The notes under the pieces: generated by a model | Database searches by the model: none | What the model saw: only the letters and a program-made list of their open reading frames with translations | Told to the model about the DNA's origin: nothing | Program-made: the position numbers and the translations under genes | Part shown: piece after piece, positions 1 to 49,357 of the stretch | Numbering within the stretch: position 1 is the stretch's first letter | How the letters are laid out: every line of letters begins with the position of its first letter | Virus record (IMG/VR): IMGVR_UViG_3300022750_000017 | Coordinates: 1 to 49,357 of that record | DNA length: 49,357 nucleotides | Direction: 5' to 3' (one strand) | Origin: a virus

Positions 1-192
1 CTGGTTTACGATGGGTGGGATGAGGACGAGGTTGTCCAACTTATCGCAAGCGACATCCAAGCCGCTTACACTCGTGGCCTAGAGGATGCGGCTAACCTGT
101 GCGCTATCGCCGCAACCAACACCGAGTCAGACGAAGCCGAACTTGAGCTATATAAAGCGGCTCATGAAATCCGGAAAATTGGTGTCTCTTGA
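1..192 (+). CDS. Partial small phage protein (5' end outside window)
   Basis: The frame is open from base 1 to a TGA at 190-192, giving 63 residues with no start inside the window, so the N-terminus is missing. The fragment is acidic and probably helical, with an Ala-rich stretch (RGLEDAANLCAIAA) like the one in the 84-residue protein at 42561-42815 of allele B. The next gene starts on a TTG that overlaps this stop (TTGA), which supports it as the upstream member of the operon. Function unknown. Confidence 0.7.
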   Translation: MVYDGWDEDEVVQLIASDIQAAYTRGLEDAANLCAIAATNTESDEAELELYKAAHEIRKIGVS

Positions 193-362
193 AAATCCCC
201 ATCACCGACCAAATCACCGAAGCCCGCCGCTGGCTGAGTGTGCTGCCGGCGGGTCCACGGCGGGACTCTGCTGAGGGGATCGTTCTTACACTTGAGTTTA
301 TGAAGGCCTACAGAGACGAGTTCTATTTATTCATGGCCGCTAGGTCTAGAGGAGAGAAGTGA
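189..362 (+). CDS. Small conserved protein, TTG start (allele A)
   Basis: The protein has 57 residues and begins with TTG at 189-191, overlapping the preceding stop as TTGA. It starts MKIPITDQITEARRWL and is nearly the same protein as the ATG-started gene at 43292-43474, which confirms the unusual start and frame. The conserved core includes WLSVLPAGPRRD followed by an acidic, aromatic helix. No domain recognised; it is a small early-operon protein of unknown function. Confidence 0.8.
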   Translation: MKIPITDQITEARRWLSVLPAGPRRDSAEGIVLTLEFMKAYRDEFYLFMAARSRGEK

Positions 363-646
363 TGGCATACTGCGACACATGCGCTTTTTACAAAGCGGGG
401 CACGGAGGCGATGGTCATTGCTCCAACCCGTTCAATGCAGAAGTTAAATGGATAGGAGGTGGAGAGTATTCGAGCAGCGAACAGGTATTGATCCCAATGA
501 GAACGGATATCGGCATGGTTTGTGACCTGCATACAAATGCATTCAAGACAAATCACAGACGCCTTGCCGATCTAGTCAAACTCGAAAGAACTCCAGATAT
601 GAAGCCATGGGACCCGACTAAGGTAGTTCGCCAAACTTCCCCTTGA
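362..646 (+). CDS. Cys-rich small protein
   Basis: ATG 362-364 overlaps the previous stop (TGATG); a GTG at 359 is the alternative start. The 94-residue product begins MAYCDTCAFYKAG and continues with HC and a later C/H pair (VCDLH), an arrangement that could bind a metal ion. The gene at the same place in allele B (43455-43757) is a different, also Cys-containing protein, so this position is mosaic. Function unknown; metal binding is inferred only from Cys/His spacing. Confidence 0.75.
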   Translation: MAYCDTCAFYKAGHGGDGHCSNPFNAEVKWIGGGEYSSSEQVLIPMRTDIGMVCDLHTNAFKTNHRRLADLVKLERTPDMKPWDPTKVVRQTSP

Positions 647-671
647 CACTCCCGCAATAGCCATCTAAAAC
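643..671 (+). promoter_or_regulatory. Sigma70-type promoter (allele A)
   Basis: A perfect TTGACA (643-648) is followed after 17 bases by TAAAAC (666-671). The same element with the same 17-base spacing lies at 43732-43760 before the corresponding gene of allele B, while the flanking genes differ. The -35 box overlaps the stop of the upstream gene. A strong ribosome site (AAGGAG) and the gene at 701 follow. The -10 is weak, so activity is inferred. Confidence 0.6.
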
Positions 672-700
672 AAACGCAGAGATTAAGGAGAGATAGAATT

Positions 701-1165
701 ATGGCGCAGCACACACGAGACGAATTACGAGACCTCGTAGCACGTTTGAATGCATACGCCGAGGCTGACGCTAGTGGCGAAAGTCTAGGGGCTAACAAAA
801 CCCCAACCGCCTTCCGTTGGACACCTGAGATGTCCGCCGTATTCCCGGTACGGCTTACGATGTCGCAGCTTACCGCGATGTGGTTGGCATTGCATGACGC
901 GGCTGAGTATACCGCTGTCGGTGCGCTTACTGAGCCAACGGAGGAGGATGAGCCATCCACACCTCTTAACGACATAGACAAGGCTAATGGATGGGTCGAG
1001 TGGAACGGCGGTTCTTGCCCTGTAGGCAGCAAAGTTTGGCACCAACGGAAATACCGTGATGGGCTAGTTGGAGGCAAAACCACACCAGACATGGCTGGAG
1101 ACTACCATTGGAATCATGACGGTGGAAACGCTGACATCATTGCTTATCGAGTGCTGCCATCATGA
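701..1165 (+). CDS. Phage protein with WTPxMSAVFPVRL core and C-terminal GWxEW module
   Basis: The 154-residue protein starts at ATG 701 with AAGGAG nine or so bases upstream. Its middle (WTPEMSAVFPVRLTMSQLTA) is nearly identical to that of the 161-residue protein at 44004-44489, whereas the first 40 residues and the tail differ, so the gene is a mosaic. The C-terminal part (GWVEWNGGSCPVGSKV then DIIAYRVLP) resembles a small module that also makes up the 66-residue protein at 46712-46912. It overlaps the next gene by ATGA. Function unknown. Confidence 0.8.
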   Translation: MAQHTRDELRDLVARLNAYAEADASGESLGANKTPTAFRWTPEMSAVFPVRLTMSQLTAMWLALHDAAEYTAVGALTEPTEEDEPSTPLNDIDKANGWVEWNGGSCPVGSKVWHQRKYRDGLVGGKTTPDMAGDYHWNHDGGNADIIAYRVLPS

Positions 1166-1362
1166 CCACCCTCCACATCATCCGGGACGATGAACCAATC
1201 CTAGTCCACCTAGACTGGCAAAGCTGCGACGACCAAATCTGGGGTGTAACGGCCCACACCCGTACCGGCCTCGCCATCCCCCTATCCCCCACCGAAGAAA
1301 CCGACGCGCTAGAGAAAATCTACTCTGAGATGCCTTCGGTTAATTATTATGAGCTTTATTGA
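1162..1362 (+). CDS. Small acidic conserved protein (allele A)
   Basis: The 66-residue product begins MTTLHIIRDDEPILVHLDW and ends SVNYYELY. It differs from the copy at 44486-44686 at only a few residues, and most base differences fall at third codon positions, which supports coding. The start overlaps the upstream stop (ATGA). No family recognised. Confidence 0.85.
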   Translation: MTTLHIIRDDEPILVHLDWQSCDDQIWGVTAHTRTGLAIPLSPTEETDALEKIYSEMPSVNYYELY

Positions 1363-1373
1363 GGAGAATGATC

Positions 1374-1760
1374 GTGGCTAAGTTTAAGATTGGTGATCGG
1401 GTTCGGGTAGTTAACCCTCGTGAAGCGTCACTTAGTGACAACGGTAAGGAATTCACCATCAAAACTGATGAGGGCTTGTGGGGAGGCGAACAAAGTTGGC
1501 ACGGTCCTGGTGTAAGTTATAGACATAAAGAAGGTGCCCTTGAACTAATCGAACCCACCTCTCAAGGCCCCGTCCGCACCAAGACTGTGAAAGAGGTGGT
1601 TCCTGGGGAATACGGAGAGGTTACGGTTGGCAATGCTATGCTTTCAAAGGCATATGTTAAAATTGCCGACGCATACGGTCGCGCTGTTAGCCTTAACGCC
1701 ACCGAACTCCGCGCCGCCGCAGCTACCCTACTCGAAATTGCAGAGGCCCTTGATGCGTGA
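1374..1760 (+). CDS. Conserved phage protein with SH3-like N-terminus (GTG start)
   Basis: I place the start at GTG 1374, seven bases after GAGGAG (1361-1366); ATG 1368 is too close to that site. The 128-residue protein begins MAKFKIGDRVRVV, a KOW/SH3-like beta opening. Its second half (PTSQGPVRTKTVKEVVPG and TELRAAAATLLEIAEAL) is shared with the 135-residue protein at 44697-45104, but the first half is not, so the N-terminal domain has been exchanged between alleles. Function unknown. Confidence 0.75.
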   Translation: MAKFKIGDRVRVVNPREASLSDNGKEFTIKTDEGLWGGEQSWHGPGVSYRHKEGALELIEPTSQGPVRTKTVKEVVPGEYGEVTVGNAMLSKAYVKIADAYGRAVSLNATELRAAAATLLEIAEALDA

Positions 1761-1962
1761 AATCATCGGCGCACTTTCCTTCGTTGTCGCGGTGATAACT
1801 GCAGGTTACATAGGCTGGATTTCGCATGAAGAAGTGATGCTCCAAGAGTGCCGCCGTCAACACAATGTTTACGCCTGCGATGTTATCGCTATACCAGTCA
1901 ACCCAGACGGCCAGCCTTTAGATTTGGCCGATCCGTTTCACCCAGAGGAGCCTACTTCATGA
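1753..1962 (+). CDS. Small single-pass membrane protein
   Basis: ATG 1753 lies inside the end of the upstream gene. The 69-residue protein has one N-terminal membrane segment (IIGALSFVVAVITAGYIGWI, about residues 4-23) and then a soluble acidic region with two cysteines (C33 and C42 approximately). The next gene starts at 1959 with an ATGA overlap. Allele B carries a different soluble 86-residue gene at the matching place (45101-45361). Confidence 0.7.
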   Translation: MREIIGALSFVVAVITAGYIGWISHEEVMLQECRRQHNVYACDVIAIPVNPDGQPLDLADPFHPEEPTS

Positions 1963-2144
1963 GCCAATTCGTCAAACTCGGGAATACGTGGTTTCGTCCA
2001 GAGGATGTTAAATGGTTTGCGGATAGTTCGATTTATGGCAGGACCAAGCTACATATGGTCGATGGCAATGAATGGAACGTCGAGGAACGGCCGGACAACG
2101 TTGCTAAGGTATTAAACAATGCAATGAGGGAGCCTACTAAATGA
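1959..2144 (+). CDS. Small hypothetical protein
   Basis: ATG 1959 overlaps the upstream stop by ATGA, and the stop at 2142-2144 overlaps the next start in the same way. The 61 residues begin MSQFVKLGNTWFRPEDVKWF and look like a compact beta/alpha domain (VDGNEWNVEERPDNVAKVL). It has no counterpart in allele B. The tight coupling on both sides is the main support. Confidence 0.7.
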   Translation: MSQFVKLGNTWFRPEDVKWFADSSIYGRTKLHMVDGNEWNVEERPDNVAKVLNNAMREPTK

Positions 2145-2245
2145 CCATTACTACCCACCACCCCATTTCCACAGCCCTTGCTATTCTGGCTGTCGTTTGG
2201 GTTCTGACGATGGAAAATGGAGTACTATCGTGGCTCGGACTGTAA
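2141..2245 (+). CDS. Tiny membrane protein, 34 aa (allele A)
   Basis: The ORF runs from ATG 2141 to TAA 2243-2245. It encodes a single hydrophobic helix (ISTALAILAVVWVLTM). The allele B copy at 45358-45459 has 33 residues with the same core, and within the core the base differences (GCT/GCC, ATT/ATC, CTG/CTC) are silent. That is good evidence that this very short gene is translated. Function unknown. Confidence 0.75.
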   Translation: MTITTHHPISTALAILAVVWVLTMENGVLSWLGL

Positions 2246-2502
2246 GCCCCCTCTCGTTCGTTTATAAATGGAAATTAGGCGTTGGCCTCACAGCCGCCCT
2301 GCAAGAAGAAATCGACGTTTACGGCGACGATCACGAATGGCTATACCTCGCAAGCCGCGTCCCAAGCGTGCAACTCGCTGCGTCGGTGCCAGGAGAACTT
2401 GAGTGCATTATCGCTGCGCGTGACGAGGCTGTGAGCGCGGCTGAGGCTGAAATGGTTGGCGTAGTCGCTGTTACGGAGAAGCCGGTATGGTTGAGGCTGT
2501 AG
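2230..2502 (+). CDS. Small conserved protein, GTG start (allele A)
   Basis: The 90-residue protein matches the ATG-started gene at 45640-45903 (shared SPLS, VGVGLEAAL-like, RVPSVQ and IAARDEAVSAAEAEMVGVV). In this allele no ATG aligns; GTG 2230 is the nearest usable start and overlaps the tiny membrane gene. The C-terminal half is an Ala/Glu-rich helix. No domain recognised. Confidence 0.7.
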   Translation: MARTVSPLSFVYKWKLGVGLTAALQEEIDVYGDDHEWLYLASRVPSVQLAASVPGELECIIAARDEAVSAAEAEMVGVVAVTEKPVWLRL

Positions 2503-2711
2503 CATCGGGGCAGACAAATGCAGGGTCTCTGCTGGATGAGTGCGGCGATGTATTGTTCAACCTAGGCCCGCATGCGTGGGCTAACGATCAAGCCGCCGCC
2601 GTCATCAACGTTTTGCGTCGGCGTGGTTTACTAAATCTACAGGGCGTCGAACTATGCCGCGCTGAACTAGGGCCTCTGTCTGTGGCTGTGATTAAGGAGA
2701 ATATGGGATGA
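2487..2711 (+). CDS. Small conserved protein (allele A)
   Basis: The 74-residue product shares SLLDECGD, INVLRRRGLLN-like and CRAELGPLSVAVIKENMG with the 66-residue gene at 46111-46311. The last 40 or so bases are almost identical between alleles and include the AAGGAG ribosome site used by the next gene. Function unknown. Confidence 0.8.
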   Translation: MVEAVASGQTNAGSLLDECGDVLFNLGPHAWANDQAAAVINVLRRRGLLNLQGVELCRAELGPLSVAVIKENMG

Positions 2712-3052
2712 GTAATTGGGCGAGAGTTGGGATGAAAGTCGTTTGCGTGGATGGAAAGCCGCGACCAAAGTCCAGGAAAACGCTGCCGAAAGAAGGTGTT
2801 GTTTATACCATAGCTTGGGTTGGTCATCACGAATGGCCATCCGGCAACACCGGCATCGGTGTTCACCTAATCGAAATTTCTAGGCCTGTTGGAACGAATG
2901 GCAGAGTAAACCCATACGGCATTGATCGCTTCCGCCCAGTTATCAGCCCCGAACAAGACATCGCCCTTTTCCAGGCCCTCTGCCCCGGCCTTCCTGTCGT
3001 TCCACCAGCTGTTTTAAAGCCGCGCCTGCCATCTAAGGAGAATGCAAATTGA
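2708..3052 (+). CDS. Phage protein, SH3-like (allele A)
   Basis: The 114-residue protein starts MSNWARVGMKVVCVDGKP, a beta-rich opening typical of small phage proteins with VGxKVVCV starts. It is homologous to 46308-46658, with the shared end (FRPVIS, DIALFQALCPGLPVVPPAV). Its start overlaps the upstream stop by ATGA. A TTG-started gene follows with a TTGA overlap. Function unknown. Confidence 0.8.
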   Translation: MSNWARVGMKVVCVDGKPRPKSRKTLPKEGVVYTIAWVGHHEWPSGNTGIGVHLIEISRPVGTNGRVNPYGIDRFRPVISPEQDIALFQALCPGLPVVPPAVLKPRLPSKENAN

Positions 3053-3366
3053 CCTATATCGGCGCAAAAATACGGATGAATGGTGAGCGGCAACGGTATA
3101 CCGTAACGGCATGTAATGATCGTTTTGCGATTATGACTAAGCCATTCAATGCCAAGAAAACATACCTATACACGATCACTGGTCTACATCGTGACGTTCG
3201 TGGCCCGTGCAATTTCATATTCGGCTTGCCTAGCGATGTTAACTCGCCAGATTTAGCCAAAGAGGCTTTTGAAATGTTGGAGGCAGGGTCGATGGAAGTC
3301 GGTTACCGTCGCTGCATTCCACTCCACAGTGCAGAGCGGGCGCAGCTTATGGAAATCAACCTATAG
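3049..3366 (+). CDS. Hypothetical protein, TTG start
   Basis: The 105-residue ORF begins with TTG 3049, overlapping the previous stop as TTGA, with AAGGAG eight bases upstream (3035-3040). The sequence (MTYIGAKIRMNGERQRYTV) is probably beta-rich. It is present only in allele A. No family recognised. Confidence 0.75.
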   Translation: MTYIGAKIRMNGERQRYTVTACNDRFAIMTKPFNAKKTYLYTITGLHRDVRGPCNFIFGLPSDVNSPDLAKEAFEMLEAGSMEVGYRRCIPLHSAERAQLMEINL

Positions 3367-3401
3367 CTATGCCGGTGGAGACTGAGGCTAGGTGTAGCGG
3401 A

Positions 3402-3430
3402 TTGACCGCAAGCGTGTGACGGGCGATTAT
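3402..3430 (+). promoter_or_regulatory. Promoter upstream of the methyltransferase
   Basis: TTGACC (3402-3407), a 17-base spacer and GATTAT (3425-3430) precede the methyltransferase. Allele B has TTGACG, 17 bases and GATTAT at 46655-46683 although the downstream gene is different and most of the spacer has diverged. Conservation of just these boxes supports a real promoter that would also feed the primase. Confidence 0.5.
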
Positions 3431-3456
3431 ACTAGTCCGGATTTGGAGGGAATGGC

Positions 3457-4236
3457 ATGGAGAAACTGAAGGTATTGGACCTGTTTTCAGGGATAGGCGG
3501 GTTTAGCCTTGGCCTTGAACGAACGGGTGGATTTGAAGCCGTAGCGTTTTGCGAAATTGAGGAATTTCCACGGCGCGTTTTAGCTAAACACTGGCCGAAG
3601 GTGCCCTGTTACAATGACGTTAGAACGCTCAATTCAGAAAGGCTTACCCAAGATGGAATTACCGGAATTGATGTTATTTCCGGAGGGTTCCCTTGCCAAG
3701 ACCTCAGCGTTGCAGGCAAACTCGCTGGCCTTAAAGGCAAAAGGAGCGGGTTATGGTCAGAAATCGCCCGTTTGGTTAGCGAACTACGACCACGATACGT
3801 TATCGTGGAGAACGTCGCAAATCTGCTTAGTGGCCCTAGCGAACAACCAGGCGGATGGTTTGGCAGAGTACTCGGGGACTTGGCCGAGCTCGGGTATGAT
3901 GCGGAATGGGAAAACATACCAGCGTCAGCCTTGGGCGCTCCCCACCGCCGCGAACGTATCTGGGTTGTTGCCTACCCCAGTGAAATACGACAGTACGCCG
4001 GGAGGGCCGGGGAATCACTACAAGGGGTTGGGTTGGATGGGCAAGCACCAATGGCCGACGCCCACAGCCAACGACGCGAAGAACCGGACTTTACCGCCAT
4101 CACAGAAGGACAGAGACTCAATAGTTGGGTCGCTTCTGCGAACTGGAACCCGTGGGGTGCTGAACCCGCCGTGGGTCGAGTGGTTGATGGGTATCCAATG
4201 GGGTGGACAGAATTGCAGCCCTTGGAAACTCCGTAG
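3457..4236 (+). CDS. C5 cytosine DNA methyltransferase (3' end frameshifted)
   Basis: The protein transfers a methyl group from S-adenosylmethionine to cytosine C5 in DNA. Motif I (LDLFSGIGGFSLGLE) is at residues 7-21, the catalytic PCQ loop at 79-81, motif VI ENV at 118-120 and motif VIII RRERIWVVAY at about 164-173. The start is ATG 3457 with GGAGGG upstream. The C-terminal motifs IX-X (GRVVDG then RIAALGNSVVPQIPELIG) are split: the second part is in the -1 frame, ending at TAG 4287-4289. One base is apparently missing in the GGG at 4189-4191. It may be an assembly indel or a true mutation. Allele B lacks the gene, so it behaves as a strain-specific cargo gene, probably for protection from host restriction. 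Confidence 0.88.
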   Translation: MEKLKVLDLFSGIGGFSLGLERTGGFEAVAFCEIEEFPRRVLAKHWPKVPCYNDVRTLNSERLTQDGITGIDVISGGFPCQDLSVAGKLAGLKGKRSGLWSEIARLVSELRPRYVIVENVANLLSGPSEQPGGWFGRVLGDLAELGYDAEWENIPASALGAPHRRERIWVVAYPSEIRQYAGRAGESLQGVGLDGQAPMADAHSQRREEPDFTAITEGQRLNSWVASANWNPWGAEPAVGRVVDGYPMGWTELQPLETP

Positions 4237-4282
4237 TCCCCCAAATCCCGGAACTCATTGGCCGCGCCATCTTAGCCGCTAA
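3614..4282 (+). CDS. Overprinted gene in +1 frame of the methyltransferase
   Basis: A 222-residue frame is open across most of the methyltransferase gene. It is not a random shadow: it contains the order AKTSALQ, YDHDTLSWRTSQ, SGTWPSSGMMRNGKTYQRQP, LLPTP, WPTPTANDAK and LNPPWVEWLMG, which I recognise from a protein family often annotated beside or as part of phage C5 methyltransferases. Starts at ATG 3614, 3653 or 3671 are possible. The usual ending (YPMGWTELQPLETP) is present in the adjacent frame ending at 4236, and the same one-base gap at 4189-4191 that breaks the methyltransferase restores it. Function unknown; modification-related by association. Confidence 0.65.
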   Translation: MTLERSIQKGLPKMELPELMLFPEGSLAKTSALQANSLALKAKGAGYGQKSPVWLANYDHDTLSWRTSQICLVALANNQADGLAEYSGTWPSSGMMRNGKTYQRQPWALPTAANVSGLLPTPVKYDSTPGGPGNHYKGLGWMGKHQWPTPTANDAKNRTLPPSQKDRDSIVGSLLRTGTRGVLNPPWVEWLMGIQWGGQNCSPWKLRSPPNPGTHWPRHLSR

Positions 4283-4300
4283 CACCTAGGCCCCCATGTC

Positions 4301-6841
4301 ATGCCCAATTTTGAGCCTGCTCTGCTTGAGCAGATAAAATCGCTTGTCCCTATTTCTAAGCTAGTGGGTGAGTATGTTGCTGCCGCGCCTAAGTCATCGC
4401 CGGGGGATTTGTGGGCATGTTGCGTGTTCCACAGCGAAAAGACGCCTTCGTTCCATGCGGAGGACGCAAAGGGTATTTACCATTGCTTTGGCTGTGGTGC
4501 GACAGGCGACCATTTTCAATGGGTGCAGGAGCATCAGGGAATGTCGTTTACGCAAGCCGTGGAGGCCGTCGCCGATCGTGCTGGGGTCTCACTGCCCGGA
4601 AAGCGCTCAGAACCGTCAGCGGCCAAGCCACGTGCCCGCTATGATGCTCCTAAGATCGTTGACCCATACGAGGGTTATGAGTTCTTACCGGTGCCAGCGG
4701 GTACGCCGCCTATTGTTCCCGGCCAACGTACGCCGGAACTGCGCAACCCTAAGAAAGCGGGCACCGACAAGTTTACCACGCACTACAAGCCATCGGCTGT
4801 GCATGCCTATCAAAACGCCGCTGGCGAACTGCTAGGCTACGTTCTGCTAGTCGAGTTCAAAGATGGCAAGTCAACGCCTGGAATTTGGTGGGCGCGTGGA
4901 CCGGATGGCTTTGAGGGGTGGTGTCACGGATCGATTGATAACTGCCCACTGTATGGCCTGCCGGAGCTACTGGCGCATCCTGATAAACAGGTGCTTGTAG
5001 TGGAGGGTGAGAAGTGCCGTAGAGCGGCAGACAAGGCGCTACAGGGCCGCGTGGTTGTCGTTAGCTGGTGCGGTGGCACAAACCGCGTTGATCGGTCTGA
5101 CTGGTCGCCGCTGGCGGGGCGCAGTGTCATCTGGTGGGCTGATAATGACGAAGAAGGCCGTAAGGCCATGGCTGAGGCACGCAGCCTAGCCAAATCTGCC
5201 AAGAACAAGCGCGTCACCCCTTACGGGGATAAAGGCGGCGACGTTGCCGACCTGATCTTAGCCGGTGGCTCGGTTGCAGATTATATCAAGGCTAATATCA
5301 GTGAGTGGCCTATTGAGGCTGAGAAGGAGAATGAGGATGAGTCTGTATTGGAAGTTGCTAGTGGTTTGCGTGGTTCTGACGGGGTTCGTGAATTCGGTAA
5401 ACAATCTGGAAAAGAGCCGCAGACTGGACCGACTGGAGCAGATCGTCCTATCTCTCAGCGAAAGCCGCTAAATGCTACTCCTCGCAGCCCTTCTCCTCTC
5501 CCTAGCCCTGAACCTGATGCAACGCCTAAAGATCATATCCCTCCAACACAAAGTGTGGGTGGCGGGGGTCGAGAAGCGATTGTGGTTGAGGAAACGATAG
5601 ATTGGGAAGGCACGTTAGATAGGACCGACAAAGCCACACTGACGCTCAACAGCCTGCACAACTCAGTTGTCATCTTGCAGTATCACAGCGATTTCAAGGG
5701 CGTTTATGCGTACAACGAATTTGCGCAGGAAATATCTCTACTCACAAAACCGCCGTATGATCCTCCTAACAGGCCGTTCAAGCCCCGGCTATTGACAGAA
5801 ATCGATGTTATCGCCAATGCTGCGTACATGGAAACGATGGGTGAATATAAGCTAAAGCCTAAAGTGAACGATATGATATTGGCTATTAAGCGTGTTGCTG
5901 ATTTCAACAGGTTTAACCCTGTTAGAGATGCGCTAGACGCTTTGGAGTGGGACGGTCTACCGCGCCTGCAAGGTGGAACAGTTGGCAAGCGCTTGTTCAA
6001 AAGCTTTGCAGTTCGTTATCTCGGCGCTGAGGATACACCTATCAATGCTGCTTTCGTCAAGCGCAGCCTGATATCGGCTATTGCCAGAGCGTACAAACCC
6101 GGCTGTAAAGTTGATACCATGCTTGTGTTAGAAGGCGGGCAAGGCAAATTCAAATCTACCAGCCTTAACGTCCTCGCTGACGCTATCGCACCCGGTCTTT
6201 TCACGGATGAAATGAGCGATCCAGGCTCCAAGGACGCTGGTCTGCAGATGCAGGGCCGATGGATCATTGAGATTTCAGAACTTGATGCATTCCGTAAATC
6301 CGATGTATCAACCCTCAAGGCATGGTTAGCCCGTAAAGAGGATCGGTTCCGCAGGCCTTATGGTAAGAACGTCGAGGATTTCCCGCGCTCGTGCATTATG
6401 ATCGGAACCGTCAACCCGCCTGAGAGTGGTTATCTACGCGACCCGACCGGCGCTCGTCGGTGGTGGCCTATTCGATGCGGTGAATTTGATCTGCCGTTAC
6501 TCAAAGAGGATGCCCGTCAAATATGGGCTGAGGCACGTCACCTGTATATGGCCGGAGAACAATGGCACCTAACAGATGAGGAGGAGGAACAAGCTAAGGT
6601 TGTGCAGCAAGCCCGTTATGAGCATGATCCTTGGGCTACATTGATCAGTGACTATCTGGCTAGACACACCGACGCAGTTAAAAGTACAGTAAAGCTCATC
6701 GATCTTATGGGGGATATGTGCCTACGCATTCCACCCGAACGCCGAACGCCGCTGCAGAACGCTCGTATTGAGGCGCATCTAAATATGATTGGCTGGCGAA
6801 AATTAGATAGCGGGACGTATCGAAGGGGCTTGACGCCCTAA
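4301..6841 (+). CDS. Primase-helicase: CHC2 zinc finger, Toprim, VirE/VapE domain (allele A)
   Basis: The 846-residue replication protein has an N-terminal CHC2 zinc finger (C41, H44, C62, C65), which binds template DNA, then a Toprim primase domain from about residue 228 (LVVEGEKCRRAADKAL, later WWADNDEEG). A low-complexity linker (about 335-425) follows, then a VirE/VapE P-loop ATPase (LEGGQGKFKST at about 608-618, later TVNPP and GARRWWPI). It would make primers and unwind DNA at the fork. The allele B copy (46924-49311) is 51 residues shorter because of the linker. The linker DNA carries two nested ORFs at 5337-5600. The third residue of motif GKFKS is typical of this phage family. Confidence 0.93.
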   Translation: MPNFEPALLEQIKSLVPISKLVGEYVAAAPKSSPGDLWACCVFHSEKTPSFHAEDAKGIYHCFGCGATGDHFQWVQEHQGMSFTQAVEAVADRAGVSLPGKRSEPSAAKPRARYDAPKIVDPYEGYEFLPVPAGTPPIVPGQRTPELRNPKKAGTDKFTTHYKPSAVHAYQNAAGELLGYVLLVEFKDGKSTPGIWWARGPDGFEGWCHGSIDNCPLYGLPELLAHPDKQVLVVEGEKCRRAADKALQGRVVVVSWCGGTNRVDRSDWSPLAGRSVIWWADNDEEGRKAMAEARSLAKSAKNKRVTPYGDKGGDVADLILAGGSVADYIKANISEWPIEAEKENEDESVLEVASGLRGSDGVREFGKQSGKEPQTGPTGADRPISQRKPLNATPRSPSPLPSPEPDATPKDHIPPTQSVGGGGREAIVVEETIDWEGTLDRTDKATLTLNSLHNSVVILQYHSDFKGVYAYNEFAQEISLLTKPPYDPPNRPFKPRLLTEIDVIANAAYMETMGEYKLKPKVNDMILAIKRVADFNRFNPVRDALDALEWDGLPRLQGGTVGKRLFKSFAVRYLGAEDTPINAAFVKRSLISAIARAYKPGCKVDTMLVLEGGQGKFKSTSLNVLADAIAPGLFTDEMSDPGSKDAGLQMQGRWIIEISELDAFRKSDVSTLKAWLARKEDRFRRPYGKNVEDFPRSCIMIGTVNPPESGYLRDPTGARRWWPIRCGEFDLPLLKEDARQIWAEARHLYMAGEQWHLTDEEEEQAKVVQQARYEHDPWATLISDYLARHTDAVKSTVKLIDLMGDMCLRIPPERRTPLQNARIEAHLNMIGWRKLDSGTYRRGLTP
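5337..5471 (+). CDS. Nested small membrane protein inside primase linker (allele A only)
   Basis: This 44-residue ORF lies in the +1 frame of the primase. It starts at ATG 5337 with AAGGAG seven bases upstream. The product has an N-terminal membrane helix (YWKLLVVCVVLTGFV, about residues 4-18) and a charged amphipathic tail (NLEKSRRLDRLEQIVLSLSE). It sits in a roughly 150-base segment absent from allele B, where the primase frame reads as an odd linker. It ends TAA directly before ATG 5472. Function unknown; the topology resembles an inner-membrane spanin or small toxin, but nothing specific identifies it. Confidence 0.5.
   Translation: MSLYWKLLVVCVVLTGFVNSVNNLEKSRRLDRLEQIVLSLSESR
5472..5600 (+). 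CDS. Nested small membrane protein inside primase linker (allele A)
   Basis: The 42-residue ORF in the +1 frame begins on the ATG directly after the TAA of the upstream nested ORF and stops at TAG 5598-5600. It has a hydrophobic N-terminus (MLLLAALLLSLALNLM) and a basic tail (QRLKIISLQHKVWVAGVE, ending RKR). Allele B keeps it at 47933-48070. In the shared part four of five changed codons are silent here, while all five affected primase codons change amino acid. After the TAG the changes are silent for the primase. This is direct evidence that this frame is under selection. Confidence 0.65.
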   Translation: MLLLAALLLSLALNLMQRLKIISLQHKVWVAGVEKRLWLRKR

Positions 6842-6857
6842 CCCCCGCATGTATTAT
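6830..6857 (+). promoter_or_regulatory. Promoter at end of primase gene
   Basis: TTGACG (6830-6835) and TATTAT (6852-6857) are separated by 16 bases; the -35 overlaps the last codons of the primase. Both boxes are also in allele B (49300-49327). It faces two hairpins and a terminator, then the tRNA genes. It may drive a short RNA or the tRNAs. Confidence 0.5.
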
Positions 6858-6863
6858 GCAGTT

Positions 6864-6935
6864 GTGTTCGCGGCTCCCCTGCCGCTTGAGCCTTAAGGGC
6901 CACCGGTGTTCCTCCCACTGGTGGCCCTATTTTAT
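6864..6935 (+). ncRNA. Candidate short RNA ending at an intrinsic terminator
   Basis: A transcript from the promoter at 6830-6857 would start near 6864, pass a small GC hairpin (arms 6870-6874 and 6881-6885) and reach the terminator at 6897-6935, making an RNA of about 70 bases without an ORF. The proposal rests only on promoter and terminator spacing. The alternative is that the terminator simply ends the primase operon. Confidence 0.3.
6897..6935 (+). terminator. Intrinsic terminator after primase operon
   Basis: The arms GGGCCACCGG (6897-6906) and CTGGTGGCCC (6918-6927) form an eight- to ten-pair stem, followed by TATTTTAT. It closes the rightward replication operon just before the tRNA genes. 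Confidence 0.7.
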
Positions 6936-6951
6936 GAGAGGGTACAGAATC

Positions 6952-7021
6952 GCGGGTCCGTCAGGGACGAGTAGAGCCTTCCAAGCTCTTGAGGTGAGTT
7001 CAAGTCTCACGACCCGCTCCA
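6952..7021 (+). tRNA. tRNA-Gly (anticodon TCC) with reduced D arm
   Basis: The acceptor stem is perfect (GCGGGTC 6952-6958 with GACCCGC 7011-7017) and is followed by T and an encoded CCA (7019-7021). The anticodon stem AGAGC/GCTCT carries the loop CTTCCAA with TCC at 6980-6982, and the T arm GTGAG-TTCAAGT-CTCAC is canonical. The D region is only 14 bases and folds as CGTC-AGG-GACG, much smaller than usual. Gly is the best assignment. Confidence 0.75.
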
Positions 7022-7100
7022 GCCTTGGTAGCTCAATGGTAGAGCAGACGCAGCCTTAGGGTTGCGCAAGATGACGGGTTCGATTCCCTCCCAGGAGCCA
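7022..7100 (+). tRNA. Degenerate tRNA-like gene, anticodon uncertain
   Basis: It begins right after the CCA of the tRNA-Gly. The D arm (TAGCTCAATGGTAGAGCA) and T loop (TTCGATT) are textbook, and CCA is encoded at 7098-7100. The acceptor stem pairs only with a bulge, the T stem has two mismatches, and the best anticodon stem (7049-7053 with 7062-7066) leaves an eight-base loop around TTAGG; UAG (Leu) is possible. It may be a decaying tRNA or one with base errors. Confidence 0.5.
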
Positions 7101-7101
7101 A

Positions 7102-7428
7102 CTAACCCTCCAACACCTCCATAGCCCCTTCCACACTATCAGCCCACCCAATGCGCAGCGCAGGGCAGCTAACCCGCGCAGCGTCCATCCAAGCGGCTTG
7201 GTGAGGCTTAGGGCGCTTCCCAGGCACCTTGACCTCTATGGCGGCGAACTCTCCCTTAGCGGTCCATCCAATAAGATCGGGCGCGCCAACTCCTCCAACA
7301 CCGTAGGCCACAGAGTAAGAACGCCCGCCACGTGAGTAGCGGGCAATTCCCTGAGCGTTTATGAACATGCGGTGTCCTCTGGCACTAGCCTCAGTTAGGA
7401 TGGCTTGGACCAACTGGCTTTCACTCAC
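7102..7428 (-). CDS. VRR-NUC family nuclease
   Basis: The 108-residue protein has the compact VRR-NUC fold of the PD-(D/E)xK nucleases: an N-terminal ESQLVQAIL helix, GxGAPDLIGWT with the metal-binding Asp, AIEVKVPGKRPKPHQ supplying the E-x-K and Gln, then a C-terminal helix. These stand-alone phage enzymes are thought to cut DNA flaps or junctions. I prefer GTG 7428, overlapping the upstream stop (GTGAGTGA); ATG 7455 has no ribosome site. It is the last gene of the leftward early operon. Confidence 0.85.
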   Translation of the reverse strand: MSESQLVQAILTEASARGHRMFINAQGIARYSRGGRSYSVAYGVGGVGAPDLIGWTAKGEFAAIEVKVPGKRPKPHQAAWMDAARVSCPALRIGWADSVEGAMEVLEG

Positions 7429-7654
7429 CGCTCCACCCCATTTTCCGCAGACCATGCAAAATAGACGACCGATGCCGACCCAGAACAGCGCCGATCTGAG
7501 TTGAGTTCAACTTTGTCTCGTGTGCGATACGCCATGCAATCTCATGCCGCGCTGCGACTAGCGGTCGATACCGCTTACGGCTCAGGACTTCGGCTTTGAA
7601 CACGCGGCGAGATTTGCAGACCTCATCAATTATGGTGGACCACTTAGCTGCCAT
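7421..7654 (-). CDS. DnaA domain IV-like helix-turn-helix protein
   Basis: The 77-residue protein carries the pattern ARHEIAWRIAHET followed by STQIGAVLGRHRSSILHGL, which is the layout of the DNA-binding domain IV of DnaA (helix, then QIGxxLGxxxxxxVLH). No ATPase domain is present. It might mark the phage or host origin, or compete with DnaA at its boxes; both are inference. Its start overlaps the upstream stop by TAATG. Confidence 0.75.
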   Translation of the reverse strand: MAAKWSTIIDEVCKSRRVFKAEVLSRKRYRPLVAARHEIAWRIAHETKLNSTQIGAVLGRHRSSILHGLRKMGWSGE

Positions 7655-8256
7655 TACGCTGCAAGCCTCTGCAGAACTTCTTTCCAGCCTGCTTGAAATT
7701 TCTCGTAAAAGTATTGGCGTCTGTCATTGTCGTTCATACTCCAACATGGATGTACCCGATAGCTGACCGTATCGTTCCGGTGCGGATCACAGCCCATATC
7801 TGTCAGAATATCTCGCACCGCCTGAACCTTCATCTTGAGCAAGTTAGCGATATCCGTTGAACTTGTTCCATTGTCGTAACGCTTACGAATGGAAGTCTTG
7901 GTGCAAAACTGAGGGTAACGCCCCTTTGGTCGAAACGTCTTTGGCCCACGTAGCATGCCCATACGGCGAATTTTGCTCATGATAGAGCTACGAGGCCGCT
8001 TTAGCTTAATAGAGCAAACATAACTAGTCTCTCCGCCCATCCATAGCTCTCGTAATTTGTCCTCCTCAGCAGCGGTCCAGTCCGTCCCGCCGATGCGCGG
8101 GCGCACGATTGAGATACGCCCCTCACGCCGCAGCAGTTCGATCTTTGAGCCAATGCTACTCATGCTCCTGCCGATATGCTGAGCAATTATTTGGTTAGTC
8201 GTGCCCTTGGCGTACATGCGCAATAGCAGGTCGGTTTCGGATTCAGACCATTTCAT
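7654..8256 (-). CDS. DNA-binding protein with GcrA/Myb-like repeats
   Basis: The 200-residue protein has two similar N-terminal repeats: WSESETDLLLRMYAKG (about residues 3-45) and WTAAEEDKLRELWMGG (about 60-105), each followed by an IGxSxSSIxSKI-type recognition helix. A third helix-turn-helix (STDIANLLKMKVQAVRDIL) lies near 145. This resembles GcrA, an alphaproteobacterial cell-cycle regulator. Start ATG 8256 overlaps the upstream TAA (TAATG) and has GGAGG in front. Probable transcription regulator. Confidence 0.7.
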   Translation of the reverse strand: MKWSESETDLLLRMYAKGTTNQIIAQHIGRSMSSIGSKIELLRREGRISIVRPRIGGTDWTAAEEDKLRELWMGGETSYVCSIKLKRPRSSIMSKIRRMGMLRGPKTFRPKGRYPQFCTKTSIRKRYDNGTSSTDIANLLKMKVQAVRDILTDMGCDPHRNDTVSYRVHPCWSMNDNDRRQYFYEKFQAGWKEVLQRLAA

Positions 8257-8558
8257 TATTTTTCCTCCAAGGCGGCGCGGATCATGGCTTGGTAGACCTT
8301 GGCGGCGTCTATTCGGTCGCTGCTCGAATGCCACCCTTGCCCTTCGTCTAACATTTCCTCACTTGGCTCAGTCATTGCCTCGATAGCCAAGCTAGCAGCA
8401 GTGCTGTGTTCTCTCCAGTGTTTTTCGACATACTCTTCCATGTAATGATGACCCAGGTCCCATTTGAACTCGTCAGATGCCTTGTGCCTAGAAGGGCCAG
8501 TAATCCTGGACCCGTCAGCTCTAGCAATACCTCTAGCCACCTTCTCAATCATATTCAT
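8256..8558 (-). CDS. Conserved small phage protein
   Basis: The 100-residue product begins MNMIEKVARGIARADG and contains AIEAMTEPSEEMLDEG and a final VYQAMIRAALEEK. This pattern is common among small hypothetical proteins of alpha- and gammaproteobacterial phages. No catalytic motif is seen. It overlaps both neighbours. Confidence 0.8.
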   Translation of the reverse strand: MNMIEKVARGIARADGSRITGPSRHKASDEFKWDLGHHYMEEYVEKHWREHSTAASLAIEAMTEPSEEMLDEGQGWHSSSDRIDAAKVYQAMIRAALEEK

Positions 8559-10030
8559 GCTACTAATCTTCCTCTCTCGCGTTTAACCTCAATGAGCTTC
8601 TTAGCCCATCCCTCCTTATAGCCCTTAGCGCGGCCATAAGCTATTATTTCCTCAGCCCTATTCAACGAAGCTATAGCGCGCTTCCGGTCCATTGTCGCAG
8701 CGGCTTTAGCGGCTTCGTGGGCAGCGCGCTCGACCTCGGCTAGATGACCCTGGACCTCGTCAATCTCGCGCCGTGTAGCGGCTCCTGGACGGCCTTCGCG
8801 GATATCCTCGCCGCAATGCTTGCATTTATGCTTGATGGGGATAGCTGTTGCGAGGCAGTGAGGGCATTGCACCGGTTTTACCTCTTTAGGCTTGCGAATA
8901 GCCCCGGCTAATGTCCATTCAATCTCGTCATCGGGGAGCCATTCAAACGATCCGTAGCAGTCAACATGGTCAGCAATGATACCCGGCGCGCCGTCAGCCT
9001 TCGGGCGCATTGCCCGCATTGCCATCTGCACTAGCAATGGGAACGAAGCCGTCAGGCGACATAACCCCACAACCTCAATCGTTACGTCCTTGCCAGCCTG
9101 CGCAGCTAGATCGTAACCCTCACCAGCGATGAACGCATTACAGAACCCATAGAGTTCGCCATCGGCAATCTTGCGAGCAATGCGCTTGCGTTCCCACTCT
9201 GGCGTGTCTTTATCCATCCAAGCCATAGGAACGCCAGCAGCACAGAACGCCTCGGCGTATTTCTTACCTGTTGCAATGTTTGGGAAAAAGTAGATGGCTT
9301 TCTTGCCCATGAAATGGGCTTTGTAGTTTTCCACGACGCTGCCGACAATCTTGGCGCGGGACATGATATCGCCCTGTTTCTCCAAGGCGTCATCACCACC
9401 AACACGCATCTTTACGTTATGCAAATCCTCTGGTGGTTGGCCGCGCATCCATTTGAAGTCAGATAACGCGCCGAGGCGGATTAGGTCTGCAACCTGCGGA
9501 CCAAGCACAATGTCGTCGCACACCTCTCCGAGCCCTACGCCATCCGTTCGGTCTGAGGGGGTTGCGGATAGGTACATGATCGTCGCATCGGGAAAGTTCT
9601 CGCTTACCCACCTATAGGTTGCGGCAACGCCTCTATGGCCCTCGTCTATTAGGATCATTGTGGGCCGATGCCTGAGCTTGGCAACGCGGCTTTTGATTGA
9701 GCCTATCATCCCTACGTGCACGGTAGCGTTAGGATTAAAAGGCTTGCCCGCAGCCATGAACGAATGCGGGATTTTCATATCCTTGAACGTAAGGCTGGTT
9801 TGCTCGGCAAGGAAACTGCGGTGAGCCAAGAACATCACGCGCCCACCGCGCTCTAAGGCTGACTGCGTTATCATCCCGGCAACGCGGGTTTTGCCGCTAC
9901 CGCACGGAGATTGCACCATCAACCTAGGCTTCCGCTTAACACCCCTCTCATTGAGGGAGGCTTGGATATCTCTTAATTTTAGGCGGGCTTGGGAGATTAG
10001 GGTTTGCTGGTAGGAGCGGTCAATTGACAT
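8555..10030 (-). CDS. SF2 DEAD/DEAH-type DNA helicase with C-terminal zinc ribbon
   Basis: The 491-residue ATPase has Walker A SPCGSGKT (41-48), a DEGH box in MILIDEGHRG (about 130-139), motif III SAT (about 155) and a degenerate motif VI (QMAMRAMRPK, about 335). A zinc ribbon (CPHC then CKHC, about 388-408) and a basic helical tail follow. Such enzymes remodel replication or recombination DNA. It lies in the leftward early operon, overlapping the next gene by four bases. Confidence 0.88.
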   Translation of the reverse strand: MSIDRSYQQTLISQARLKLRDIQASLNERGVKRKPRLMVQSPCGSGKTRVAGMITQSALERGGRVMFLAHRSFLAEQTSLTFKDMKIPHSFMAAGKPFNPNATVHVGMIGSIKSRVAKLRHRPTMILIDEGHRGVAATYRWVSENFPDATIMYLSATPSDRTDGVGLGEVCDDIVLGPQVADLIRLGALSDFKWMRGQPPEDLHNVKMRVGGDDALEKQGDIMSRAKIVGSVVENYKAHFMGKKAIYFFPNIATGKKYAEAFCAAGVPMAWMDKDTPEWERKRIARKIADGELYGFCNAFIAGEGYDLAAQAGKDVTIEVVGLCRLTASFPLLVQMAMRAMRPKADGAPGIIADHVDCYGSFEWLPDDEIEWTLAGAIRKPKEVKPVQCPHCLATAIPIKHKCKHCGEDIREGRPGAATRREIDEVQGHLAEVERAAHEAAKAAATMDRKRAIASLNRAEEIIAYGRAKGYKEGWAKKLIEVKRERGRLVA

Positions 10031-10437
10031 TAGTAGTCAGCCACAGCCACTCGATAGTGCAGAGCATCCACTCGGCCTTCAATATAAGAAACCTTAAACG
10101 TCTTGTCGTAAGGTATAGCAGCGTCAAAACTGACTAAGGGTCGAGTCCTACGCTGTTTGTCTGCGTCCATAAGCTTTTGTATATGATCTTTGTAGTGAGG
10201 CCCCAAGGAGCGGCCTAACTCATAGCCCATCTCGCTCATGCAAGCTTTAATCATATCCTCTCGGTTGACCAATTCTCGCAGCGCAATCTCACGCGCATTA
10301 GATGCCGCTATGCGCGCATGCCATGCATCACTGCGTGCACTAGACTCTGCAGTCTTGGCCTTGGATAGGTTGGCTTCAAGAAAAGCAATCTGTTCGCGGT
10401 GAGCACGTCGCTGGTTTCGTCCATATCTATTCCCCAT
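10030..10437 (-). CDS. Hypothetical helical protein
   Basis: The 135-residue protein has a strongly basic start (MGNRYGRNQRRAHREQI), a long Ala/Glu/Arg coiled-coil-like helix (about 15-75) and a beta-rich C-terminus (SFDAAIPYDKTFKVSYIEG). It directly precedes the helicase gene and may work with it, but no family is recognised. Confidence 0.75.
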   Translation of the reverse strand: MGNRYGRNQRRAHREQIAFLEANLSKAKTAESSARSDAWHARIAASNAREIALRELVNREDMIKACMSEMGYELGRSLGPHYKDHIQKLMDADKQRRTRPLVSFDAAIPYDKTFKVSYIEGRVDALHYRVAVADY

Positions 10438-10471
10438 CTCAATCTCTCCTTCTTACCCACCCACCATACCA

Positions 10472-10750
10472 CTATGTTGCGCGCCAGTCAACACTAACAT
10501 GTCCGCAGCAGGAACATTTGTGTTCAAGGTGCTGCCACATCTCTTTATCGATGTCGTTTTCGACAGCCCATCCCATTAGCAGATCGTTATGCTGAATTGG
10601 AATGCAGCCCGCAGCTACCCACCGAGTCACGCGGGATGGATGAACCTTTGTCAGACGCGCTAACGCAGCGTTATTGCCGCTCAGCTTATTGCCTTGGTAC
10701 TTTTCGTTCTTGCTGCCAACCAACGCCGCAATTTGCTCAACTTTATTCAT
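10472..10750 (-). CDS. Cro-like helix-turn-helix protein with Cys tail
   Basis: The 92-residue protein has a helix-turn-helix (NNAALARLTKVHPSRVTRWV, about residues 26-45) of the type found in small Cro/YdaS regulators, and a C-terminal HKCSCCGHVS cluster that could bind zinc. It may regulate the divergent early promoters at 12289-12392. ATGA overlap with the upstream gene. Confidence 0.7.
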   Translation of the reverse strand: MNKVEQIAALVGSKNEKYQGNKLSGNNAALARLTKVHPSRVTRWVAAGCIPIQHNDLLMGWAVENDIDKEMWQHLEHKCSCCGHVSVDWRAT

Positions 10751-10977
10751 GCCTTAACCCTCCCAATAATCTCAACGCCAACCATTTCAGCCATACTTTC
10801 CAGAATATCAAACCGCATGGCGCGTTCACCCCTGACGTAACCCCGGAATGTCTCGCTGTCACAAGGTACGGCCTCGCATAGTCTTTCAGTCGGTAGCTGC
10901 ATAGCGTTTTTTGCCTTGATGATTTCCACCATGATGGGGTGGGTTTTGGGGGTTGGGCGGGTGGGTTTATATGTCAT
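10747..10977 (-). CDS. XRE-like small DNA-binding protein
   Basis: The 76-residue product is mostly one helix-turn-helix: LPTERLCEAVPCDSETFRGYV then ERAMRFDILESMAEMVGVEI, in the order expected for XRE-type regulators. It is encoded just upstream of the Cro-like gene and may be its partner. The early control target is not known. Confidence 0.65.
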   Translation of the reverse strand: MTYKPTRPTPKTHPIMVEIIKAKNAMQLPTERLCEAVPCDSETFRGYVRGERAMRFDILESMAEMVGVEIIGRVKA

Positions 10978-10990
10978 GGGTTATCCTCCC

Positions 10991-11413
10991 TCATTCTGGT
11001 GCCTGCTGTTCTAGGGCGACGCGGATAGGCCCGAGGGCATCTGCGATATAGGCGATTGTTCCACGCTTACGAACTCGGCCCTCGGCTTCCTTTACCCGAG
11101 CAGGATCACACATATCTGGAGCATATGTGTTGAGCCAGTCGCACAGAGCAGTCTCTGCGCCTTTCAGCGCCTCCGTCACATCCGCTGTGGCGCGGCGGGC
11201 GGATAGGGCTTCGGACCCAACTTCCTCAGCTTTCTTGAGCGCGAGCAGGATGCCATAGGCGACGGCCTGCTCTGTGCTCATGTCGTATTTTTCGACATAG
11301 GCGTCAGCGGCTTTCTCAACCAACTCTCCAAGCCATTCCGGCCATAGGTCGCAACGGATCGCCTGAGTGACCATAGGGTCATCGCTTACGGTGGTATTGG
11401 CTTGGGCGGTCAT
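10991..11413 (-). CDS. Hypothetical early protein, 140 aa
   Basis: Start ATG 11413 overlaps the upstream stop (ATGA). The protein begins MTAQANTTVSDDPMVTQAI and has helical segments with two cysteine-containing stretches (TALCDWLNTYAPDMCD). No recognisable domain. The longer upstream frame is a shadow of the neighbour. Confidence 0.75.
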   Translation of the reverse strand: MTAQANTTVSDDPMVTQAIRCDLWPEWLGELVEKAADAYVEKYDMSTEQAVAYGILLALKKAEEVGSEALSARRATADVTEALKGAETALCDWLNTYAPDMCDPARVKEAEGRVRKRGTIAYIADALGPIRVALEQQAPE

Positions 11414-11880
11414 GGGGTGGCACTCCGGGCGCGGATGGCCTTGGCGATGAACGAACCAACAGCAGATTCCGCCAAGTGCTTGCCGCGCTCCTCCGCGAGA
11501 GCAGCGCACGCCTCCGTCTCCGCCTTTACGGCTTCCTCCACAACAGGAGGGTTGGCGAGGGCAAGAATGCGCTTGGCAATGGCTCGATGTAAGTTCCTGT
11601 CGTGTTCGTCCATCATAGGCCAGAGACCGGGCTCAATTTGCGCTGCACATCGTTCGATTAGGTCTGCCGCCACTTCGGGCTGCGGCTCTGGAGCGGGTGT
11701 GGCGAGGGCTTCGCGATACGCCTTTAGCCCTGATAGAAAAACGCCAATTGGGCCTCCACCGGTTTTTGAATATTCGAACGCGGCTGCTTCACCTGCTGCT
11801 ACAGCGTCCTTTTCAGCCTCACTCGTTTTCGTCACAGCGTTCCTCATGGGTTCGGAGGGAATGATGGGGTTTAAAGTCAT
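11410..11880 (-). CDS. Hypothetical early protein, 156 aa
   Basis: I start at ATG 11880 because the stop of the tiny upstream gene overlaps it (ATGA), although no ribosome site is visible; translation coupling would explain that. The protein is Ala/Glu-rich and helical, with WPMMDEHDRNLHRAIAKRIL and a C-terminal GSFIAKAIRARSATP, a layout seen in many small phage proteins of unknown role. Confidence 0.7.
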   Translation of the reverse strand: MTLNPIIPSEPMRNAVTKTSEAEKDAVAAGEAAAFEYSKTGGGPIGVFLSGLKAYREALATPAPEPQPEVAADLIERCAAQIEPGLWPMMDEHDRNLHRAIAKRILALANPPVVEEAVKAETEACAALAEERGKHLAESAVGSFIAKAIRARSATP

Positions 11881-11966
11881 GACTGGTGCCAATCGTCGTA
11901 AACAGAGCGGATGAAATAGCAGAGCACCACGATGAACGCACACTGCATGATGAACTGGAATGTCAT
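11877..11966 (-). CDS. Tiny membrane protein, 29 aa
   Basis: The 29-codon ORF starts at ATG 11966 and stops at 11877-11879, overlapping the stop upstream and the start downstream by ATGA. It encodes one hydrophobic helix (FQFIMQCAFIVVLCYFI) and a short polar tail (RSVYDDWHQS). The exact coupling on both sides argues for translation. Function unknown. Confidence 0.65.
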   Translation of the reverse strand: MTFQFIMQCAFIVVLCYFIRSVYDDWHQS

Positions 11967-12112
11967 GTCACCACCTGCCAAAACCCATACCAGAACAGCG
12001 CGCACCCCAAGATAATAGCCAGCGAAACATGCCCGCGATACTTAAACCGAGCAATGCGGTAATCCTGGGACGGCGAGACAACCCGCGCCCGCAGTTTGGG
12101 GTTCAAAGCCAT
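11963..12112 (-). CDS. Small membrane protein, 49 aa
   Basis: Start ATG 12112 (MALNPKLRARVVSPSQDYRI) gives a basic cytoplasmic head and a C-terminal membrane segment (VSLAIILGCALFWYGFWQVV). It overlaps the end of the upstream gene by ten bases and the next start by ATGA. Function unknown. Confidence 0.65.
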   Translation of the reverse strand: MALNPKLRARVVSPSQDYRIARFKYRGHVSLAIILGCALFWYGFWQVVT

Positions 12113-12288
12113 GATGTAACGCCCCAATACATTGCGGTAAAAAAGATGACGGCGAGAATGCAAATGCCGCCGAGAACTACGAAATCAAACCAAACGGGTA
12201 GCTCTGCAGGAATGGTGTCGTCTGTGGCTACGTCCATTTCAGCGATGGTAACGCCTTCGCCGAATTCATTATGCTCACGGTGGTTCAT
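12103..12288 (-). CDS. Small membrane protein, 61 aa
   Basis: It is the first gene of the leftward early operon, with GGAGAGAG upstream. The 61 residues have an acidic soluble head (MNHREHNEFGEGVTIAEMD) and a C-terminal membrane helix (FVVLGGICILAVIFFTAMYW). With the next two genes it makes a run of three tiny membrane proteins. Confidence 0.7.
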   Translation of the reverse strand: MNHREHNEFGEGVTIAEMDVATDDTIPAELPVWFDFVVLGGICILAVIFFTAMYWGVTSWL

Positions 12289-12392
12289 GTCTCTCTCCTG
12301 GCCTTACCTCAAGGCGTGAGATATCTATAAAACACCATTGACAGATACGCAAGCGGTATTTATGGATGGGGTGGAAATAAAGGAGAGAGCGG
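12289..12392. promoter_or_regulatory. Overlapping divergent early promoters
   Basis: Rightward: TTGACA (12338-12343), 17 bases, TATGGA (12361-12366), then AAGGAGAG before ATG 12393. Leftward: TTGCGT, 17 bases, TATAGA (minus strand, 12352-12324). The rightward -35 lies within the leftward spacer, so the two cannot be occupied together. The leftward boxes are weak. Confidence 0.5.
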
Positions 12393-12755
12393 ATGACGCA
12401 TACACCTACGCCTTGGCGTGTTGAGCAGGAAAGTACCCAGATTTGGAACGTCATAGACGAGCAAGACCAAACCACTTACGCGCTAGGTTATCCTATCGTT
12501 ACGTGCAGAACGTCGCCCTGCTCCTCATGGGCTAAGGGGCCAAATGTTGATGAGGGAGAAGCCAACGCAGCCTTTATCGTCAAGGCCGTTAACAGCCACG
12601 AAAAATTGGTTGAGGCTTTGCGACTTGTTCGGGGCATTATCGTGGAAGCCTCAGCGGTTGGCTTTAACTACAAGGACGGCGATTGGGCAGAACGACTTTA
12701 TGCAAGCCAAGGTGACACGGCAAATGCTCTAAAAGATGCAGGGGAAACCCTGTAA
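12393..12755 (+). CDS. Conserved phage protein (MTHTPTPWR family)
   Basis: The 120-residue protein begins MTHTPTPWRVE and contains EANAAFIVKAVNSHEKLVEA, a signature I recognise from small proteins encoded next to phage recombination and replication genes. No catalytic motif; function unknown. It opens the rightward recombination operon, and its TAA overlaps the next ATG. Confidence 0.85.
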   Translation: MTHTPTPWRVEQESTQIWNVIDEQDQTTYALGYPIVTCRTSPCSSWAKGPNVDEGEANAAFIVKAVNSHEKLVEALRLVRGIIVEASAVGFNYKDGDWAERLYASQGDTANALKDAGETL

Positions 12756-13576
12756 TGCCCCTAATCGTTGAGGACAACTCCACCTACCATAGCCACCCCG
12801 CATGGTCCAAATCGAAGCTTTGGCGATATGCACAATTTACGCCATACCGCGCAGAGTTCGGCAAGATCGAGGAAAAGGACTACTACCTATTCGGCAACGC
12901 CGGTCACATCGCCGTGCTAGAGCCGGAAAGGCTCGAGGCCTCCATTTTCAAGGCCACTGCAACCCGTCGCGGCACGAATGAATGGAAGGCTGACCAAGCC
13001 GAGGCAGGCGATAAAATGCTACTCAAGGCCGAGGATTACGACCTGATCATGATTATGCGCGATCTAGCCGATGAGCATCCGCTTATTCGCCAATTGCGCA
13101 AGGGTACGCCGATCATAGAACGCAGTTGCTATGCTCAAGACCCTGAGACTGGAGCGGAGATTAAGTGCCGTCCAGACCTCTACAGCCCAGACCTGAAAAT
13201 CATCATGGACCTCAAGTTTCTCGCCAACATCGAGGATGATGCGTGGAGCCGAGACCTAGGGGCTTATGGCTACAACATGCAAGACGCTGCATACCGCCAT
13301 GTGTGGAATCTGGGCAGTGGTTACGAAGCCGAGGCGTTCGTTTTCGCTTGCATTAGCAAGACAGAACCGCCAGAAATAGTGGTTCGGGAAATCGAGCCTA
13401 TCGACGTTGAGGAAGGGATGGCTAGATACCGAGAAGCCCTTGCCATTGCCGAGAAGTGCCGTCGAGAACAGCATTGGCCGGGTAAGCCGTTGGATGTGGT
13501 TCGTGGAATTAAAATGCGCGATGCTCACAGGCGGTTCACGCCTAGTCAGTGGAATGTGAAGGAGGATGAGGATTGA
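12755..13576 (+). CDS. RecE/exodeoxyribonuclease VIII-like PDDEXK nuclease
   Basis: The 273-residue protein resembles the phage exonuclease VIII C-terminal domain: YHSHPAWSKSKLWRYAQFTP at the start, GNAGHIAVLEPE (His near 55), IKCRPDLYSPD (catalytic Asp near 147) and IIMDLKFLANIEDD (Asp and Lys). These would chew one DNA strand to leave single strands for annealing. The RecT gene downstream is its expected partner. Confidence 0.85.
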   Translation: MPLIVEDNSTYHSHPAWSKSKLWRYAQFTPYRAEFGKIEEKDYYLFGNAGHIAVLEPERLEASIFKATATRRGTNEWKADQAEAGDKMLLKAEDYDLIMIMRDLADEHPLIRQLRKGTPIIERSCYAQDPETGAEIKCRPDLYSPDLKIIMDLKFLANIEDDAWSRDLGAYGYNMQDAAYRHVWNLGSGYEAEAFVFACISKTEPPEIVVREIEPIDVEEGMARYREALAIAEKCRREQHWPGKPLDVVRGIKMRDAHRRFTPSQWNVKEDED

Positions 13577-13815
13577 AGTACTCAGTAGATGATTTAATGT
13601 CGATGCGAGAAAGCATTGAGGGTATGTTCCCCTACGGCGTTTCCTACAAGCCAGAGCAACGCTCTGCGGACATAGAGCGACAGCTAGTTACATATATGAA
13701 TAATGGAACTACTGCGGAGGAATTGCAGAAAGCCGCCGAAGTCCGTCGTCAACGATATTTTGAAATGCGGCATGCTATCATGAACTCCATGAACCCTAGA
13801 GAGGAACCTAAATGA
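13573..13815 (+). CDS. Small hypothetical protein, TTG start
   Basis: The gene starts with TTG 13573 overlapping the nuclease stop (TTGA), with GGAGGATG upstream. The 80-residue protein (MKYSVDDLMSMRESIEGMF) is helical. It ends with an ATGA overlap. Function unknown; in the recombination operon. Confidence 0.75.
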   Translation: MKYSVDDLMSMRESIEGMFPYGVSYKPEQRSADIERQLVTYMNNGTTAEELQKAAEVRRQRYFEMRHAIMNSMNPREEPK

Positions 13816-13943
13816 CCAATGTTATTCAGGCCACCGATTTATTCACCAAGCGGATAAAATTGATGGAATACGGCGTTAGGAATGGATACAAAAGCCCCAA
13901 AATATGGGCTGATTGGAAGATGAGGGGTTTGCGAAATAAGTAA
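13812..13943 (+). CDS. Small basic protein, 43 aa
   Basis: ATG 13812 to TAA 13941-13943. The product (MTNVIQATDLFTKRIKLMEY, ending MRGLRNK) is basic and helical. It overlaps the stop before it and the likely AUA start after it. Unknown role. Confidence 0.6.
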   Translation: MTNVIQATDLFTKRIKLMEYGVRNGYKSPKIWADWKMRGLRNK

Positions 13944-14136
13944 GTTAATCGAGGACTTGCGCACTATCAACCCCACTGATAACCCATTTAGTATTGTAAA
14001 TCTAACCAGAGAAGCGGCAAACGAAATAGAAAAACTAACGTCTGCACTTATCGTGGCTTGCGAGGTAGTTTCTGAGGCGGAGCACCCAATAGCCGGAAGA
14101 ATTTTGCGTAATGCACTAAGAGAGGAACCCAAATGA
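13936..14136 (+). CDS. Small helical protein with probable AUA start
   Basis: The frame from 13936 to TGA 14134-14136 reads (I)SKLIEDLRTINPTDNPF then LTREAANEIEKLTSALIVAC, a typical small phage protein, and ends with ATGA into recT. There is no in-frame ATG or GTG; ATA 13936 lies eight bases after GAGGGG. TTG 13957 would remove the conserved-looking N-terminus. An ATG-to-ATA change or a real AUA start are both possible. Confidence 0.6.
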   Translation: MSKLIEDLRTINPTDNPFSIVNLTREAANEIEKLTSALIVACEVVSEAEHPIAGRILRNALREEPK

Positions 14137-15053
14137 CCAACGCCATCGTAAGCTTGCAGCAATCTCTATCCGCCCGTAAGGACGAAATAGCCAAAGCTCT
14201 CCCCGGCCACATCACAGTTGATAAGTTCATCCGCACGGCACAGACAGCTATTGTCTCCACACGCAACATCGAGAAGGCCAAACCCGGCCCGCTGCTGCAA
14301 GCTATCTCAAAGGCTGCGGCTGACGGTCTAATTCTGGATGGCCGTGAGGCTGCTCTAGTCATAGACTATAACGGCGATGCGCAGTACCGGCCCATGATGC
14401 GCGGGCTGCTCAAGCTGGCGTACAACTCAGGCCGCGTTAAGTCCATATCTGTACAAATCGCCTGCGAGAATGACGACTTTGAATACGTGCTTGGCGACGA
14501 CGAACGGATCAACCATAAGATCAACTTCAAGAGCCCACGCGGGACGCCTATCGCGGTCTATGCCATCGCCACACTCGACGGCGGAGAAGTCATGCGCGAG
14601 GTTATGACCGTCGATCAGGTGAACGGCATTCGCGACCGTTCCGACGCTTACCGTGCGTTCAAGGCTGGCAAGATCAAGTCTACGCCGTGGTCTACCGATT
14701 GGGAGGAAATGGCCCGCAAGACCGTGTTCCGTCGCCTTAGCAAGTACCTGCCTAGCTCCACCGACAAGGAAGGGCGTCTTGTGCAGGCAGCGGAGCGCAT
14801 AGACGAGGAATACACGTTTGCGGAGGAGGTAGTGGCCGCGCCGCAGATTGAGGCTCCTAAGCGCGTCCGGGCTTCGGATCGGTTGAAGGCGGAGCCGGTT
14901 AAGAAGGTTGAGGTCGGCGCTTTTGGTGAGGTTGCCGGTACGCCAGTTACGTTCAACAAAGACGGTGTTACTGACATTACCTATCCTGACCACGACCCCG
15001 AGACTGGCGAGATTGACGATAGCTTGGCGGCTACGGAAGGGGATGAGTTTTGA
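14133..15053 (+). CDS. recT: RecT-family single-strand annealing protein
   Basis: The 306-residue protein has the RecT features: KALPGHITVDKFIRTAQTAI near the N-terminus, then LQAISKAAADGLILDGREAA, YRPMMRGLLKLAYNSGRVKS and WSTDWEEMARKTVFRRLSKY. RecT anneals single strands made by the partner exonuclease, here 12755-13576, in recombination and concatemer formation. The acidic C-terminal tail (about 240-306) may bind partner proteins. Confidence 0.92.
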   Translation: MTNAIVSLQQSLSARKDEIAKALPGHITVDKFIRTAQTAIVSTRNIEKAKPGPLLQAISKAAADGLILDGREAALVIDYNGDAQYRPMMRGLLKLAYNSGRVKSISVQIACENDDFEYVLGDDERINHKINFKSPRGTPIAVYAIATLDGGEVMREVMTVDQVNGIRDRSDAYRAFKAGKIKSTPWSTDWEEMARKTVFRRLSKYLPSSTDKEGRLVQAAERIDEEYTFAEEVVAAPQIEAPKRVRASDRLKAEPVKKVEVGAFGEVAGTPVTFNKDGVTDITYPDHDPETGEIDDSLAATEGDEF

Positions 15054-15340
15054 AAGCGTCTGAGGAACAAATCGCCATTGAGTATATGCAGTCAGTTGGG
15101 ATGGCTCTAGATCAGGTAAGCCTGCGGCATGGCGAAAGGGGCGACATGGGTGCAGCCTTAGCGGCCTTGTGTGCATGCCAAGCTCAACTTATTGCTCAAT
15201 TGCCCGATGGTAGGCTGCGTAAAGAGATGCGCAATGATTGCGCTAAAAAATTATTGCAGTATCTAACTTCATCTTTAGGAGATGATAAAAGGGGCGCTCA
15301 CAAACCGTCAATTAGCGTTCTGCCACCAGAGGTACATTAA
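15050..15340 (+). CDS. Small hypothetical protein, TTG start
   Basis: TTG 15050 overlaps the recT stop (TTGA), with GAAGGGG upstream. The 96-residue protein (MKASEEQIAIEYMQSVGMAL) is mostly helical with a Cys pair (LCACQAQL). Unknown function, in the recombination operon. Confidence 0.7.
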   Translation: MKASEEQIAIEYMQSVGMALDQVSLRHGERGDMGAALAALCACQAQLIAQLPDGRLRKEMRNDCAKKLLQYLTSSLGDDKRGAHKPSISVLPPEVH

Positions 15341-15341
15341 A

Positions 15342-15458
15342 ATGAACTCAAACAATTTTGACGCCCATAACAACGTTATCCGTAGTCAACTCACCCAAAC
15401 CCGCGTTATTCAGGTCCAGAACCGCGTGTTTCACGTTGGGCAGTTGGTGAAGCGATGA
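15342..15458 (+). CDS. Tiny protein, 38 aa
   Basis: ATG 15342 to TGA 15456-15458. The product (MNSNNFDAHNNVIRSQLTQT ending FHVGQLVKR) is Asn/Gln-rich. It starts two bases after the upstream stop and overlaps the next gene by ATGA, which is its main support. Confidence 0.5.
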   Translation: MNSNNFDAHNNVIRSQLTQTRVIQVQNRVFHVGQLVKR

Positions 15459-15604
15459 ACGGGTATCATTTGGCTAGCATTTGTTTATCTGTAGTCGCCA
15501 TAGTTACGACTATCGTAGCGGCTGCGCTTTCGGCCCCTGTTTGGGTGTCCTTTGCCGCGTTCGGTTTAGCTATGATGGCCTTTGTGCCACTTATCGCCGC
15601 ATAA
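15455..15604 (+). CDS. Small two-helix membrane protein, 49 aa
   Basis: ATG 15455 to TAA 15602-15604. Two hydrophobic segments (LASICLSVVAIVTTIVAAAL and VSFAAFGLAMMAFVPLI) separated by a short turn suggest a hairpin in the membrane. It is the last gene of the rightward recombination operon and converges on the lysis genes. Confidence 0.65.
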   Translation: MNGYHLASICLSVVAIVTTIVAAALSAPVWVSFAAFGLAMMAFVPLIAA

Positions 15605-15629
15605 ACTAAGACCCGCCCTACGGGGCAGG
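15605..15629 (-). terminator. Terminator at end of leftward late operon
   Basis: On the minus strand CCTGCCC-CGTA-GGGCGGG (15629-15612) makes a seven-pair stem (one T-G pair), followed by TCTTAGTTT. The plus-strand version has a mismatch instead, so it mainly serves the late operon ending at 15635. Confidence 0.55.
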
Positions 15630-15634
15630 CCTAC

Positions 15635-16159
15635 CTAAACCGCCGCCATAACGCCGTTCAAGAGCCCCTTAATCATACCCCAAACCTGCGGCAAATGAGA
15701 GGCCAAGAACACCATCAAGGCTGACGATACAACCACAACCAAGCTGGCGACCTCACCAAGCCCATTGCGACCGTCACCAAATGGCGGGAACCTGGGAACC
15801 GAGGTCGCCACAATCGTCAAACCAACAGAAACCAAAACGACGATAGACGCGCTCCAGTACTGCGAAGATAACCATTCCGGCCTGTCATATGCGATGTAAA
15901 TCCATCCATAGGCAATCTGAAGCATAAAGCCAACGATAGCCACACCCCACCCGACAACGTTTCGAGCCTCCTCAGAGGTGTTGCGCTGCCATACCAACAC
16001 TGGTGCACGGCCAACGTAACGAGCCCCTACATAGCCGAGAATTACGAAGGCATAGACCCGCGAAACAAGGCTGATCCAATCGGGGTTTACTTTAAGGGCA
16101 ATGAGAGAAAGGAAGCTGATAAGCGGGATGAGAAGCGCTAGAATATACGGGTTATTCAC
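15635..16159 (-). CDS. Multi-pass membrane protein of lysis region
   Basis: The 174-residue protein has about five membrane segments (for instance ILALLIPLISFLSLIAL, VVGWGVAIVGFMLQIAYGW and ASIVVLVSVGLTIVA). It is the last late gene, downstream of endolysin and holin. It may be an accessory holin or antiholin, but no family is recognised. Confidence 0.75.
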   Translation of the reverse strand: MNNPYILALLIPLISFLSLIALKVNPDWISLVSRVYAFVILGYVGARYVGRAPVLVWQRNTSEEARNVVGWGVAIVGFMLQIAYGWIYIAYDRPEWLSSQYWSASIVVLVSVGLTIVATSVPRFPPFGDGRNGLGEVASLVVVVSSALMVFLASHLPQVWGMIKGLLNGVMAAV

Positions 16160-16337
16160 TACGGTCGCCTTTCAGCAAGTCAAGAGATTTACGCACCATC
16201 TCATCAAGCTCGTTTTTACGCTTTTGCCCCTCAAATAGCTTAGTATAAAGTTCGGACCGCTTATTTGAGGACCGAATCTCCTCAGCATGTAATAGGGCTG
16301 CTTTTTCGCCGTGGCGCATGAACCATGGAAGCCACAT
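16152..16337 (-). CDS. Small amphipathic protein near lysis genes
   Basis: I choose ATG 16337, seven bases after GGGAG and one base after the upstream stop. The 61-residue protein starts MWLPWFMRHGEKAALLHAEE and continues as a charged helix (KRSELYTKLFEGQKRKNELD). It could pair with the preceding spanin-like protein; function unproven. Confidence 0.6.
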   Translation of the reverse strand: MWLPWFMRHGEKAALLHAEEIRSSNKRSELYTKLFEGQKRKNELDEMVRKSLDLLKGDRSE

Positions 16338-16338
16338 A

Positions 16339-16581
16339 CTAAGGCTCCCGATTGGCATTGTTGGAGCCGTAAGTTGCAGCGATCTTTCCAAGCGTGGCAA
16401 TTTCAGCAGCCCTTTGATTATTGACAGCGGTGATGTCGCTCTGGTGTTTTTGCTCTGTAGCGATAAGTCGGTCATAAAGCTTACCAATTTGGCCGTTTTG
16501 CCACACTACAGCGCCTAGACATAGCGCAGCAAATCCATAAGGTCCCGCTGACAGTAGAGATTGAATGCCAGCGGGGTCCAT
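16339..16581 (-). CDS. Membrane-anchored coiled-coil protein (possible spanin or holin)
   Basis: The 80-residue protein has an N-terminal membrane helix (YGFAALCLGAVVWQNGQI, about 15-32) and a coiled-coil tail (LIATEQKHQSDITAVNNQRA). An anchored helix like this right after the holin gene resembles an inner-membrane spanin, but no lipoprotein partner with a lipobox is seen. Confidence 0.55.
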   Translation of the reverse strand: MDPAGIQSLLSAGPYGFAALCLGAVVWQNGQIGKLYDRLIATEQKHQSDITAVNNQRAAEIATLGKIAATYGSNNANREP

Positions 16582-16944
16582 TTATTTACCGAGCGGCTTC
16601 AACCCGGTCTTAAACCGGGAATATAAGGTTGCGGCAGGGGTTACAGCCGAACTGACGGCTAGTGCTAGGACAACGATAAGATCACGGTTCTCTGGCGAGA
16701 TTTCATATCCCCACAGAATGCCAGCAAGGCCCGCCAAGATCGAAACCATCTGCACCCAAAAGATGCGGCTCTGATACCATGGCTCTTTGTTCGATGCGTT
16801 CTCAATGACGGGCTGAAGCTCCTTAGCAACTTCAAGAGCCACTTTGGGAGCCTGAGAGTTGTTCACCGGCACATTAGAGCGCTTCAAGACACCTTCGATA
16901 ACTTCGACTAGAACGCCTGTTGCCAAGCCTCCGATAACGCTCAT
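16582..16944 (-). CDS. Putative holin
   Basis: Start ATG 16944 overlaps the endolysin stop (ATGA). The 120-residue protein has a soluble helical N-terminus and a C-terminal membrane hairpin (FWVQMVSILAGLAGILWGYE and LIVVLALAVSSAVTPAATLY) followed by a basic end (SRFKTGLKPLGK). Size, topology and position beside the GH108 endolysin fit a holin that opens the inner membrane. Confidence 0.7.
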   Translation of the reverse strand: MSVIGGLATGVLVEVIEGVLKRSNVPVNNSQAPKVALEVAKELQPVIENASNKEPWYQSRIFWVQMVSILAGLAGILWGYEISPENRDLIVVLALAVSSAVTPAATLYSRFKTGLKPLGK

Positions 16945-17657
16945 GGCGCAATTCCCATTTGTTTGAGGATGAAGTAGACGACACCTGCAAGAACTACGCC
17001 ACCGACAGCCCATGCTACGCCTATAGGAGTTTTGCCGGTCTCGGTCGTAATAGGCTCTGCGTCATGCACGATGATAGCTTCTTTAGGACCGAGGTGCGGC
17101 GTCGGCTCTAGCACGATAGGTTTAGGTTGAGCCAAGTACGGCGCATTGGCTAGTGCTAAAGCTTCCTTTCGGACACGCTCAACACGAGCAGTCCAACCCC
17201 TGCCAAAAGTGTTGAACGTCTTTAGACCACGCAAGAACTTCATGCGGGCCTCACAGGCGGCATTAATAACCACGGCGGCGTTAGCTCGCTTAGCGGCTGC
17301 AATTGTCGCAGGGCCTACCTTGCCATCCTGCACGACACCCAAAGCCGCCTGAACCCACTTAGGCCCACGTCCAACGCCGGAGTTAACTGACCCATCCATC
17401 ATCACCAGATCAATGCCCGATGGCAGATCATCGCCTCGAATGACGTTCCAGTACCGCTTGCGGTAAATCTCACGAGCCTCAGCCCGCGTCAGGTTGCGAA
17501 CGTCAGCTTTAGTCACAGGCTTTCCGCGATACTCAGCTAGAGTAATGTGCGTGATGCCCATGTTTGTAGCGCCCCCCGGATCGGCAGGATGGTCCACATA
17601 ACCGCCTTCTTCGCGGAATACATGGTCCATGATTGTGTTAAAATTGACTGCGGTCAT
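16941..17657 (-). CDS. GH108 endolysin with C-terminal membrane anchor
   Basis: The 238-residue N-acetylmuramidase cuts peptidoglycan at the end of infection. The GH108 signature EEGGYVDHPADPGGATNMGI (16-35) carries the catalytic Glu. A peptidoglycan-binding type 3 domain follows (LVMMDGSVNSGVGRGPKWVQ, then DGKVGPATIAA, about 90-180). A Pro-rich linker leads to a membrane helix (VAWAVGGVVLAGVVYFIL, about 215-232), which is unusual at the C-terminus and suggests tethering until the holin acts. Confidence 0.9.
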   Translation of the reverse strand: MTAVNFNTIMDHVFREEGGYVDHPADPGGATNMGITHITLAEYRGKPVTKADVRNLTRAEAREIYRKRYWNVIRGDDLPSGIDLVMMDGSVNSGVGRGPKWVQAALGVVQDGKVGPATIAAAKRANAAVVINAACEARMKFLRGLKTFNTFGRGWTARVERVRKEALALANAPYLAQPKPIVLEPTPHLGPKEAIIVHDAEPITTETGKTPIGVAWAVGGVVLAGVVYFILKQMGIAP

Positions 17658-17658
17658 A

Positions 17659-18297
17659 TCAACTCCAAACGGCTCCCGCCATTGCGTCCTCGTTAGACGT
17701 GCTTTTAGTCGCCGTCACCGTGGCAACATCCTGCTGAACGATGGCGGCGGAAAACTGTACGAAAGGGAACCCCCCATCCGCCACGTCATAAACCTCAGTC
17801 GCGCCTGTCCACGTAGTCGGATTGTTGCCCAGGACGCTAATAGCTACCACCCCAGTATAACCGGGCGGGCCAAATGTGACCGATGATGTCAGGTCTGGGG
17901 TTAGGCTGACGGAGGACGCAGACGCCACAGGCGGGTCAATGCTACCGACGCTTCTGAACACCCCAATATACGTGCCGCTTGAGGCATTGTTTTTGGTGAT
18001 CACTACCGTTGCCGTTGTTCCGGTAGGGACTACGGCGCTGACAATGGTCGTGTCAAAATAAGATGGGTTAGCTCCGGCTGCGTGGATGGTTGCGGCTATT
18101 CCGCCGATGGTAACGGCAGTTACCGTACTCTGCCGAGTATGGATTGCCAAGATAACGCGGCGATCAAGGGCCGCAACGCCAATGGAAACCCCACTTATCG
18201 TAACAGTTGTGCTTGCCGCAACGCTGGTACCATTGGCTATAAAGGTAATGGTTTCTGTCGAACCCAAGGGCGGGATCAAGGAAAATCCGGGGATCAT
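17659..18297 (-). CDS. Beta-rich virion protein (possible fibre tip)
   Basis: The 212-residue protein consists of Thr/Val/Ser/Gly-rich beta strands (TVTISGVSIGVAALDRRVIL, TSSVTFGPPGYTGVVAISVL). Similar proteins are found downstream of phage fibres and may be head or tail decoration or receptor-binding domains. It overlaps the upstream fibre gene by ATGA. Confidence 0.65.
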   Translation of the reverse strand: MIPGFSLIPPLGSTETITFIANGTSVAASTTVTISGVSIGVAALDRRVILAIHTRQSTVTAVTIGGIAATIHAAGANPSYFDTTIVSAVVPTGTTATVVITKNNASSGTYIGVFRSVGSIDPPVASASSVSLTPDLTSSVTFGPPGYTGVVAISVLGNNPTTWTGATEVYDVADGGFPFVQFSAAIVQQDVATVTATKSTSNEDAMAGAVWS

Positions 18298-18869
18298 CCA
18301 ACGTTCCTCTTGACGCCAGTGATGACCGGGATAGACCCGCGCTTTATGACGTAAAACACAAGGTCAATTGCGCCAACGGCTGTAGAGAGCGTGACAGGCC
18401 CGCCCTTCCATCCTGCGGCCAACGTCAGCAGATAGCTACCAGAACCGCCCTGCGTCACCTCAAGGATACCGCTGCGGCCTACGATCATGTTTGTAGGGAG
18501 CGCTAGAGCAGCGGTCGCTGTCAGCGTTACATAGGCATTAAAGCCTAGCGCCATGTTCCAAGGGATAGACGCTCCGAAAGTCAGCGGGACATAAGTGCCC
18601 GCCGCGTTCACCTGATCCGTCTCAAGCAGCTTGTCAGACGTGTTGTTGAGGAATTCAGCCGTAGTGGCTTTGGAAATGCCAAGGTTGGCTAGGGCATCCG
18701 GGATATTAGACGCACCAGTCCCGCCTTTAGACACAGGCCGTGCAACGTTGAACTCATTGTCTCGCAAATCAGCCCGATAGCCGTTCCAATCAGCAGACTC
18801 GATAGTCTCGCCGGGTACGGCTTCAATGCCGGGAATATCCGTCCAATTACCTGAGCCATCTCTTGGAAT
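18294..18869 (-). CDS. Tail fibre protein with probable AUU start
   Basis: The coding frame extends well upstream of the TTG at 18767: it reads PRDGSGNWTDIPGIEAVPGE then SADWNGYRAD before RDNEFNVARPVSKGGTGASN, a common phage-fibre N-terminus. The only start that fits family proteins (M-PRDGSGN) is ATT 18869-18867, nine bases after TAGGAG. The frame is closed just above by a TAG. The product has 191 residues, with a beta-rich C-terminal half that probably trimerises. Either AUU is used or an ATG has mutated. Confidence 0.7.
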   Translation of the reverse strand: MPRDGSGNWTDIPGIEAVPGETIESADWNGYRADLRDNEFNVARPVSKGGTGASNIPDALANLGISKATTAEFLNNTSDKLLETDQVNAAGTYVPLTFGASIPWNMALGFNAYVTLTATAALALPTNMIVGRSGILEVTQGGSGSYLLTLAAGWKGGPVTLSTAVGAIDLVFYVIKRGSIPVITGVKRNVG

Positions 18870-18886
18870 TTGTCTGCACTCCTATC

Positions 18887-20281
18887 CTAGAAATAGCTCT
18901 CGTAGCGTGTATCGTTCGATTGGCCCGACCCGTAACCACTCTGCCCAGTTGCTCGTTTCCAAGCATCGCTATTTTGAGTAGTTGTGTTCATTACGCCATT
19001 AGAGCCTTGTATCATAACGCCCCCATTAGGAGCAACCCCAAGAACAGTTCCAACCTGCGGCTGGGCGGGCTGCTGCGGCTGAAATGTGTTCGAACCTTGC
19101 ACCAGAACGTTAAGCGGCGCTCTGGCTAGGGCCATAGACTGGGCTTGAGCGGGCTGGGCGTTAAGCATGGCTGGGCGCTGCTGCTGGACAGCTTGCACAG
19201 GAGCGACAGCCTGCGGCCTAGGCGTCATTGGGCGACGGACAGGCATGGGAGGCAAGGGGGCGGTTTGAACCGGCTGCACAGCCTGCGTTGGGGGATTGAG
19301 TGCCGTGGCGTTGTATGAGGCTTGCCTTGCCAGAGCATCACGAGATAGCCCACCGCTTTGAACAGCAGCGCCGGTTGCTGACGGGTTGAAGCCCAAAGGC
19401 ACGGCAGAGCTAGGCATTAGCCTCTCAGCAGTCTTGGGGGCGCTTGCAGGACCCGGAACACTAGCAACCACCTGCCCGCGCTCTTGCCCCGCGAAAGATT
19501 GATTACCGCCAATGGATAGAGCAGCCCTCCGAGCCGCAGCCGACGATGAATTAGCCGTCACTGGAACCGAGCTAACAGGGGCGCGTTCTTGACCCGCAAA
19601 CGTTTGATTGCCGCCCATGCTTAAAGCGGCGCGTCTCGCTGCGTCGGCTACGGATGGTCCCGCTATGGATCGGGATTGCACAACCCTGTTTGATGGTCCT
19701 TGCCCTGTCGTCGGTATCTGCGCCACAGTGGTCGCCGTGCCCTGCATCGTCATAGGCGTAACGCGGTTGCCCTCACGGATAGCATATTGGTTCAATGCAG
19801 CTTGTAGATTGGTGTTGCCACCGGATGGCGATGTGACCTGACGCAGCGCACCACCAGCCGCGCTCATCTGTGCCGGGGTCGGTGCAACGGGTGCCCGCCT
19901 GGGCACTGGCTGCGACGAATAGAAGTTATGCCCCCCACCTTGCATTGTTGGCTGCATGCCTCTAGCCCATGATGGCTGCGAGATAGTGCCGGGTGCATAA
20001 TAATGATCCGCGCCGCGCGTAGGGTCGTCTGCGCCCTGAGCCAACGCCCAAGCCGCCTGTGCCGCCGAAACAGCGTTAGGATCGCTCTGTGCCGCCCTAG
20101 CCGCAGGGCCGGGGTTGGAATATCCGGTGTACTGAGCAGGTTGCCTAACCACCTGTTCAGGCGTCAACCCCCGGATAGCCGAACGGTTGAGAATGGTTTC
20201 CCCGACAAGACGCATTCCCTCCTCACCCTGCCCCAAGGCTTCGGCAATAAGGGTATTGATAATGTCTTGCTCAGATGCCAT
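18887..20281 (-). CDS. SleB-like cell wall hydrolase with repetitive tail
   Basis: The 464-residue protein begins with a SleB/Hydrolase_2-like domain (INTLIAEALGQGEEGMRLVG, ILNRS, then GADHYYAPGTISQPSWARGM, about 1-125), which cuts peptidoglycan. The rest is Ala/Gln/Pro-rich, with repeats of AARRAALSxGGNQxFAGQER near 215 and 255. It is probably a virion enzyme that opens the wall during entry. Repeats and low complexity are typical for ejected proteins. Confidence 0.75.
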   Translation of the reverse strand: MASEQDIINTLIAEALGQGEEGMRLVGETILNRSAIRGLTPEQVVRQPAQYTGYSNPGPAARAAQSDPNAVSAAQAAWALAQGADDPTRGADHYYAPGTISQPSWARGMQPTMQGGGHNFYSSQPVPRRAPVAPTPAQMSAAGGALRQVTSPSGGNTNLQAALNQYAIREGNRVTPMTMQGTATTVAQIPTTGQGPSNRVVQSRSIAGPSVADAARRAALSMGGNQTFAGQERAPVSSVPVTANSSSAAARRAALSIGGNQSFAGQERGQVVASVPGPASAPKTAERLMPSSAVPLGFNPSATGAAVQSGGLSRDALARQASYNATALNPPTQAVQPVQTAPLPPMPVRRPMTPRPQAVAPVQAVQQQRPAMLNAQPAQAQSMALARAPLNVLVQGSNTFQPQQPAQPQVGTVLGVAPNGGVMIQGSNGVMNTTTQNSDAWKRATGQSGYGSGQSNDTRYESYF

Positions 20282-20309
20282 TATGGGGCCTCAAGGAGAA
20301 AAGGTAGAA

Positions 20310-20432
20310 ATGGCTAAAACAGATTGGGTCTACTGCGTTATGGTTTGGGGGCCGATAACTGCTCTTGCTGGTATCCAAGGTTGGATGACCGGGGATAGCG
20401 TTATGATGGTTCTTGGTTGGCTTAGTCATTGA
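20310..20432 (+). CDS. Lone plus-strand membrane protein in the late region
   Basis: A 40-residue ORF runs opposite to all surrounding genes. It has AAGGAG and a second AAGG upstream of ATG 20310, and a product with two hydrophobic stretches (VYCVMVWGPITALAGIQGW and SVMMVLGWLSH). It fills a gap of 145 bases between two late genes that are otherwise packed, and its TGA touches the end of the next gene. No clear promoter is seen. Confidence 0.45.
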   Translation: MAKTDWVYCVMVWGPITALAGIQGWMTGDSVMMVLGWLSH

Positions 20433-22168
20433 TCGTAGGAGCCTTGAGCGGCTAGTGCACGGGCTATAGCGTTTGTCATGTTACCCCCATATCCTTGACC
20501 CGGCAATATTGCTTGGTTGGTCAAATATTTACGGCCACCAGAACTCAGTAAAGCTTTTCCCACCGCACTTGGCACAGCAACGCCTGCTAACCCGCCTGCG
20601 ATAGCTGCTAATGGGTTACCGCCACCAGCAGCGCCACCTAGCAAAGTACCCGCAATAGCAGGACCGCTGGCGAAGATGTTCTGAGCAGCAGACCGCGTAG
20701 CTGTCCCCGAGTTGGGAAGCGGTGTCATAGCCGCTACGCCATTGCGGGCAAGTTCTGCAAAATCACCCTGACCGCGAACGTAGCCACGGCGGCTCTGCTG
20801 TTGGGCAGCACTTCTGAGTTGGGCAGGGCTCAGCAGTCCTAGGGCCGTATTTTCACCGGCACCAGAAGCCGCTTTCTCTATGACAAGAAAGTTTCTGTAT
20901 TGGTTGCGGACATCTTTCCATGCGGGGATATCGTCAGGGTTTGCAACTGCAAGGTATCGTTCTACAGAGTCATCAAGAGAGCTTTGAATATCTCCTAATG
21001 CCTGTGCCAACTCTGGCTTTGTAGTACGGCGCATATCATTGCCGATACGAGACCGGATTGACTGGTATTGATCACCAGTCATAATAGGCTGACCAGCCGG
21101 GCTCTTAGCTGCGTGATCGTAAATCTCGTTTATGTACCTCTCTACAGCCGGAGCAGCGCTGCCTTCAAGAAGGTTTTTATAGCTGTCGATTGTATTATCA
21201 AGATCAGCCATTAACGTCTGGTCTACAGGGACAATGGCGTTAGACGCTAAGCGGTCGAACTCCGAACCAATGGTTCTATATGCGTTATCCAAAACCTCCG
21301 GAGTAGCCCTAGGAGCGCTAACACCGATACGGTCAAGAGCAGCGCTGGTGAACTGCTCACCCTGCTTATCCATAAACGCCTGCGCGTTCGCCCCGCCTAA
21401 CTCGCTCTCCATAGCCTTCAGGCGGGGAGAGCCAGTCGCTTGCCCTGCCGTAAGTTCAACACCCTCACCTTGCAAAGCTTTAATCACAGCCAAACGTTCC
21501 GGTGCAATGGGATTTGGAGTTATTGCCCTTCGTCCACCTTCAATCAAACCAGCGCCGACACCAAGGCCAATGCCTTGACCAACCATGTCAGCAAGAGGAT
21601 TGCCAGGGAAAGCTTCATTAGCAACACCAGCGCCAAGGCCAGAAGCTGTAGTAAGTCCAAGTTCAGCTCCTCCCTGCATCAGCGCCTGTGCTACGCTACC
21701 TGCCCTACCCGCAGTGCCAGCCATAGGAAGAATGTTTGCACCAATTTCGTTGCCGATGCGCCGCACAACGCGACCCGCGCCGTCTTGCGATGGTGCGGAT
21801 ACCGCGCCTGTGTTATCTCCGAAATTCCGAAAGCTTTGGCCCATATCAGGTAGAACAGAACTTTCGGGATACGCAAAATCACCACCCATGGCATTGCCGA
21901 TAGCAGGGCCGATAGAGCGCAAGCCCATTTCGATGCTATTAGGGATGCTGAGGAAATTGGCCGCTCCTTCGGTCATACCGGATGCAAGCTGAGGAAACAA
22001 ACCTTCCCGCTGCGGCTGTTGAGGCGCAGCACTAACCGGGGCCTCTAATGGCGCAGCAGCAGGAGCGCCCCCGCCGAACTCTTGCTGCAATACAGCTTCA
22101 ATATCAGCGTCAGCCATCCCATCAGGGAACTGAGCAATAGACCCGTCAGGCAGTCTAATTTCAATCAT
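20426..22168 (-). CDS. Ejection / internal virion protein, 580 aa
   Basis: The protein begins with a short GxIAQFPDGMxDADIEAVLQ domain that I recognise from phage internal virion proteins. It continues as an Ala/Gly-rich helical protein with hydrophobic glycine-zipper stretches (AGTLLGGAAGGGNPLAAIAG near the C-terminus). Proteins like this are ejected with the genome and help DNA cross the envelope. Function assigned by composition and place. Confidence 0.7.
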   Translation of the reverse strand: MIEIRLPDGSIAQFPDGMADADIEAVLQQEFGGGAPAAAPLEAPVSAAPQQPQREGLFPQLASGMTEGAANFLSIPNSIEMGLRSIGPAIGNAMGGDFAYPESSVLPDMGQSFRNFGDNTGAVSAPSQDGAGRVVRRIGNEIGANILPMAGTAGRAGSVAQALMQGGAELGLTTASGLGAGVANEAFPGNPLADMVGQGIGLGVGAGLIEGGRRAITPNPIAPERLAVIKALQGEGVELTAGQATGSPRLKAMESELGGANAQAFMDKQGEQFTSAALDRIGVSAPRATPEVLDNAYRTIGSEFDRLASNAIVPVDQTLMADLDNTIDSYKNLLEGSAAPAVERYINEIYDHAAKSPAGQPIMTGDQYQSIRSRIGNDMRRTTKPELAQALGDIQSSLDDSVERYLAVANPDDIPAWKDVRNQYRNFLVIEKAASGAGENTALGLLSPAQLRSAAQQQSRRGYVRGQGDFAELARNGVAAMTPLPNSGTATRSAAQNIFASGPAIAGTLLGGAAGGGNPLAAIAGGLAGVAVPSAVGKALLSSGGRKYLTNQAILPGQGYGGNMTNAIARALAAQGSYDQ

Positions 22169-23292
22169 TCTAGACGGCCTGTGGTTGGGTTAAAGACGCG
22201 AACTTGAGGGGCAGGAGCGGCTTCTGCAGGGATAGAACTAGAGCCCACTGGAAGTCGTCGCTGCATGGCTGCAACGTCACGTTCTTTTTGTTCGATGAAT
22301 GCGTCAAGGATAGCCTTCTTTTCAGGAGGTGACTTATTAGGATCACCCAAAGTTGCCCGCAAGCTTGCGCCTTCTTGAACGGTAAACGCAGCACCGAACG
22401 TATCCCTCAGCAATGGAAGAACTTGGTTGTCAACAATGGCAATGTAGCTGGATCGGTCAATAGCACCTTGACCAACAGGCAAGCCCATTTGACGCTTAAC
22501 ATCATCCATAACTTGACCGCCTAGGGTGTAGGTGGCCGTGTCGGCAAGGCTGGTGAGGGTGTCAATTGTCGAGCGCAGCCCTGGCATTTTACTCTGAACG
22601 CTTTGGAACAACGCAGCATTCTCGGCGTCTGTCTTGCCGTTTGCCGTGCCCGTAGCCGTATCGTAAGCTGGCGTCTGGTTGTCGATAGCAATAGGACCGC
22701 CAAGGACTTGGCCGGGGTTGGCCGGGTCCTGCGTCACAAACCCTGTCCCGATATTAAGCGGCGAATTAGACCGCTTCATCGTCAGATACTGCGACTGCTG
22801 ATCAGGGGGGAGGCTGCTATAATACTGCCATTCTTGAACATTCGAAGGCAATGTAGACCCAGCCAAGGCCGGGTTATTAGCCGAATTAATCTGAGCCTGC
22901 TTAAGCTGCAAGTCCAACTGATACCCAGGGTCCTCTTGCCGCAGGTTATTATTTAGCAAAGCCTCAGCCACCCCAGCCTGACCCGGTGTTGCCCATGCCG
23001 CCGATGGGTCCATAAGCGCCGCTGCAATGCTGTCGGTGGATGCACCAGAGCCAAGGCCGGAGAACAGTGCACTCGCAGCCTCACGCCCCTGCGCTTCAGA
23101 TGCGTCAGCACGGCTGTTCAGCAGCGAACCCGACGCAGCAGAGCCAACCTGACCCAAAGCGCCCCAGAACCCTTGAGCTTGTGGCTGCGCGGTCATTAGG
23201 GCTTCCGCGATCTTTTGCTCCCGTGCCACTTCCTGCGGGCTACGGGGCTTGCCGTCTTTCCAGATGAACGGGCTAGCGATTGCCTGGACCAT
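22165..23292 (-). CDS. Probable internal virion protein, 375 aa
   Basis: The protein is helical, Ala/Gln-rich, with no membrane segment. The region around residues 225-325 (LRSTIDTLTSLADTATYTLG, then LPLLRDTFGAAFTVQEGASL) resembles a domain seen in several phage ejection proteins. It lies between the S74 fibre and the 580-residue ejection protein, overlapping the latter by ATGA. Confidence 0.65.
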   Translation of the reverse strand: MVQAIASPFIWKDGKPRSPQEVAREQKIAEALMTAQPQAQGFWGALGQVGSAASGSLLNSRADASEAQGREAASALFSGLGSGASTDSIAAALMDPSAAWATPGQAGVAEALLNNNLRQEDPGYQLDLQLKQAQINSANNPALAGSTLPSNVQEWQYYSSLPPDQQSQYLTMKRSNSPLNIGTGFVTQDPANPGQVLGGPIAIDNQTPAYDTATGTANGKTDAENAALFQSVQSKMPGLRSTIDTLTSLADTATYTLGGQVMDDVKRQMGLPVGQGAIDRSSYIAIVDNQVLPLLRDTFGAAFTVQEGASLRATLGDPNKSPPEKKAILDAFIEQKERDVAAMQRRLPVGSSSIPAEAAPAPQVRVFNPTTGRLE

Positions 23293-24617
23293 TACTTAGC
23301 TCCCAATGCCATCGTGAGGCGGGGGTAGTTGACTTCCTTGTAGCCATCAGGGCGCGTCCGCACAGCGCTAGGAACCACTTTCTCGGCCTCTTGCGCCATA
23401 ACGCCAATCTGAGGCTTGTCGTCGCCCTTATAGGTGTAGCTGTAAATCCCGACGCCCTTAGCCATGGAACCGAGTTTCTTGATATCTTTTTTAGCGCGGC
23501 GATCTGATAGAACGAAAGGCAGAGCAGCGCCCGCAGCCTGACCGATACCGCCCCACATATTATTGTTGGAAGCCAACTGCTGCTGATACTGCCCATTGAT
23601 GAGGCCCGCTACGTCAGTCCCGCCCACCGAAGTCTGCGGCGTGTTACCAAATTGCGGAGGCGCAACCTGCCCGCCGCTCATCAGCGATGACTGCTCATTG
23701 AGCAACTGGTTACGGCGCACCACATCGTTAGCCAACTGGCTATCCTGCAGGCCATTATTGCCCTGAGTGACCGCCATGCCGTTTTGGAACATTTGCTGAT
23801 TAGCACCATTCGCAAACTGCGCCGAGCTAAGGTTCTGCCCATACTGCTGCGCCTGCGCTGAATTAGCGAACTGCGCATTGTTAGCGTTCTGGCCGTACTG
23901 CTGAGCCTGAGCCGAGTTGGCAAAGTTCCCGCTGTTGAGGTCGAGCTGCTGGAGCCGGTTCTGCTCTTGCCCAGCATTGATGGTAATGCCTAGGCGCGCA
24001 TCGTTCACGTTGCGGTTTTGCGCATCCATGGCGGTATTCCATGCCGTAGACCCGACGCGAACGCCTTGGTTAGCAAGCTGCTGTTCCATGCGTTGGCGGT
24101 CCTGCTCAAGCTGAGGATTATAACGCTGAAACAAAGCGTTTTCGACATCCTGAACGCGACCCCAGGTATCCTGCCCGCCAAGGCTAGTCTGGATTTGCCC
24201 CGCATTGGCAATTTGCTTCTGGATCGCGCCGCCACTCCCCACGCCCGTCTGAAGCTTTGGAGCGCCGCCGAACTGCTGATATTGCGGGTTATAGACGCTC
24301 TGCCCTAGCTGTGCGCCAAGTTTGTCAAGCTGACCGTTGGCAATATTGGCAATGCCCTGCTGCGTTTTCTGTGTGGTATCGAAAAGCTGCTGCTGACCGG
24401 GCGAAAGCGTGGTGTTCTGCGTGAACTGCGGAATATTGTACGTCTTGCCATCAGGGCCGGTGACGGCGTTGTTCCCGGTAACGCTAGACGATACCGACCC
24501 CCATGGCGTGTTCTGGTTGGGCTGGTTTAGATAGGCTTGGGAAAGGGCAGTGCCGATATTGCTCGAAGTCTGAGCCGCTGCGGTATTTGTTGCACTGGGG
24601 GCTTTTGGAGCGCACAT
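23292..24617 (-). CDS. Virion protein with C-terminal S74 chaperone domain
   Basis: The 441-residue protein has an Asn/Gln-rich body, including tandem repeats of ANSAQAQQYGQN, and ends in a peptidase S74 intramolecular chaperone. The S74 dyad appears as SDRRAK (Ser and Lys five apart, about residues 369-374), followed by YSYTYKGDDKPQIGVMAQEA. S74 domains help fibres trimerise and then cut themselves off. The repeat region probably forms a fibrous stalk. Confidence 0.8.
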   Translation of the reverse strand: MCAPKAPSATNTAAAQTSSNIGTALSQAYLNQPNQNTPWGSVSSSVTGNNAVTGPDGKTYNIPQFTQNTTLSPGQQQLFDTTQKTQQGIANIANGQLDKLGAQLGQSVYNPQYQQFGGAPKLQTGVGSGGAIQKQIANAGQIQTSLGGQDTWGRVQDVENALFQRYNPQLEQDRQRMEQQLANQGVRVGSTAWNTAMDAQNRNVNDARLGITINAGQEQNRLQQLDLNSGNFANSAQAQQYGQNANNAQFANSAQAQQYGQNLSSAQFANGANQQMFQNGMAVTQGNNGLQDSQLANDVVRRNQLLNEQSSLMSGGQVAPPQFGNTPQTSVGGTDVAGLINGQYQQQLASNNNMWGGIGQAAGAALPFVLSDRRAKKDIKKLGSMAKGVGIYSYTYKGDDKPQIGVMAQEAEKVVPSAVRTRPDGYKEVNYPRLTMALGAK

Positions 24618-24618
24618 G

Positions 24619-25092
24619 TCAGTTGCCTTGCTCGAAATGATACGTCATGATTTGGGCAACGGGCTTAAAACCCATCCTACCCCATATTTTCCCCACCCTC
24701 AAGTCCGTGACAGGGCTAATCAAGATGCGCTTGACGCCTAGCCCCTTCAGAACATCCATAATGAACCGGACTAGCTTTTTCCCCGTGCCGTTCCGATGCT
24801 CTGGCAGCATGTAAATAGTGTCCTCCGTTGCGATCATTTCGCTGTTATGCATGTCCAAGCAAACCCATACATTGCTATAACCCACAACCGTTTCGTTTTC
24901 TACAACAATGAACGTCAATAGTTCGCCGCTGTCGAACGCTGCGAAATAGCGGTCTAACTGCGGATTGTAGTCACCGATGGCAATGCCGTCGCCCGCTAGC
25001 CGCGCCTGCATCTCCGCATAGTGCTGCTTATACAAAGGCTCAAGAACAGGGTGAAACTCCCGCCCATTGACCATGTGGAACACATAGCTCAA
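24619..25092 (-). CDS. GNAT-family acetyltransferase
   Basis: The 157-residue protein has the GNAT acetyl-CoA site PEHRNGTGKKLVRF (about 98-111), a preceding strand (EDTIYMLP) and a C-terminal WGRMGFKPV. It lies between the DNA stabilisation and fibre genes. Its substrate, which could be a virion or host protein, cannot be told from the sequence. Confidence 0.85.
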   Translation of the reverse strand: MSYVFHMVNGREFHPVLEPLYKQHYAEMQARLAGDGIAIGDYNPQLDRYFAAFDSGELLTFIVVENETVVGYSNVWVCLDMHNSEMIATEDTIYMLPEHRNGTGKKLVRFIMDVLKGLGVKRILISPVTDLRVGKIWGRMGFKPVAQIMTYHFEQGN

Positions 25093-26690
25093 ATCACCAA
25101 TCCTCCGACTTCAAACGTACCCTCGACCGTCACCAATTCAGCGCGAGGCGGCGAACTTTGCCCCGATGTAAGCTGGATTTGCAGCGAATGCGTATAGCCT
25201 GACTTACCAACGCTGACCCAGCCAGTGCTTACCGTAAACGGTTCAATGCCGTTATCCCATTTGGCTTCGTCCCACTTCCCGTTGTCCCAAGTGTCAATGA
25301 CTTGTGGAGAGGTGGACACGTTAGGTGGGGAATCGATGTCGTCGCTATAGTTGGTGCCAAACGAAATCTTAAGATCGATGGCGTAACTGACGCGCGAGAT
25401 AGCCCGCGCCTGGATCAGTGTCTTATGCACACCCGGAGCGCCAAGGGATTCAGGATGGCCGACATATTTATGGTAGATCGGCATGCCACGGTCAAAGCCA
25501 GACAACTCAGCCCGCATGAGCTTACCGTCACTCGTACCGAAGTAAATCCCGCCGTCATGCTCCGTTAGGCACTGTGTGTCCCAACTGGTGTACTTGGCCC
25601 ATGCTCCTGTTTCTAGGTTAACGGCATAGCACCAACGCTTGTTAGCGTTAGTCGTTGGGCATGAAATATAGGCAACGTTCTGGCTTGCCCATTTCACGAT
25701 CTCCCATGGCAGGGCGCGCCGTTCCTGCACGTCCCGCACCCAATCGGGTTGGATAGCCTTGGAAACAGCGGACAGCGACAAGAACGATGGGGCTTTGGTC
25801 TGAATAGCCGACATCGGCACAATGCCAACCTCAGTCAAAACCAGCAAATCGCCGCCAACTTGTGTAAAGGCATTTTTGCCCAATGGCGGGGATGCGTCAT
25901 AGCGGCCCACCATCGTCCAGTCATCCATACCGGGCACTGACCCTTGGAAAACCGCGAACTCTCCCTCAGTGGACGCGAAAACAATCTTATCATCCATACC
26001 GTCCCCGCTATCCATCGACCATGTGGCAATGAACAGCAGAGAGCCGCCGCGCTTGAACGTGCCAAACAACGTAAACACCGAAGCCGCGCCAGCAATGCTA
26101 TCAACCGGCAGGTAATGCGCGTTAAGGCTGTCCTTTTCCACGAACCAAAGCCGGTTGCGGTATGGGTTCACTTGGCTGAGCGTCGATGTGACAACGCCGG
26201 TAATAGCCGGGGTGCTAACACCAGTTATAGCGGTCCAAGCTGCCCCATCGTACATTCGCAGCGAGTCAGTGCCGTTGACAGCGATAAGATAGTTCCCACC
26301 GATAGTGGCAAAGTTGGCAAATGAGTAATAGTTGCTCGTCTGCCCCGTCACGACAGGTGTGGGGGCGACGTTGGGATCAACCGGCAACGTCAGGTCATAG
26401 ATAGAGCCGCCACTTCCTGCAAACATGCGCCGCGACCCAAAGCCGATGTACGTCATCAGGCTTTCAAGCGACACACCTGACGCCGTGCCGTGAATGATGC
26501 TGCCAGCCCGTGCCCGGAGCCCTGTAGAAGCCGGAAACCAGTTCTCGCACACCTTTGCAGTGCCAGGAGCCGCCATGGCCGGGTTAGTCGCTGTAACCCA
26601 TCCGCCGATAGGCTGCGTGAACGTGACGTTCTGCGCCTGCATTTGCACCGATTGGTCTACCGCAACACGCCGTCCATTAAACCTTGGCAT
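25089..26690 (-). CDS. P22 gp10-like packaged DNA stabilisation protein
   Basis: Start ATG 26690 overlaps the upstream TAA (TAATG), giving 533 residues (MPRFNGRRVAVDQSVQMQAQ). The body is a beta-propeller-like series (FGSRRMFAGSGGSIYDL, GDDKIVFAS-type strands, HDGGIYFGTSDGKLMRAEL). Size, beta content and position after the tail accessory gene match the P22 gp10-type plug that closes the portal. Assigned by synteny and pattern. Confidence 0.7.
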   Translation of the reverse strand: MPRFNGRRVAVDQSVQMQAQNVTFTQPIGGWVTATNPAMAAPGTAKVCENWFPASTGLRARAGSIIHGTASGVSLESLMTYIGFGSRRMFAGSGGSIYDLTLPVDPNVAPTPVVTGQTSNYYSFANFATIGGNYLIAVNGTDSLRMYDGAAWTAITGVSTPAITGVVTSTLSQVNPYRNRLWFVEKDSLNAHYLPVDSIAGAASVFTLFGTFKRGGSLLFIATWSMDSGDGMDDKIVFASTEGEFAVFQGSVPGMDDWTMVGRYDASPPLGKNAFTQVGGDLLVLTEVGIVPMSAIQTKAPSFLSLSAVSKAIQPDWVRDVQERRALPWEIVKWASQNVAYISCPTTNANKRWCYAVNLETGAWAKYTSWDTQCLTEHDGGIYFGTSDGKLMRAELSGFDRGMPIYHKYVGHPESLGAPGVHKTLIQARAISRVSYAIDLKISFGTNYSDDIDSPPNVSTSPQVIDTWDNGKWDEAKWDNGIEPFTVSTGWVSVGKSGYTHSLQIQLTSGQSSPPRAELVTVEGTFEVGGLVI

Positions 26691-27394
26691 TACTCGAACC
26701 TCCACCATGAGGCGGGGTGGCGTCCACCATAGATAACCTGCGGGTTGCGGTCGGCAATGCGGCGCATCTGCAATGCGATCTGATATTCCTCCATTTCGGC
26801 AGCATAAGCTTGGCCGTGGGACTTTTTCCAGTTCCATATAATGCACAGCTTTAGCAGTCGCTCATCGAGCAAAAACGTATCGCTATCGGCTGCGAACTCT
26901 GGTTGCACAATACCGTCAACGGTGCGAACGATGTTACGGCTAATATAGCCCAACTTAACCGGCTGCAGGTCACCCAGAGCCGTGTTATTCGATCCGTCAT
27001 AGATGAAAATGGAGCCTCCGTAGACGGCCCAATAGCCTCCCCACATGCCTTGGCCGTCAGCTTGAGCGCCTACGATGGTGTTGAAGTCCTGCACGTACTG
27101 CAGTGAGCTATAGCTAAGGTCGCCAGCCCGGTAGAGTTTGGGGCTATCAATCAGTCTGTCAAAATCCGGGATAGTCGTCGCCACAGGCCATTCGGTCTGC
27201 ATGCCATCGCCGGTAATCGTGGCGATCTTGTTCAGCACCGACCAGTCAAACTCTTCCGCGATCTGCCGTGCCGACTCCTGAGCCGTCTCCCGCATCTCGA
27301 TAGAGGTACGATCTGACCCACCAAAAAGAGAGGTTGGCACCGGACTAATGCCAACCTTGGTTGCTACGCCTTGAACTACGGTCAGGATACTCAA
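26690..27394 (-). CDS. Tail accessory factor (P22 gp4-like), TTG start
   Basis: TTG 27394 gives MSILTVVQGVATKVGISPVP, which matches the usual start of this family, with AAGGGA seven to nine bases upstream; the longer frame overlaps the previous gene without a ribosome site. The 234-residue protein is helical at first (QIAEEFDWSVL) and then beta-rich, typical of head-tail connector adaptors that bind below the portal. Confidence 0.75.
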   Translation of the reverse strand: MSILTVVQGVATKVGISPVPTSLFGGSDRTSIEMRETAQESARQIAEEFDWSVLNKIATITGDGMQTEWPVATTIPDFDRLIDSPKLYRAGDLSYSSLQYVQDFNTIVGAQADGQGMWGGYWAVYGGSIFIYDGSNNTALGDLQPVKLGYISRNIVRTVDGIVQPEFAADSDTFLLDERLLKLCIIWNWKKSHGQAYAAEMEEYQIALQMRRIADRNPQVIYGGRHPASWWRFE

Positions 27395-27416
27395 GAGGCG
27401 TTCCCTTCTAGGGTTG

Positions 27417-28079
27417 TTAAGCGGCGGCGTCCTGCGCAAGCATGTTCAAGAGCGTAACGCGACTAGGCTGACCGCGTGGGCGCGAACCATGCTTGGCTGC
27501 AATAGCCTCTTTAAGTTCGTCGTCGGTGCGGGGGTCACTGTCGATGGTGGCGGGGGCATAAGCTTCGTTAACAATAGGCTTAAGCTGAGAGTTTTTAAGT
27601 GCAGCTAACTCGGCCTGCATAGCCAACAGTTGCGCCTGCAAGTCAGCAGCCGGGATATTGAAGCCCTGCGCCAGAAACTCCTGCGCCAATTCTTTAAGGC
27701 GATAGCCATGCCCGCCAAGCCGCGCAATATAGCGGTCATCGAACTGAGCCAGCCCCTCAATCGAGAAAATCTTGAGCGCACGAAGGTCGCTGATACGGGA
27801 TGGGTTCAGGAACGGAGCGCGCTCCAATGGGGTGCCGCCTGCGGTCTGAGAAGAACCCTGCTTGAACTGTGCGTACTGGTCTGACCAACGTTCAGCGTAG
27901 GTATATTCCTCGCCAAACTCCCCACGGCCAGCAATGTCTACGGCACGAAAAACTGGGACAGAACGGCTGTCACCAGCCTTGAGAACGCGGACGCAATCCT
28001 CACCCTCGTGCTGAAAAAACTGCGGCGTAATAGATGCTTCTTCGTTTGCCTTGAACGGCTGCAAAAATGGGTCTGCCAT
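27417..28079 (-). CDS. Virion-associated protein, 220 aa
   Basis: The protein starts MADPFLQPFKANEEASITPQ and carries a central GYRLKELAQEFLAQGF helix, a coiled-coil segment (LQAQLLAMQAELAALKNSQL, about 145-165) and a C-terminal SAP-like piece (DDELKEAIAAKHGSRPRGQP). Its position between the decoration-like protein and the tail adaptor suggests a head protein. Exact role unknown. Confidence 0.65.
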   Translation of the reverse strand: MADPFLQPFKANEEASITPQFFQHEGEDCVRVLKAGDSRSVPVFRAVDIAGRGEFGEEYTYAERWSDQYAQFKQGSSQTAGGTPLERAPFLNPSRISDLRALKIFSIEGLAQFDDRYIARLGGHGYRLKELAQEFLAQGFNIPAADLQAQLLAMQAELAALKNSQLKPIVNEAYAPATIDSDPRTDDELKEAIAAKHGSRPRGQPSRVTLLNMLAQDAAA

Positions 28080-28139
28080 GGGTTATCCTTATGTCTGAGG
28101 TAAGGTAGAAGGGCGCGACCGAAGTCGCGCCCTGTGTTA

Positions 28140-28448
28140 TTAAGCGTCCTTGCCGGGAAGGCCAAGCGAACGCGCATAAAAGAATGCGTTGATCGGAATA
28201 GCCGCGACAGGGGTTACATAGCCACCAGCGCCCGCAGTAGCGACCCAAGTGGTTTCGTTGATCGTGATTGCAGTGCCAGCGGTAGCGAAAGCTGCGCCAG
28301 CCTTGACAAACACGTAGTAGTGGCCGTCCGAGCCAAGTTCAGGATTGCCGAGCATCGGGGACGTATCGACGCCCTGAAGATCGAAAAACTGAACAGTATC
28401 GAACTGATCGACATCGGGGCCAAGGTTAGGAGTCGTGCGAAATGCCAT
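28140..28448 (-). CDS. Possible head decoration protein
   Basis: The 102-residue beta-rich protein (YYVFVKAGAAFATAGTAITI) is encoded just after the coat gene and the inserted HNH gene. Size and location fit a capsid decoration or stabilising protein. No family recognised. Confidence 0.6.
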   Translation of the reverse strand: MAFRTTPNLGPDVDQFDTVQFFDLQGVDTSPMLGNPELGSDGHYYVFVKAGAAFATAGTAITINETTWVATAGAGGYVTPVAAIPINAFFYARSLGLPGKDA

Positions 28449-28460
28449 GATAGGAAGTCC

Positions 28461-28934
28461 TTAAATGTGTTTCCACTGCTTCCGCAGAACGATCAGCGAA
28501 ACACTGGATTGAGTGACAGGGAACTTAGCAGCTATTTCTACCTGCGTCATTCCGTTGCGGTAAAGTTCCCGAATTTCGAGAACCATTTGTTCCGTTAGAA
28601 GGGCTTTACCAATGCGGGAGCCCTTCGCCTGCCGGTCTCGATCCACCTTATCTTGGATATTCTGCATCTGATCGCCCGGAACAAGATGTTCAGGCTCACA
28701 ACATGCAGGGTTATCGCAGGTGTGCCGAATAAGTACGCCCTTAGGGATTGGTCCTTTTGAACGGGCGTAAGAGTAACGATGAGCGCGGCTCTCACCATAA
28801 CGAGAGCCGCGCCTACCGTAACCGTCTTTATCCGTCTTGCCAGTCCATAAAAGGCATCCATTTTCAGCGCGTTCAAGGTTCTCATCGAACGGCTTGCCAA
28901 ATCGGGCAACTTGCCGATTGCTTTCGTCATGCAT
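28461..28934 (-). CDS. HNH endonuclease (homing type) next to coat gene
   Basis: ATG 28934 has GGAG nine bases upstream and gives 157 residues. The HNH region reads GCLLWTGKTDKDGYGR, RAHRYSY, then RHTCDNPACCEPEHLVPG; the usual Asn before the last Pro-x-His is Glu here. A C-terminal helix-turn-helix (MTQVEIAAKFPVTQSSVSLI) binds DNA. It is wedged between the coat and decoration genes, as free-standing homing nucleases often are. Confidence 0.8.
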   Translation of the reverse strand: MHDESNRQVARFGKPFDENLERAENGCLLWTGKTDKDGYGRRGSRYGESRAHRYSYARSKGPIPKGVLIRHTCDNPACCEPEHLVPGDQMQNIQDKVDRDRQAKGSRIGKALLTEQMVLEIRELYRNGMTQVEIAAKFPVTQSSVSLIVLRKQWKHI

Positions 28935-29008
28935 GCTAAGCAACTCCATAAAACTAGGAGTTGCCAGCATACTATGATTTGGGCTATCGTACAACATACC
29001 CGGCAGCA

Positions 29009-30028
29009 TCAGGCACTAGGGTTCGAGTCATACAGACGCCAGCTATACTGGGGATCACCCAGAACAAACTGACCGAACCAAACAAGGAAATTGGCCACTG
29101 CGTCCTGGTTGATCGGCATAGCGCCATCGCCATCAAACAGCATGTCCATGTTACGATCAGGGTGAGCGTACATGTACAGGTCGTCGCCACGCAGGCCATA
29201 AGTAGTGTTGGCTGGCATGCTAGAACGAATACCGGCTGCTGGGATGACTTCAGAGGTGAAGCCTGCGCCTGCAAATTCCAGTGCGGGGAAGCCCAAGCGG
29301 CCAATGCGGCCAGTGGACGTAACGCGCTGGTGAGCGACTAGCGAAGCCGAGAACGCCTGGAAGTGCTCAGTGGAAGCAATCAAGATATCGGCGGCGCGGT
29401 TGCCCTTGGAACGCTGCAGCAGAATGCGTTCGTACATCGGGCGGATGGTCGTGCTATCAACCTGAGTGCCAAGATCGGGGAAATCCGAGTTAGCATTGTA
29501 GGTGGACGTGCGCCAGATGGGGTTGATCGAGCGATCAATGCCGCCGTAGGTGCCGGTGTTGGTGACAACTGGCAGAGCCGCAGCAAGGCCGATGATGGAG
29601 CGCCCGTTGGAGGCCGTGCCGTCCCCGTTAATACCGGCTTCGATCAGGTCCTGCATGGAACTCGTTGCGGACTTTTCGTATTCGGCAAACAGGTCGATGA
29701 CCTGAGCGCGACCACGGTTTACCAGCAGTTCGGTGCCGTTAAAGCTAATCGGCACATAGGCGTTGGTGGGAGTGAAAAAAGCGTCGTTAAACAGCTCGAT
29801 TGGGCTGTTGCGGAGCTTGTCATATCCCGTGAAATAGCCGCCAGACTGCTTGTTGATCTGCAGGTGGTGGCGAATTTCTGGACCATAGAAAGAGCGAACG
29901 TTGCCGTTTGCCTTGATGATCGCAGTGATTGGGTTGTTGTTGAAAACCAGTTCAGTAATGCCAGGCTTGCGCATTGCCATGGAGGCAGAGAGTAGCTGGC
30001 GATACTGACGGTCGGAGGTGACTGCCAT
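29009..30028 (-). CDS. Major capsid (coat) protein
   Basis: The 339-residue protein has features of a HK97-fold coat: an N-terminal helix (QYRQLLSASMAMRKPGITEL), an ELLVNRGRAQVIDLFAEYEK spine-helix region and a C-terminal domain (FLVWFGQFVLGDPQYSWRLY). It directly follows the scaffold gene, and its size matches small podovirus coats. A ribosome site and a short gap separate it from the scaffold. Confidence 0.85.
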   Translation of the reverse strand: MAVTSDRQYRQLLSASMAMRKPGITELVFNNNPITAIIKANGNVRSFYGPEIRHHLQINKQSGGYFTGYDKLRNSPIELFNDAFFTPTNAYVPISFNGTELLVNRGRAQVIDLFAEYEKSATSSMQDLIEAGINGDGTASNGRSIIGLAAALPVVTNTGTYGGIDRSINPIWRTSTYNANSDFPDLGTQVDSTTIRPMYERILLQRSKGNRAADILIASTEHFQAFSASLVAHQRVTSTGRIGRLGFPALEFAGAGFTSEVIPAAGIRSSMPANTTYGLRGDDLYMYAHPDRNMDMLFDGDGAMPINQDAVANFLVWFGQFVLGDPQYSWRLYDSNPSA

Positions 30029-30043
30029 GTATGTTTATCCTTA

Positions 30044-31198
30044 TCAGAGGCCGATTTGCCGCATCGCGGCTTCAATGGCTTCACGAGACTGTAGATTTGC
30101 ACTTTTTGGAACGCTGGTTCCGTTCGGTGCGCCTTTGATGGATTTTGCGCCAGCCGGGTTGATCGGCCTCTCAGGCGTTGCGGTGTTGAGCCGCCCTGTA
30201 TTCTGCTGTATTTGGCTAACGGGGTTGAGCCGTTCCGCCATGTCGTAAGCTTCAGCTAAACGCTGTTGTGCGCTTAGCGTTGACGGTATCTTACCACTGT
30301 TCAGGAAAAAGTAAATATCATCCTGTAATTCTTCGTAGCGCGGGTTCGCATCCTTGAACGGCGCGATCACCGTTTGCTCTACCTGCTGGTAAGCGGTCTG
30401 CTGCTGCGTCTGTTGCGTGGTCTGCTTGGCCTCCTGCAACTCACGCTCAAGCTGCTGCATGCGCTGTTCCATCTGGCGGTTCTGCGCCAAGGCCGGGTTC
30501 GCCTGCTCAGCCTGTGCCTGCCCTAGAACGTGCTGAGCGAAGTCTACGAGCCGGATGCCTTGGTTCGCCAGAATACGTTCGACGCCTGCGACTGGATTTG
30601 AGCTAACGAGGTTATCCAGTTCCACATAGTTTTTGACTGCCTTTGGCAGGTCAATCCCAGCCTCAACAGCCATGTCCTCATACTGCTTTAGCTGCTTGCG
30701 GAACTCATGGCTTTCCTTGTATTCCCCCATGCCCTTCTCCATTTCGGAGATTGCACGGTAGACCTCACCCCTTACATCGGGGTCAACTCCAGCCCATTTC
30801 TCTTTGGCGCGTGGCAGAAACCGGGCAGGCGGCTTATCAATGTCACGATCCTCAGACGACCGATCCTTGGTTTCAACCTCCTGCCCGGTCTCCTCACCCT
30901 CAGCGTTAGCCTCGGGGTTCTGATCTTGCTCTGTGGGTTCGGCCTTAGCCTCGACAGGCTCAGCCTTGGCGAACTTTCCGCCCTCACGCTTAGGCTCAGG
31001 TTTGGCCTCAACCTTATCGTCTGGGTCATTGCCGAATTTGGTGCCATTGGCCTCTAGTTCATCCGCAGCCTTCTCCAGCGCCTCGCGAGAGGATAGGGGC
31101 TTGGGTTCGGGTGCTTTGGGCTCTGGTGCGTCTGGCGTGTAGCTAAGCGATTGCGGGTCTGAACCGGCCTCGATCACTAGGGAGTTGTTTTCGGTCAT
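30044..31198 (-). CDS. Scaffolding protein
   Basis: The 384-residue protein is highly charged. It has a Pro/Glu/Lys-rich N-terminal half (repeated EPK and AKAEP units, about 25-105), a coiled coil (MEQRMQQLERELQEAKQTTQ, about 243-262) and a conserved-looking C-terminal helix (SREAIEAAMRQIGL), which in such proteins contacts the coat. It would direct prohead assembly and then leave. Placement before the coat gene supports this. Confidence 0.8.
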   Translation of the reverse strand: MTENNSLVIEAGSDPQSLSYTPDAPEPKAPEPKPLSSREALEKAADELEANGTKFGNDPDDKVEAKPEPKREGGKFAKAEPVEAKAEPTEQDQNPEANAEGEETGQEVETKDRSSEDRDIDKPPARFLPRAKEKWAGVDPDVRGEVYRAISEMEKGMGEYKESHEFRKQLKQYEDMAVEAGIDLPKAVKNYVELDNLVSSNPVAGVERILANQGIRLVDFAQHVLGQAQAEQANPALAQNRQMEQRMQQLERELQEAKQTTQQTQQQTAYQQVEQTVIAPFKDANPRYEELQDDIYFFLNSGKIPSTLSAQQRLAEAYDMAERLNPVSQIQQNTGRLNTATPERPINPAGAKSIKGAPNGTSVPKSANLQSREAIEAAMRQIGL

Positions 31199-31318
31199 TT
31201 ATATCTTGCCTTTGTCTGAGAAAGGTGGTTGGTTAGGCACGTTGGTCGGCGGTCTTGTGTAGCTAGCAAGACGAAGGGCTGTAGAGATTCTCAACCGGAG
31301 CAGTCCACCCGGCCAACA
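31199..31318. other. Non-coding gap before the scaffold gene
   Basis: I see no gene in these 120 bases. A six-pair hairpin (GTCTTG 31252-31257 with CAAGAC 31267-31272) lies in the leader of the scaffold gene. It has no T run, so it is not a clear terminator; it could slow translation or protect the mRNA end. Confidence 0.35.
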
Positions 31319-31684
31319 TCACTCCACATGATCGAATTCCCCCCGATTAACAGCAGCCTCAGCCTTATCCAAAGCAGCAGCAATGTCAGTCTTATTGGCC
31401 TCTAGCGGTTTATGCACCGGGTTCAAATACCCAGGATCATCCCCCACCTCAACGAACTCCGTCCCGCGTGGGTTATTCTGCGCCCGATAGCTCTCACGCA
31501 TTGCGGCCTTTGAGGTATACATCTTGCCATCAACCATTGATCGCAACGGCTCCGTCTCATCACCCGTATAGATGCGCGGCAGCGGTGCTGGGTTCTCTGG
31601 CGTGTACTCACGGTAGGCGTATGGCTCCACCAGCCCCGTATCGAGGTTGAGAAAGCCGCCTGGAACTGATTTGTATGTGGTCAT
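31319..31684 (-). CDS. Hypothetical head-region protein, 121 aa
   Basis: The protein ([20 protein letters not shown]) has a middle part with GDETEPLRSMVDGKMYTSKA and a helical C-terminus (KTDIAAALDKAEAAVNRGEF). Similar small proteins are encoded upstream of podovirus scaffolds. Its start overlaps the collagen-like gene's stop. Confidence 0.65.
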   Translation of the reverse strand: MTTYKSVPGGFLNLDTGLVEPYAYREYTPENPAPLPRIYTGDETEPLRSMVDGKMYTSKAAMRESYRAQNNPRGTEFVEVGDDPGYLNPVHKPLEANKTDIAAALDKAEAAVNRGEFDHVE

Positions 31685-32145
31685 TAGCCAAGCCTGTAAA
31701 TGCGAACGGGTATTGAGTAGCTACCTGCAACTGTCAGAACAGGCACGAGCAACCCTACAGTGATTTGTCCCGCTGTGGAACATACGCAGTCTTGCACCGA
31801 ATAACCGGCTGGCGGCGCTGAGATAGGCACGGCGACATATGAGGCTGTGGTGACTGTCCCGGCTAGAGTTGTGGTAACGCGGCGAACACCTAGAGCTAGG
31901 GTAATTAGGCCGCTCTCAGCTAGTGTGGCTGTACCTACTAAGGTTGAGCCAGATGGGCCTGTTGCACCTTGGATGCCCGGAATACCCTGTGTCCCTTGGG
32001 CTCCAGTGTCTCCTTTAACACCCTGCGCGCCGGTTGCGCCCTGAGCCCCGGTGTCGCCTTTAGGCCCCGTTGCGCCCGTCATTCCGGCAATACCAGCAGC
32101 ACCAGCCTCGCCCCGAATGCCGTAACCCAATGACCGAACCGTCAT
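31684..32145 (-). CDS. Collagen-like virion protein
   Basis: The 153-residue protein has a run of Gly-X-Y triplets from about residue 12 to 66 ([19 protein letters not shown]), then a beta-rich globular C-terminus. Collagen-like repeats form trimeric rods in phage fibres and head appendages. It lies with the esterase gene in a cluster that may build a surface appendage. Confidence 0.85.
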
Positions 32146-32489
32146 ATCCCAAACCCATAATTAACCTCAAGCGGCACCAAGTCCGAGCCCACAGGGAACC
32201 CCGGCCTAGCAACAGCCATAACCGACATGCGCTCAGGCTTCTGAGTGGCGTACACGGCTACATGGCCTGGAGGCAGCAGCCAGCCCTTGCCCTCCTCGAC
32301 CTCACCAGCCTCGCCAGTCTTGAACCCTCGCAGTCGCACATAGCACGAGTTGGAGTTGACGACCTGGAACGCATCTGCATTGAGAGGAATATAGTTCACC
32401 GGAACGACTGTAGACTGCCCAACCGCGCCCGTTACGGGTAGCATGATCGGATCAGTCAGCCGCCGATAAGGTGTTGCAATAGCCATCAA
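32142..32489 (-). CDS. Beta-rich head/appendage protein, 115 aa
   Basis: The product ([20 protein letters not shown]) is beta-rich with [18 protein letters not shown]. It overlaps both neighbours by ATGA. No family recognised; virion role by position. Confidence 0.6.
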
Positions 32490-32860
32490 ACTAACTCCGT
32501 CACTACGGCCACGCCGTCATTTGGATCAGTTGCCCATACGCCTGTGATAATGCCTGTATAGGGCATGGTAATCTCCTGAGTGGCGTTCTGTGGCAAGCGG
32601 TATGTAAACATGAGTGCTGAGGCTGTCCCGGAAGCTAGACGAACGTAAAGGATGGCGGAGGAGGTGTTGGTGATGACGCAAGCTTTGCGCGCTGTGTTGG
32701 CAGCTAGCAGCATCACACTCGTAGCGCTGTCATTGACGTTCGTCACCGCACCACTGGTCGCCGCAACTGTAGCCATTGGGAATGGGTTGGCAGAACTGAC
32801 ACGCTGGTCAACGTTGCCTGCTGCTGGGTTTGGTGTGACTAGTGAGACTGCTGCGCCCAT
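32486..32860 (-). CDS. Beta-rich head/appendage protein, 124 aa
   Basis: The protein (MGAAVSLVTPNPAAGNVDQR) has repeated Ser/Thr/Val strands (SATSVMLLAANTARKACVIT, then TSSAILYVRLASG) like a small jelly-roll. It may be a decoration or fibre-head protein. Function unknown. Confidence 0.6.
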   Translation of the reverse strand: MGAAVSLVTPNPAAGNVDQRVSSANPFPMATVAATSGAVTNVNDSATSVMLLAANTARKACVITNTSSAILYVRLASGTASALMFTYRLPQNATQEITMPYTGIITGVWATDPNDGVAVVTELV

Positions 32861-32905
32861 TTAGATATTCCTTATAAGCACGGATGATGTGAGGGTGGTG
32901 GGGAG

Positions 32906-34099
32906 TTAGGCAGCCATAAGGAGATCATAGACCGCATCTGCCGCTCGTATGCCGTTGAACTGATGGGCAATGGGTAGAAGATGAACCTTATCTGGATGAA
33001 TAAACGCACTGGTATCCCAATTTGGAACCCAAAACGACGGGGCTTGGAAGGATAGGAATGAAACCATGCTATCGTTTCTGCTTGATACTTCCGCTGCTAT
33101 TTCGGCGTCCATAGCCGCTGTTTGAGCGAGGCGACCCGCAGTCAACTGGAATACGCCGGTAGCCACCAAAGGAACCAACGGGTAAGTGGCGCGAAGCTGC
33201 GTGATGACAGACGCAAGCTCGCTTCGCGCCTCCGAGGCACTCTTGTCTTGTAGCGGGTCGTTTACCGACCCTTGAATGATAACCGCATCGAGCGAGCGGA
33301 AAGCATCGTTCTCGGCAATGTTTGCCATTCTACTGGAGTACTTGTTCGCAAACCCGCCGTTTGTGGCCGCCAACCCGGTCCCTGAAACAGCGCAGCAAAC
33401 CACTTCTGCCCCAAGATACATCCCCATCGTCTTCCAAATTGAGCGGTGCTGGATTTGCTGAGCGGTAGTGGTGCCAGCGTTTCCCACGCCATAGCTGTCA
33501 GAAATGACAAGAACCCGAAATTGCCGGATAGTCCGGGGCTTGAATATGATGTCACCAGAATTGATGAACACCTTGGAAAGTTGGGAGGCACTGTTTACCT
33601 CGACCGCGATGCGTCGAGCAGCTTGCGTAGCGAAAGTAAGAAGCACGTACCAAGTGCCATTGGCGTTAGGGATCAGAGTAGCGTCATCAACGTAGACATC
33701 ATTAACCCGAATGCGAAGGGGCGCGGCCAGATAGCAAGAAAGTTGAAGGGTAACTGAGGTCGATGTCGTCTCGAATTCTACCATCCATCCGCTCGCCACA
33801 CCGTTTGTTGGAGACGGGGCGACTAGGGGATTTTGTAACGCGCCATAAGCGAGCAAGCCAGTGTCGGTAAATGGAACCCCGCCCTCAATATTAGCGAACG
33901 CTAGCCATGCCGAAAGCGTGTTGGTTGCTGGGTATCCCGTCATTCCAGTTGTAGTGGCAGACTGCGAGATCGCCAACGACGACGCAAGGGATGAGTTTGC
34001 TGGCGTTAAATGTGGATTGCCGATCAAGGCGGCAGAGCGCGCCGCTCTCATCCGGGTTTTTCGTTCACTCAGACTGCCGCGAAATTCACGTGTCACCAT
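32906..34099 (-). CDS. SGNH/GDSL esterase in the virion module
   Basis: The 397-residue protein has a beta N-terminal half and a C-terminal SGNH hydrolase: LVISDSYGVG with the nucleophile Ser (about 200), AVSGTG (block II Gly), VIIQGSVND (block III Asn) and HPDKVHLLP with catalytic Asp and His (about 370). These enzymes remove acetyl groups from polysaccharides. Encoded among head and appendage genes, it may deacetylate the host surface coat during attachment. Confidence 0.82.
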   Translation of the reverse strand: MVTREFRGSLSERKTRMRAARSAALIGNPHLTPANSSLASSLAISQSATTTGMTGYPATNTLSAWLAFANIEGGVPFTDTGLLAYGALQNPLVAPSPTNGVASGWMVEFETTSTSVTLQLSCYLAAPLRIRVNDVYVDDATLIPNANGTWYVLLTFATQAARRIAVEVNSASQLSKVFINSGDIIFKPRTIRQFRVLVISDSYGVGNAGTTTAQQIQHRSIWKTMGMYLGAEVVCCAVSGTGLAATNGGFANKYSSRMANIAENDAFRSLDAVIIQGSVNDPLQDKSASEARSELASVITQLRATYPLVPLVATGVFQLTAGRLAQTAAMDAEIAAEVSSRNDSMVSFLSFQAPSFWVPNWDTSAFIHPDKVHLLPIAHQFNGIRAADAVYDLLMAA

Positions 34100-34102
34100 A
34101 GC

Positions 34103-34594
34103 TTATGCCGCCTCGATCAGAATGTACGTCTTCCCGCTCACCGTTTCGGTAAGGATGATGTTTCTTTCAGAAAGAGCCAGCCGCCCCTGTGGCACCCCCC
34201 CACCCTCATAAGCCGTGCCGTCTAAATTAAACAAATTCATCGGCACACCACCATTGTCAACCAGCGTAATCTTTAGACCATACCCGTTTGCGCTAACTGT
34301 GGCTACAGGTGCGCCGGGGTTAACGGGATCGCCGGGAGCATTCAACTGCGTAACAGGAATGCCGCCAGTCAGTACCACAATGACTGGGATGCCCTGTATC
34401 ATACCTTCAGACTCCGTTGGCGGCGGCGCATCCACCTCAAACACGCCAGTTTGCCACCGCAGCAGCATAATTTCGTAGCTTTCAGAAGGTGCGTCGAGAA
34501 CATTAGGCTTAACGTCCTGTTGCCCTTTGTCGGTCGCAACACCCAAAGTGCCGGGATACGCATATTTCACACGCATCCCGCTAAATCTACGCAT
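34103..34594 (-). CDS. Virion-region hypothetical protein, 163 aa
   Basis: The protein starts MRRFSGMRVKYAYPGTLGVA and has a Pro-rich middle (VDAPPPTESEGM) and beta-rich end (LSERNIILTETVSGKTYILI). It overlaps the portal gene by eight bases. No family recognised. Confidence 0.6.
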   Translation of the reverse strand: MRRFSGMRVKYAYPGTLGVATDKGQQDVKPNVLDAPSESYEIMLLRWQTGVFEVDAPPPTESEGMIQGIPVIVVLTGGIPVTQLNAPGDPVNPGAPVATVSANGYGLKITLVDNGGVPMNLFNLDGTAYEGGGVPQGRLALSERNIILTETVSGKTYILIEAA

Positions 34595-36950
34595 CAGAGC
34601 CGCCCTTGGGCTTCATCGCCGCAGTGAGCGCAGTCTGCCGTGCTTGTTCGGCCTGCTGATCCAGCCTAGCCCACTCAAGCTCGGTCTGCGTAGCAAGCTC
34701 ATCCCTGCGGAATTGCTCATCGGCTAGGAACTGCGCATTCTCGGACTGCGCCCTTTGCGCTTCCAACGCAGCTTCGGCGTCCAAAGACATTTGGGTAGTT
34801 TGTGCGTCTGCATTAAGCTGTGCCTGCTCACGAGTAACCGCTACCTCCGCATCCATCTGCTTAGCCTGCGCCGCTCCCTGAGCCTTAATCTGTTCAGTTT
34901 GAGCGGCCATCTGAGGCTTCATTTGCATCTCCTGAGCCTTCAACTGAAGCTCCTGCCCACGCAGCCCAAGCTCAGCCTTGCGGTACTCAGTTTCGCCCTG
35001 CAGCTTTTGCCCTTCAAGCGCCAACATGCCCTTCTTGTACTCAGCCTCAGCCGTGTTCTTCTCAGCGTCAGGGTTAGGCTGCTGCGGCATGCTCTCCAGG
35101 CTCTCTACCCACTCGTCAATCAAGCCCTCAAGCTCACGGCCCGCACGGAATGGCCCAAGCTGGAACTTAATCAGCCCTCCGGCCATCTTGGCACCAGCAG
35201 GACCGCTCATCGCCAGCGGTGTTAGCGCAGTCGTCGCCTGGACAAACACCGCCATAAACTCATTGCGGCTTTCCTTCTCAGCCTGCTCATCTGGGTAGAT
35301 CGTGCTGTCCGTCTCGATGTCGAACACGAAGGGCCGCGTCTTGCTGTCGTGCAGCAACTCACGAACCATCTCCTCAGTCACCGTCTCGCCCATCTTGGCG
35401 ATCTGTGGTTGGTATTTGGCAATAATCTCTTGCTGAGCCTGCTGGAACTGCGCCTTAGCCTGCTCAGCCGCTTGTGGATCACCTCCCTCCGGTTGCTGAG
35501 CCAGCGCCTGCTCAGCCTTTTCAGTCAAAGCCTCAAGCTCCTGCCGTGCAGCCTTCTCAAGCTCACGCATTTGCTTTTTGATGTCAGCATTCGTCGGCAG
35601 TTCCATCTGGGACATGTCAATGAGAGTGTCCCAATCGAACTCCTCAGCCATGATCTCGACCATGATGCACACGGTATCGCGGGCAATACGGACAAGCTCA
35701 CTCACGCGGTCACGAATACGAACCGAGCCGTACTGCGATTTAAGCTTCTGAGCGGTGGCGGTTTCCTGAGCATCAGTCTCGCCACGCATAATGTCGGCAA
35801 TACCGAACAATTCCTGCACGTTACCGATGATTTCACGGCGGGCTTCGACTGCTGAGAGTATAGTCTGAGCCACCATGTCCACAGGCAACCACTCGACCTT
35901 AGCGCCGTCCGTCATCGACATAGCCGGAACCGGGATGAGCATGTAGCTCGTGTCCTCGGCCCTCATAGCCTGCTCAATAGCATCACCAACGTCAGTGCCA
36001 GCAGGGATAATTCCCTTGACAACCAGCTTTTCAGTCAGGTCGTGAATACGCACTGTGAGGCTGTTGATGGTCTCTAGCTGATCCTCGATGTACGTAATAT
36101 CGGGCACCGGAACTAAGGAGCGCCGCTGCATAGTCCCATACGCTGGCCGTGGGCACGGGAAAAAGCCCTTAAGCTTTAGGTGGGGGTCGCTGCTGTCAAG
36201 GAATTCGTCGCAGCCTTCAGATGCCCAATGGACCTTTTTCTTGATCTTGTCCCAGATTTCATAAAAGGGCGCTTTATCATCATCGCTAGCCCACGCGTCA
36301 TCCCCAACGCGGTCCTTGTGAGTGCCGTAATTGGCCTTAAGATAAGCCTCTCCGGAATGCTTGTAGAAGCGTTCTTTAGCCTCCTCCACAGTCATCCACG
36401 CAACGCGCCAGACCATGCCAACTTCAGACCATTTACGGGCTATCGAGTGGCCGAAATCCTTACGGTCCAGATGCTCAATGCAAACCTTTTCCCCGCCGTC
36501 ATCCTCATAGGTCAGCCAAATAACGCCACGTGCATTGATAACGAGGTCGTCACGCACTGAGAGCATAACCTGATCAATGTCGCTCTCGTCAAACCCCGCG
36601 ACGGCAACGCGCTCTAGCAACTCGCTTGTCGTGCGGTTAACCGGCTTGCGGTCCTTGAACTTAGGCGTCACCACAGGAACAGGCGGGCGTGAGTAGATCG
36701 AAGGCTTAATCACCTCAACCGACGCCCAGAACAGGTTGTATTCGCGGTCAACCAGCGATCCGCCAACCTCGGCAAAGCCACTCAGGCTGGTCAGGGAGCT
36801 ATACAGTTTGTCGATGCGGTCGCACTTGGCCTGCCACGGGTCAAACTTCTGCTCAGCGTCCTTGATAATGGCAAGGATGCCCTTTGCAGAGCGGTTAGCC
36901 TCGTCAGCCTCTCCTGTGCCTACATTGTCGTAGGTGACGGGATCAGGCAT
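34587..36950 (-). CDS. Portal protein
   Basis: The 787-residue protein forms the ring through which DNA enters and leaves the head. It matches P22-type portals in size and layout: helical N-terminus (DAEQKFDPWQAKCDRIDKLY), a wing domain (YEIWDKIKKKVHWASEGCDE, PCPRPAYGTM), a stem region with LETINSLTVRIHDLTEK, and GETDAQETATAQKLKSQYGS. The last 170 residues are Gln/Ala-rich coiled coil, which may form a barrel inside the head. It overlaps its upstream neighbour (TAATG). Confidence 0.88.
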   Translation of the reverse strand: MPDPVTYDNVGTGEADEANRSAKGILAIIKDAEQKFDPWQAKCDRIDKLYSSLTSLSGFAEVGGSLVDREYNLFWASVEVIKPSIYSRPPVPVVTPKFKDRKPVNRTTSELLERVAVAGFDESDIDQVMLSVRDDLVINARGVIWLTYEDDGGEKVCIEHLDRKDFGHSIARKWSEVGMVWRVAWMTVEEAKERFYKHSGEAYLKANYGTHKDRVGDDAWASDDDKAPFYEIWDKIKKKVHWASEGCDEFLDSSDPHLKLKGFFPCPRPAYGTMQRRSLVPVPDITYIEDQLETINSLTVRIHDLTEKLVVKGIIPAGTDVGDAIEQAMRAEDTSYMLIPVPAMSMTDGAKVEWLPVDMVAQTILSAVEARREIIGNVQELFGIADIMRGETDAQETATAQKLKSQYGSVRIRDRVSELVRIARDTVCIMVEIMAEEFDWDTLIDMSQMELPTNADIKKQMRELEKAARQELEALTEKAEQALAQQPEGGDPQAAEQAKAQFQQAQQEIIAKYQPQIAKMGETVTEEMVRELLHDSKTRPFVFDIETDSTIYPDEQAEKESRNEFMAVFVQATTALTPLAMSGPAGAKMAGGLIKFQLGPFRAGRELEGLIDEWVESLESMPQQPNPDAEKNTAEAEYKKGMLALEGQKLQGETEYRKAELGLRGQELQLKAQEMQMKPQMAAQTEQIKAQGAAQAKQMDAEVAVTREQAQLNADAQTTQMSLDAEAALEAQRAQSENAQFLADEQFRRDELATQTELEWARLDQQAEQARQTALTAAMKPKGGSDA

Positions 36951-37150
36951 TATTCAGAAACCCGACTGTGCTTGCTCATATGTTGCAAAAGAGCATTGCA
37001 CTCAAAGATCATTTTATGATCGTCAGCAGTCATGGAGTTAATCCGGGCTTCAGCACGAGCCGACTTAAAAATCATCTGACCCACAATATCATCAATATCA
37101 GCTACATCAATTCCCGGTTTAGCCCACCCCTCAAACCAACCACGCATCAA
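36950..37150 (-). CDS. Small hypothetical protein, 66 aa
   Basis: The acidic helical protein (MMRGWFEGWAKPGIDVADID) is coupled to the portal gene by a TAATG overlap and to the upstream gene by ATGA. Function unknown. Confidence 0.65.
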   Translation of the reverse strand: MMRGWFEGWAKPGIDVADIDDIVGQMIFKSARAEARINSMTADDHKMIFECNALLQHMSKHSRVSE

Positions 37151-37404
37151 ATAGTCCCCTCAATCATCTTCTTGAGCATCGGCGCGAGAACGCTATCCAT
37201 GCCGCGCTCCGTCGCAATCTTGACGTTGAACGTATCCGCCGTGATGGACGACGCCACATAATCACACAGCAGCGGCGCACCAAGCGCAAGCTCCTTGAGC
37301 CGACGCGTGTTCCCCGTACCCGCCGTAATCTGCGCTGTGAGTTCTTTGGCTAGGCCACCAGCTACACCGAGTGCCTGGAGTTTTTGGGTGTTATTCAGTG
37401 GCAT
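37147..37404 (-). CDS. Small hypothetical protein, 85 aa
   Basis: The protein (MPLNNTQKLQALGVAGGLAK) looks helical with a Gly/Thr turn (TAGTGNTRR). It ends with an ATGA overlap. Similar short genes often sit between terminase and portal in podoviruses; no function known. Confidence 0.65.
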   Translation of the reverse strand: MPLNNTQKLQALGVAGGLAKELTAQITAGTGNTRRLKELALGAPLLCDYVASSITADTFNVKIATERGMDSVLAPMLKKMIEGTI

Positions 37405-37470
37405 GATTTAATCCTGTGGCCGAACAGTTCTTAGACGTTAGCATGCGGCGGGTGAACGTGCAACCCCTAC

Positions 37471-37734
37471 TCAGGCCCTCCTCTCTTTCCGTTTAGGATC
37501 ATAACTATAAGAGGAAGGCGGCAGTATATCAGGCAAGGGAAAAGCCAGAAAGGCAAGCAACCCCTCACGCAACTCAAACGAACGTTCAAGCTTTTTCAGC
37601 GCCTTTCGTTCGATATCACGAGCCCACTTCTCAGGCTTTCCCTCAAGACGAAAATACTCAGCCTTAGCTAAAAGCTCTTGAGCCTCGTCTGTTGCCTGCT
37701 CATCCATAGAACGATAGCTTAATTGTGTCCACAT
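37471..37734 (-). CDS. Small charged protein, 87 aa
   Basis: The protein is rich in Glu, Lys and Arg (EGKPEKWARDIERKALKKLE) with a hydrophobic patch and a Tyr/Arg-rich end (SSYSYDPKRKERR). It follows the tRNA-like cluster terminator. Function unknown. Confidence 0.6.
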   Translation of the reverse strand: MWTQLSYRSMDEQATDEAQELLAKAEYFRLEGKPEKWARDIERKALKKLERSFELREGLLAFLAFPLPDILPPSSYSYDPKRKERRA

Positions 37735-37756
37735 TTACCTTACCTCTCTGATCGGC

Positions 37757-37797
37757 AAAAGCAAGAAAGAAGCCCCGCCATTGCTGACAGGGCTTCT
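37757..37797 (-). terminator. Intrinsic terminator after tRNA-like cluster
   Basis: Arms at 37797-37790 and 37775-37768 (AGAAGCCC with GGGCTTCT) form a perfect eight-pair stem with a 14-base loop. On the minus strand it is followed by TTCTTGCTTTT. It would end transcripts from the tRNA-like genes and terminase operon. Confidence 0.6.
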
Positions 37798-37850
37798 TAA
37801 TTAACCTAGATCGTGGCTGGCCATGTCACAGCCCTTTGGACTCAATCTAG

Positions 37851-37927
37851 TTACCGGGGCAGGTTGCTAATCCTGCCGACCTCCGCCGTGTAAGGGCGGT
37901 ACTCTGTAGCATGTGAGCTACCGGAAA
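37851..37927 (-). tRNA. tRNA-Val-like (anticodon TAC) with non-canonical D and T loops
   Basis: On the minus strand: acceptor TTTCCGG/CCGGTAA (one mismatch), TA at positions 8-9, D stem GCTC/GAGT, a perfect anticodon stem CCGCC/GGCGG with loop CTTACAC (anticodon at 37892-37890), variable loop AGGTC and a GC-rich T stem GGCAGG/CCTGCC. The D loop (ACATGCTACA) lacks GG and the T loop (ATTAGCAA) lacks TTC; instead they contain TGCTA and TAGCA, which are exact complements. CCA is not encoded. Confidence 0.6.
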
Positions 37928-38042
37928 GCTTTGCGGCTCGCCTAACCATTACCCTCGAATACTACTAGTGGGGCAGGGACAACATGGCTGGCTGAGATTT
38001 CGGCTACATCCGCTTCGCCTTGAGGAAAGCCCCGTGTTAGTA
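37928..38042. other. Structured non-coding spacer between tRNA-like genes
   Basis: No gene is seen here. Several inverted repeats occur: GGGGC with GCCCC (near 37970-38034), a TGGCTGA/TTCGGCTA hairpin around 37985-38004, and CTAAC with GTTAG at the ends. The size would hold another tRNA, but I could not build convincing anticodon and T arms. It may be a decayed tRNA. Confidence 0.35.
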
Positions 38043-38150
38043 TTGCACGTAAGGGATTTGAACCCTTGGAGGCCGACATCAAACGGCCCATTGCGGCCTT
38101 TGTCAACCCCTATAGCAATGTCACCAATAGCCCACTCTGGCAACGCGCAA
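38043..38150 (-). tRNA. 108-base class II tRNA-like gene with enlarged anticodon arm
   Basis: On the minus strand: acceptor TTGCGCG/CGTGCAA (seven pairs, one G-T), TT, a Ser/Leu-like D arm (GCCAGAGTGG then GGT), a six-pair anticodon stem CATTGC/GCAATG, a variable-arm stem GGCCG/CGGCC and a canonical T arm AAGGG-TTCAAAT-CCCTT. The anticodon loop would be 20 bases instead of seven, so no anticodon can be named. No CCA is encoded. It might be an intron-like or expanded tRNA, or a pseudogene. Confidence 0.5.
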
Positions 38151-38157
38151 TTAGGTG

Positions 38158-38454
38158 TTAGTTAGCCGCGTCGATCTGGCGCTTAACGCCACCCTTGCGA
38201 CCGTTATTGTCATGATCCAGTGGGTCACCCTTAGCCTCATCACCAGCCGCACGTTCCCGCGCAAGCTCATTCTGACGATCAACGGCAGTCGGCATGTCCG
38301 AGGCGGTCACTTCGCCATCCTGCTTTGCGGCCCATGCTTCGAGAGCCTTGGCACGCAGCACAGGGCTAACGTTCTCTGGAAAGGTGGTCATATTGCCCTC
38401 GACATAGCCAGCGGCTTCTAGGTCTTTGAGTTCTGCGCTTGTGAGTTTAGCCAT
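38158..38454 (-). CDS. Small hypothetical protein, 98 aa
   Basis: The protein starts MAKLTSAELKDLEAAGYVEG, then carries a charged, probably disordered tail (GDEAKGDPLDHDNNGRKGGV). It is the last gene before the tRNA-like cluster. Possible virion or packaging accessory; unproven. Confidence 0.65.
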   Translation of the reverse strand: MAKLTSAELKDLEAAGYVEGNMTTFPENVSPVLRAKALEAWAAKQDGEVTASDMPTAVDRQNELARERAAGDEAKGDPLDHDNNGRKGGVKRQIDAAN

Positions 38455-38469
38455 GGTGGTTATCCTGTG

Positions 38470-38718
38470 TTAGTCGGTGTCTGAGGTTGCAGGGGTAACG
38501 GATGGCGCGGTCTCAGGTTCCTCACTCGCCACCGGCTCCAGCTCATCCACCGAGAGCCCAAACCGCAAATACGTCTGCAGCCTAGCCTCAATCTCCAGCC
38601 CGTTCAAGTGCTTCGCTGTTAGATAATTCGTGCCGTGCATCGTGTTGTATTCAAGCACCATGTCGGCGCGTACACGGTCGCGGGCGTCCTTGATGTCGGA
38701 GAGGGTGTAGCTAGGCAT
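38470..38718 (-). CDS. Small hypothetical protein, 82 aa
   Basis: The protein (MPSYTLSDIKDARDRVRADM) contains YNTMHGTNYLTAKHLNGLEI and an acidic, Pro/Thr-rich tail. It overlaps the upstream gene by eight bases. Function unknown. Confidence 0.65.
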   Translation of the reverse strand: MPSYTLSDIKDARDRVRADMVLEYNTMHGTNYLTAKHLNGLEIEARLQTYLRFGLSVDELEPVASEEPETAPSVTPATSDTD

Positions 38719-38962
38719 TGGGCGGCTCCGGCTTCAATATTGAGATAAGCGCGCCGTCGCCCATAATATCATCGACAAACCCCTGATCATCAAAGCGGAA
38801 ATTATCCCACGACCAAATGACCGGGTAAACGCACTTAGACTCATGAACCAAACAGAACGTAACGCCATAGTCGTCAACAGAACTTGAGATAACCACAACA
38901 GTTTTCGGCAATAAGGCATTAGCCCAATCGTCAAATTCGTCTCTTGACGAAAACTTCATCAC
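38711..38962 (-). CDS. Small hypothetical protein, 83 aa
   Basis: The protein (MMKFSSRDEFDDWANALLPK) is acidic with strands KTVVVISSSV and VTFCLVHESKC. Start could be either of two adjacent ATGs (38962 or 38959). The upstream terminase stop overlaps it. Unknown function. Confidence 0.65.
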   Translation of the reverse strand: MMKFSSRDEFDDWANALLPKTVVVISSSVDDYGVTFCLVHESKCVYPVIWSWDNFRFDDQGFVDDIMGDGALISILKPEPPNA

Positions 38963-40425
38963 CGTCTCCTCCTAATTCCAGGCGCAACTATGCCATCTTC
39001 GTCCGATACTGGCAAGGGGGTTGTGAGGTCGGCAGGTTTACCAGCCAACATGCGATCGATCAACTGCCCAACCAAGCCCAAGGCGTCAACCTGATCGTCA
39101 TGCACACCCACCGGGAAACTCATCATCTCGGTGATTAGATCGCTCAACCACGGGGCGTCCTTGGACACGTACAGCCCTCGTGTAGCTATGAGCCCACGAA
39201 ATGACTGCGCACGGATCGCCTTGTCGCCTCGCGTCGGGAACTGCTCACGGCTAACGTATGCGCCACGGCTTAGCTGCGCCCGCGTCAAGAATGGGCCAAC
39301 GCCAGACTTGATCTGTCCGGTTTCCTCAGCCCAGCCGATGGGCTTCCATTTCTGCACTAGATCGCAGAACGCCTCAACCCAAACGTCAGAGCTAGCCTGT
39401 GCCCGCCACAGGTCCATCAGCCACGGCTTGCCCTCTGGATCAAGCCCCACCACAGCGTGAACGGTGTAGTCGCCACCATTGCTCGTCACAGCGTAGTCAG
39501 ACCCGCCATACAGTCGCAGCGTAGCCCGGTCAGGCATGCTATCGACTTGGTGTATCCATTCGAGCTTGAAGTAGTCGCCTGTCTCAGGGCTTGGCCGTTG
39601 CTGATAAAGCGCAGACCAGTCACGCGGAGGAAGTGCGCGCTTAATCCGCTCTAGCGCCGGAATGTCGTACTGCTCAGGCCAAAGCGCCGTGCCCTCATCG
39701 GAAATAGCGGGCAAGTCTAGAACTACCCAATCCTCGTGCTTATGCTCGATCTGCAGCCAGCCCGCTAGATCGTCCTCGTGCCAGCGCGTCTGGATGACCA
39801 CGATACGCCCTCCAGGCATTAGGCGAGTATATGCCGTCGAGGTGTACCAATCCTTGGTTTTCTTGCGTATTACCTCGCTTTCGGCTTCCTCACGGTTTTT
39901 CACAGGGTCATCGATGAGCAGCAGATGCGCGCCACGCCCAGTTAGAGGCCCACCAACGCCCACAGCGTAAAATGCGCCACGTTGGCTTGTCGAGTGCTCG
40001 AAACCGCCGCTATTGCCCTCCACAGCGAAGCGTGAGCTAGCGCGGCTGTCACCTGACAGAGATACGCCGGGAAACACAGCCTGAAAACTCACGTCCTCAA
40101 TCTGGCGTTTAACCTTGCGGCCAAAGTCGTCAGCCAAATCCTGCCCATAGGTTGCTGTGACGATGTAGTGGTTTGGATTTCGCCCAAGATACCACGCGGG
40201 GAAAAACTCAGACGCCAGCATGGATTTGCCATGACGCGGCGGCATGGTGATCATTAGCCGGGTTATGTCACCGCGCTCAACGGCTTCAAGGTGTCGCGCG
40301 ATGAGCAGATGGTGCTTGGCTAGCTGGTACTGCGGCCACTGATATGCGGCGTAGCTGACTAGGCGGGAGAATGCGTAATCTTCTGCTGATAGCTTGCGGG
40401 GGACGTCGATGACAAGTTCGGTCAA
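38959..40425 (-). CDS. terL: Terminase large subunit
   Basis: The 488-residue packaging motor has an ATPase domain with Walker A-like MPPRHGKS (61-68), Walker B LLLIDD (168-173) and a coupling motif near VVIQTRWHEDD, and a RNaseH-like nuclease domain with YGGSDYA (Asp about 309) and HDDQVDA (about 443). It pumps DNA into proheads and cuts concatemers, with the small subunit at 40982-41452. A circularly permuted genome fits headful packaging, but that is inference. Confidence 0.93.
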   Translation of the reverse strand: MTELVIDVPRKLSAEDYAFSRLVSYAAYQWPQYQLAKHHLLIARHLEAVERGDITRLMITMPPRHGKSMLASEFFPAWYLGRNPNHYIVTATYGQDLADDFGRKVKRQIEDVSFQAVFPGVSLSGDSRASSRFAVEGNSGGFEHSTSQRGAFYAVGVGGPLTGRGAHLLLIDDPVKNREEAESEVIRKKTKDWYTSTAYTRLMPGGRIVVIQTRWHEDDLAGWLQIEHKHEDWVVLDLPAISDEGTALWPEQYDIPALERIKRALPPRDWSALYQQRPSPETGDYFKLEWIHQVDSMPDRATLRLYGGSDYAVTSNGGDYTVHAVVGLDPEGKPWLMDLWRAQASSDVWVEAFCDLVQKWKPIGWAEETGQIKSGVGPFLTRAQLSRGAYVSREQFPTRGDKAIRAQSFRGLIATRGLYVSKDAPWLSDLITEMMSFPVGVHDDQVDALGLVGQLIDRMLAGKPADLTTPLPVSDEDGIVAPGIRRRR

Positions 40426-40539
40426 AGTCAGCCTATTGACTTATAAATCTGGACGCTAAATATGTCACTTGAGTTCTTCCCCTAACGGCGTCGAACCTAT
40501 CGAGGCTTCGGACGCTGAGCCAGCATAGCAAATCAGCGT

Positions 40540-40728
40540 TCATGAATTTCTATAATCACGTAACCACAGTTCAACCGTTCGCGCAGCTCCTCCGACATTC
40601 ATTTCTTTCATCAGCTCAATAGCGCGATCTTTAGTAATTTTCTTTGACATTAATAGCTTATGGCAAGCGCAAGTCCTCAGATACTGACGGTCTAGCCTGC
40701 CTGTATCCCAATTCCTGTATCCGTTCAT
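40540..40728 (-). CDS. Small protein between the terminase genes, 62 aa
   Basis: ATG 40728 lies one base after the stop of the upstream gene. The protein (MNGYRNWDTGRLDRQYLRTC) is basic with a CACH motif and a helical C-terminus (DRAIELMKEMNVGGAARTVE). The longer open frame upstream is the shadow of the neighbour. Function unknown. Confidence 0.6.
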   Translation of the reverse strand: MNGYRNWDTGRLDRQYLRTCACHKLLMSKKITKDRAIELMKEMNVGGAARTVELWLRDYRNS

Positions 40729-40729
40729 C

Positions 40730-40912
40730 TCAGTTCCACCACTGACCATCGCTCGTGCACCAGTTCGCTGGCGTTTCAATCTTAGCTTCAACAGCAGCGC
40801 GGATGCAGTAGCCTTCACGGCCAACCAACTTAACAGCCTTAGCTGCAACAGCGTCACGAGTGTTTGCGGTTGCGATGATTGCTTTGGTGTTGATGTCGAG
40901 TGCGTTGAACAT
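40730..40912 (-). CDS. Small protein between the terminase genes, 60 aa
   Basis: The protein (MFNALDINTKAIIATANTRD) continues AVAAKAVKLVGREGYCIRAA and ends NWCTSDGQWWN. It fits a compact alpha/beta fold. The preceding GAGAAGAA is a good ribosome site. Function unknown. Confidence 0.7.
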   Translation of the reverse strand: MFNALDINTKAIIATANTRDAVAAKAVKLVGREGYCIRAAVEAKIETPANWCTSDGQWWN

Positions 40913-40981
40913 TTCTTCTCTCCGGTTGATGACCCTTTATCCCACACGCTTGCGCACACGTCAACAGGTTATTTCAACTAT

Positions 40982-41452
40982 TTATGAGTTAGCGAGTGCT
41001 GCGGCTGCAACTGCTGCGTCTCGCTGTTCCTTGGTCATAACTTCGATTGAACCGCTATGAACCGTTTCCACCTTATCGCGCCACTGAACGGGCCTGCGGT
41101 TCTTGAGCCAGAAAATGGCAGCTGTCGTGTCTGTTGGAGCATACCTTCTCACCTCCACAACCTCGATACGCTCCTCAGTTGCGCTGAGCTTAACCTTGAA
41201 TGCCTGCTCCTCGACGTACTCAAAGCCAGTAGCCTTTTGGAACAATCCACGCTCAACCCTGGCGTCAGCTTCCTCCTTACCGGCCTTTAGGGCCTGACAA
41301 AAGTCTTCGTGATCTAACTTCCAACGATAGACCGTCCGAGTGGACACGCAAAAGAAATCGGCTATCTCGCTATCGGTCGCGCCAAGTCGGCAAAGCTTCT
41401 CAGCTTGCTGCACATAATCGTCGCTGTACTCGGTAGGTCTGCCGGTAGTCAT
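40982..41452 (-). CDS. terS: Terminase small subunit
   Basis: The 156-residue protein has an N-terminal helix-turn-helix (GATDSEIADFFCVSTRTVYR, about 24-43), a central oligomerisation helix (ALKAGKEEADARVERGLFQK) and the C-terminal AIFWLKNRRPVQWRDK typical of this family. It recognises the packaging start site and feeds DNA to the large subunit. It is the first leftward late gene, downstream of the mirrored promoter. Confidence 0.9.
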   Translation of the reverse strand: MTTGRPTEYSDDYVQQAEKLCRLGATDSEIADFFCVSTRTVYRWKLDHEDFCQALKAGKEEADARVERGLFQKATGFEYVEEQAFKVKLSATEERIEVVEVRRYAPTDTTAAIFWLKNRRPVQWRDKVETVHSGSIEVMTKEQRDAAVAAAALANS

Positions 41453-41585
41453 GGTTGTCCTCTTACCCCCAAATACCTAGCACGTTGCATGGCTCTGCGC
41501 AAGGGCCGTCGCGTAAAGCGGGCAGCGATAGCTAGTCGGGTCTATCGCTCACTCAGACCAAATGGGTTCATCGTAATTTGGCGAT
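41453..41585. other. Leader of the leftward late operon
   Basis: No convincing gene is seen in these bases. They would be the untranslated leader of transcripts that start near 41592 and run left into the small terminase gene. A short inverted repeat near 41521-41560 (GCGATAGCT and GGTCTATCGC) could fold in the RNA. Confidence 0.35.
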
Positions 41586-41737
41586 ACAGTTCTACTCCTT
41601 ACTATAAACCCCCATTAAACTCATAAGGAAGTTATATTCTAATACATTAGACGGCCTATTGCATTGTACGGTCATATGGGTTAGAATATGAGTTGTACTT
41701 ATATTTAGTGGGAGTATATAGTAAGGTTCAGAACTGT
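41586..41737. promoter_or_regulatory. Mirrored pair of divergent promoters
   Basis: Two 57-base units face away from each other (plus 41681-41737, minus 41642-41586). Both begin TTAGAATAT, have TATAGTAAGG exactly 36 bases after the unit's start and then AGAACTGT three bases later; 41 of 57 bases match. TATAGT would be the -10 of each, with starts near 41730 and 41592. There is no good -35, so an activator at TTAGAATAT is plausible. They would drive the late operon to the left and the replication operon to the right. Confidence 0.6.
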
Positions 41738-41782
41738 TAAAATCTGGAAATTATCTATATAATTCAAAGGAAACAGATTATC

Positions 41783-42283
41783 TTGCAAAACTCCAAAATC
41801 CCAGCCGGAAGACCGAGATCGGCGGCTCTGCAACATTTATCAAACCTAGCTGCAGCTAACTCTGATGAGTGCCAGTGGCCGCTTAACGATCAAAAAAACA
41901 TAATTTGGATCACAGGGTCACGAACACCACGATATATTTCATGCACAATCGTTAACGGAACTGCTCCTGATGGAATGGTCCCTGTGCAGATTTGTGGTGT
42001 TTTGGGATGCGTAAATGGCCGTCATTGGCGGTGGGGAACTATGGAAGAATCCCTAAAAAATCGAAGATTTAAAGACAGGAAAGGCGGTCTAAATCCTAAT
42101 TCAAAACTCAATTGGGAGTACGTCCGAGCAATCCGTGCAATCAAATGGGAAGGTGGCGACCACCGGATGAGGGTAGCTGCAAGCTACGGAATTAGTTTGC
42201 GCACACTTAACGCAGTCATAAAAAACTGGATTTGGAAAGCCGAAGATATGCCATCTGTAGCCTGTGAAGGGGATGAATTTTGA
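41783..42283 (+). CDS. Degenerate HNH-like protein, TTG start
   Basis: The 166-residue protein has an HNH-like core, QICGVLGCVNGRHWRWGTME, followed by KGGLNPNSKLNWEYVRAIRA and a helix-turn-helix end, as in phage HNH proteins. The first catalytic His (usually in xHLCG) is Gln and the NP of NPxH is NG, so cutting may be lost. Start TTG 41783 is 12 bases after AAAGGA. The gene is more AT-rich than its neighbours, which suggests transfer. Confidence 0.65.
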   Translation: MQNSKIPAGRPRSAALQHLSNLAAANSDECQWPLNDQKNIIWITGSRTPRYISCTIVNGTAPDGMVPVQICGVLGCVNGRHWRWGTMEESLKNRRFKDRKGGLNPNSKLNWEYVRAIRAIKWEGGDHRMRVAASYGISLRTLNAVIKNWIWKAEDMPSVACEGDEF

Positions 42284-42564
42284 GTTTCAATGATTTTCAA
42301 TTGGGGTTCATTTACAGATTCAAGAAGCTGATGAGCCCTTATGATATGGGCCAAGTTATGGGAGTTGGAAAACAGTCTGTTGAGAAAGCCATATTTCTTA
42401 TGCGGAGTGTGAAGCGCGACAAATACCCTGTTTCAGATCAAGAGCGCCTCGCTAAAGAATATATGAAAACTAGGTTCGATAGTGAGATATTGGCCTTCGC
42501 CTTCGCTTTCGATGCGTGCCTAGATATTCCTGGCGCTACTAATTTGTACAAGGAACTCAAATGA
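42280..42564 (+). CDS. Hypothetical protein, TTG start, 94 aa
   Basis: TTG 42280 overlaps the upstream stop (TTGA), with GAAGGGG before it. The protein (MSFNDFQLGFIYRFKKLMSP) has a helix-turn-helix-like segment (SPYDMGQVMGVGKQSVEKAI, about 19-38) and may bind DNA. Unknown role. Confidence 0.65.
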   Translation: MSFNDFQLGFIYRFKKLMSPYDMGQVMGVGKQSVEKAIFLMRSVKRDKYPVSDQERLAKEYMKTRFDSEILAFAFAFDACLDIPGATNLYKELK

Positions 42565-42815
42565 CCAAACCAGATTGGTGCCCTGCGGATGTGTGGGACG
42601 CGGCGCACACTGCTATCATGGATGAAACCTATACTGATGCGCATGTAAATTATTTACATCACTCAGTAGCCCGCGCCATCCTTGCCGAACGTGAGCGGGC
42701 TTTGGAGGAGGCGGCTGTCGCCTGTGGCAGCTTTCTAATGCTCAATAGCAATGTGGATGTGTACAAAGTCGTCGCATGCGAGGAAGCCATCCGCGCCCTA
42801 AAGGAAACACCATGA
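42561..42815 (+). CDS. Small phage protein, 84 aa
   Basis: The protein (MTKPDWCPADVWDAAHTAIM) has AERERALEEAAVACGSFLML and ends EEAIRALKETP, a helical layout common in small phage proteins. The partial gene at 1-192 has a similar C-terminal half. ATGA overlaps on both sides. Confidence 0.75.
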   Translation: MTKPDWCPADVWDAAHTAIMDETYTDAHVNYLHHSVARAILAERERALEEAAVACGSFLMLNSNVDVYKVVACEEAIRALKETP

Positions 42816-43120
42816 CCAACAAAAACCTAATCGAGCGGCTTAGAAAGTCATCCCGCCATTTCTACTGGGATGTCGAAACTGAAAAAGAGATTGTCTTTCC
42901 AAAGCCCTTTAACCGGGATGGGAACGAAGCCGCCGCGCTGATCGAACAACAGGAGGCGGTTATTACAAGTCAGACCGATTGCATCGCAGCTTTATCCAAA
43001 GCCCTTACCGCGATGCTTCCTGAGCATAATACGCATGAACAGCATTTAAGGCCCGACTTTGAGACATGCGAACAGGCTAGATTATTCCTCCTCGCAGCCA
43101 AAACCCATTTGGGAGAGTGA
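42812..43120 (+). CDS. Small helical protein, 102 aa
   Basis: Start ATG 42812 overlaps the previous stop. The protein (MTNKNLIERLRKSSRHFYWD) contains NEAAALIEQQEAVITSQTDC, a coiled-coil-like layout seen in ea-type phage proteins. Function unknown. Confidence 0.75.
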   Translation: MTNKNLIERLRKSSRHFYWDVETEKEIVFPKPFNRDGNEAAALIEQQEAVITSQTDCIAALSKALTAMLPEHNTHEQHLRPDFETCEQARLFLLAAKTHLGE

Positions 43121-43121
43121 G

Positions 43122-43295
43122 ATGGCTAAACATCGATACTACCTGGAGGATGGCATGGGAATTATCTCTATCCAAACGCGCAAGACCAAGCCTACCATGG
43201 GAAAGGTCATTACAGCTGATGGAGAAAAATGGCAGGTCTGGTACATCGAGTGGATGGGTGACGACTGCAATGCTCGGTGTGAGCGGGTTAAATGA
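43122..43295 (+). CDS. Small beta-rich protein, 57 aa
   Basis: ATG 43122 follows the upstream stop with GGGAGAGTGAG in front. The protein (MAKHRYYLEDGMGIISIQTR) has VITADGEKWQVWYIEWMGDD and a short Cys/Arg tail. Its stop overlaps the next ATG. Unknown function. Confidence 0.65.
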   Translation: MAKHRYYLEDGMGIISIQTRKTKPTMGKVITADGEKWQVWYIEWMGDDCNARCERVK

Positions 43296-43474
43296 AAGTC
43301 CCCATCACCGACCAAATCACCGAAGCCCGCCGCTGGCTGAGTGTGCTGCCTGCGGGTCCGAGGCGGGATGCGTGTGAGGGGGTGGTGCTGACGTTGGAGT
43401 TTATGAAAACCTACAGAGACGAGTTCTACGAGTTTATGGCTGAAGGAGCAAGAAATGACCGGAGCCAGCGTTAA
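43292..43474 (+). CDS. Small conserved protein (allele B)
   Basis: The 60-residue protein (MKVPITDQITEARRWLSVLP) is the allele B version of the TTG-started gene at 189-362; here the start is ATG. Only the last few residues differ clearly. It overlaps the following gene by 20 bases. Confidence 0.8.
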   Translation: MKVPITDQITEARRWLSVLPAGPRRDACEGVVLTLEFMKTYRDEFYEFMAEGARNDRSQR

Positions 43475-43757
43475 AATAACAAACACAGAGACGGGCGAAA
43501 GCCGCATTTACCTCGATGAATATTTCGACGGCGAAACGGGCGTTTGGGCATACGAGGACGGCAATCAATCCTGCGATTGCAACCGTAGCCTGTATTTCGA
43601 ATATGCTCACGGCATAAGCCCGCAAGACGCGGATATGGCAGAATGCTCAACTGTAGGAAATGTCTACCGTATTGATAGCATTTTTTGGGATGGCCGGTTT
43701 TGGATGTCTGAGCTAAAGCCCAACATTACCCTTGACACTCCCGCAACAGCAATCTAA
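43455..43757 (+). CDS. Hypothetical protein, 100 aa
   Basis: ATG 43455 follows AAGGAG. The protein (MTGASVKITNTETGESRIYL) has acidic and aromatic strands with CDC (CDCNRSLYFEYAHG) and ends within the promoter at 43732. It replaces the Cys-rich protein of allele A at the same place. Function unknown. Confidence 0.75.
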   Translation: MTGASVKITNTETGESRIYLDEYFDGETGVWAYEDGNQSCDCNRSLYFEYAHGISPQDADMAECSTVGNVYRIDSIFWDGRFWMSELKPNITLDTPATAI

Positions 43758-43760
43758 AAC
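43732..43760 (+). promoter_or_regulatory. Sigma70-type promoter (allele B)
   Basis: TTGACA (43732-43737), 17 bases, TAAAAC (43755-43760), matching the element at 643-671. AAGGAG and ATG 43789 follow. Confidence 0.6.
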
Positions 43761-43788
43761 AAACGCAGAGATTAAGGAGAGATAGAGA

Positions 43789-44007
43789 ATGTACGCAGAC
43801 CTCCCGCCAAGAACGCCAGAACAAGAACGCCAATACCAAGTTTATCTCGTGCATAAAGAGAAGCAGGATAAAATTGATGCTCTACGTAACGCCGCGCCTG
43901 ACCTACTGGAAGCGCTTCTAGACGCGAAGTATGCGTTGTACGGCAACGGTCCGGCTAACCCCAAGATGCTTGCAGCAATCTCTAAGGCTCAGGGGGAGCG
44001 CAAATGA
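43789..44007 (+). CDS. Small helical protein, 72 aa
   Basis: The protein (MYADLPPRTPEQERQYQVYL) contains LRNAAPDLLEALLDAKYALY, a motif typical of small phage proteins of unknown role. It is inserted here relative to allele A. ATGA overlap with the next gene. Confidence 0.75.
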   Translation: MYADLPPRTPEQERQYQVYLVHKEKQDKIDALRNAAPDLLEALLDAKYALYGNGPANPKMLAAISKAQGERK

Positions 44008-44489
44008 CCACCCACAGCGCCACTCTTAAAAAGATCAACCTCGCCGGTGTCGTTGAATACGCTCCACGCATTCACATCAATGATGTCGAATATCAGCGCG
44101 TCGGTGTTCCTAGTGCGTTTAACTGGACCCCCGCCATGTCCGCCGTATTCCCGGTGCGGCTTACGATGTCGCAGCTTACCGCGATGTGGGATGCTTTGCA
44201 TGGTGCGGCTGAGTATGAGGAGCTTGGTTCTAAATCCGTCTGCGCTTGGCCGGATTGCACGTGTCCAACTGAGTCTTATTGCAAGCCTTCCGTTCCAAAG
44301 CCTCTTGCTGAGGAAAAGCCTAACGCTGACGGTTGGATTATTTGGTATATTGGTTACGCAGTGCCAAAGGGTCTCGTTGATGTTCGCACTGTAAGTAAGG
44401 GAGATTTTCTTGGCGTCTCTAGCTCTGGCATCGAGTGGTCTGCTATGGATAGCGGATATAGCATAACGCACTGGCGTCCCGCCAAATGA
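44004..44489 (+). CDS. Phage protein with WTPxMSAVFPVRL core (allele B)
   Basis: The 161-residue protein shares only its middle (WTPAMSAVFPVRLTMSQLTA) with 701-1165. The N-terminus differs, and after a Cys-containing insert (CAWPDCTCPTESYC) the C-terminal part (DGWIIWYIGYAVPKG) is a diverged version of the GWxEW module. This shows recombination within the gene. Function unknown. Confidence 0.8.
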   Translation: MTTHSATLKKINLAGVVEYAPRIHINDVEYQRVGVPSAFNWTPAMSAVFPVRLTMSQLTAMWDALHGAAEYEELGSKSVCAWPDCTCPTESYCKPSVPKPLAEEKPNADGWIIWYIGYAVPKGLVDVRTVSKGDFLGVSSSGIEWSAMDSGYSITHWRPAK

Positions 44490-44686
44490 CCACTCTCCAC
44501 ATCATTCGCGACGACGAACCAATCCTAGTCCACCTAGACTGGCAAAGCTGCGATGACCAAATCTGGGGCTTAACAGCCCACACCCGCACCGGCCTCGCCA
44601 TCCCCCTATCCCCCACCGAAGAAAACGACGCTCTAGAGAAAATCTACTCTGAGATGCCTTCGGTTAATTATTATGAGCTTTATTGA
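44486..44686 (+). CDS. Small acidic conserved protein (allele B)
   Basis: The 66-residue protein is almost identical to that at 1162-1362, with only a few changes (for example GLTAH for GVTAH). ATGA overlap with the upstream gene. Confidence 0.85.
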   Translation: MTTLHIIRDDEPILVHLDWQSCDDQIWGLTAHTRTGLAIPLSPTEENDALEKIYSEMPSVNYYELY

Positions 44687-44696
44687 GGATAATGAG

Positions 44697-45104
44697 ATGA
44701 TCGTAGAAGTTGGCGAATTTTACAAGACTCGTGATGGCCGGAAGGTTGGACCTATGAAAATTTGGGGTTCTGCGACAGACGCCGATACTGGCGATGTTCT
44801 ATTCGATACGATGGCCGAAGGTTTTACATCGTATTGTTGGCGTAAGAGCGGTGAAAATGGGGATAGCCAAGTAGAGGGTTTTGATTACCTAGACCTCGTA
44901 GCCCTCTGGCAAGAACCCACCTCTCAAGGCCCCGTCCGCACCAAGACTGTGAAAGAGGTGGTGCCTGGTAACTACGGGATCGTATTTGTGCGCAAGCTGT
45001 CACGTGGAGCCGAGATTGGCATTCAAGGCCACTTCCATACTGCCACCGAACTCCGCGCCGCCGCAGCTACCCTACTCGAAATTGCAGAGGCTTTGGAAGA
45101 ATGA
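44697..45104 (+). CDS. Conserved phage protein, exchanged N-terminal domain (allele B)
   Basis: ATG 44697 gives 135 residues (MIVEVGEFYKTRDGRKVGPM). The C-terminal half (PTSQGPVRTKTVKEVVPG, then TELRAAAATLLEIAEAL) matches 1374-1760, but the first half is unrelated, another sign of domain swapping. An ATG at 44673 lies inside the upstream gene and lacks a ribosome site. Function unknown. Confidence 0.75.
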   Translation: MIVEVGEFYKTRDGRKVGPMKIWGSATDADTGDVLFDTMAEGFTSYCWRKSGENGDSQVEGFDYLDLVALWQEPTSQGPVRTKTVKEVVPGNYGIVFVRKLSRGAEIGIQGHFHTATELRAAAATLLEIAEALEE

Positions 45105-45361
45105 CCTACGGAAACGACTACCGAAACCAACTAACCGACTACAGCAACGCCGAAACCGAATACGCCAAGGCGCAACGTGAGGCTCGTGAGAAGGGCCATA
45201 AAGCCGCGCAACGTATCGCTGCCCTTATCTATGCTGATCTTGACGTAGAGGTCACACCGGAAGCCATTCAACGCTTTGTTAAGGGTCGGTGGGCTAAGTT
45301 AGCACCATTGGCGCATCTGGTTCACGAAGCGCCGGATACAACGAAAGGCACAGTCAAATGA
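45101..45361 (+). CDS. Small charged protein, 86 aa
   Basis: The protein (MTYGNDYRNQLTDYSNAETE) is helical and rich in charged residues, ending HLVHEAPDTTKGTVK. Allele A has a membrane protein and a 61-residue gene here instead. ATGA overlaps on both sides. Confidence 0.75.
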   Translation: MTYGNDYRNQLTDYSNAETEYAKAQREAREKGHKAAQRIAALIYADLDVEVTPEAIQRFVKGRWAKLAPLAHLVHEAPDTTKGTVK

Positions 45362-45459
45362 CCCTAACCCACCACCCCATTTCCACAGCCCTTGCCATCC
45401 TCGCTGTCGTTTGGGTTCTGACGATGGACAACGGCCTGCTCAGTATGTGGGGTTTGTGA
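45358..45459 (+). CDS. Tiny membrane protein, 33 aa (allele B)
   Basis: ATG 45358 to TGA 45457-45459. It is the counterpart of 2141-2245 with the same hydrophobic core (ISTALAILAVVWVLTM) and mostly silent base differences. Its TGA overlaps the next ATG (TGATG). Confidence 0.75.
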   Translation: MTLTHHPISTALAILAVVWVLTMDNGLLSMWGL

Positions 45460-45650
45460 TGGCAGAACTCCAAGTCAACACCGCCCAACAGCGCGCCCAC
45501 TATCGCGGCTTCACCATTGAGGAGTCTATTGATGGGTGGGAATGGTGCCACAAAGATTACAGCGAGAACGGTATTTCAGGGATATGCGACACGATTTTCG
45601 ATGCCATCGACGCAGTTGATAAATGGTGGGAGAACGGCGATGAGCATTAG
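45459..45650 (+). CDS. Small acidic protein, 63 aa
   Basis: ATG 45459 overlaps the previous stop. The protein (MAELQVNTAQQRAHYRGFTI) continues EESIDGWEWCHKDYSENGIS and ends DAVDKWWENGDEH. It has no counterpart in allele A. Unknown function. Confidence 0.75.
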   Translation: MAELQVNTAQQRAHYRGFTIEESIDGWEWCHKDYSENGISGICDTIFDAIDAVDKWWENGDEH

Positions 45651-45903
45651 CCCCCTATCGCTGAAATATCGCTGGCGCGTAGGCGTTGGCCTAGAAGCGG
45701 CGCTATCCGAGGATATCGAAACCTACGGCGACGGTCACGATTGGATGTACCGCGCCTCTCGCGTCCCAAGCGTACAGTCTATGTTTGCAACGCCAGGAGA
45801 GGCTGAGTGTGCTATCGCCGCTAGGGACGAGGCCGTGAGCGCGGCTGAGGCGGAAATGGTTGGTGTGGTTGCTGTTACGGAGGGCTATGATGCAAGACGA
45901 TGA
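45640..45903 (+). CDS. Small conserved protein (allele B)
   Basis: ATG 45640 gives 87 residues (MSISPLSLKYRWRVGVGLEA), homologous to the GTG-started gene at 2230-2502, including AARDEAVSAAEAEMVGVVAV. It overlaps both neighbours. Confidence 0.8.
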   Translation: MSISPLSLKYRWRVGVGLEAALSEDIETYGDGHDWMYRASRVPSVQSMFATPGEAECAIAARDEAVSAAEAEMVGVVAVTEGYDARR

Positions 45904-46114
45904 AAGCTTTACCTTGGTATTTGAAGGTAACATTAGGCGTTTCGAGAAAAATCCCTTGCGGATTGAAACAGAATTTGGAACTCCCTACGCCGTGGGTGTC
46001 GGTGATGCTTTTGCAAAAGAAGATGCTCTAATCGAGTTGATGGAACGAGCTTTTACTTGCCTTGAAAACGATGATGTTGAAGGCGCAATGCAAGCGCTTA
46101 AGGAGCAGCTATGA
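45890..46114 (+). CDS. Small hypothetical protein, 74 aa
   Basis: Start ATG 45890 (after GGAGGG) gives MQDDESFTLVFEGNIRRFEK; ATG 45887 is just upstream. The protein ends DDVEGAMQALKEQL. Present only in allele B. Function unknown. Confidence 0.7.
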   Translation: MQDDESFTLVFEGNIRRFEKNPLRIETEFGTPYAVGVGDAFAKEDALIELMERAFTCLENDDVEGAMQALKEQL

Positions 46115-46311
46115 CCGTCAACGCCCGCTCTCTGCTAGACGAATGTGCCGACGCCATTTTCCTAAGCCGGAGCCCTGCCGCAGAGGCGCAAGCTGAGGCT
46201 GTATTGGCCGTAATTCGTCGTCGCGGCCTCTTAAATGACGCTGGCGTAGCTCTATGCCGTGCTGAACTAGGGCCGCTGTCTGTGGCTGTGATTAAGGAGA
46301 ATATGGGATGA
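46111..46311 (+). CDS. Small conserved protein (allele B)
   Basis: The 66-residue protein (MTVNARSLLDECADAIFLSR) is the counterpart of 2487-2711, with the identical end CRAELGPLSVAVIKENMG. ATGA overlaps. Confidence 0.8.
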   Translation: MTVNARSLLDECADAIFLSRSPAAEAQAEAVLAVIRRRGLLNDAGVALCRAELGPLSVAVIKENMG

Positions 46312-46658
46312 GTAACTTTCGGGTTGGGCAGAAGGTGGTTTGTGTAAACTCAAAAAACACTCCCGGGAAAAGTTGGTATGGCGATGTTCCGGTTGTTGGA
46401 CAAACTTATACCATCGAAGATGTTTTCATTGGGCCGATAACTGGCACAATTTCACTTCTGCTTGAGGAAATAAAGCGATCAGAATGGGAACGTGAAAGTA
46501 TTGGGGTCGATAAATTAGGGTATCATGCATGGCGCTTTCGGCCTGTTATCAGCCAGGCCGACGACATCGCCCTTTTCCACGCACTCTGCCCCGGCCTTCC
46601 TGTCGTTCCACCAGCGGTAGTGCCTCCGCGTGTACCGGTGACTAGCCATAGCGATTGA
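46308..46658 (+). CDS. Phage protein, SH3-like (allele B)
   Basis: The 116-residue protein (MSNFRVGQKVVCVNSKNTPG) is homologous to 2708-3052, with the shared end DIALFHALCPGLPVVPPAV. Its VGQKVVCV start and TYTIEDVF strand suggest a small beta barrel. Function unknown. Confidence 0.8.
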   Translation: MSNFRVGQKVVCVNSKNTPGKSWYGDVPVVGQTYTIEDVFIGPITGTISLLLEEIKRSEWERESIGVDKLGYHAWRFRPVISQADDIALFHALCPGLPVVPPAVVPPRVPVTSHSD

Positions 46659-46683
46659 CGAATAGCAGGCGGCGGGCGATTAT
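46655..46683 (+). promoter_or_regulatory. Promoter before the primase gene (allele B)
   Basis: TTGACG (46655-46660), 17 bases, GATTAT (46678-46683), the counterpart of 3402-3430. GGAGGG and the gene at 46712 follow. Confidence 0.5.
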
Positions 46684-46711
46684 AGGCGTCCGAATTTAGG
46701 AGGGAAATGAG

Positions 46712-46912
46712 ATGAGTGAATGGGTTATGCATGACGGGTGGTCAGACCCGAAAGTCTCTGGCGACACTCTCGTGGAGGTGAGATACCGAGACGGGAGAAT
46801 TGATAAAGGCGTCATGCATGATTGGGACCAAGCGTGGCAGTGGAATGGCAGCGAAGAGGGTGAAACCTCAGGCGGCGCTATTGTTGAATATCGCGTAATC
46901 CCTAACCTCTAG
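46712..46912 (+). CDS. Small GWxEW-module protein replacing the methyltransferase
   Basis: The 66-residue protein (MSEWVMHDGWSDPKVSGDTL) has VEVRYRDGRIDKG and ends GGAIVEYRVIPNL, the same plan as the C-terminal module of 701-1165. It sits where allele A has the methyltransferase, between the shared promoter and the primase. Function unknown. Confidence 0.75.
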   Translation: MSEWVMHDGWSDPKVSGDTLVEVRYRDGRIDKGVMHDWDQAWQWNGSEEGETSGGAIVEYRVIPNL

Positions 46913-46923
46913 GCCCCCATGTC

Positions 46924-49311
46924 ATGCCCAATTTTGAGCCTGCTCTACTTGAGCAGATAAAATCGCTCGTCCCAATTTCAAAACTTGTTGGTGAGTATGT
47001 TGCTGCCGCGCCTAAGTCATCGCTGGGTGATCTATGGGGGCTGTGTCCAGTTCACGGCGAAAAGACACCTAGCTTCCATGCGGAGGACGCTAAAGGCTTA
47101 GCGCATTGCTTCGGCTGTGGATTCAATGAGGACCATTTTGGCTTCCTTGAGAAAGTAGCAGGAATGACCTTCCCGCAGGCCGTGGAGGCTGTTGCCGACC
47201 GTGCTGGCGTCACATTGCCCGGAAAGCGCTCAGAGCCGTCAGCGGCCAAGCCGCGCGCTAAGTATGAGGCTCCTAAGATCGTTGACCCATACGATGGTTA
47301 TGAGTTTGTACCAGTGCCATCTGGTACACCTCCTATTGTTCCCGGCCAACGAACACCAGAACTGCGCAACCCTAAGAAAGCGGGAACCGACAAATTCACA
47401 ACGCACTACAAGCCATCGGCTGTGCATGCCTATGAGAACGCTGCGGGGGAACTGCTAGGCTACGTTCTGCTGGTCGAGTTCAAGGACGGCAAGTCAACGC
47501 CTGGGATTTGGTGGGCGTGCGGGCCGGATGGCTTTGAGGGTTGGTGCCACGGTTCGATTGATAACTGCCCACTGTATGGCCTGCCGGAGCTACTGGCGCA
47601 TCCTGATAAACAGGTGCTTGTAGTGGAGGGTGAGAAGTGCCGTCGAGCCGCAGACAAGGCGCTACAGGGCCGCGTGGTCGTCGTTAGCTGGTGTGGTGGA
47701 ACAAACCGCGTAGATCGGTCTGATTGGTCACCGCTGGCTGGGCGTTCGGTGATCTGGTGGCCTGACAATGATGACGAGGGGCGCAAAGCTATGGCTGAGG
47801 CACGCAGCCTAGCCAAATCTGCCAAGAATAAGCGTGTGGCTGAGTACGGCGACAAAGGCGGCGACGTTGCCGACCTGATCTTAGCCGGTGGGTCGGTCGC
47901 GGATTATATCAAGGCTAACATAAGTGAGTGGAATGATGACGCTAACCCTGAGCCTACTGCTGACAGCGAGCCTAGCCCTGAACCTAGCCCAGCGCCTAAA
48001 GATCATATCCCTCCAACACAAAGTGTGGGTGGCAGGGGTCGAGAAGCGGTTGTGGTTGAGGAAACGATAGATTGGGAAGGCACGCTAGATAGGACAGACA
48101 AGGCCACATTGACGCTCAACAGCCTGCACAACTCGGTCGTCATTCTGCAGTATCATGCAGATTTTAAAGGCGTTTATGCGTACAACGAATTTGCGCAGGA
48201 AATCTCTCTGCTTAGGAAGCCGCCGTATGACCCACCCAATAGGCCGTTCAAGCCACGGCTTTTGACGGAAATCGACGTTATCGCCAATGCTGCATACATG
48301 GAAACGATGGGTGAATATAAGCTAAAGCCTAAAGTTAATGACATGATTTTGGCTATTAAGCGTGTTGCTGACTTCAACAGGTTTAACCCTGTTAGGGATG
48401 CGCTAGACGCTTTGGAGTGGGATGGTCTACCGAGATTGCAAGGCGGAACAGTTGGCAAGCGCGTGTTCAAGAGCTTTGCAGTTCGTTATCTCGGTGCTGA
48501 GGATACGCCAATCAATGCTGCTTTCGTCAAGCGCAGCCTGATTTCTGCTATTGCCCGAGCATACAAACCCGGCTGCAAAGTTGATACCATGCTTGTGTTA
48601 GAAGGCGGGCAAGGTAAGTTCAAATCTACCAGCCTTAACGTTCTCGCTGACGCTATCGCACCCGGTCTTTTCACGGATGAAATGAGCGACCCAGGCTCTA
48701 AGGACGCTGGTCTGCAGATGCAAGGCCGGTGGATCATTGAGATTTCTGAGCTTGATGCTTTCCGTAAATCCGATGTGTCAACTCTCAAGGCATGGTTAGC
48801 CCGTAAAGAGGATAGGTTTCGTAGGCCGTATGGTAAGAACGTCGAGGACTTCCCGCGCTCGTGCATTATGATCGGAACCGTCAACCCGCCTGAGAGTGGT
48901 TATCTGCGCGACCCGACTGGCGCTCGTCGGTGGTGGCCTATTCGGTGCGGCGAGTTTGATTTGCCGTTGCTCAAAGAGGATGCGCGGCAAATATGGGCTG
49001 AGGCACGTCACCTGTATATGGCTGGCGAACAATGGCATCTAACAGATGAGGAGGAGGAACAAGCTAAGGTTGTGCAGCAAGCGCGATATGAGCATGATCC
49101 TTGGGCGACATTGATCAGTGATTATCTGGCTAGACACACCGACGCAGTTAAAAGCACAGTTAAGCTCATAGATCTTATGGGGGATATGTGCCTACGCATC
49201 CCGCCCGAACGCCGAACGCCGCTGCAGAACGCTCGTATTGAGGCGCACCTAAATATGATTGGCTGGCGAAAATTAGATAGCGGGACGTATCGAAGGGGCT
49301 TGACGCCCTAA
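46924..49311 (+). CDS. Primase-helicase: CHC2, Toprim, VirE/VapE (allele B)
   Basis: The 795-residue counterpart of 4301-6841 has zinc-finger residues C41, H44, C62 and C65, a Toprim core (LVVEGEKCRRAADKAL) and the VirE ATPase (LEGGQGKFKST). The zinc-finger region differs most (LCPVHGEKTPSF, then FGFLEKVAGMTF), and the linker is 51 residues shorter (PEPTADSEPSPEPSPAPKD). The ATPase half is almost the same protein, with mainly silent base changes. Confidence 0.93.
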   Translation: MPNFEPALLEQIKSLVPISKLVGEYVAAAPKSSLGDLWGLCPVHGEKTPSFHAEDAKGLAHCFGCGFNEDHFGFLEKVAGMTFPQAVEAVADRAGVTLPGKRSEPSAAKPRAKYEAPKIVDPYDGYEFVPVPSGTPPIVPGQRTPELRNPKKAGTDKFTTHYKPSAVHAYENAAGELLGYVLLVEFKDGKSTPGIWWACGPDGFEGWCHGSIDNCPLYGLPELLAHPDKQVLVVEGEKCRRAADKALQGRVVVVSWCGGTNRVDRSDWSPLAGRSVIWWPDNDDEGRKAMAEARSLAKSAKNKRVAEYGDKGGDVADLILAGGSVADYIKANISEWNDDANPEPTADSEPSPEPSPAPKDHIPPTQSVGGRGREAVVVEETIDWEGTLDRTDKATLTLNSLHNSVVILQYHADFKGVYAYNEFAQEISLLRKPPYDPPNRPFKPRLLTEIDVIANAAYMETMGEYKLKPKVNDMILAIKRVADFNRFNPVRDALDALEWDGLPRLQGGTVGKRVFKSFAVRYLGAEDTPINAAFVKRSLISAIARAYKPGCKVDTMLVLEGGQGKFKSTSLNVLADAIAPGLFTDEMSDPGSKDAGLQMQGRWIIEISELDAFRKSDVSTLKAWLARKEDRFRRPYGKNVEDFPRSCIMIGTVNPPESGYLRDPTGARRWWPIRCGEFDLPLLKEDARQIWAEARHLYMAGEQWHLTDEEEEQAKVVQQARYEHDPWATLISDYLARHTDAVKSTVKLIDLMGDMCLRIPPERRTPLQNARIEAHLNMIGWRKLDSGTYRRGLTP
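47933..48070 (+). CDS. Nested small membrane protein inside primase linker (allele B)
   Basis: In the +1 frame, ATG 47933 (or 47936) to TAG 48068-48070 encodes 45 residues: MMTLTLSLLLTASLALNLA, then the same basic tail as 5472-5600 (QRLKIISLQHKVWVAGVE to RKR). The tail is identical at the protein level although the DNA differs. A single membrane helix with a positive C-terminal tail is predicted. No strong ribosome site is seen (GTGAG). Function unknown. Confidence 0.6.
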   Translation: MMTLTLSLLLTASLALNLAQRLKIISLQHKVWVAGVEKRLWLRKR

Positions 49312-49357
49312 CCCCCGCATGTATTATGCAGTTGTGTTCGCGGCTCCCCTGCCGCTT
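49249..49357 (+). repeat. 109-base exact repeat of 6779-6887
   Basis: The last 109 bases repeat 6779-6887 without a difference; the first mismatch upstream is at 49248 versus 6778. The repeat runs flush to the window's end. This is the pattern of a contig closing on itself through a shared stretch. Confidence 0.9.
49300..49327 (+). promoter_or_regulatory. Promoter at end of primase gene (allele B)
   Basis: TTGACG and TATTAT with a 16-base spacer, identical to 6830-6857. The window ends 30 bases later, in the first hairpin. Confidence 0.45.

Follow-up and report, generated by a model that had tools for sequence, protein, structure and literature searches.

Does a single stretch of viral DNA specify, in two overlapping frames, both a C5-cytosine DNA methyltransferase (MTase) and a second conserved protein and, if so, how is that protein related to the enzyme? 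The locus that raises this question lies in IMG/VR virus record IMGVR_UViG_3300022750_000017, positions 1-49,357 of which constitute our window, i.e., the whole 49,357-nucleotide stretch that was analysed. A sequence-only reading had noticed family-typical motifs in register in two frames, and had inferred dual coding over about 600 bases. We name the MTase frame alpha, and the frame nested within it one base later (+1) beta. The features of alpha are as follows:

3457-4236, + strand: alpha, the C5-cytosine methyltransferase ORF as sequenced, 259 aa (PF00145 E=2.6e-42, residues 4-176 only; PHROG 363)
3475-3501, + strand: alpha motif I, LDLFSGIGG (from the sequence; columns nearly invariant in alignment A2)
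3688-3699, + strand: alpha motif IV, catalytic FPCQ (PCQ invariant in alignments A2 and A7)
3808-3816, + strand: alpha motif VI, ENV (E and N invariant in alignments A2 and A7)
3934-3972, + strand: alpha motif VIII, GAPHRRERIWVVA (R.R invariant in alignments A2 and A7; end of the Pfam match)

Motifs I, IV (PCQ), VI (ENV) and VIII of a C5-cytosine DNA methyltransferase are all present in this one frame, and the AlphaFold model of the core resembles M.HhaI and M.HaeIII, with very low confidence for residues ~170-260. Motifs IX and X are not on the same polypeptide as this core: the alpha stretch between VIII and X contains no conserved motif IX, and an IX-like motif is found only in the +1 frame. 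A separate feature of the record is that its two ends (190-6887 and 43293-49357) are diverged copies, 74-94% identical in blocks, with a primase-like gene among the shared parts; where the first copy has the alpha/beta gene, a short ORF (~46712-46911) with the same flanks takes its place in the second. The similar ends could stem from a duplication, from the assembly of two related phages into one record, or from a cassette swap.

The +1 frame has two candidate starts in the window, one at 3614 and an alternative ATG at 3653, and is family-like until 4192, after which it is out of register. Its features are:

3614-4282, + strand: beta, the nested +1-frame ORF as sequenced, 222 aa (PHROG 1008 E=1.9e-27; profile score above all synonymous shuffles)
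3803-3820, + strand: beta motif SWRTSQ, on the alpha ENV region (position-wise shuffle comparison)
3878-3910, + strand: beta motif TWPSSGMMRNG, on alpha DLAELGYDAEW (position-wise shuffle comparison)
4052-4081, + strand: beta module WPTPTANDAK, TRD-like, on alpha ADAHSQRR (frame entropies; in-frame counterpart in single-chain MTases)
4160-4192, + strand: beta motif IX region LNPPWVEWLMG, on the alpha frame up to GRVVDG (frame entropies; motif matrix)

The overlap that had been placed at 3614-4236 is correct, and the three pairings on which the idea of dual coding was built are confirmed by the sequence to be in register: LGYDAEW (3889-3909, MTase frame) lies over SGMMRNG (3890-3910, +1 frame), ADAHSQRR (4054-4077) over WPTPTANDAK (4052-4081), and GRVVDG (4174-4191) over VEWLMG (4175-4192). 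Beta's most conserved stretch is the C-terminal GxLNPxWVEWLMGFPxGWTDL, preceded by TPTAxDxK modules, and all 43 of the beta proteins tested match PHROG 1008, ‘DNA methyltransferase’.

An open frame with recognisable motifs might nevertheless be a mere by-product, kept open and motif-like by the codons or composition of the MTase, with no protein made. MTase codons do make a contribution: on their own, after shuffling, they still score ~30-65 bits with the beta profile, and two actinophage MTases of the single-chain type reach 40-46 bits in their +1 frame. SGMMRNG is also partly forced, its last G being wholly dictated by the alpha Trp codon and its N largely dictated; its first G is observed at 1.00 vs 0.20 expected. 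In the same motif, as TWPSSGMMRNG, W (0.99 vs 0.32 in shuffles) and P (0.99 vs 0.34) likewise exceed expectation. For SWRTSQ, the S, W, R, S and Q are observed at 0.88-1.00 vs 0.26-0.44 in shuffles (Q at 100% vs 26% expected), and T at 0.99 vs 0.69.

The distribution of stop codons bears directly on the same issue. The +1 frame of the window has 0 stops in 207 codons; synonymous shuffles of the MTase codons have a mean of 6.9, and never 0 in 300 trials. Across the overlap in 57 loci we counted 0 stops in +1 against 274 expected from synonymous shuffles of alpha. These regions had been chosen as open; a second set (80 loci) was chosen by the MTase alone, and over the first 110 codons after PCQ it contains 5 stops in +1 vs 202 expected, 77 of the 80 loci having none. 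No depletion is seen in the +2 control frame of these loci (338 vs 287 stops), nor in ordinary C5 MTases, nine of which, from bacterial genomes, have 49 stops in +1 vs 54 expected. The only MTase-selected loci with +1 stops soon after PCQ are L078, L111 and L133, which are possibly decayed or mis-sequenced copies.

Another line of evidence is the score against a beta profile trained solely on loci with MTase identity below 50%. The +1 frame of the window reaches 177 bits (shuffles: mean 66, maximum 103), and in 56 of 57 loci the real frame exceeds all 100 shuffles, the lone exception, L025, being truncated by a contig end. Over alpha residues 70-178, the mean conservation of +1 residues is 0.68 vs 0.36 in shuffles. 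Divergence responds to the overlap too: the fourfold third-position difference declines from 0.596 before it to 0.384 inside, and the first-position difference increases from 0.178 to 0.239, both of which are expected since the third position of alpha is the second position of beta in a +1 overlap. Furthermore, a Shine-Dalgarno-like 4-mer precedes the nearest beta ATG in 92 of the 163 loci having an upstream ATG, compared with 17% at random positions. The choice of Asp codons was also considered as a start-codon signal (GAT 40/GAC 27 vs 312/311 elsewhere), and was dropped as the effect is weak. Finally, beta is the better conserved frame in both the WPTPTANDAK region (entropy 2.26 bits vs 2.94 for alpha; 170 loci) and the LNPPWVEWLMG region (0.85 vs 1.57 bits; 157 loci).

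The stop counts, the undepleted ordinary MTases, the near-unanimous shuffle result, the superior conservation of beta at the motif IX region and the Shine-Dalgarno-like enrichment together refute the by-product statistically, and we attach virtually no credence to it. The sequence-only reading would have failed had motif conservation been fully explained by MTase codons; these codons force the motifs in part (the ~30-65 bits), but do not wholly account for their conservation. Beta is a genuine, conserved frame, and it always accompanies an MTase of this type.

How widespread is this pairing? The whole beta alignment was too diverse for profile scans of collections, and a nine-member subset was used instead. 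Loci from the first scan have an MTase overlapping beta in +1 (one, L046, is cut before the MTase). Two later scans provided 160 further loci, 80 from bacterial genomes of many phyla and 80 viral contigs, and in all 160 beta lies in the +1 frame of the MTase (158 by automatic call, 2 by coordinates). It had been proposed that the motif family may still be an overprint of a C5 MTase gene, a proposal that would have been undone by a separate gene with unrelated DNA; the former holds at every profile-found locus, and the latter was not found in the scans. A rare stand-alone copy of beta cannot be excluded, as the later scans kept best matches and the loci are not all independent, the same element being repeated in some contigs. 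When 8 whole genomes were searched independently with each of the two profiles, PF00145 and beta, the hits converged on the same places; PF00145 covers approximately the first 165-220 positions of the beta-overlapped genes there, compared with 1-323 in ordinary MTases. Beta was found in 7/100 genomes (family of G001).

The profile also reaches an enterobacterial group on which it had not been trained (phage N15 gene 58, Escherichia phage K1G, Klebsiella phage KpV2811 and three E. coli prophages), the +1 frames of which score 65-96 bits vs shuffle maxima of 35-53. In phage N15 gene 58 (L382:822-1817) the nested beta frame is unannotated, is open for 242 aa, and scores 95.8 bits vs a shuffle maximum of 53.4. 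Overall, hundreds of phages and bacteria have this arrangement, usually under a single gene annotation. Stop depletion, synonymous-shuffle tests, reduced third-position divergence and universal nesting all support the original inference of two proteins from about 600 bases; what we observe is two conserved frames in fixed association, with the MTase motifs partitioned between them. In XFactor (a Mycobacterium phage, L054:2188-3181), EcoPhCCP1 (L377) and W5_chr3 (L381), it is beta alone that is annotated, and the catalytic alpha ORF is unlisted. The chromosome of a Roseovarius MAG (OX638333.1) has five nested-pair matches of identical score (L170-L174), which suggests multiple near-identical prophages.

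We turn now to the nature of beta. When a matrix of its end stretch is run on nine ordinary C5 MTases, motif IX (RxLTxRExARLQxFP) ranks first in 5 and among the top five in 8. Moreover, the actinophage proteins Ramsey gp69 and Silvy gp53 have TPxxxD modules plus a RLAAAFPEWMMGWPAGWVT segment in frame between motifs VIII and X, in one chain, and the back half of the beta profile finds both in frame with the core (iE 1.2e-10 and 1.8e-10, respectively). Papez gp46 is a single chain with the same end segment and a weaker match (iE 5e-4). That beta carries motif IX is, at the level of sequence comparison, well supported. The assignment depends on this short motif and on the single-chain relatives, and is limited to them since hhalign, comparing profiles, found no significant similarity between beta and ordinary C5 MTases, the predicted model of beta is of low confidence overall (pLDDT 64), and neither Foldseek with that model nor sequence searches of the PDB found a match. 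A search of Pfam with beta found no match either. For the front half (residues 24-86), two helices and a hairpin are predicted with moderate confidence.

The absence of any detectable Pfam or PDB relative of the front half leaves room for beta to be a real protein with its own role, for example in anti-restriction or regulation, that is merely hosted on MTase DNA. We consider this unlikely, without dismissing it: beta occurs only with alphas that have no motif IX, its back half has a homologue in the TPxxxD and motif IX segment that single-chain MTases contain in frame, the beta ORF takes motif X too in the phages Peaches, Andrew and Samy, and M.EcoHK31I provides a precedent. The reading that we favour makes beta a second subunit of the enzyme and not an unrelated protein.

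In the latter three phages (Peaches gp77/76, Andrew gp43/44, and Samy), the core is in one frame and TPxxxD, IX and X are in the +1 frame. Their core stops after VIII, and ribosomal frameshifting could in principle join it to the remainder, so that one protein would be made from the alpha core and the beta-frame TRD and motif IX. Such a device is very improbable for the nested pairs: conservation in +1 already extends over ~70-100 beta residues before any site at which a shift would be useful, beta has start codons and Shine-Dalgarno-like motifs, and nested-type alpha retains a motif X of its own, which would be absent from the fusion. Two further candidates were discarded, namely an inserted endonuclease of the ShiLan type (ruled out, with no insertion and no HNH match) and BsuMI YdiO/YdiP, which proved to be merely an annotation name in one Paenibacillus phage. 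In Silvy gp53 (Mycobacterium phage, L339:544-2196), LLPTPxxxD modules are present in the MTase frame and again in +1, as if they had been copied and then frame-shifted.

We think it highly probable, in the absence of expression or activity data, that the nested genes encode a two-subunit C5-cytosine DNA methyltransferase. Alpha would contribute the catalytic core (motifs I-VIII), plus motif X in intact relatives; beta would have its own start within alpha and be read in the frame one base later. For the front half of beta, which overlies alpha motifs IV-VIII, we infer, without a model of the complex, that it probably binds alpha; the back half would supply the target-recognition modules (TPxxxD) and motif IX. 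The alpha stretch between VIII and X would be without motif IX, and predicted to be disordered, because the DNA there is committed to beta. We infer that the pair probably modifies phage DNA to escape host restriction; that a heterodimer forms, that both subunits are needed, what the target site is and that phage DNA is protected are likewise inferences.

The window's own copy departs from this scheme at its C-terminal end, a point that had escaped the sequence-only reading:

4189-4191, + strand: G run, the one-base length difference of which from relatives swaps the two C-termini (three-frame translation)
4191-4286, + strand: MTase C-terminal motif X (GVDRIAALGNSVVPQIPELIGRAI; segment VSNGVDRIAALGNSVVPQIPELIGRAILAANT, then a stop), in the third frame and detached from alpha (three-frame translation)

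After ~4191 the frames trade roles: the MTase frame ends in a partner-family tail, YPMGWTELQPLETP and a stop, such that the last 14 residues of alpha as sequenced belong to the partner family, and the third-frame segment matches the alpha consensus GVPxRVDRLKALGNAVVPQ. In nearly all other pairs both frames continue straight, alpha outlasting beta, usually by about 30-90 bases, and it is on this basis that we place a one-base difference at the G run. Either a true mutation or a homopolymer error could account for it; a search of viral contigs with the DNA pattern around the G run for near relatives with the one-base change returned 0 matches. As this change leaves alpha without motif X and beta without its tail, the window's copy would appear, judged from its reading frames, to be probably inactive or mis-sequenced.

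How might such a pair have arisen? We hypothesize a two-way overprinting, in which a single-chain C5 MTase became two nested subunits, each half ancestral and half new, and DNA moved between single-chain, split and nested states; in our judgement the chances that this is correct are about even. The front half of beta would be a new domain written over alpha motifs IV-VIII, the alpha VIII-X linker would be new sequence over an ancestral TRD/motif IX frame, and the same DNA would have shifted among the three states in different phages. The hypothesis is an inference from which frame is conserved where. It modifies the suggestion that the motif family arose as an overprint of the MTase, which survives for the front half of beta only; in the back half it is the MTase frame that looks like the overprint, because the beta frame is the more conserved there and matches the TPxxxD/motif IX segment of single-chain enzymes.

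To our knowledge, long, conserved same-strand overlaps have seldom been demonstrated in bacteria and dsDNA phages. Here there are hundreds of examples, including the textbook phage N15, with both proteins having recognisable roles in one enzyme, and the locus is a natural system for studying the evolution of a second protein atop a conserved enzyme core. If two-way overprinting is correct, few long same-strand gene overlaps in DNA phages and bacteria would be as widespread as this one. There is also a practical aspect: many ‘DNA cytosine methyltransferase’ entries represent one of two subunits (beta in XFactor, EcoPhCCP1 and W5_chr3), so the annotated gene expressed alone may yield an inactive enzyme.

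Our literature searches, which were of open-access sources only and do not prove absence, found no description of the arrangement in phages, and no paper that deals with how widespread or how constrained it is or with how the single-chain, split and nested forms are related; the kind of arrangement is known, and its breadth and the two-way overprinting appear to be unreported. The split C5 MTase M.AquI is similar in comprising two polypeptides, the small one with motif IX, and different in that this small subunit bears motif X too, as well as half of the variable region; we know of no full nesting in M.AquI. An out-of-frame gene within a phage methylase gene is also represented by the ShiLan-domain hidden HNH endonuclease (PMC11855218); this is an inserted homing element, whereas the alpha/beta overlap is on the catalytic core itself, with no insertion.

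Nested genes of the beta family are already annotated in K1G, K1ind2, Diva and Bloom. In Escherichia phage K1G, ORF31/ORF30 (‘C-specific methylase’/‘Mte8-like protein’) is a nested +1 pair in which beta matches the profile (E ~3e-23), although the group is diverged and the record shows no function. Paenibacillus phage Diva gp49/gp50 (‘g49 internal gene’) is likewise a nested +1 pair, its beta being 45% identical to that of the window over the matched part, but it is annotated as hypothetical, without analysis. The family name of PHROG 1008, for its part, conceals the overlap of its members with another gene.

A biochemical precedent is M.EcoHK31I. Lee, Kam and Shaw reportedly found in 1995 that the gene for its small subunit lies within that for the large subunit, in a different frame, and that both subunits are needed. 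By that nesting criterion, the window and all 160 profile-found loci qualify, being nested in +1. The ‘Mte8-like’ annotation in K1G is the sole hint of homology between beta and the M.EcoHK31I beta, and it is not backed by a sequence comparison. In M.EcoHK31I, motif IX alone is on the small subunit, and the large subunit has I-VIII and X together with the predicted TRD (PMC3404938). This division of motifs between two polypeptides, shared with M.EaeI, is met in the intact relatives of the window; in the window itself motif X is present but out of frame. What distinguishes the alpha/beta enzymes described here from M.EcoHK31I is that they are solitary phage or prophage enzymes, and that beta carries TPxxxD modules as well as motif IX.

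Follow-up and report, generated by a model that had tools for sequence, protein, structure and literature searches.

A dyad-symmetric element of constant place and changing sequence between divergent late and replication operons in a group of related phages

Introduction

In phage phi29, the A2c/A2b-A3 control region combines early promoters with a divergent late promoter, and inverted-repeat sites for protein p4 serve to switch both. In the cited sections, these sites are described as 27-bp inverted repeats (6-15-6), four of them in two regions (PMC3100819). The locus described here was found in the window, the whole 49,357-nucleotide stretch of viral record IMGVR_UViG_3300022750_000017. It resembles the phi29 region, so far as those sections describe it, as an intergenic, putative control region of early and late blocks with inverted symmetry. 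It differs in being a single 152-bp dyad rather than four 27-bp sites. By this analogy, the nearest functional counterpart of the element would be a two-sided operator in a divergent switch.

Opposed binding sites are also described beside terS. In the cited part of work on lambda-like phages, the R2 site has the orientation opposite to that of R3 and R1; cosQ and cosN are common to lambda and phage 21, whose cosB R sites differ together with the recognition helix of TerS (PMC4669245). As in that description, opposed sites here lie beside terS, would vary with their binder and have a fixed neighbouring block. However, the conserved block here spans two TerL families, the dyad lies beyond this block from terS, and none of four contigs ends in the gap.

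For T4 I-TevI, the cited text describes a homing endonuclease that bound upstream of its own gene as a repressor (PMC2988022). The likeness, within that account, is a homing-endonuclease-type protein with a candidate operator upstream of its own gene. I-TevI is, however, a GIY-YIG enzyme that still cleaves its homing site, whereas the putative binder here is HNH-derived with changed motif residues. Finally, heteroimmune temperate phages carry operators that agree within one phage and differ between related phages. The dyad follows the same rule as these lambdoid immunity operators, but here there is no integrase or recognised repressor, and a single dyad occupies a single place.

Results

Position and geometry of the dyad

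The gap at 41453-41782 has terS (minus strand) on one side and an HNH-like gene (plus strand) on the other. The main features are as follows.

40982..41452, minus strand: terS, first gene of the leftward late block (phrog_309, E=4.6e-55).
41586..41642, minus strand: left arm, toward terS; 41/57 identical to the right arm, sequence related to the left arms of relatives L020 and L019.
41643..41680, no strand: dyad centre, symmetry weaker, around TGCA at 41660-41663 (gapped self-alignment).
41681..41737, plus strand: right arm, toward the HNH-like gene; no detectable similarity to the right arms of relatives.
41783..42283, plus strand: gene of an HNH-derived protein, candidate arm binder, first of the rightward operon (phrog_1872 endonuclease, E=7.9e-06).

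The leftward late genes are terS, terL and structural genes, and the rightward operon consists of closely packed plus-strand ORFs, the last encoding a CHC2/VapE primase-helicase. A divergent early/late arrangement is present, with the terS block on the minus strand and the HNH-to-primase block on the plus strand. This gene order bears out the preliminary description, which had placed the element between leftward late and rightward replication gene sets. In the packed late block, 423 bases (37735-38157) have no called gene; one 64-aa ORF (37949-38143) lies there on the late strand.

An ungapped alignment of the two units (41642->41586, minus strand; 41681->41737, plus strand) has 41 identities in 57 positions. 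Both contain TTAGAATAT, TATAGTAAGG and AGAACTGT in identical form and at the same spacing, and TTTARTGGGRGT, between exact blocks, is likewise preserved except at two positions. At outer spans of up to 400 bp, the window contained 22 inverted placements with at least 36/57 identities, all of them shifts of the same dyad. Neither 30 dinucleotide shuffles of the window as a whole (best 38) nor 2000 of the 330-bp gap (best 34) reached 41 identities at spans of up to 300 bp. The earlier observation of opposed 57-base units with 41 matches and equally spaced exact blocks was thereby confirmed beyond what shuffling yields.

A gapped self-alignment gave 110 identical columns of 156, with symmetry continuous across the centre. 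Because the gapped symmetry crosses the centre, the element is a single 152-bp imperfect dyad centred at 41661/41662 and not two separate units. With a matrix built from both copies, these were the only two copies of the unit in the window (79 bits each; next site 11 bits). Since the unit is absent near other operons, it would, if an operator, serve this place only.

Searches of the element gave only two 23-25-base matches (E=4) among phage sequences and none among plasmids. In the literature, no paper was recognised by its title as describing such an element. The pattern TATAGTAAGGNNNAGAACTGT was also tried in viral contigs; its three matches, of nearly common sequence and without a relative of the five window proteins tried, were judged to be chance.

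Dyads in related genomes

Searches with TerL and VapE identified close IMG/VR relatives, namely L019 and L020 (TerL 98%) and L030 (VapE 94%). The comparison covers the four known genomes, that is, these three and the window; L019 and L020 are fragments. When a pattern from the conserved block was searched in viral contigs, it matched only L019, L020 and L030, even when relaxed. The divergent arrangement of terS and the HNH-like gene was present in all three relatives, and the conserved blocks of the gap are the following.

41461..41510, minus strand: core A, just upstream of terS; 50/50 in L030, 44/45 in L019, 41/44 in L020.
41567..41586, no strand: core C, bordering the left arm; 19/20 in L030, 16/16 in L020, 15/19 in L019.

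Core A contains no recognised gene and is fully retained in L030 despite the other TerL family of that genome; it could be a late promoter or a recombination boundary.

From core C to the HNH-like gene, the sequences have diverged among the genomes, yet each has its own dyad. The best inverted repeat with a span of 90-170 bp starts at base 1, 7, 1 and 18 past core C in the window, L020, L019 and L030, respectively, as measured from a hand-set end of core C with the variable part alone scanned. In the same order, it ends 45, 59, 61 and 65 bp before the start codon of the right gene. The score was reached by 0 (window), 0 (L020), 0 (L019) and 4 (L030) of 300 shuffles, none at the matching place. 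The gapped symmetry of the whole gap was reached by 0, 1, 0 and 242 of 1000 shuffles, again in that order. A scan for inverted repeats of 24/34 gave two matches in the window, one each at the gap in L019 and L020, and no match in L030. The L030 dyad is therefore weak, given both the 242 shuffles and the lack of a 24/34 match. Three genomes thus have a firm dyad of constant place and changing sequence, and that of L030 is weak.

The presence of different dyads at the same place in three relatives shows that the element is not a simple recent inverted duplication, a conclusion that the preliminary description had also drawn. Fifteen other relatives were excluded from the comparison, and the ORF lists of 12 of them gave no sign of this divergent gap; the 24/34 scan found two matches in L024, one in L009 and none in the other 13.

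Co-variation of the two arms

The local scores between the left and right arms of the same genome were 61 (window), 37 (L019), 32 (L020) and 24 (L030). Cross-genome left-right pairings (12) scored 12-23, and right-right pairs (6) scored 12-17. The null, taken from shuffled halves of the window and L020, was 15.2 +- 2.9 with a 99th percentile of 24, a value that the L030 arms merely equal. By these scores, the right arms have no detectable likeness between genomes, and each resembles its own left arm.

Left-left scores were 51 (window-L020), 29 (window-L019) and 28 (L019-L020), or 56, 29 and 28 with slightly longer left arms, and pairs with L030 scored 14-18. This relationship among left arms means that descent alone accounts for part of the pattern on the left side, which may be under additional constraint or may reflect mere common descent. 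Among 24 pairings, the within-genome pairing had the top total (154; next 125), a result to be read with caution, as the arm limits had been chosen from the self-alignments. The proposal that TTAGAATAT is a paired recognition element did not hold across the group: both arms carry it in the window, only the left arm does in L019, and in L020 it is exact in neither arm.

DNA or RNA, and promoters

Mismatches that would be G-U in RNA numbered 5/6 in the window, 7/5 in L019, 5/2 in L020 and 5/14 in L030 (plus/minus strand). No common strand lean was observed, so action as duplex DNA is favoured over action as RNA. The L030 mismatches lean to the minus strand without explanation, and the dyad register there is loose.

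An RNA element was considered and rejected. On either strand, folding of the 152 nt is strong (z -8.4 and -6.1; another run -7.8), which is expected of any long dyad, and the G-U lean was not common to the genomes. Of three Rfam matches with E values up to 1, the strongest (MIR4372, E=0.004) reached 29.7 bits, far under its cut-off of 100. Folding of the terS leader alone was no better than that of shuffles (z 0.16). Readings as a MITE, attC or protelomerase site were set aside on inspection by eye.

A sigma-70-type scan of the gaps found 1 (window), 0 (L030), 0 (L019) and 1 (L020) sites, with 0.8, 0.3, 0.8 and 0.7 expected. The Caulobacter RpoD consensus is given in the cited section as TTGaCgS and GCtANAWC (PMC8144410), and a scan of this type yielded four sites at 10/14 or better, with 5.9 expected from shuffles. 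An 11/14 match directly before the HNH-like gene is the best in L019 and one of the two best in L020. Neither of the two 11/14 matches of L030 directly precedes this gene, the window has none, and such matches were no commoner than in shuffles. Another possible promoter element was read from the sequence of the window and was not among the sites of the sigma-70-type scan.

41758..41763, plus strand: TATAAT, possible -10 of a rightward promoter, just outside the right arm.

In core A, the pattern TTGCG-N15-TGCTA (41502->41478), directed toward terS, occurs once in the window, where 0.54 are expected by chance; a late promoter in core A is thus a suggestion only. These matches suggest at most that promoters of host type lie beyond the dyad and that the arms serve as operators. 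The preliminary description had regarded the repeated blocks as a promoter motif for a phage regulator or modified polymerase, a reading that is not supported, as the window has no third copy of the unit and the consensus scans were at chance level.

Discussion

Proposed role of the element

We propose a control function for the 152-bp dyad, placed as it is between divergent operons: its arms would be paired operators that co-evolve with a diversifying phage DNA-binding protein. We give this reading an even chance. A phage-encoded protein, probably dimeric or oligomeric, would bind the same site array on each arm. Its binding would couple the leftward late and rightward early/replication operons through occlusion, activation or an inter-arm loop. 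As the binder diversified between related phages, both arms would follow, and the symmetry would be kept while the sequence turned over. The binding protein, the effect on transcription and the direction of regulation are elements that we infer.

If this reading is right, the locus is a compact case of one phage DNA site of fixed architecture whose sequence turns over in step on both arms. The four natural variants would then allow the co-evolution of regulator and operator (or of TerS and its site) to be tested by swaps of arms and proteins.

Candidate binding proteins

The preliminary description had named a GcrA-like protein (7654-8256) and a Cro-like protein (10472-10750) as regulators. 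Their L030 counterparts are 96% and 97% identical, and the arms of that genome are unrelated. The GcrA match is also under the Pfam cut-off (20.6 vs 26.9 bits). The helicase is also retained in L030 (96%). Since these three proteins are nearly unchanged while the arms differ, they are unlikely binders; the choice of regulator is corrected accordingly, as the two seemingly obvious proteins are near-constant where the site is unrecognisable. Over columns 500-847 of the VapE alignment, L030 and the two window copies agree at 98-100%. With the L030 arms unrelated, this constancy argues that this part of VapE is not the binder either.

The HNH-derived protein lies beside the element and is homologous in all four genomes, with pairwise identities of 36-75%. 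In these genomes, the first His of the motif is replaced by Q/Q/R/N, the CDN Asn by V, and the later Asn by S/S/A/M; these residues belong to the motif of active relatives, in which some of them are presumably catalytic. The NP.H His is retained in the group. As a single query, the HNH-like protein matched nothing in viral contigs, and a four-member query found 29 loci, three of which are the group itself. Of the 26 loci outside the group, 11 were aligned, and all six motif-carrying relatives among them keep the first His and both Asn.

The C-terminal half of the protein is preserved, including the NPN.KL...GI...TL..I region. Helices were predicted there at 111-118, 125-134 and 139-148 (pLDDT 68-83) in a model of low overall confidence (mean pLDDT 52.6). 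HTH_23 was matched only under its cut-off (13.5 vs 24.6 bits), and a PDB profile search with the protein found nothing. Over six non-independent pairs, identity of the HNH-derived proteins showed no significant correlation with left-arm scores (Spearman 0.6, p 0.21). For right-arm scores, which do not rise above noise, the coefficient was 0.88 (p 0.02).

From its position and sequence, the HNH-derived protein (41783-42283) is the most likely binder, perhaps an autoregulator, and we treat it as the leading candidate only. A more specific scenario appears doubtful to us. In it, a protein derived from an HNH homing endonuclease would have lost its nuclease centre and been domesticated as the early/late switch of this phage group. 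At the divergent promoters, it would drive a mirrored pair of operators to co-evolve rapidly, so that each phage would have a regulatory specificity of its own.

Alternative explanations

The strongest rival is a packaging recognition site, in which TerS would bind the two opposed arms as at cosB of lambda-like phages, with core A as cutting region or neutral leader. It ranks first because cosB has the same logic: the cited part of PMC4669245 describes a conserved block together with co-varying inverted sites. The dyad adjoins terS, and it is terS that varies strongly within the group. Compared with TerS of the window, that of L020 shares only a 27-residue C-terminal tail, that of L019 matches over residues 67-156 (45%), and that of L030 is 28% identical over 143 residues. 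As TerS also differs among the four genomes, packaging fits part of the pattern. On the other hand, core A is identical at 50/50 positions in L030, which has a Terminase_3 TerL (vs Terminase_6) and an Sf6-type TerS, and a block that is identical across TerL families is hardly a terminase site. The left arms of the window and L020 are clearly related (51-56) though their TerS proteins share the tail only. Seen from terS, the dyad lies past core A, unlike the order of the sites in lambda. None of the four contigs ends in the gap, though cellular concatemers could hide ends, and the overlapping ends of the L030 record are outside the gap. We consider this explanation unlikely.

A replication origin, with paired iteron-like arms that flank or form an AT-rich region of strand opening, to which an initiator of the phage itself would bind, seems to us rather improbable. 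GC content is 28-37% per step across the dyad region and 48-62% in core A and the terS leader; the AT-rich dyad heads the operon that ends in the CHC2/VapE primase-helicase. The cumulative GC-skew minimum of one genome unit is at ~41.9 kb (500-base bins), but the direction of the genes, with which skew also changes sign, switches exactly at the dyad. The constancy of VapE columns 500-847 beside unrelated L030 arms counts against this part of VapE as the binder, and no other initiator was recognised in the subset of window proteins scanned.

The dyad could also be a mutational by-product, a quasi-palindrome whose arms are rewritten from each other by repeated template switching without selection. 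The arms do match patchily and follow each other within one genome. However, the dyad is retained at the same place in four diverged genomes, and the unrelated arms of L030 would require a fresh palindrome at the same site. The best-matching outer parts are separated by 84 bp (window) and 95 bp (L030), distances that are far for hairpin-templated correction. There is little chance that this explanation is right.

Immunity operators of a lysogeny repressor are the least probable reading and quite remote. In its favour are the heteroimmune-like agreement within a phage and difference between relatives, and a small gene at 10747-10977 that resembles a repressor weakly (phrog_2328, E=0.0067) and has no match in L030. 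Against it, neither an integrase (PF00589; control found in 14/14) nor an HTH_3 (PF01381) over cut-off was found in the four records, of which L019 and L020 are fragments. Near the small HTH genes, the unit is only weakly resembled: a site at 10104 scores 13.2 bits, where the true blocks score 31.5, and one at 10737 scores 7.7 bits, where they score 50.0.

Additional observations

The replication module is present twice in the window, at 1-6887 and ~43104-49357; the copies have diverged (aligned pieces 74-94% identical), share their orientation and lie ~42.5 kb apart. The ends of the L030 record overlap by 139 bp at 97%, which indicates that this record is near a full circle of about 42.4-42.5 kb. 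Given the two module copies at this distance and the similar size of L030, the window contig probably covers more than one turn and joins two strains. Its two primase-helicase copies (4301-6841 and 46924-49311) have their lowest identity at about columns 300-400 (40%; 79-100% elsewhere), where L030 agrees with the second copy (97%).

The TerS proteins (window 40982-41452, L019 3933-4202, L020 1449-1748, L030 3382-3771) differ strongly upstream of a C-terminal tail of 17 residues that the window, L019 and L020 have in common. The L030 TerL belongs to another family, yet its first 12 residues and its tail are common with the L019 TerL. In a further relative, L023, an 805-aa TerL frame (4882-7299) carries an in-frame insert of ~310 residues with a LAGLIDADG_3 match (E 2.9e-09), likely an intein.
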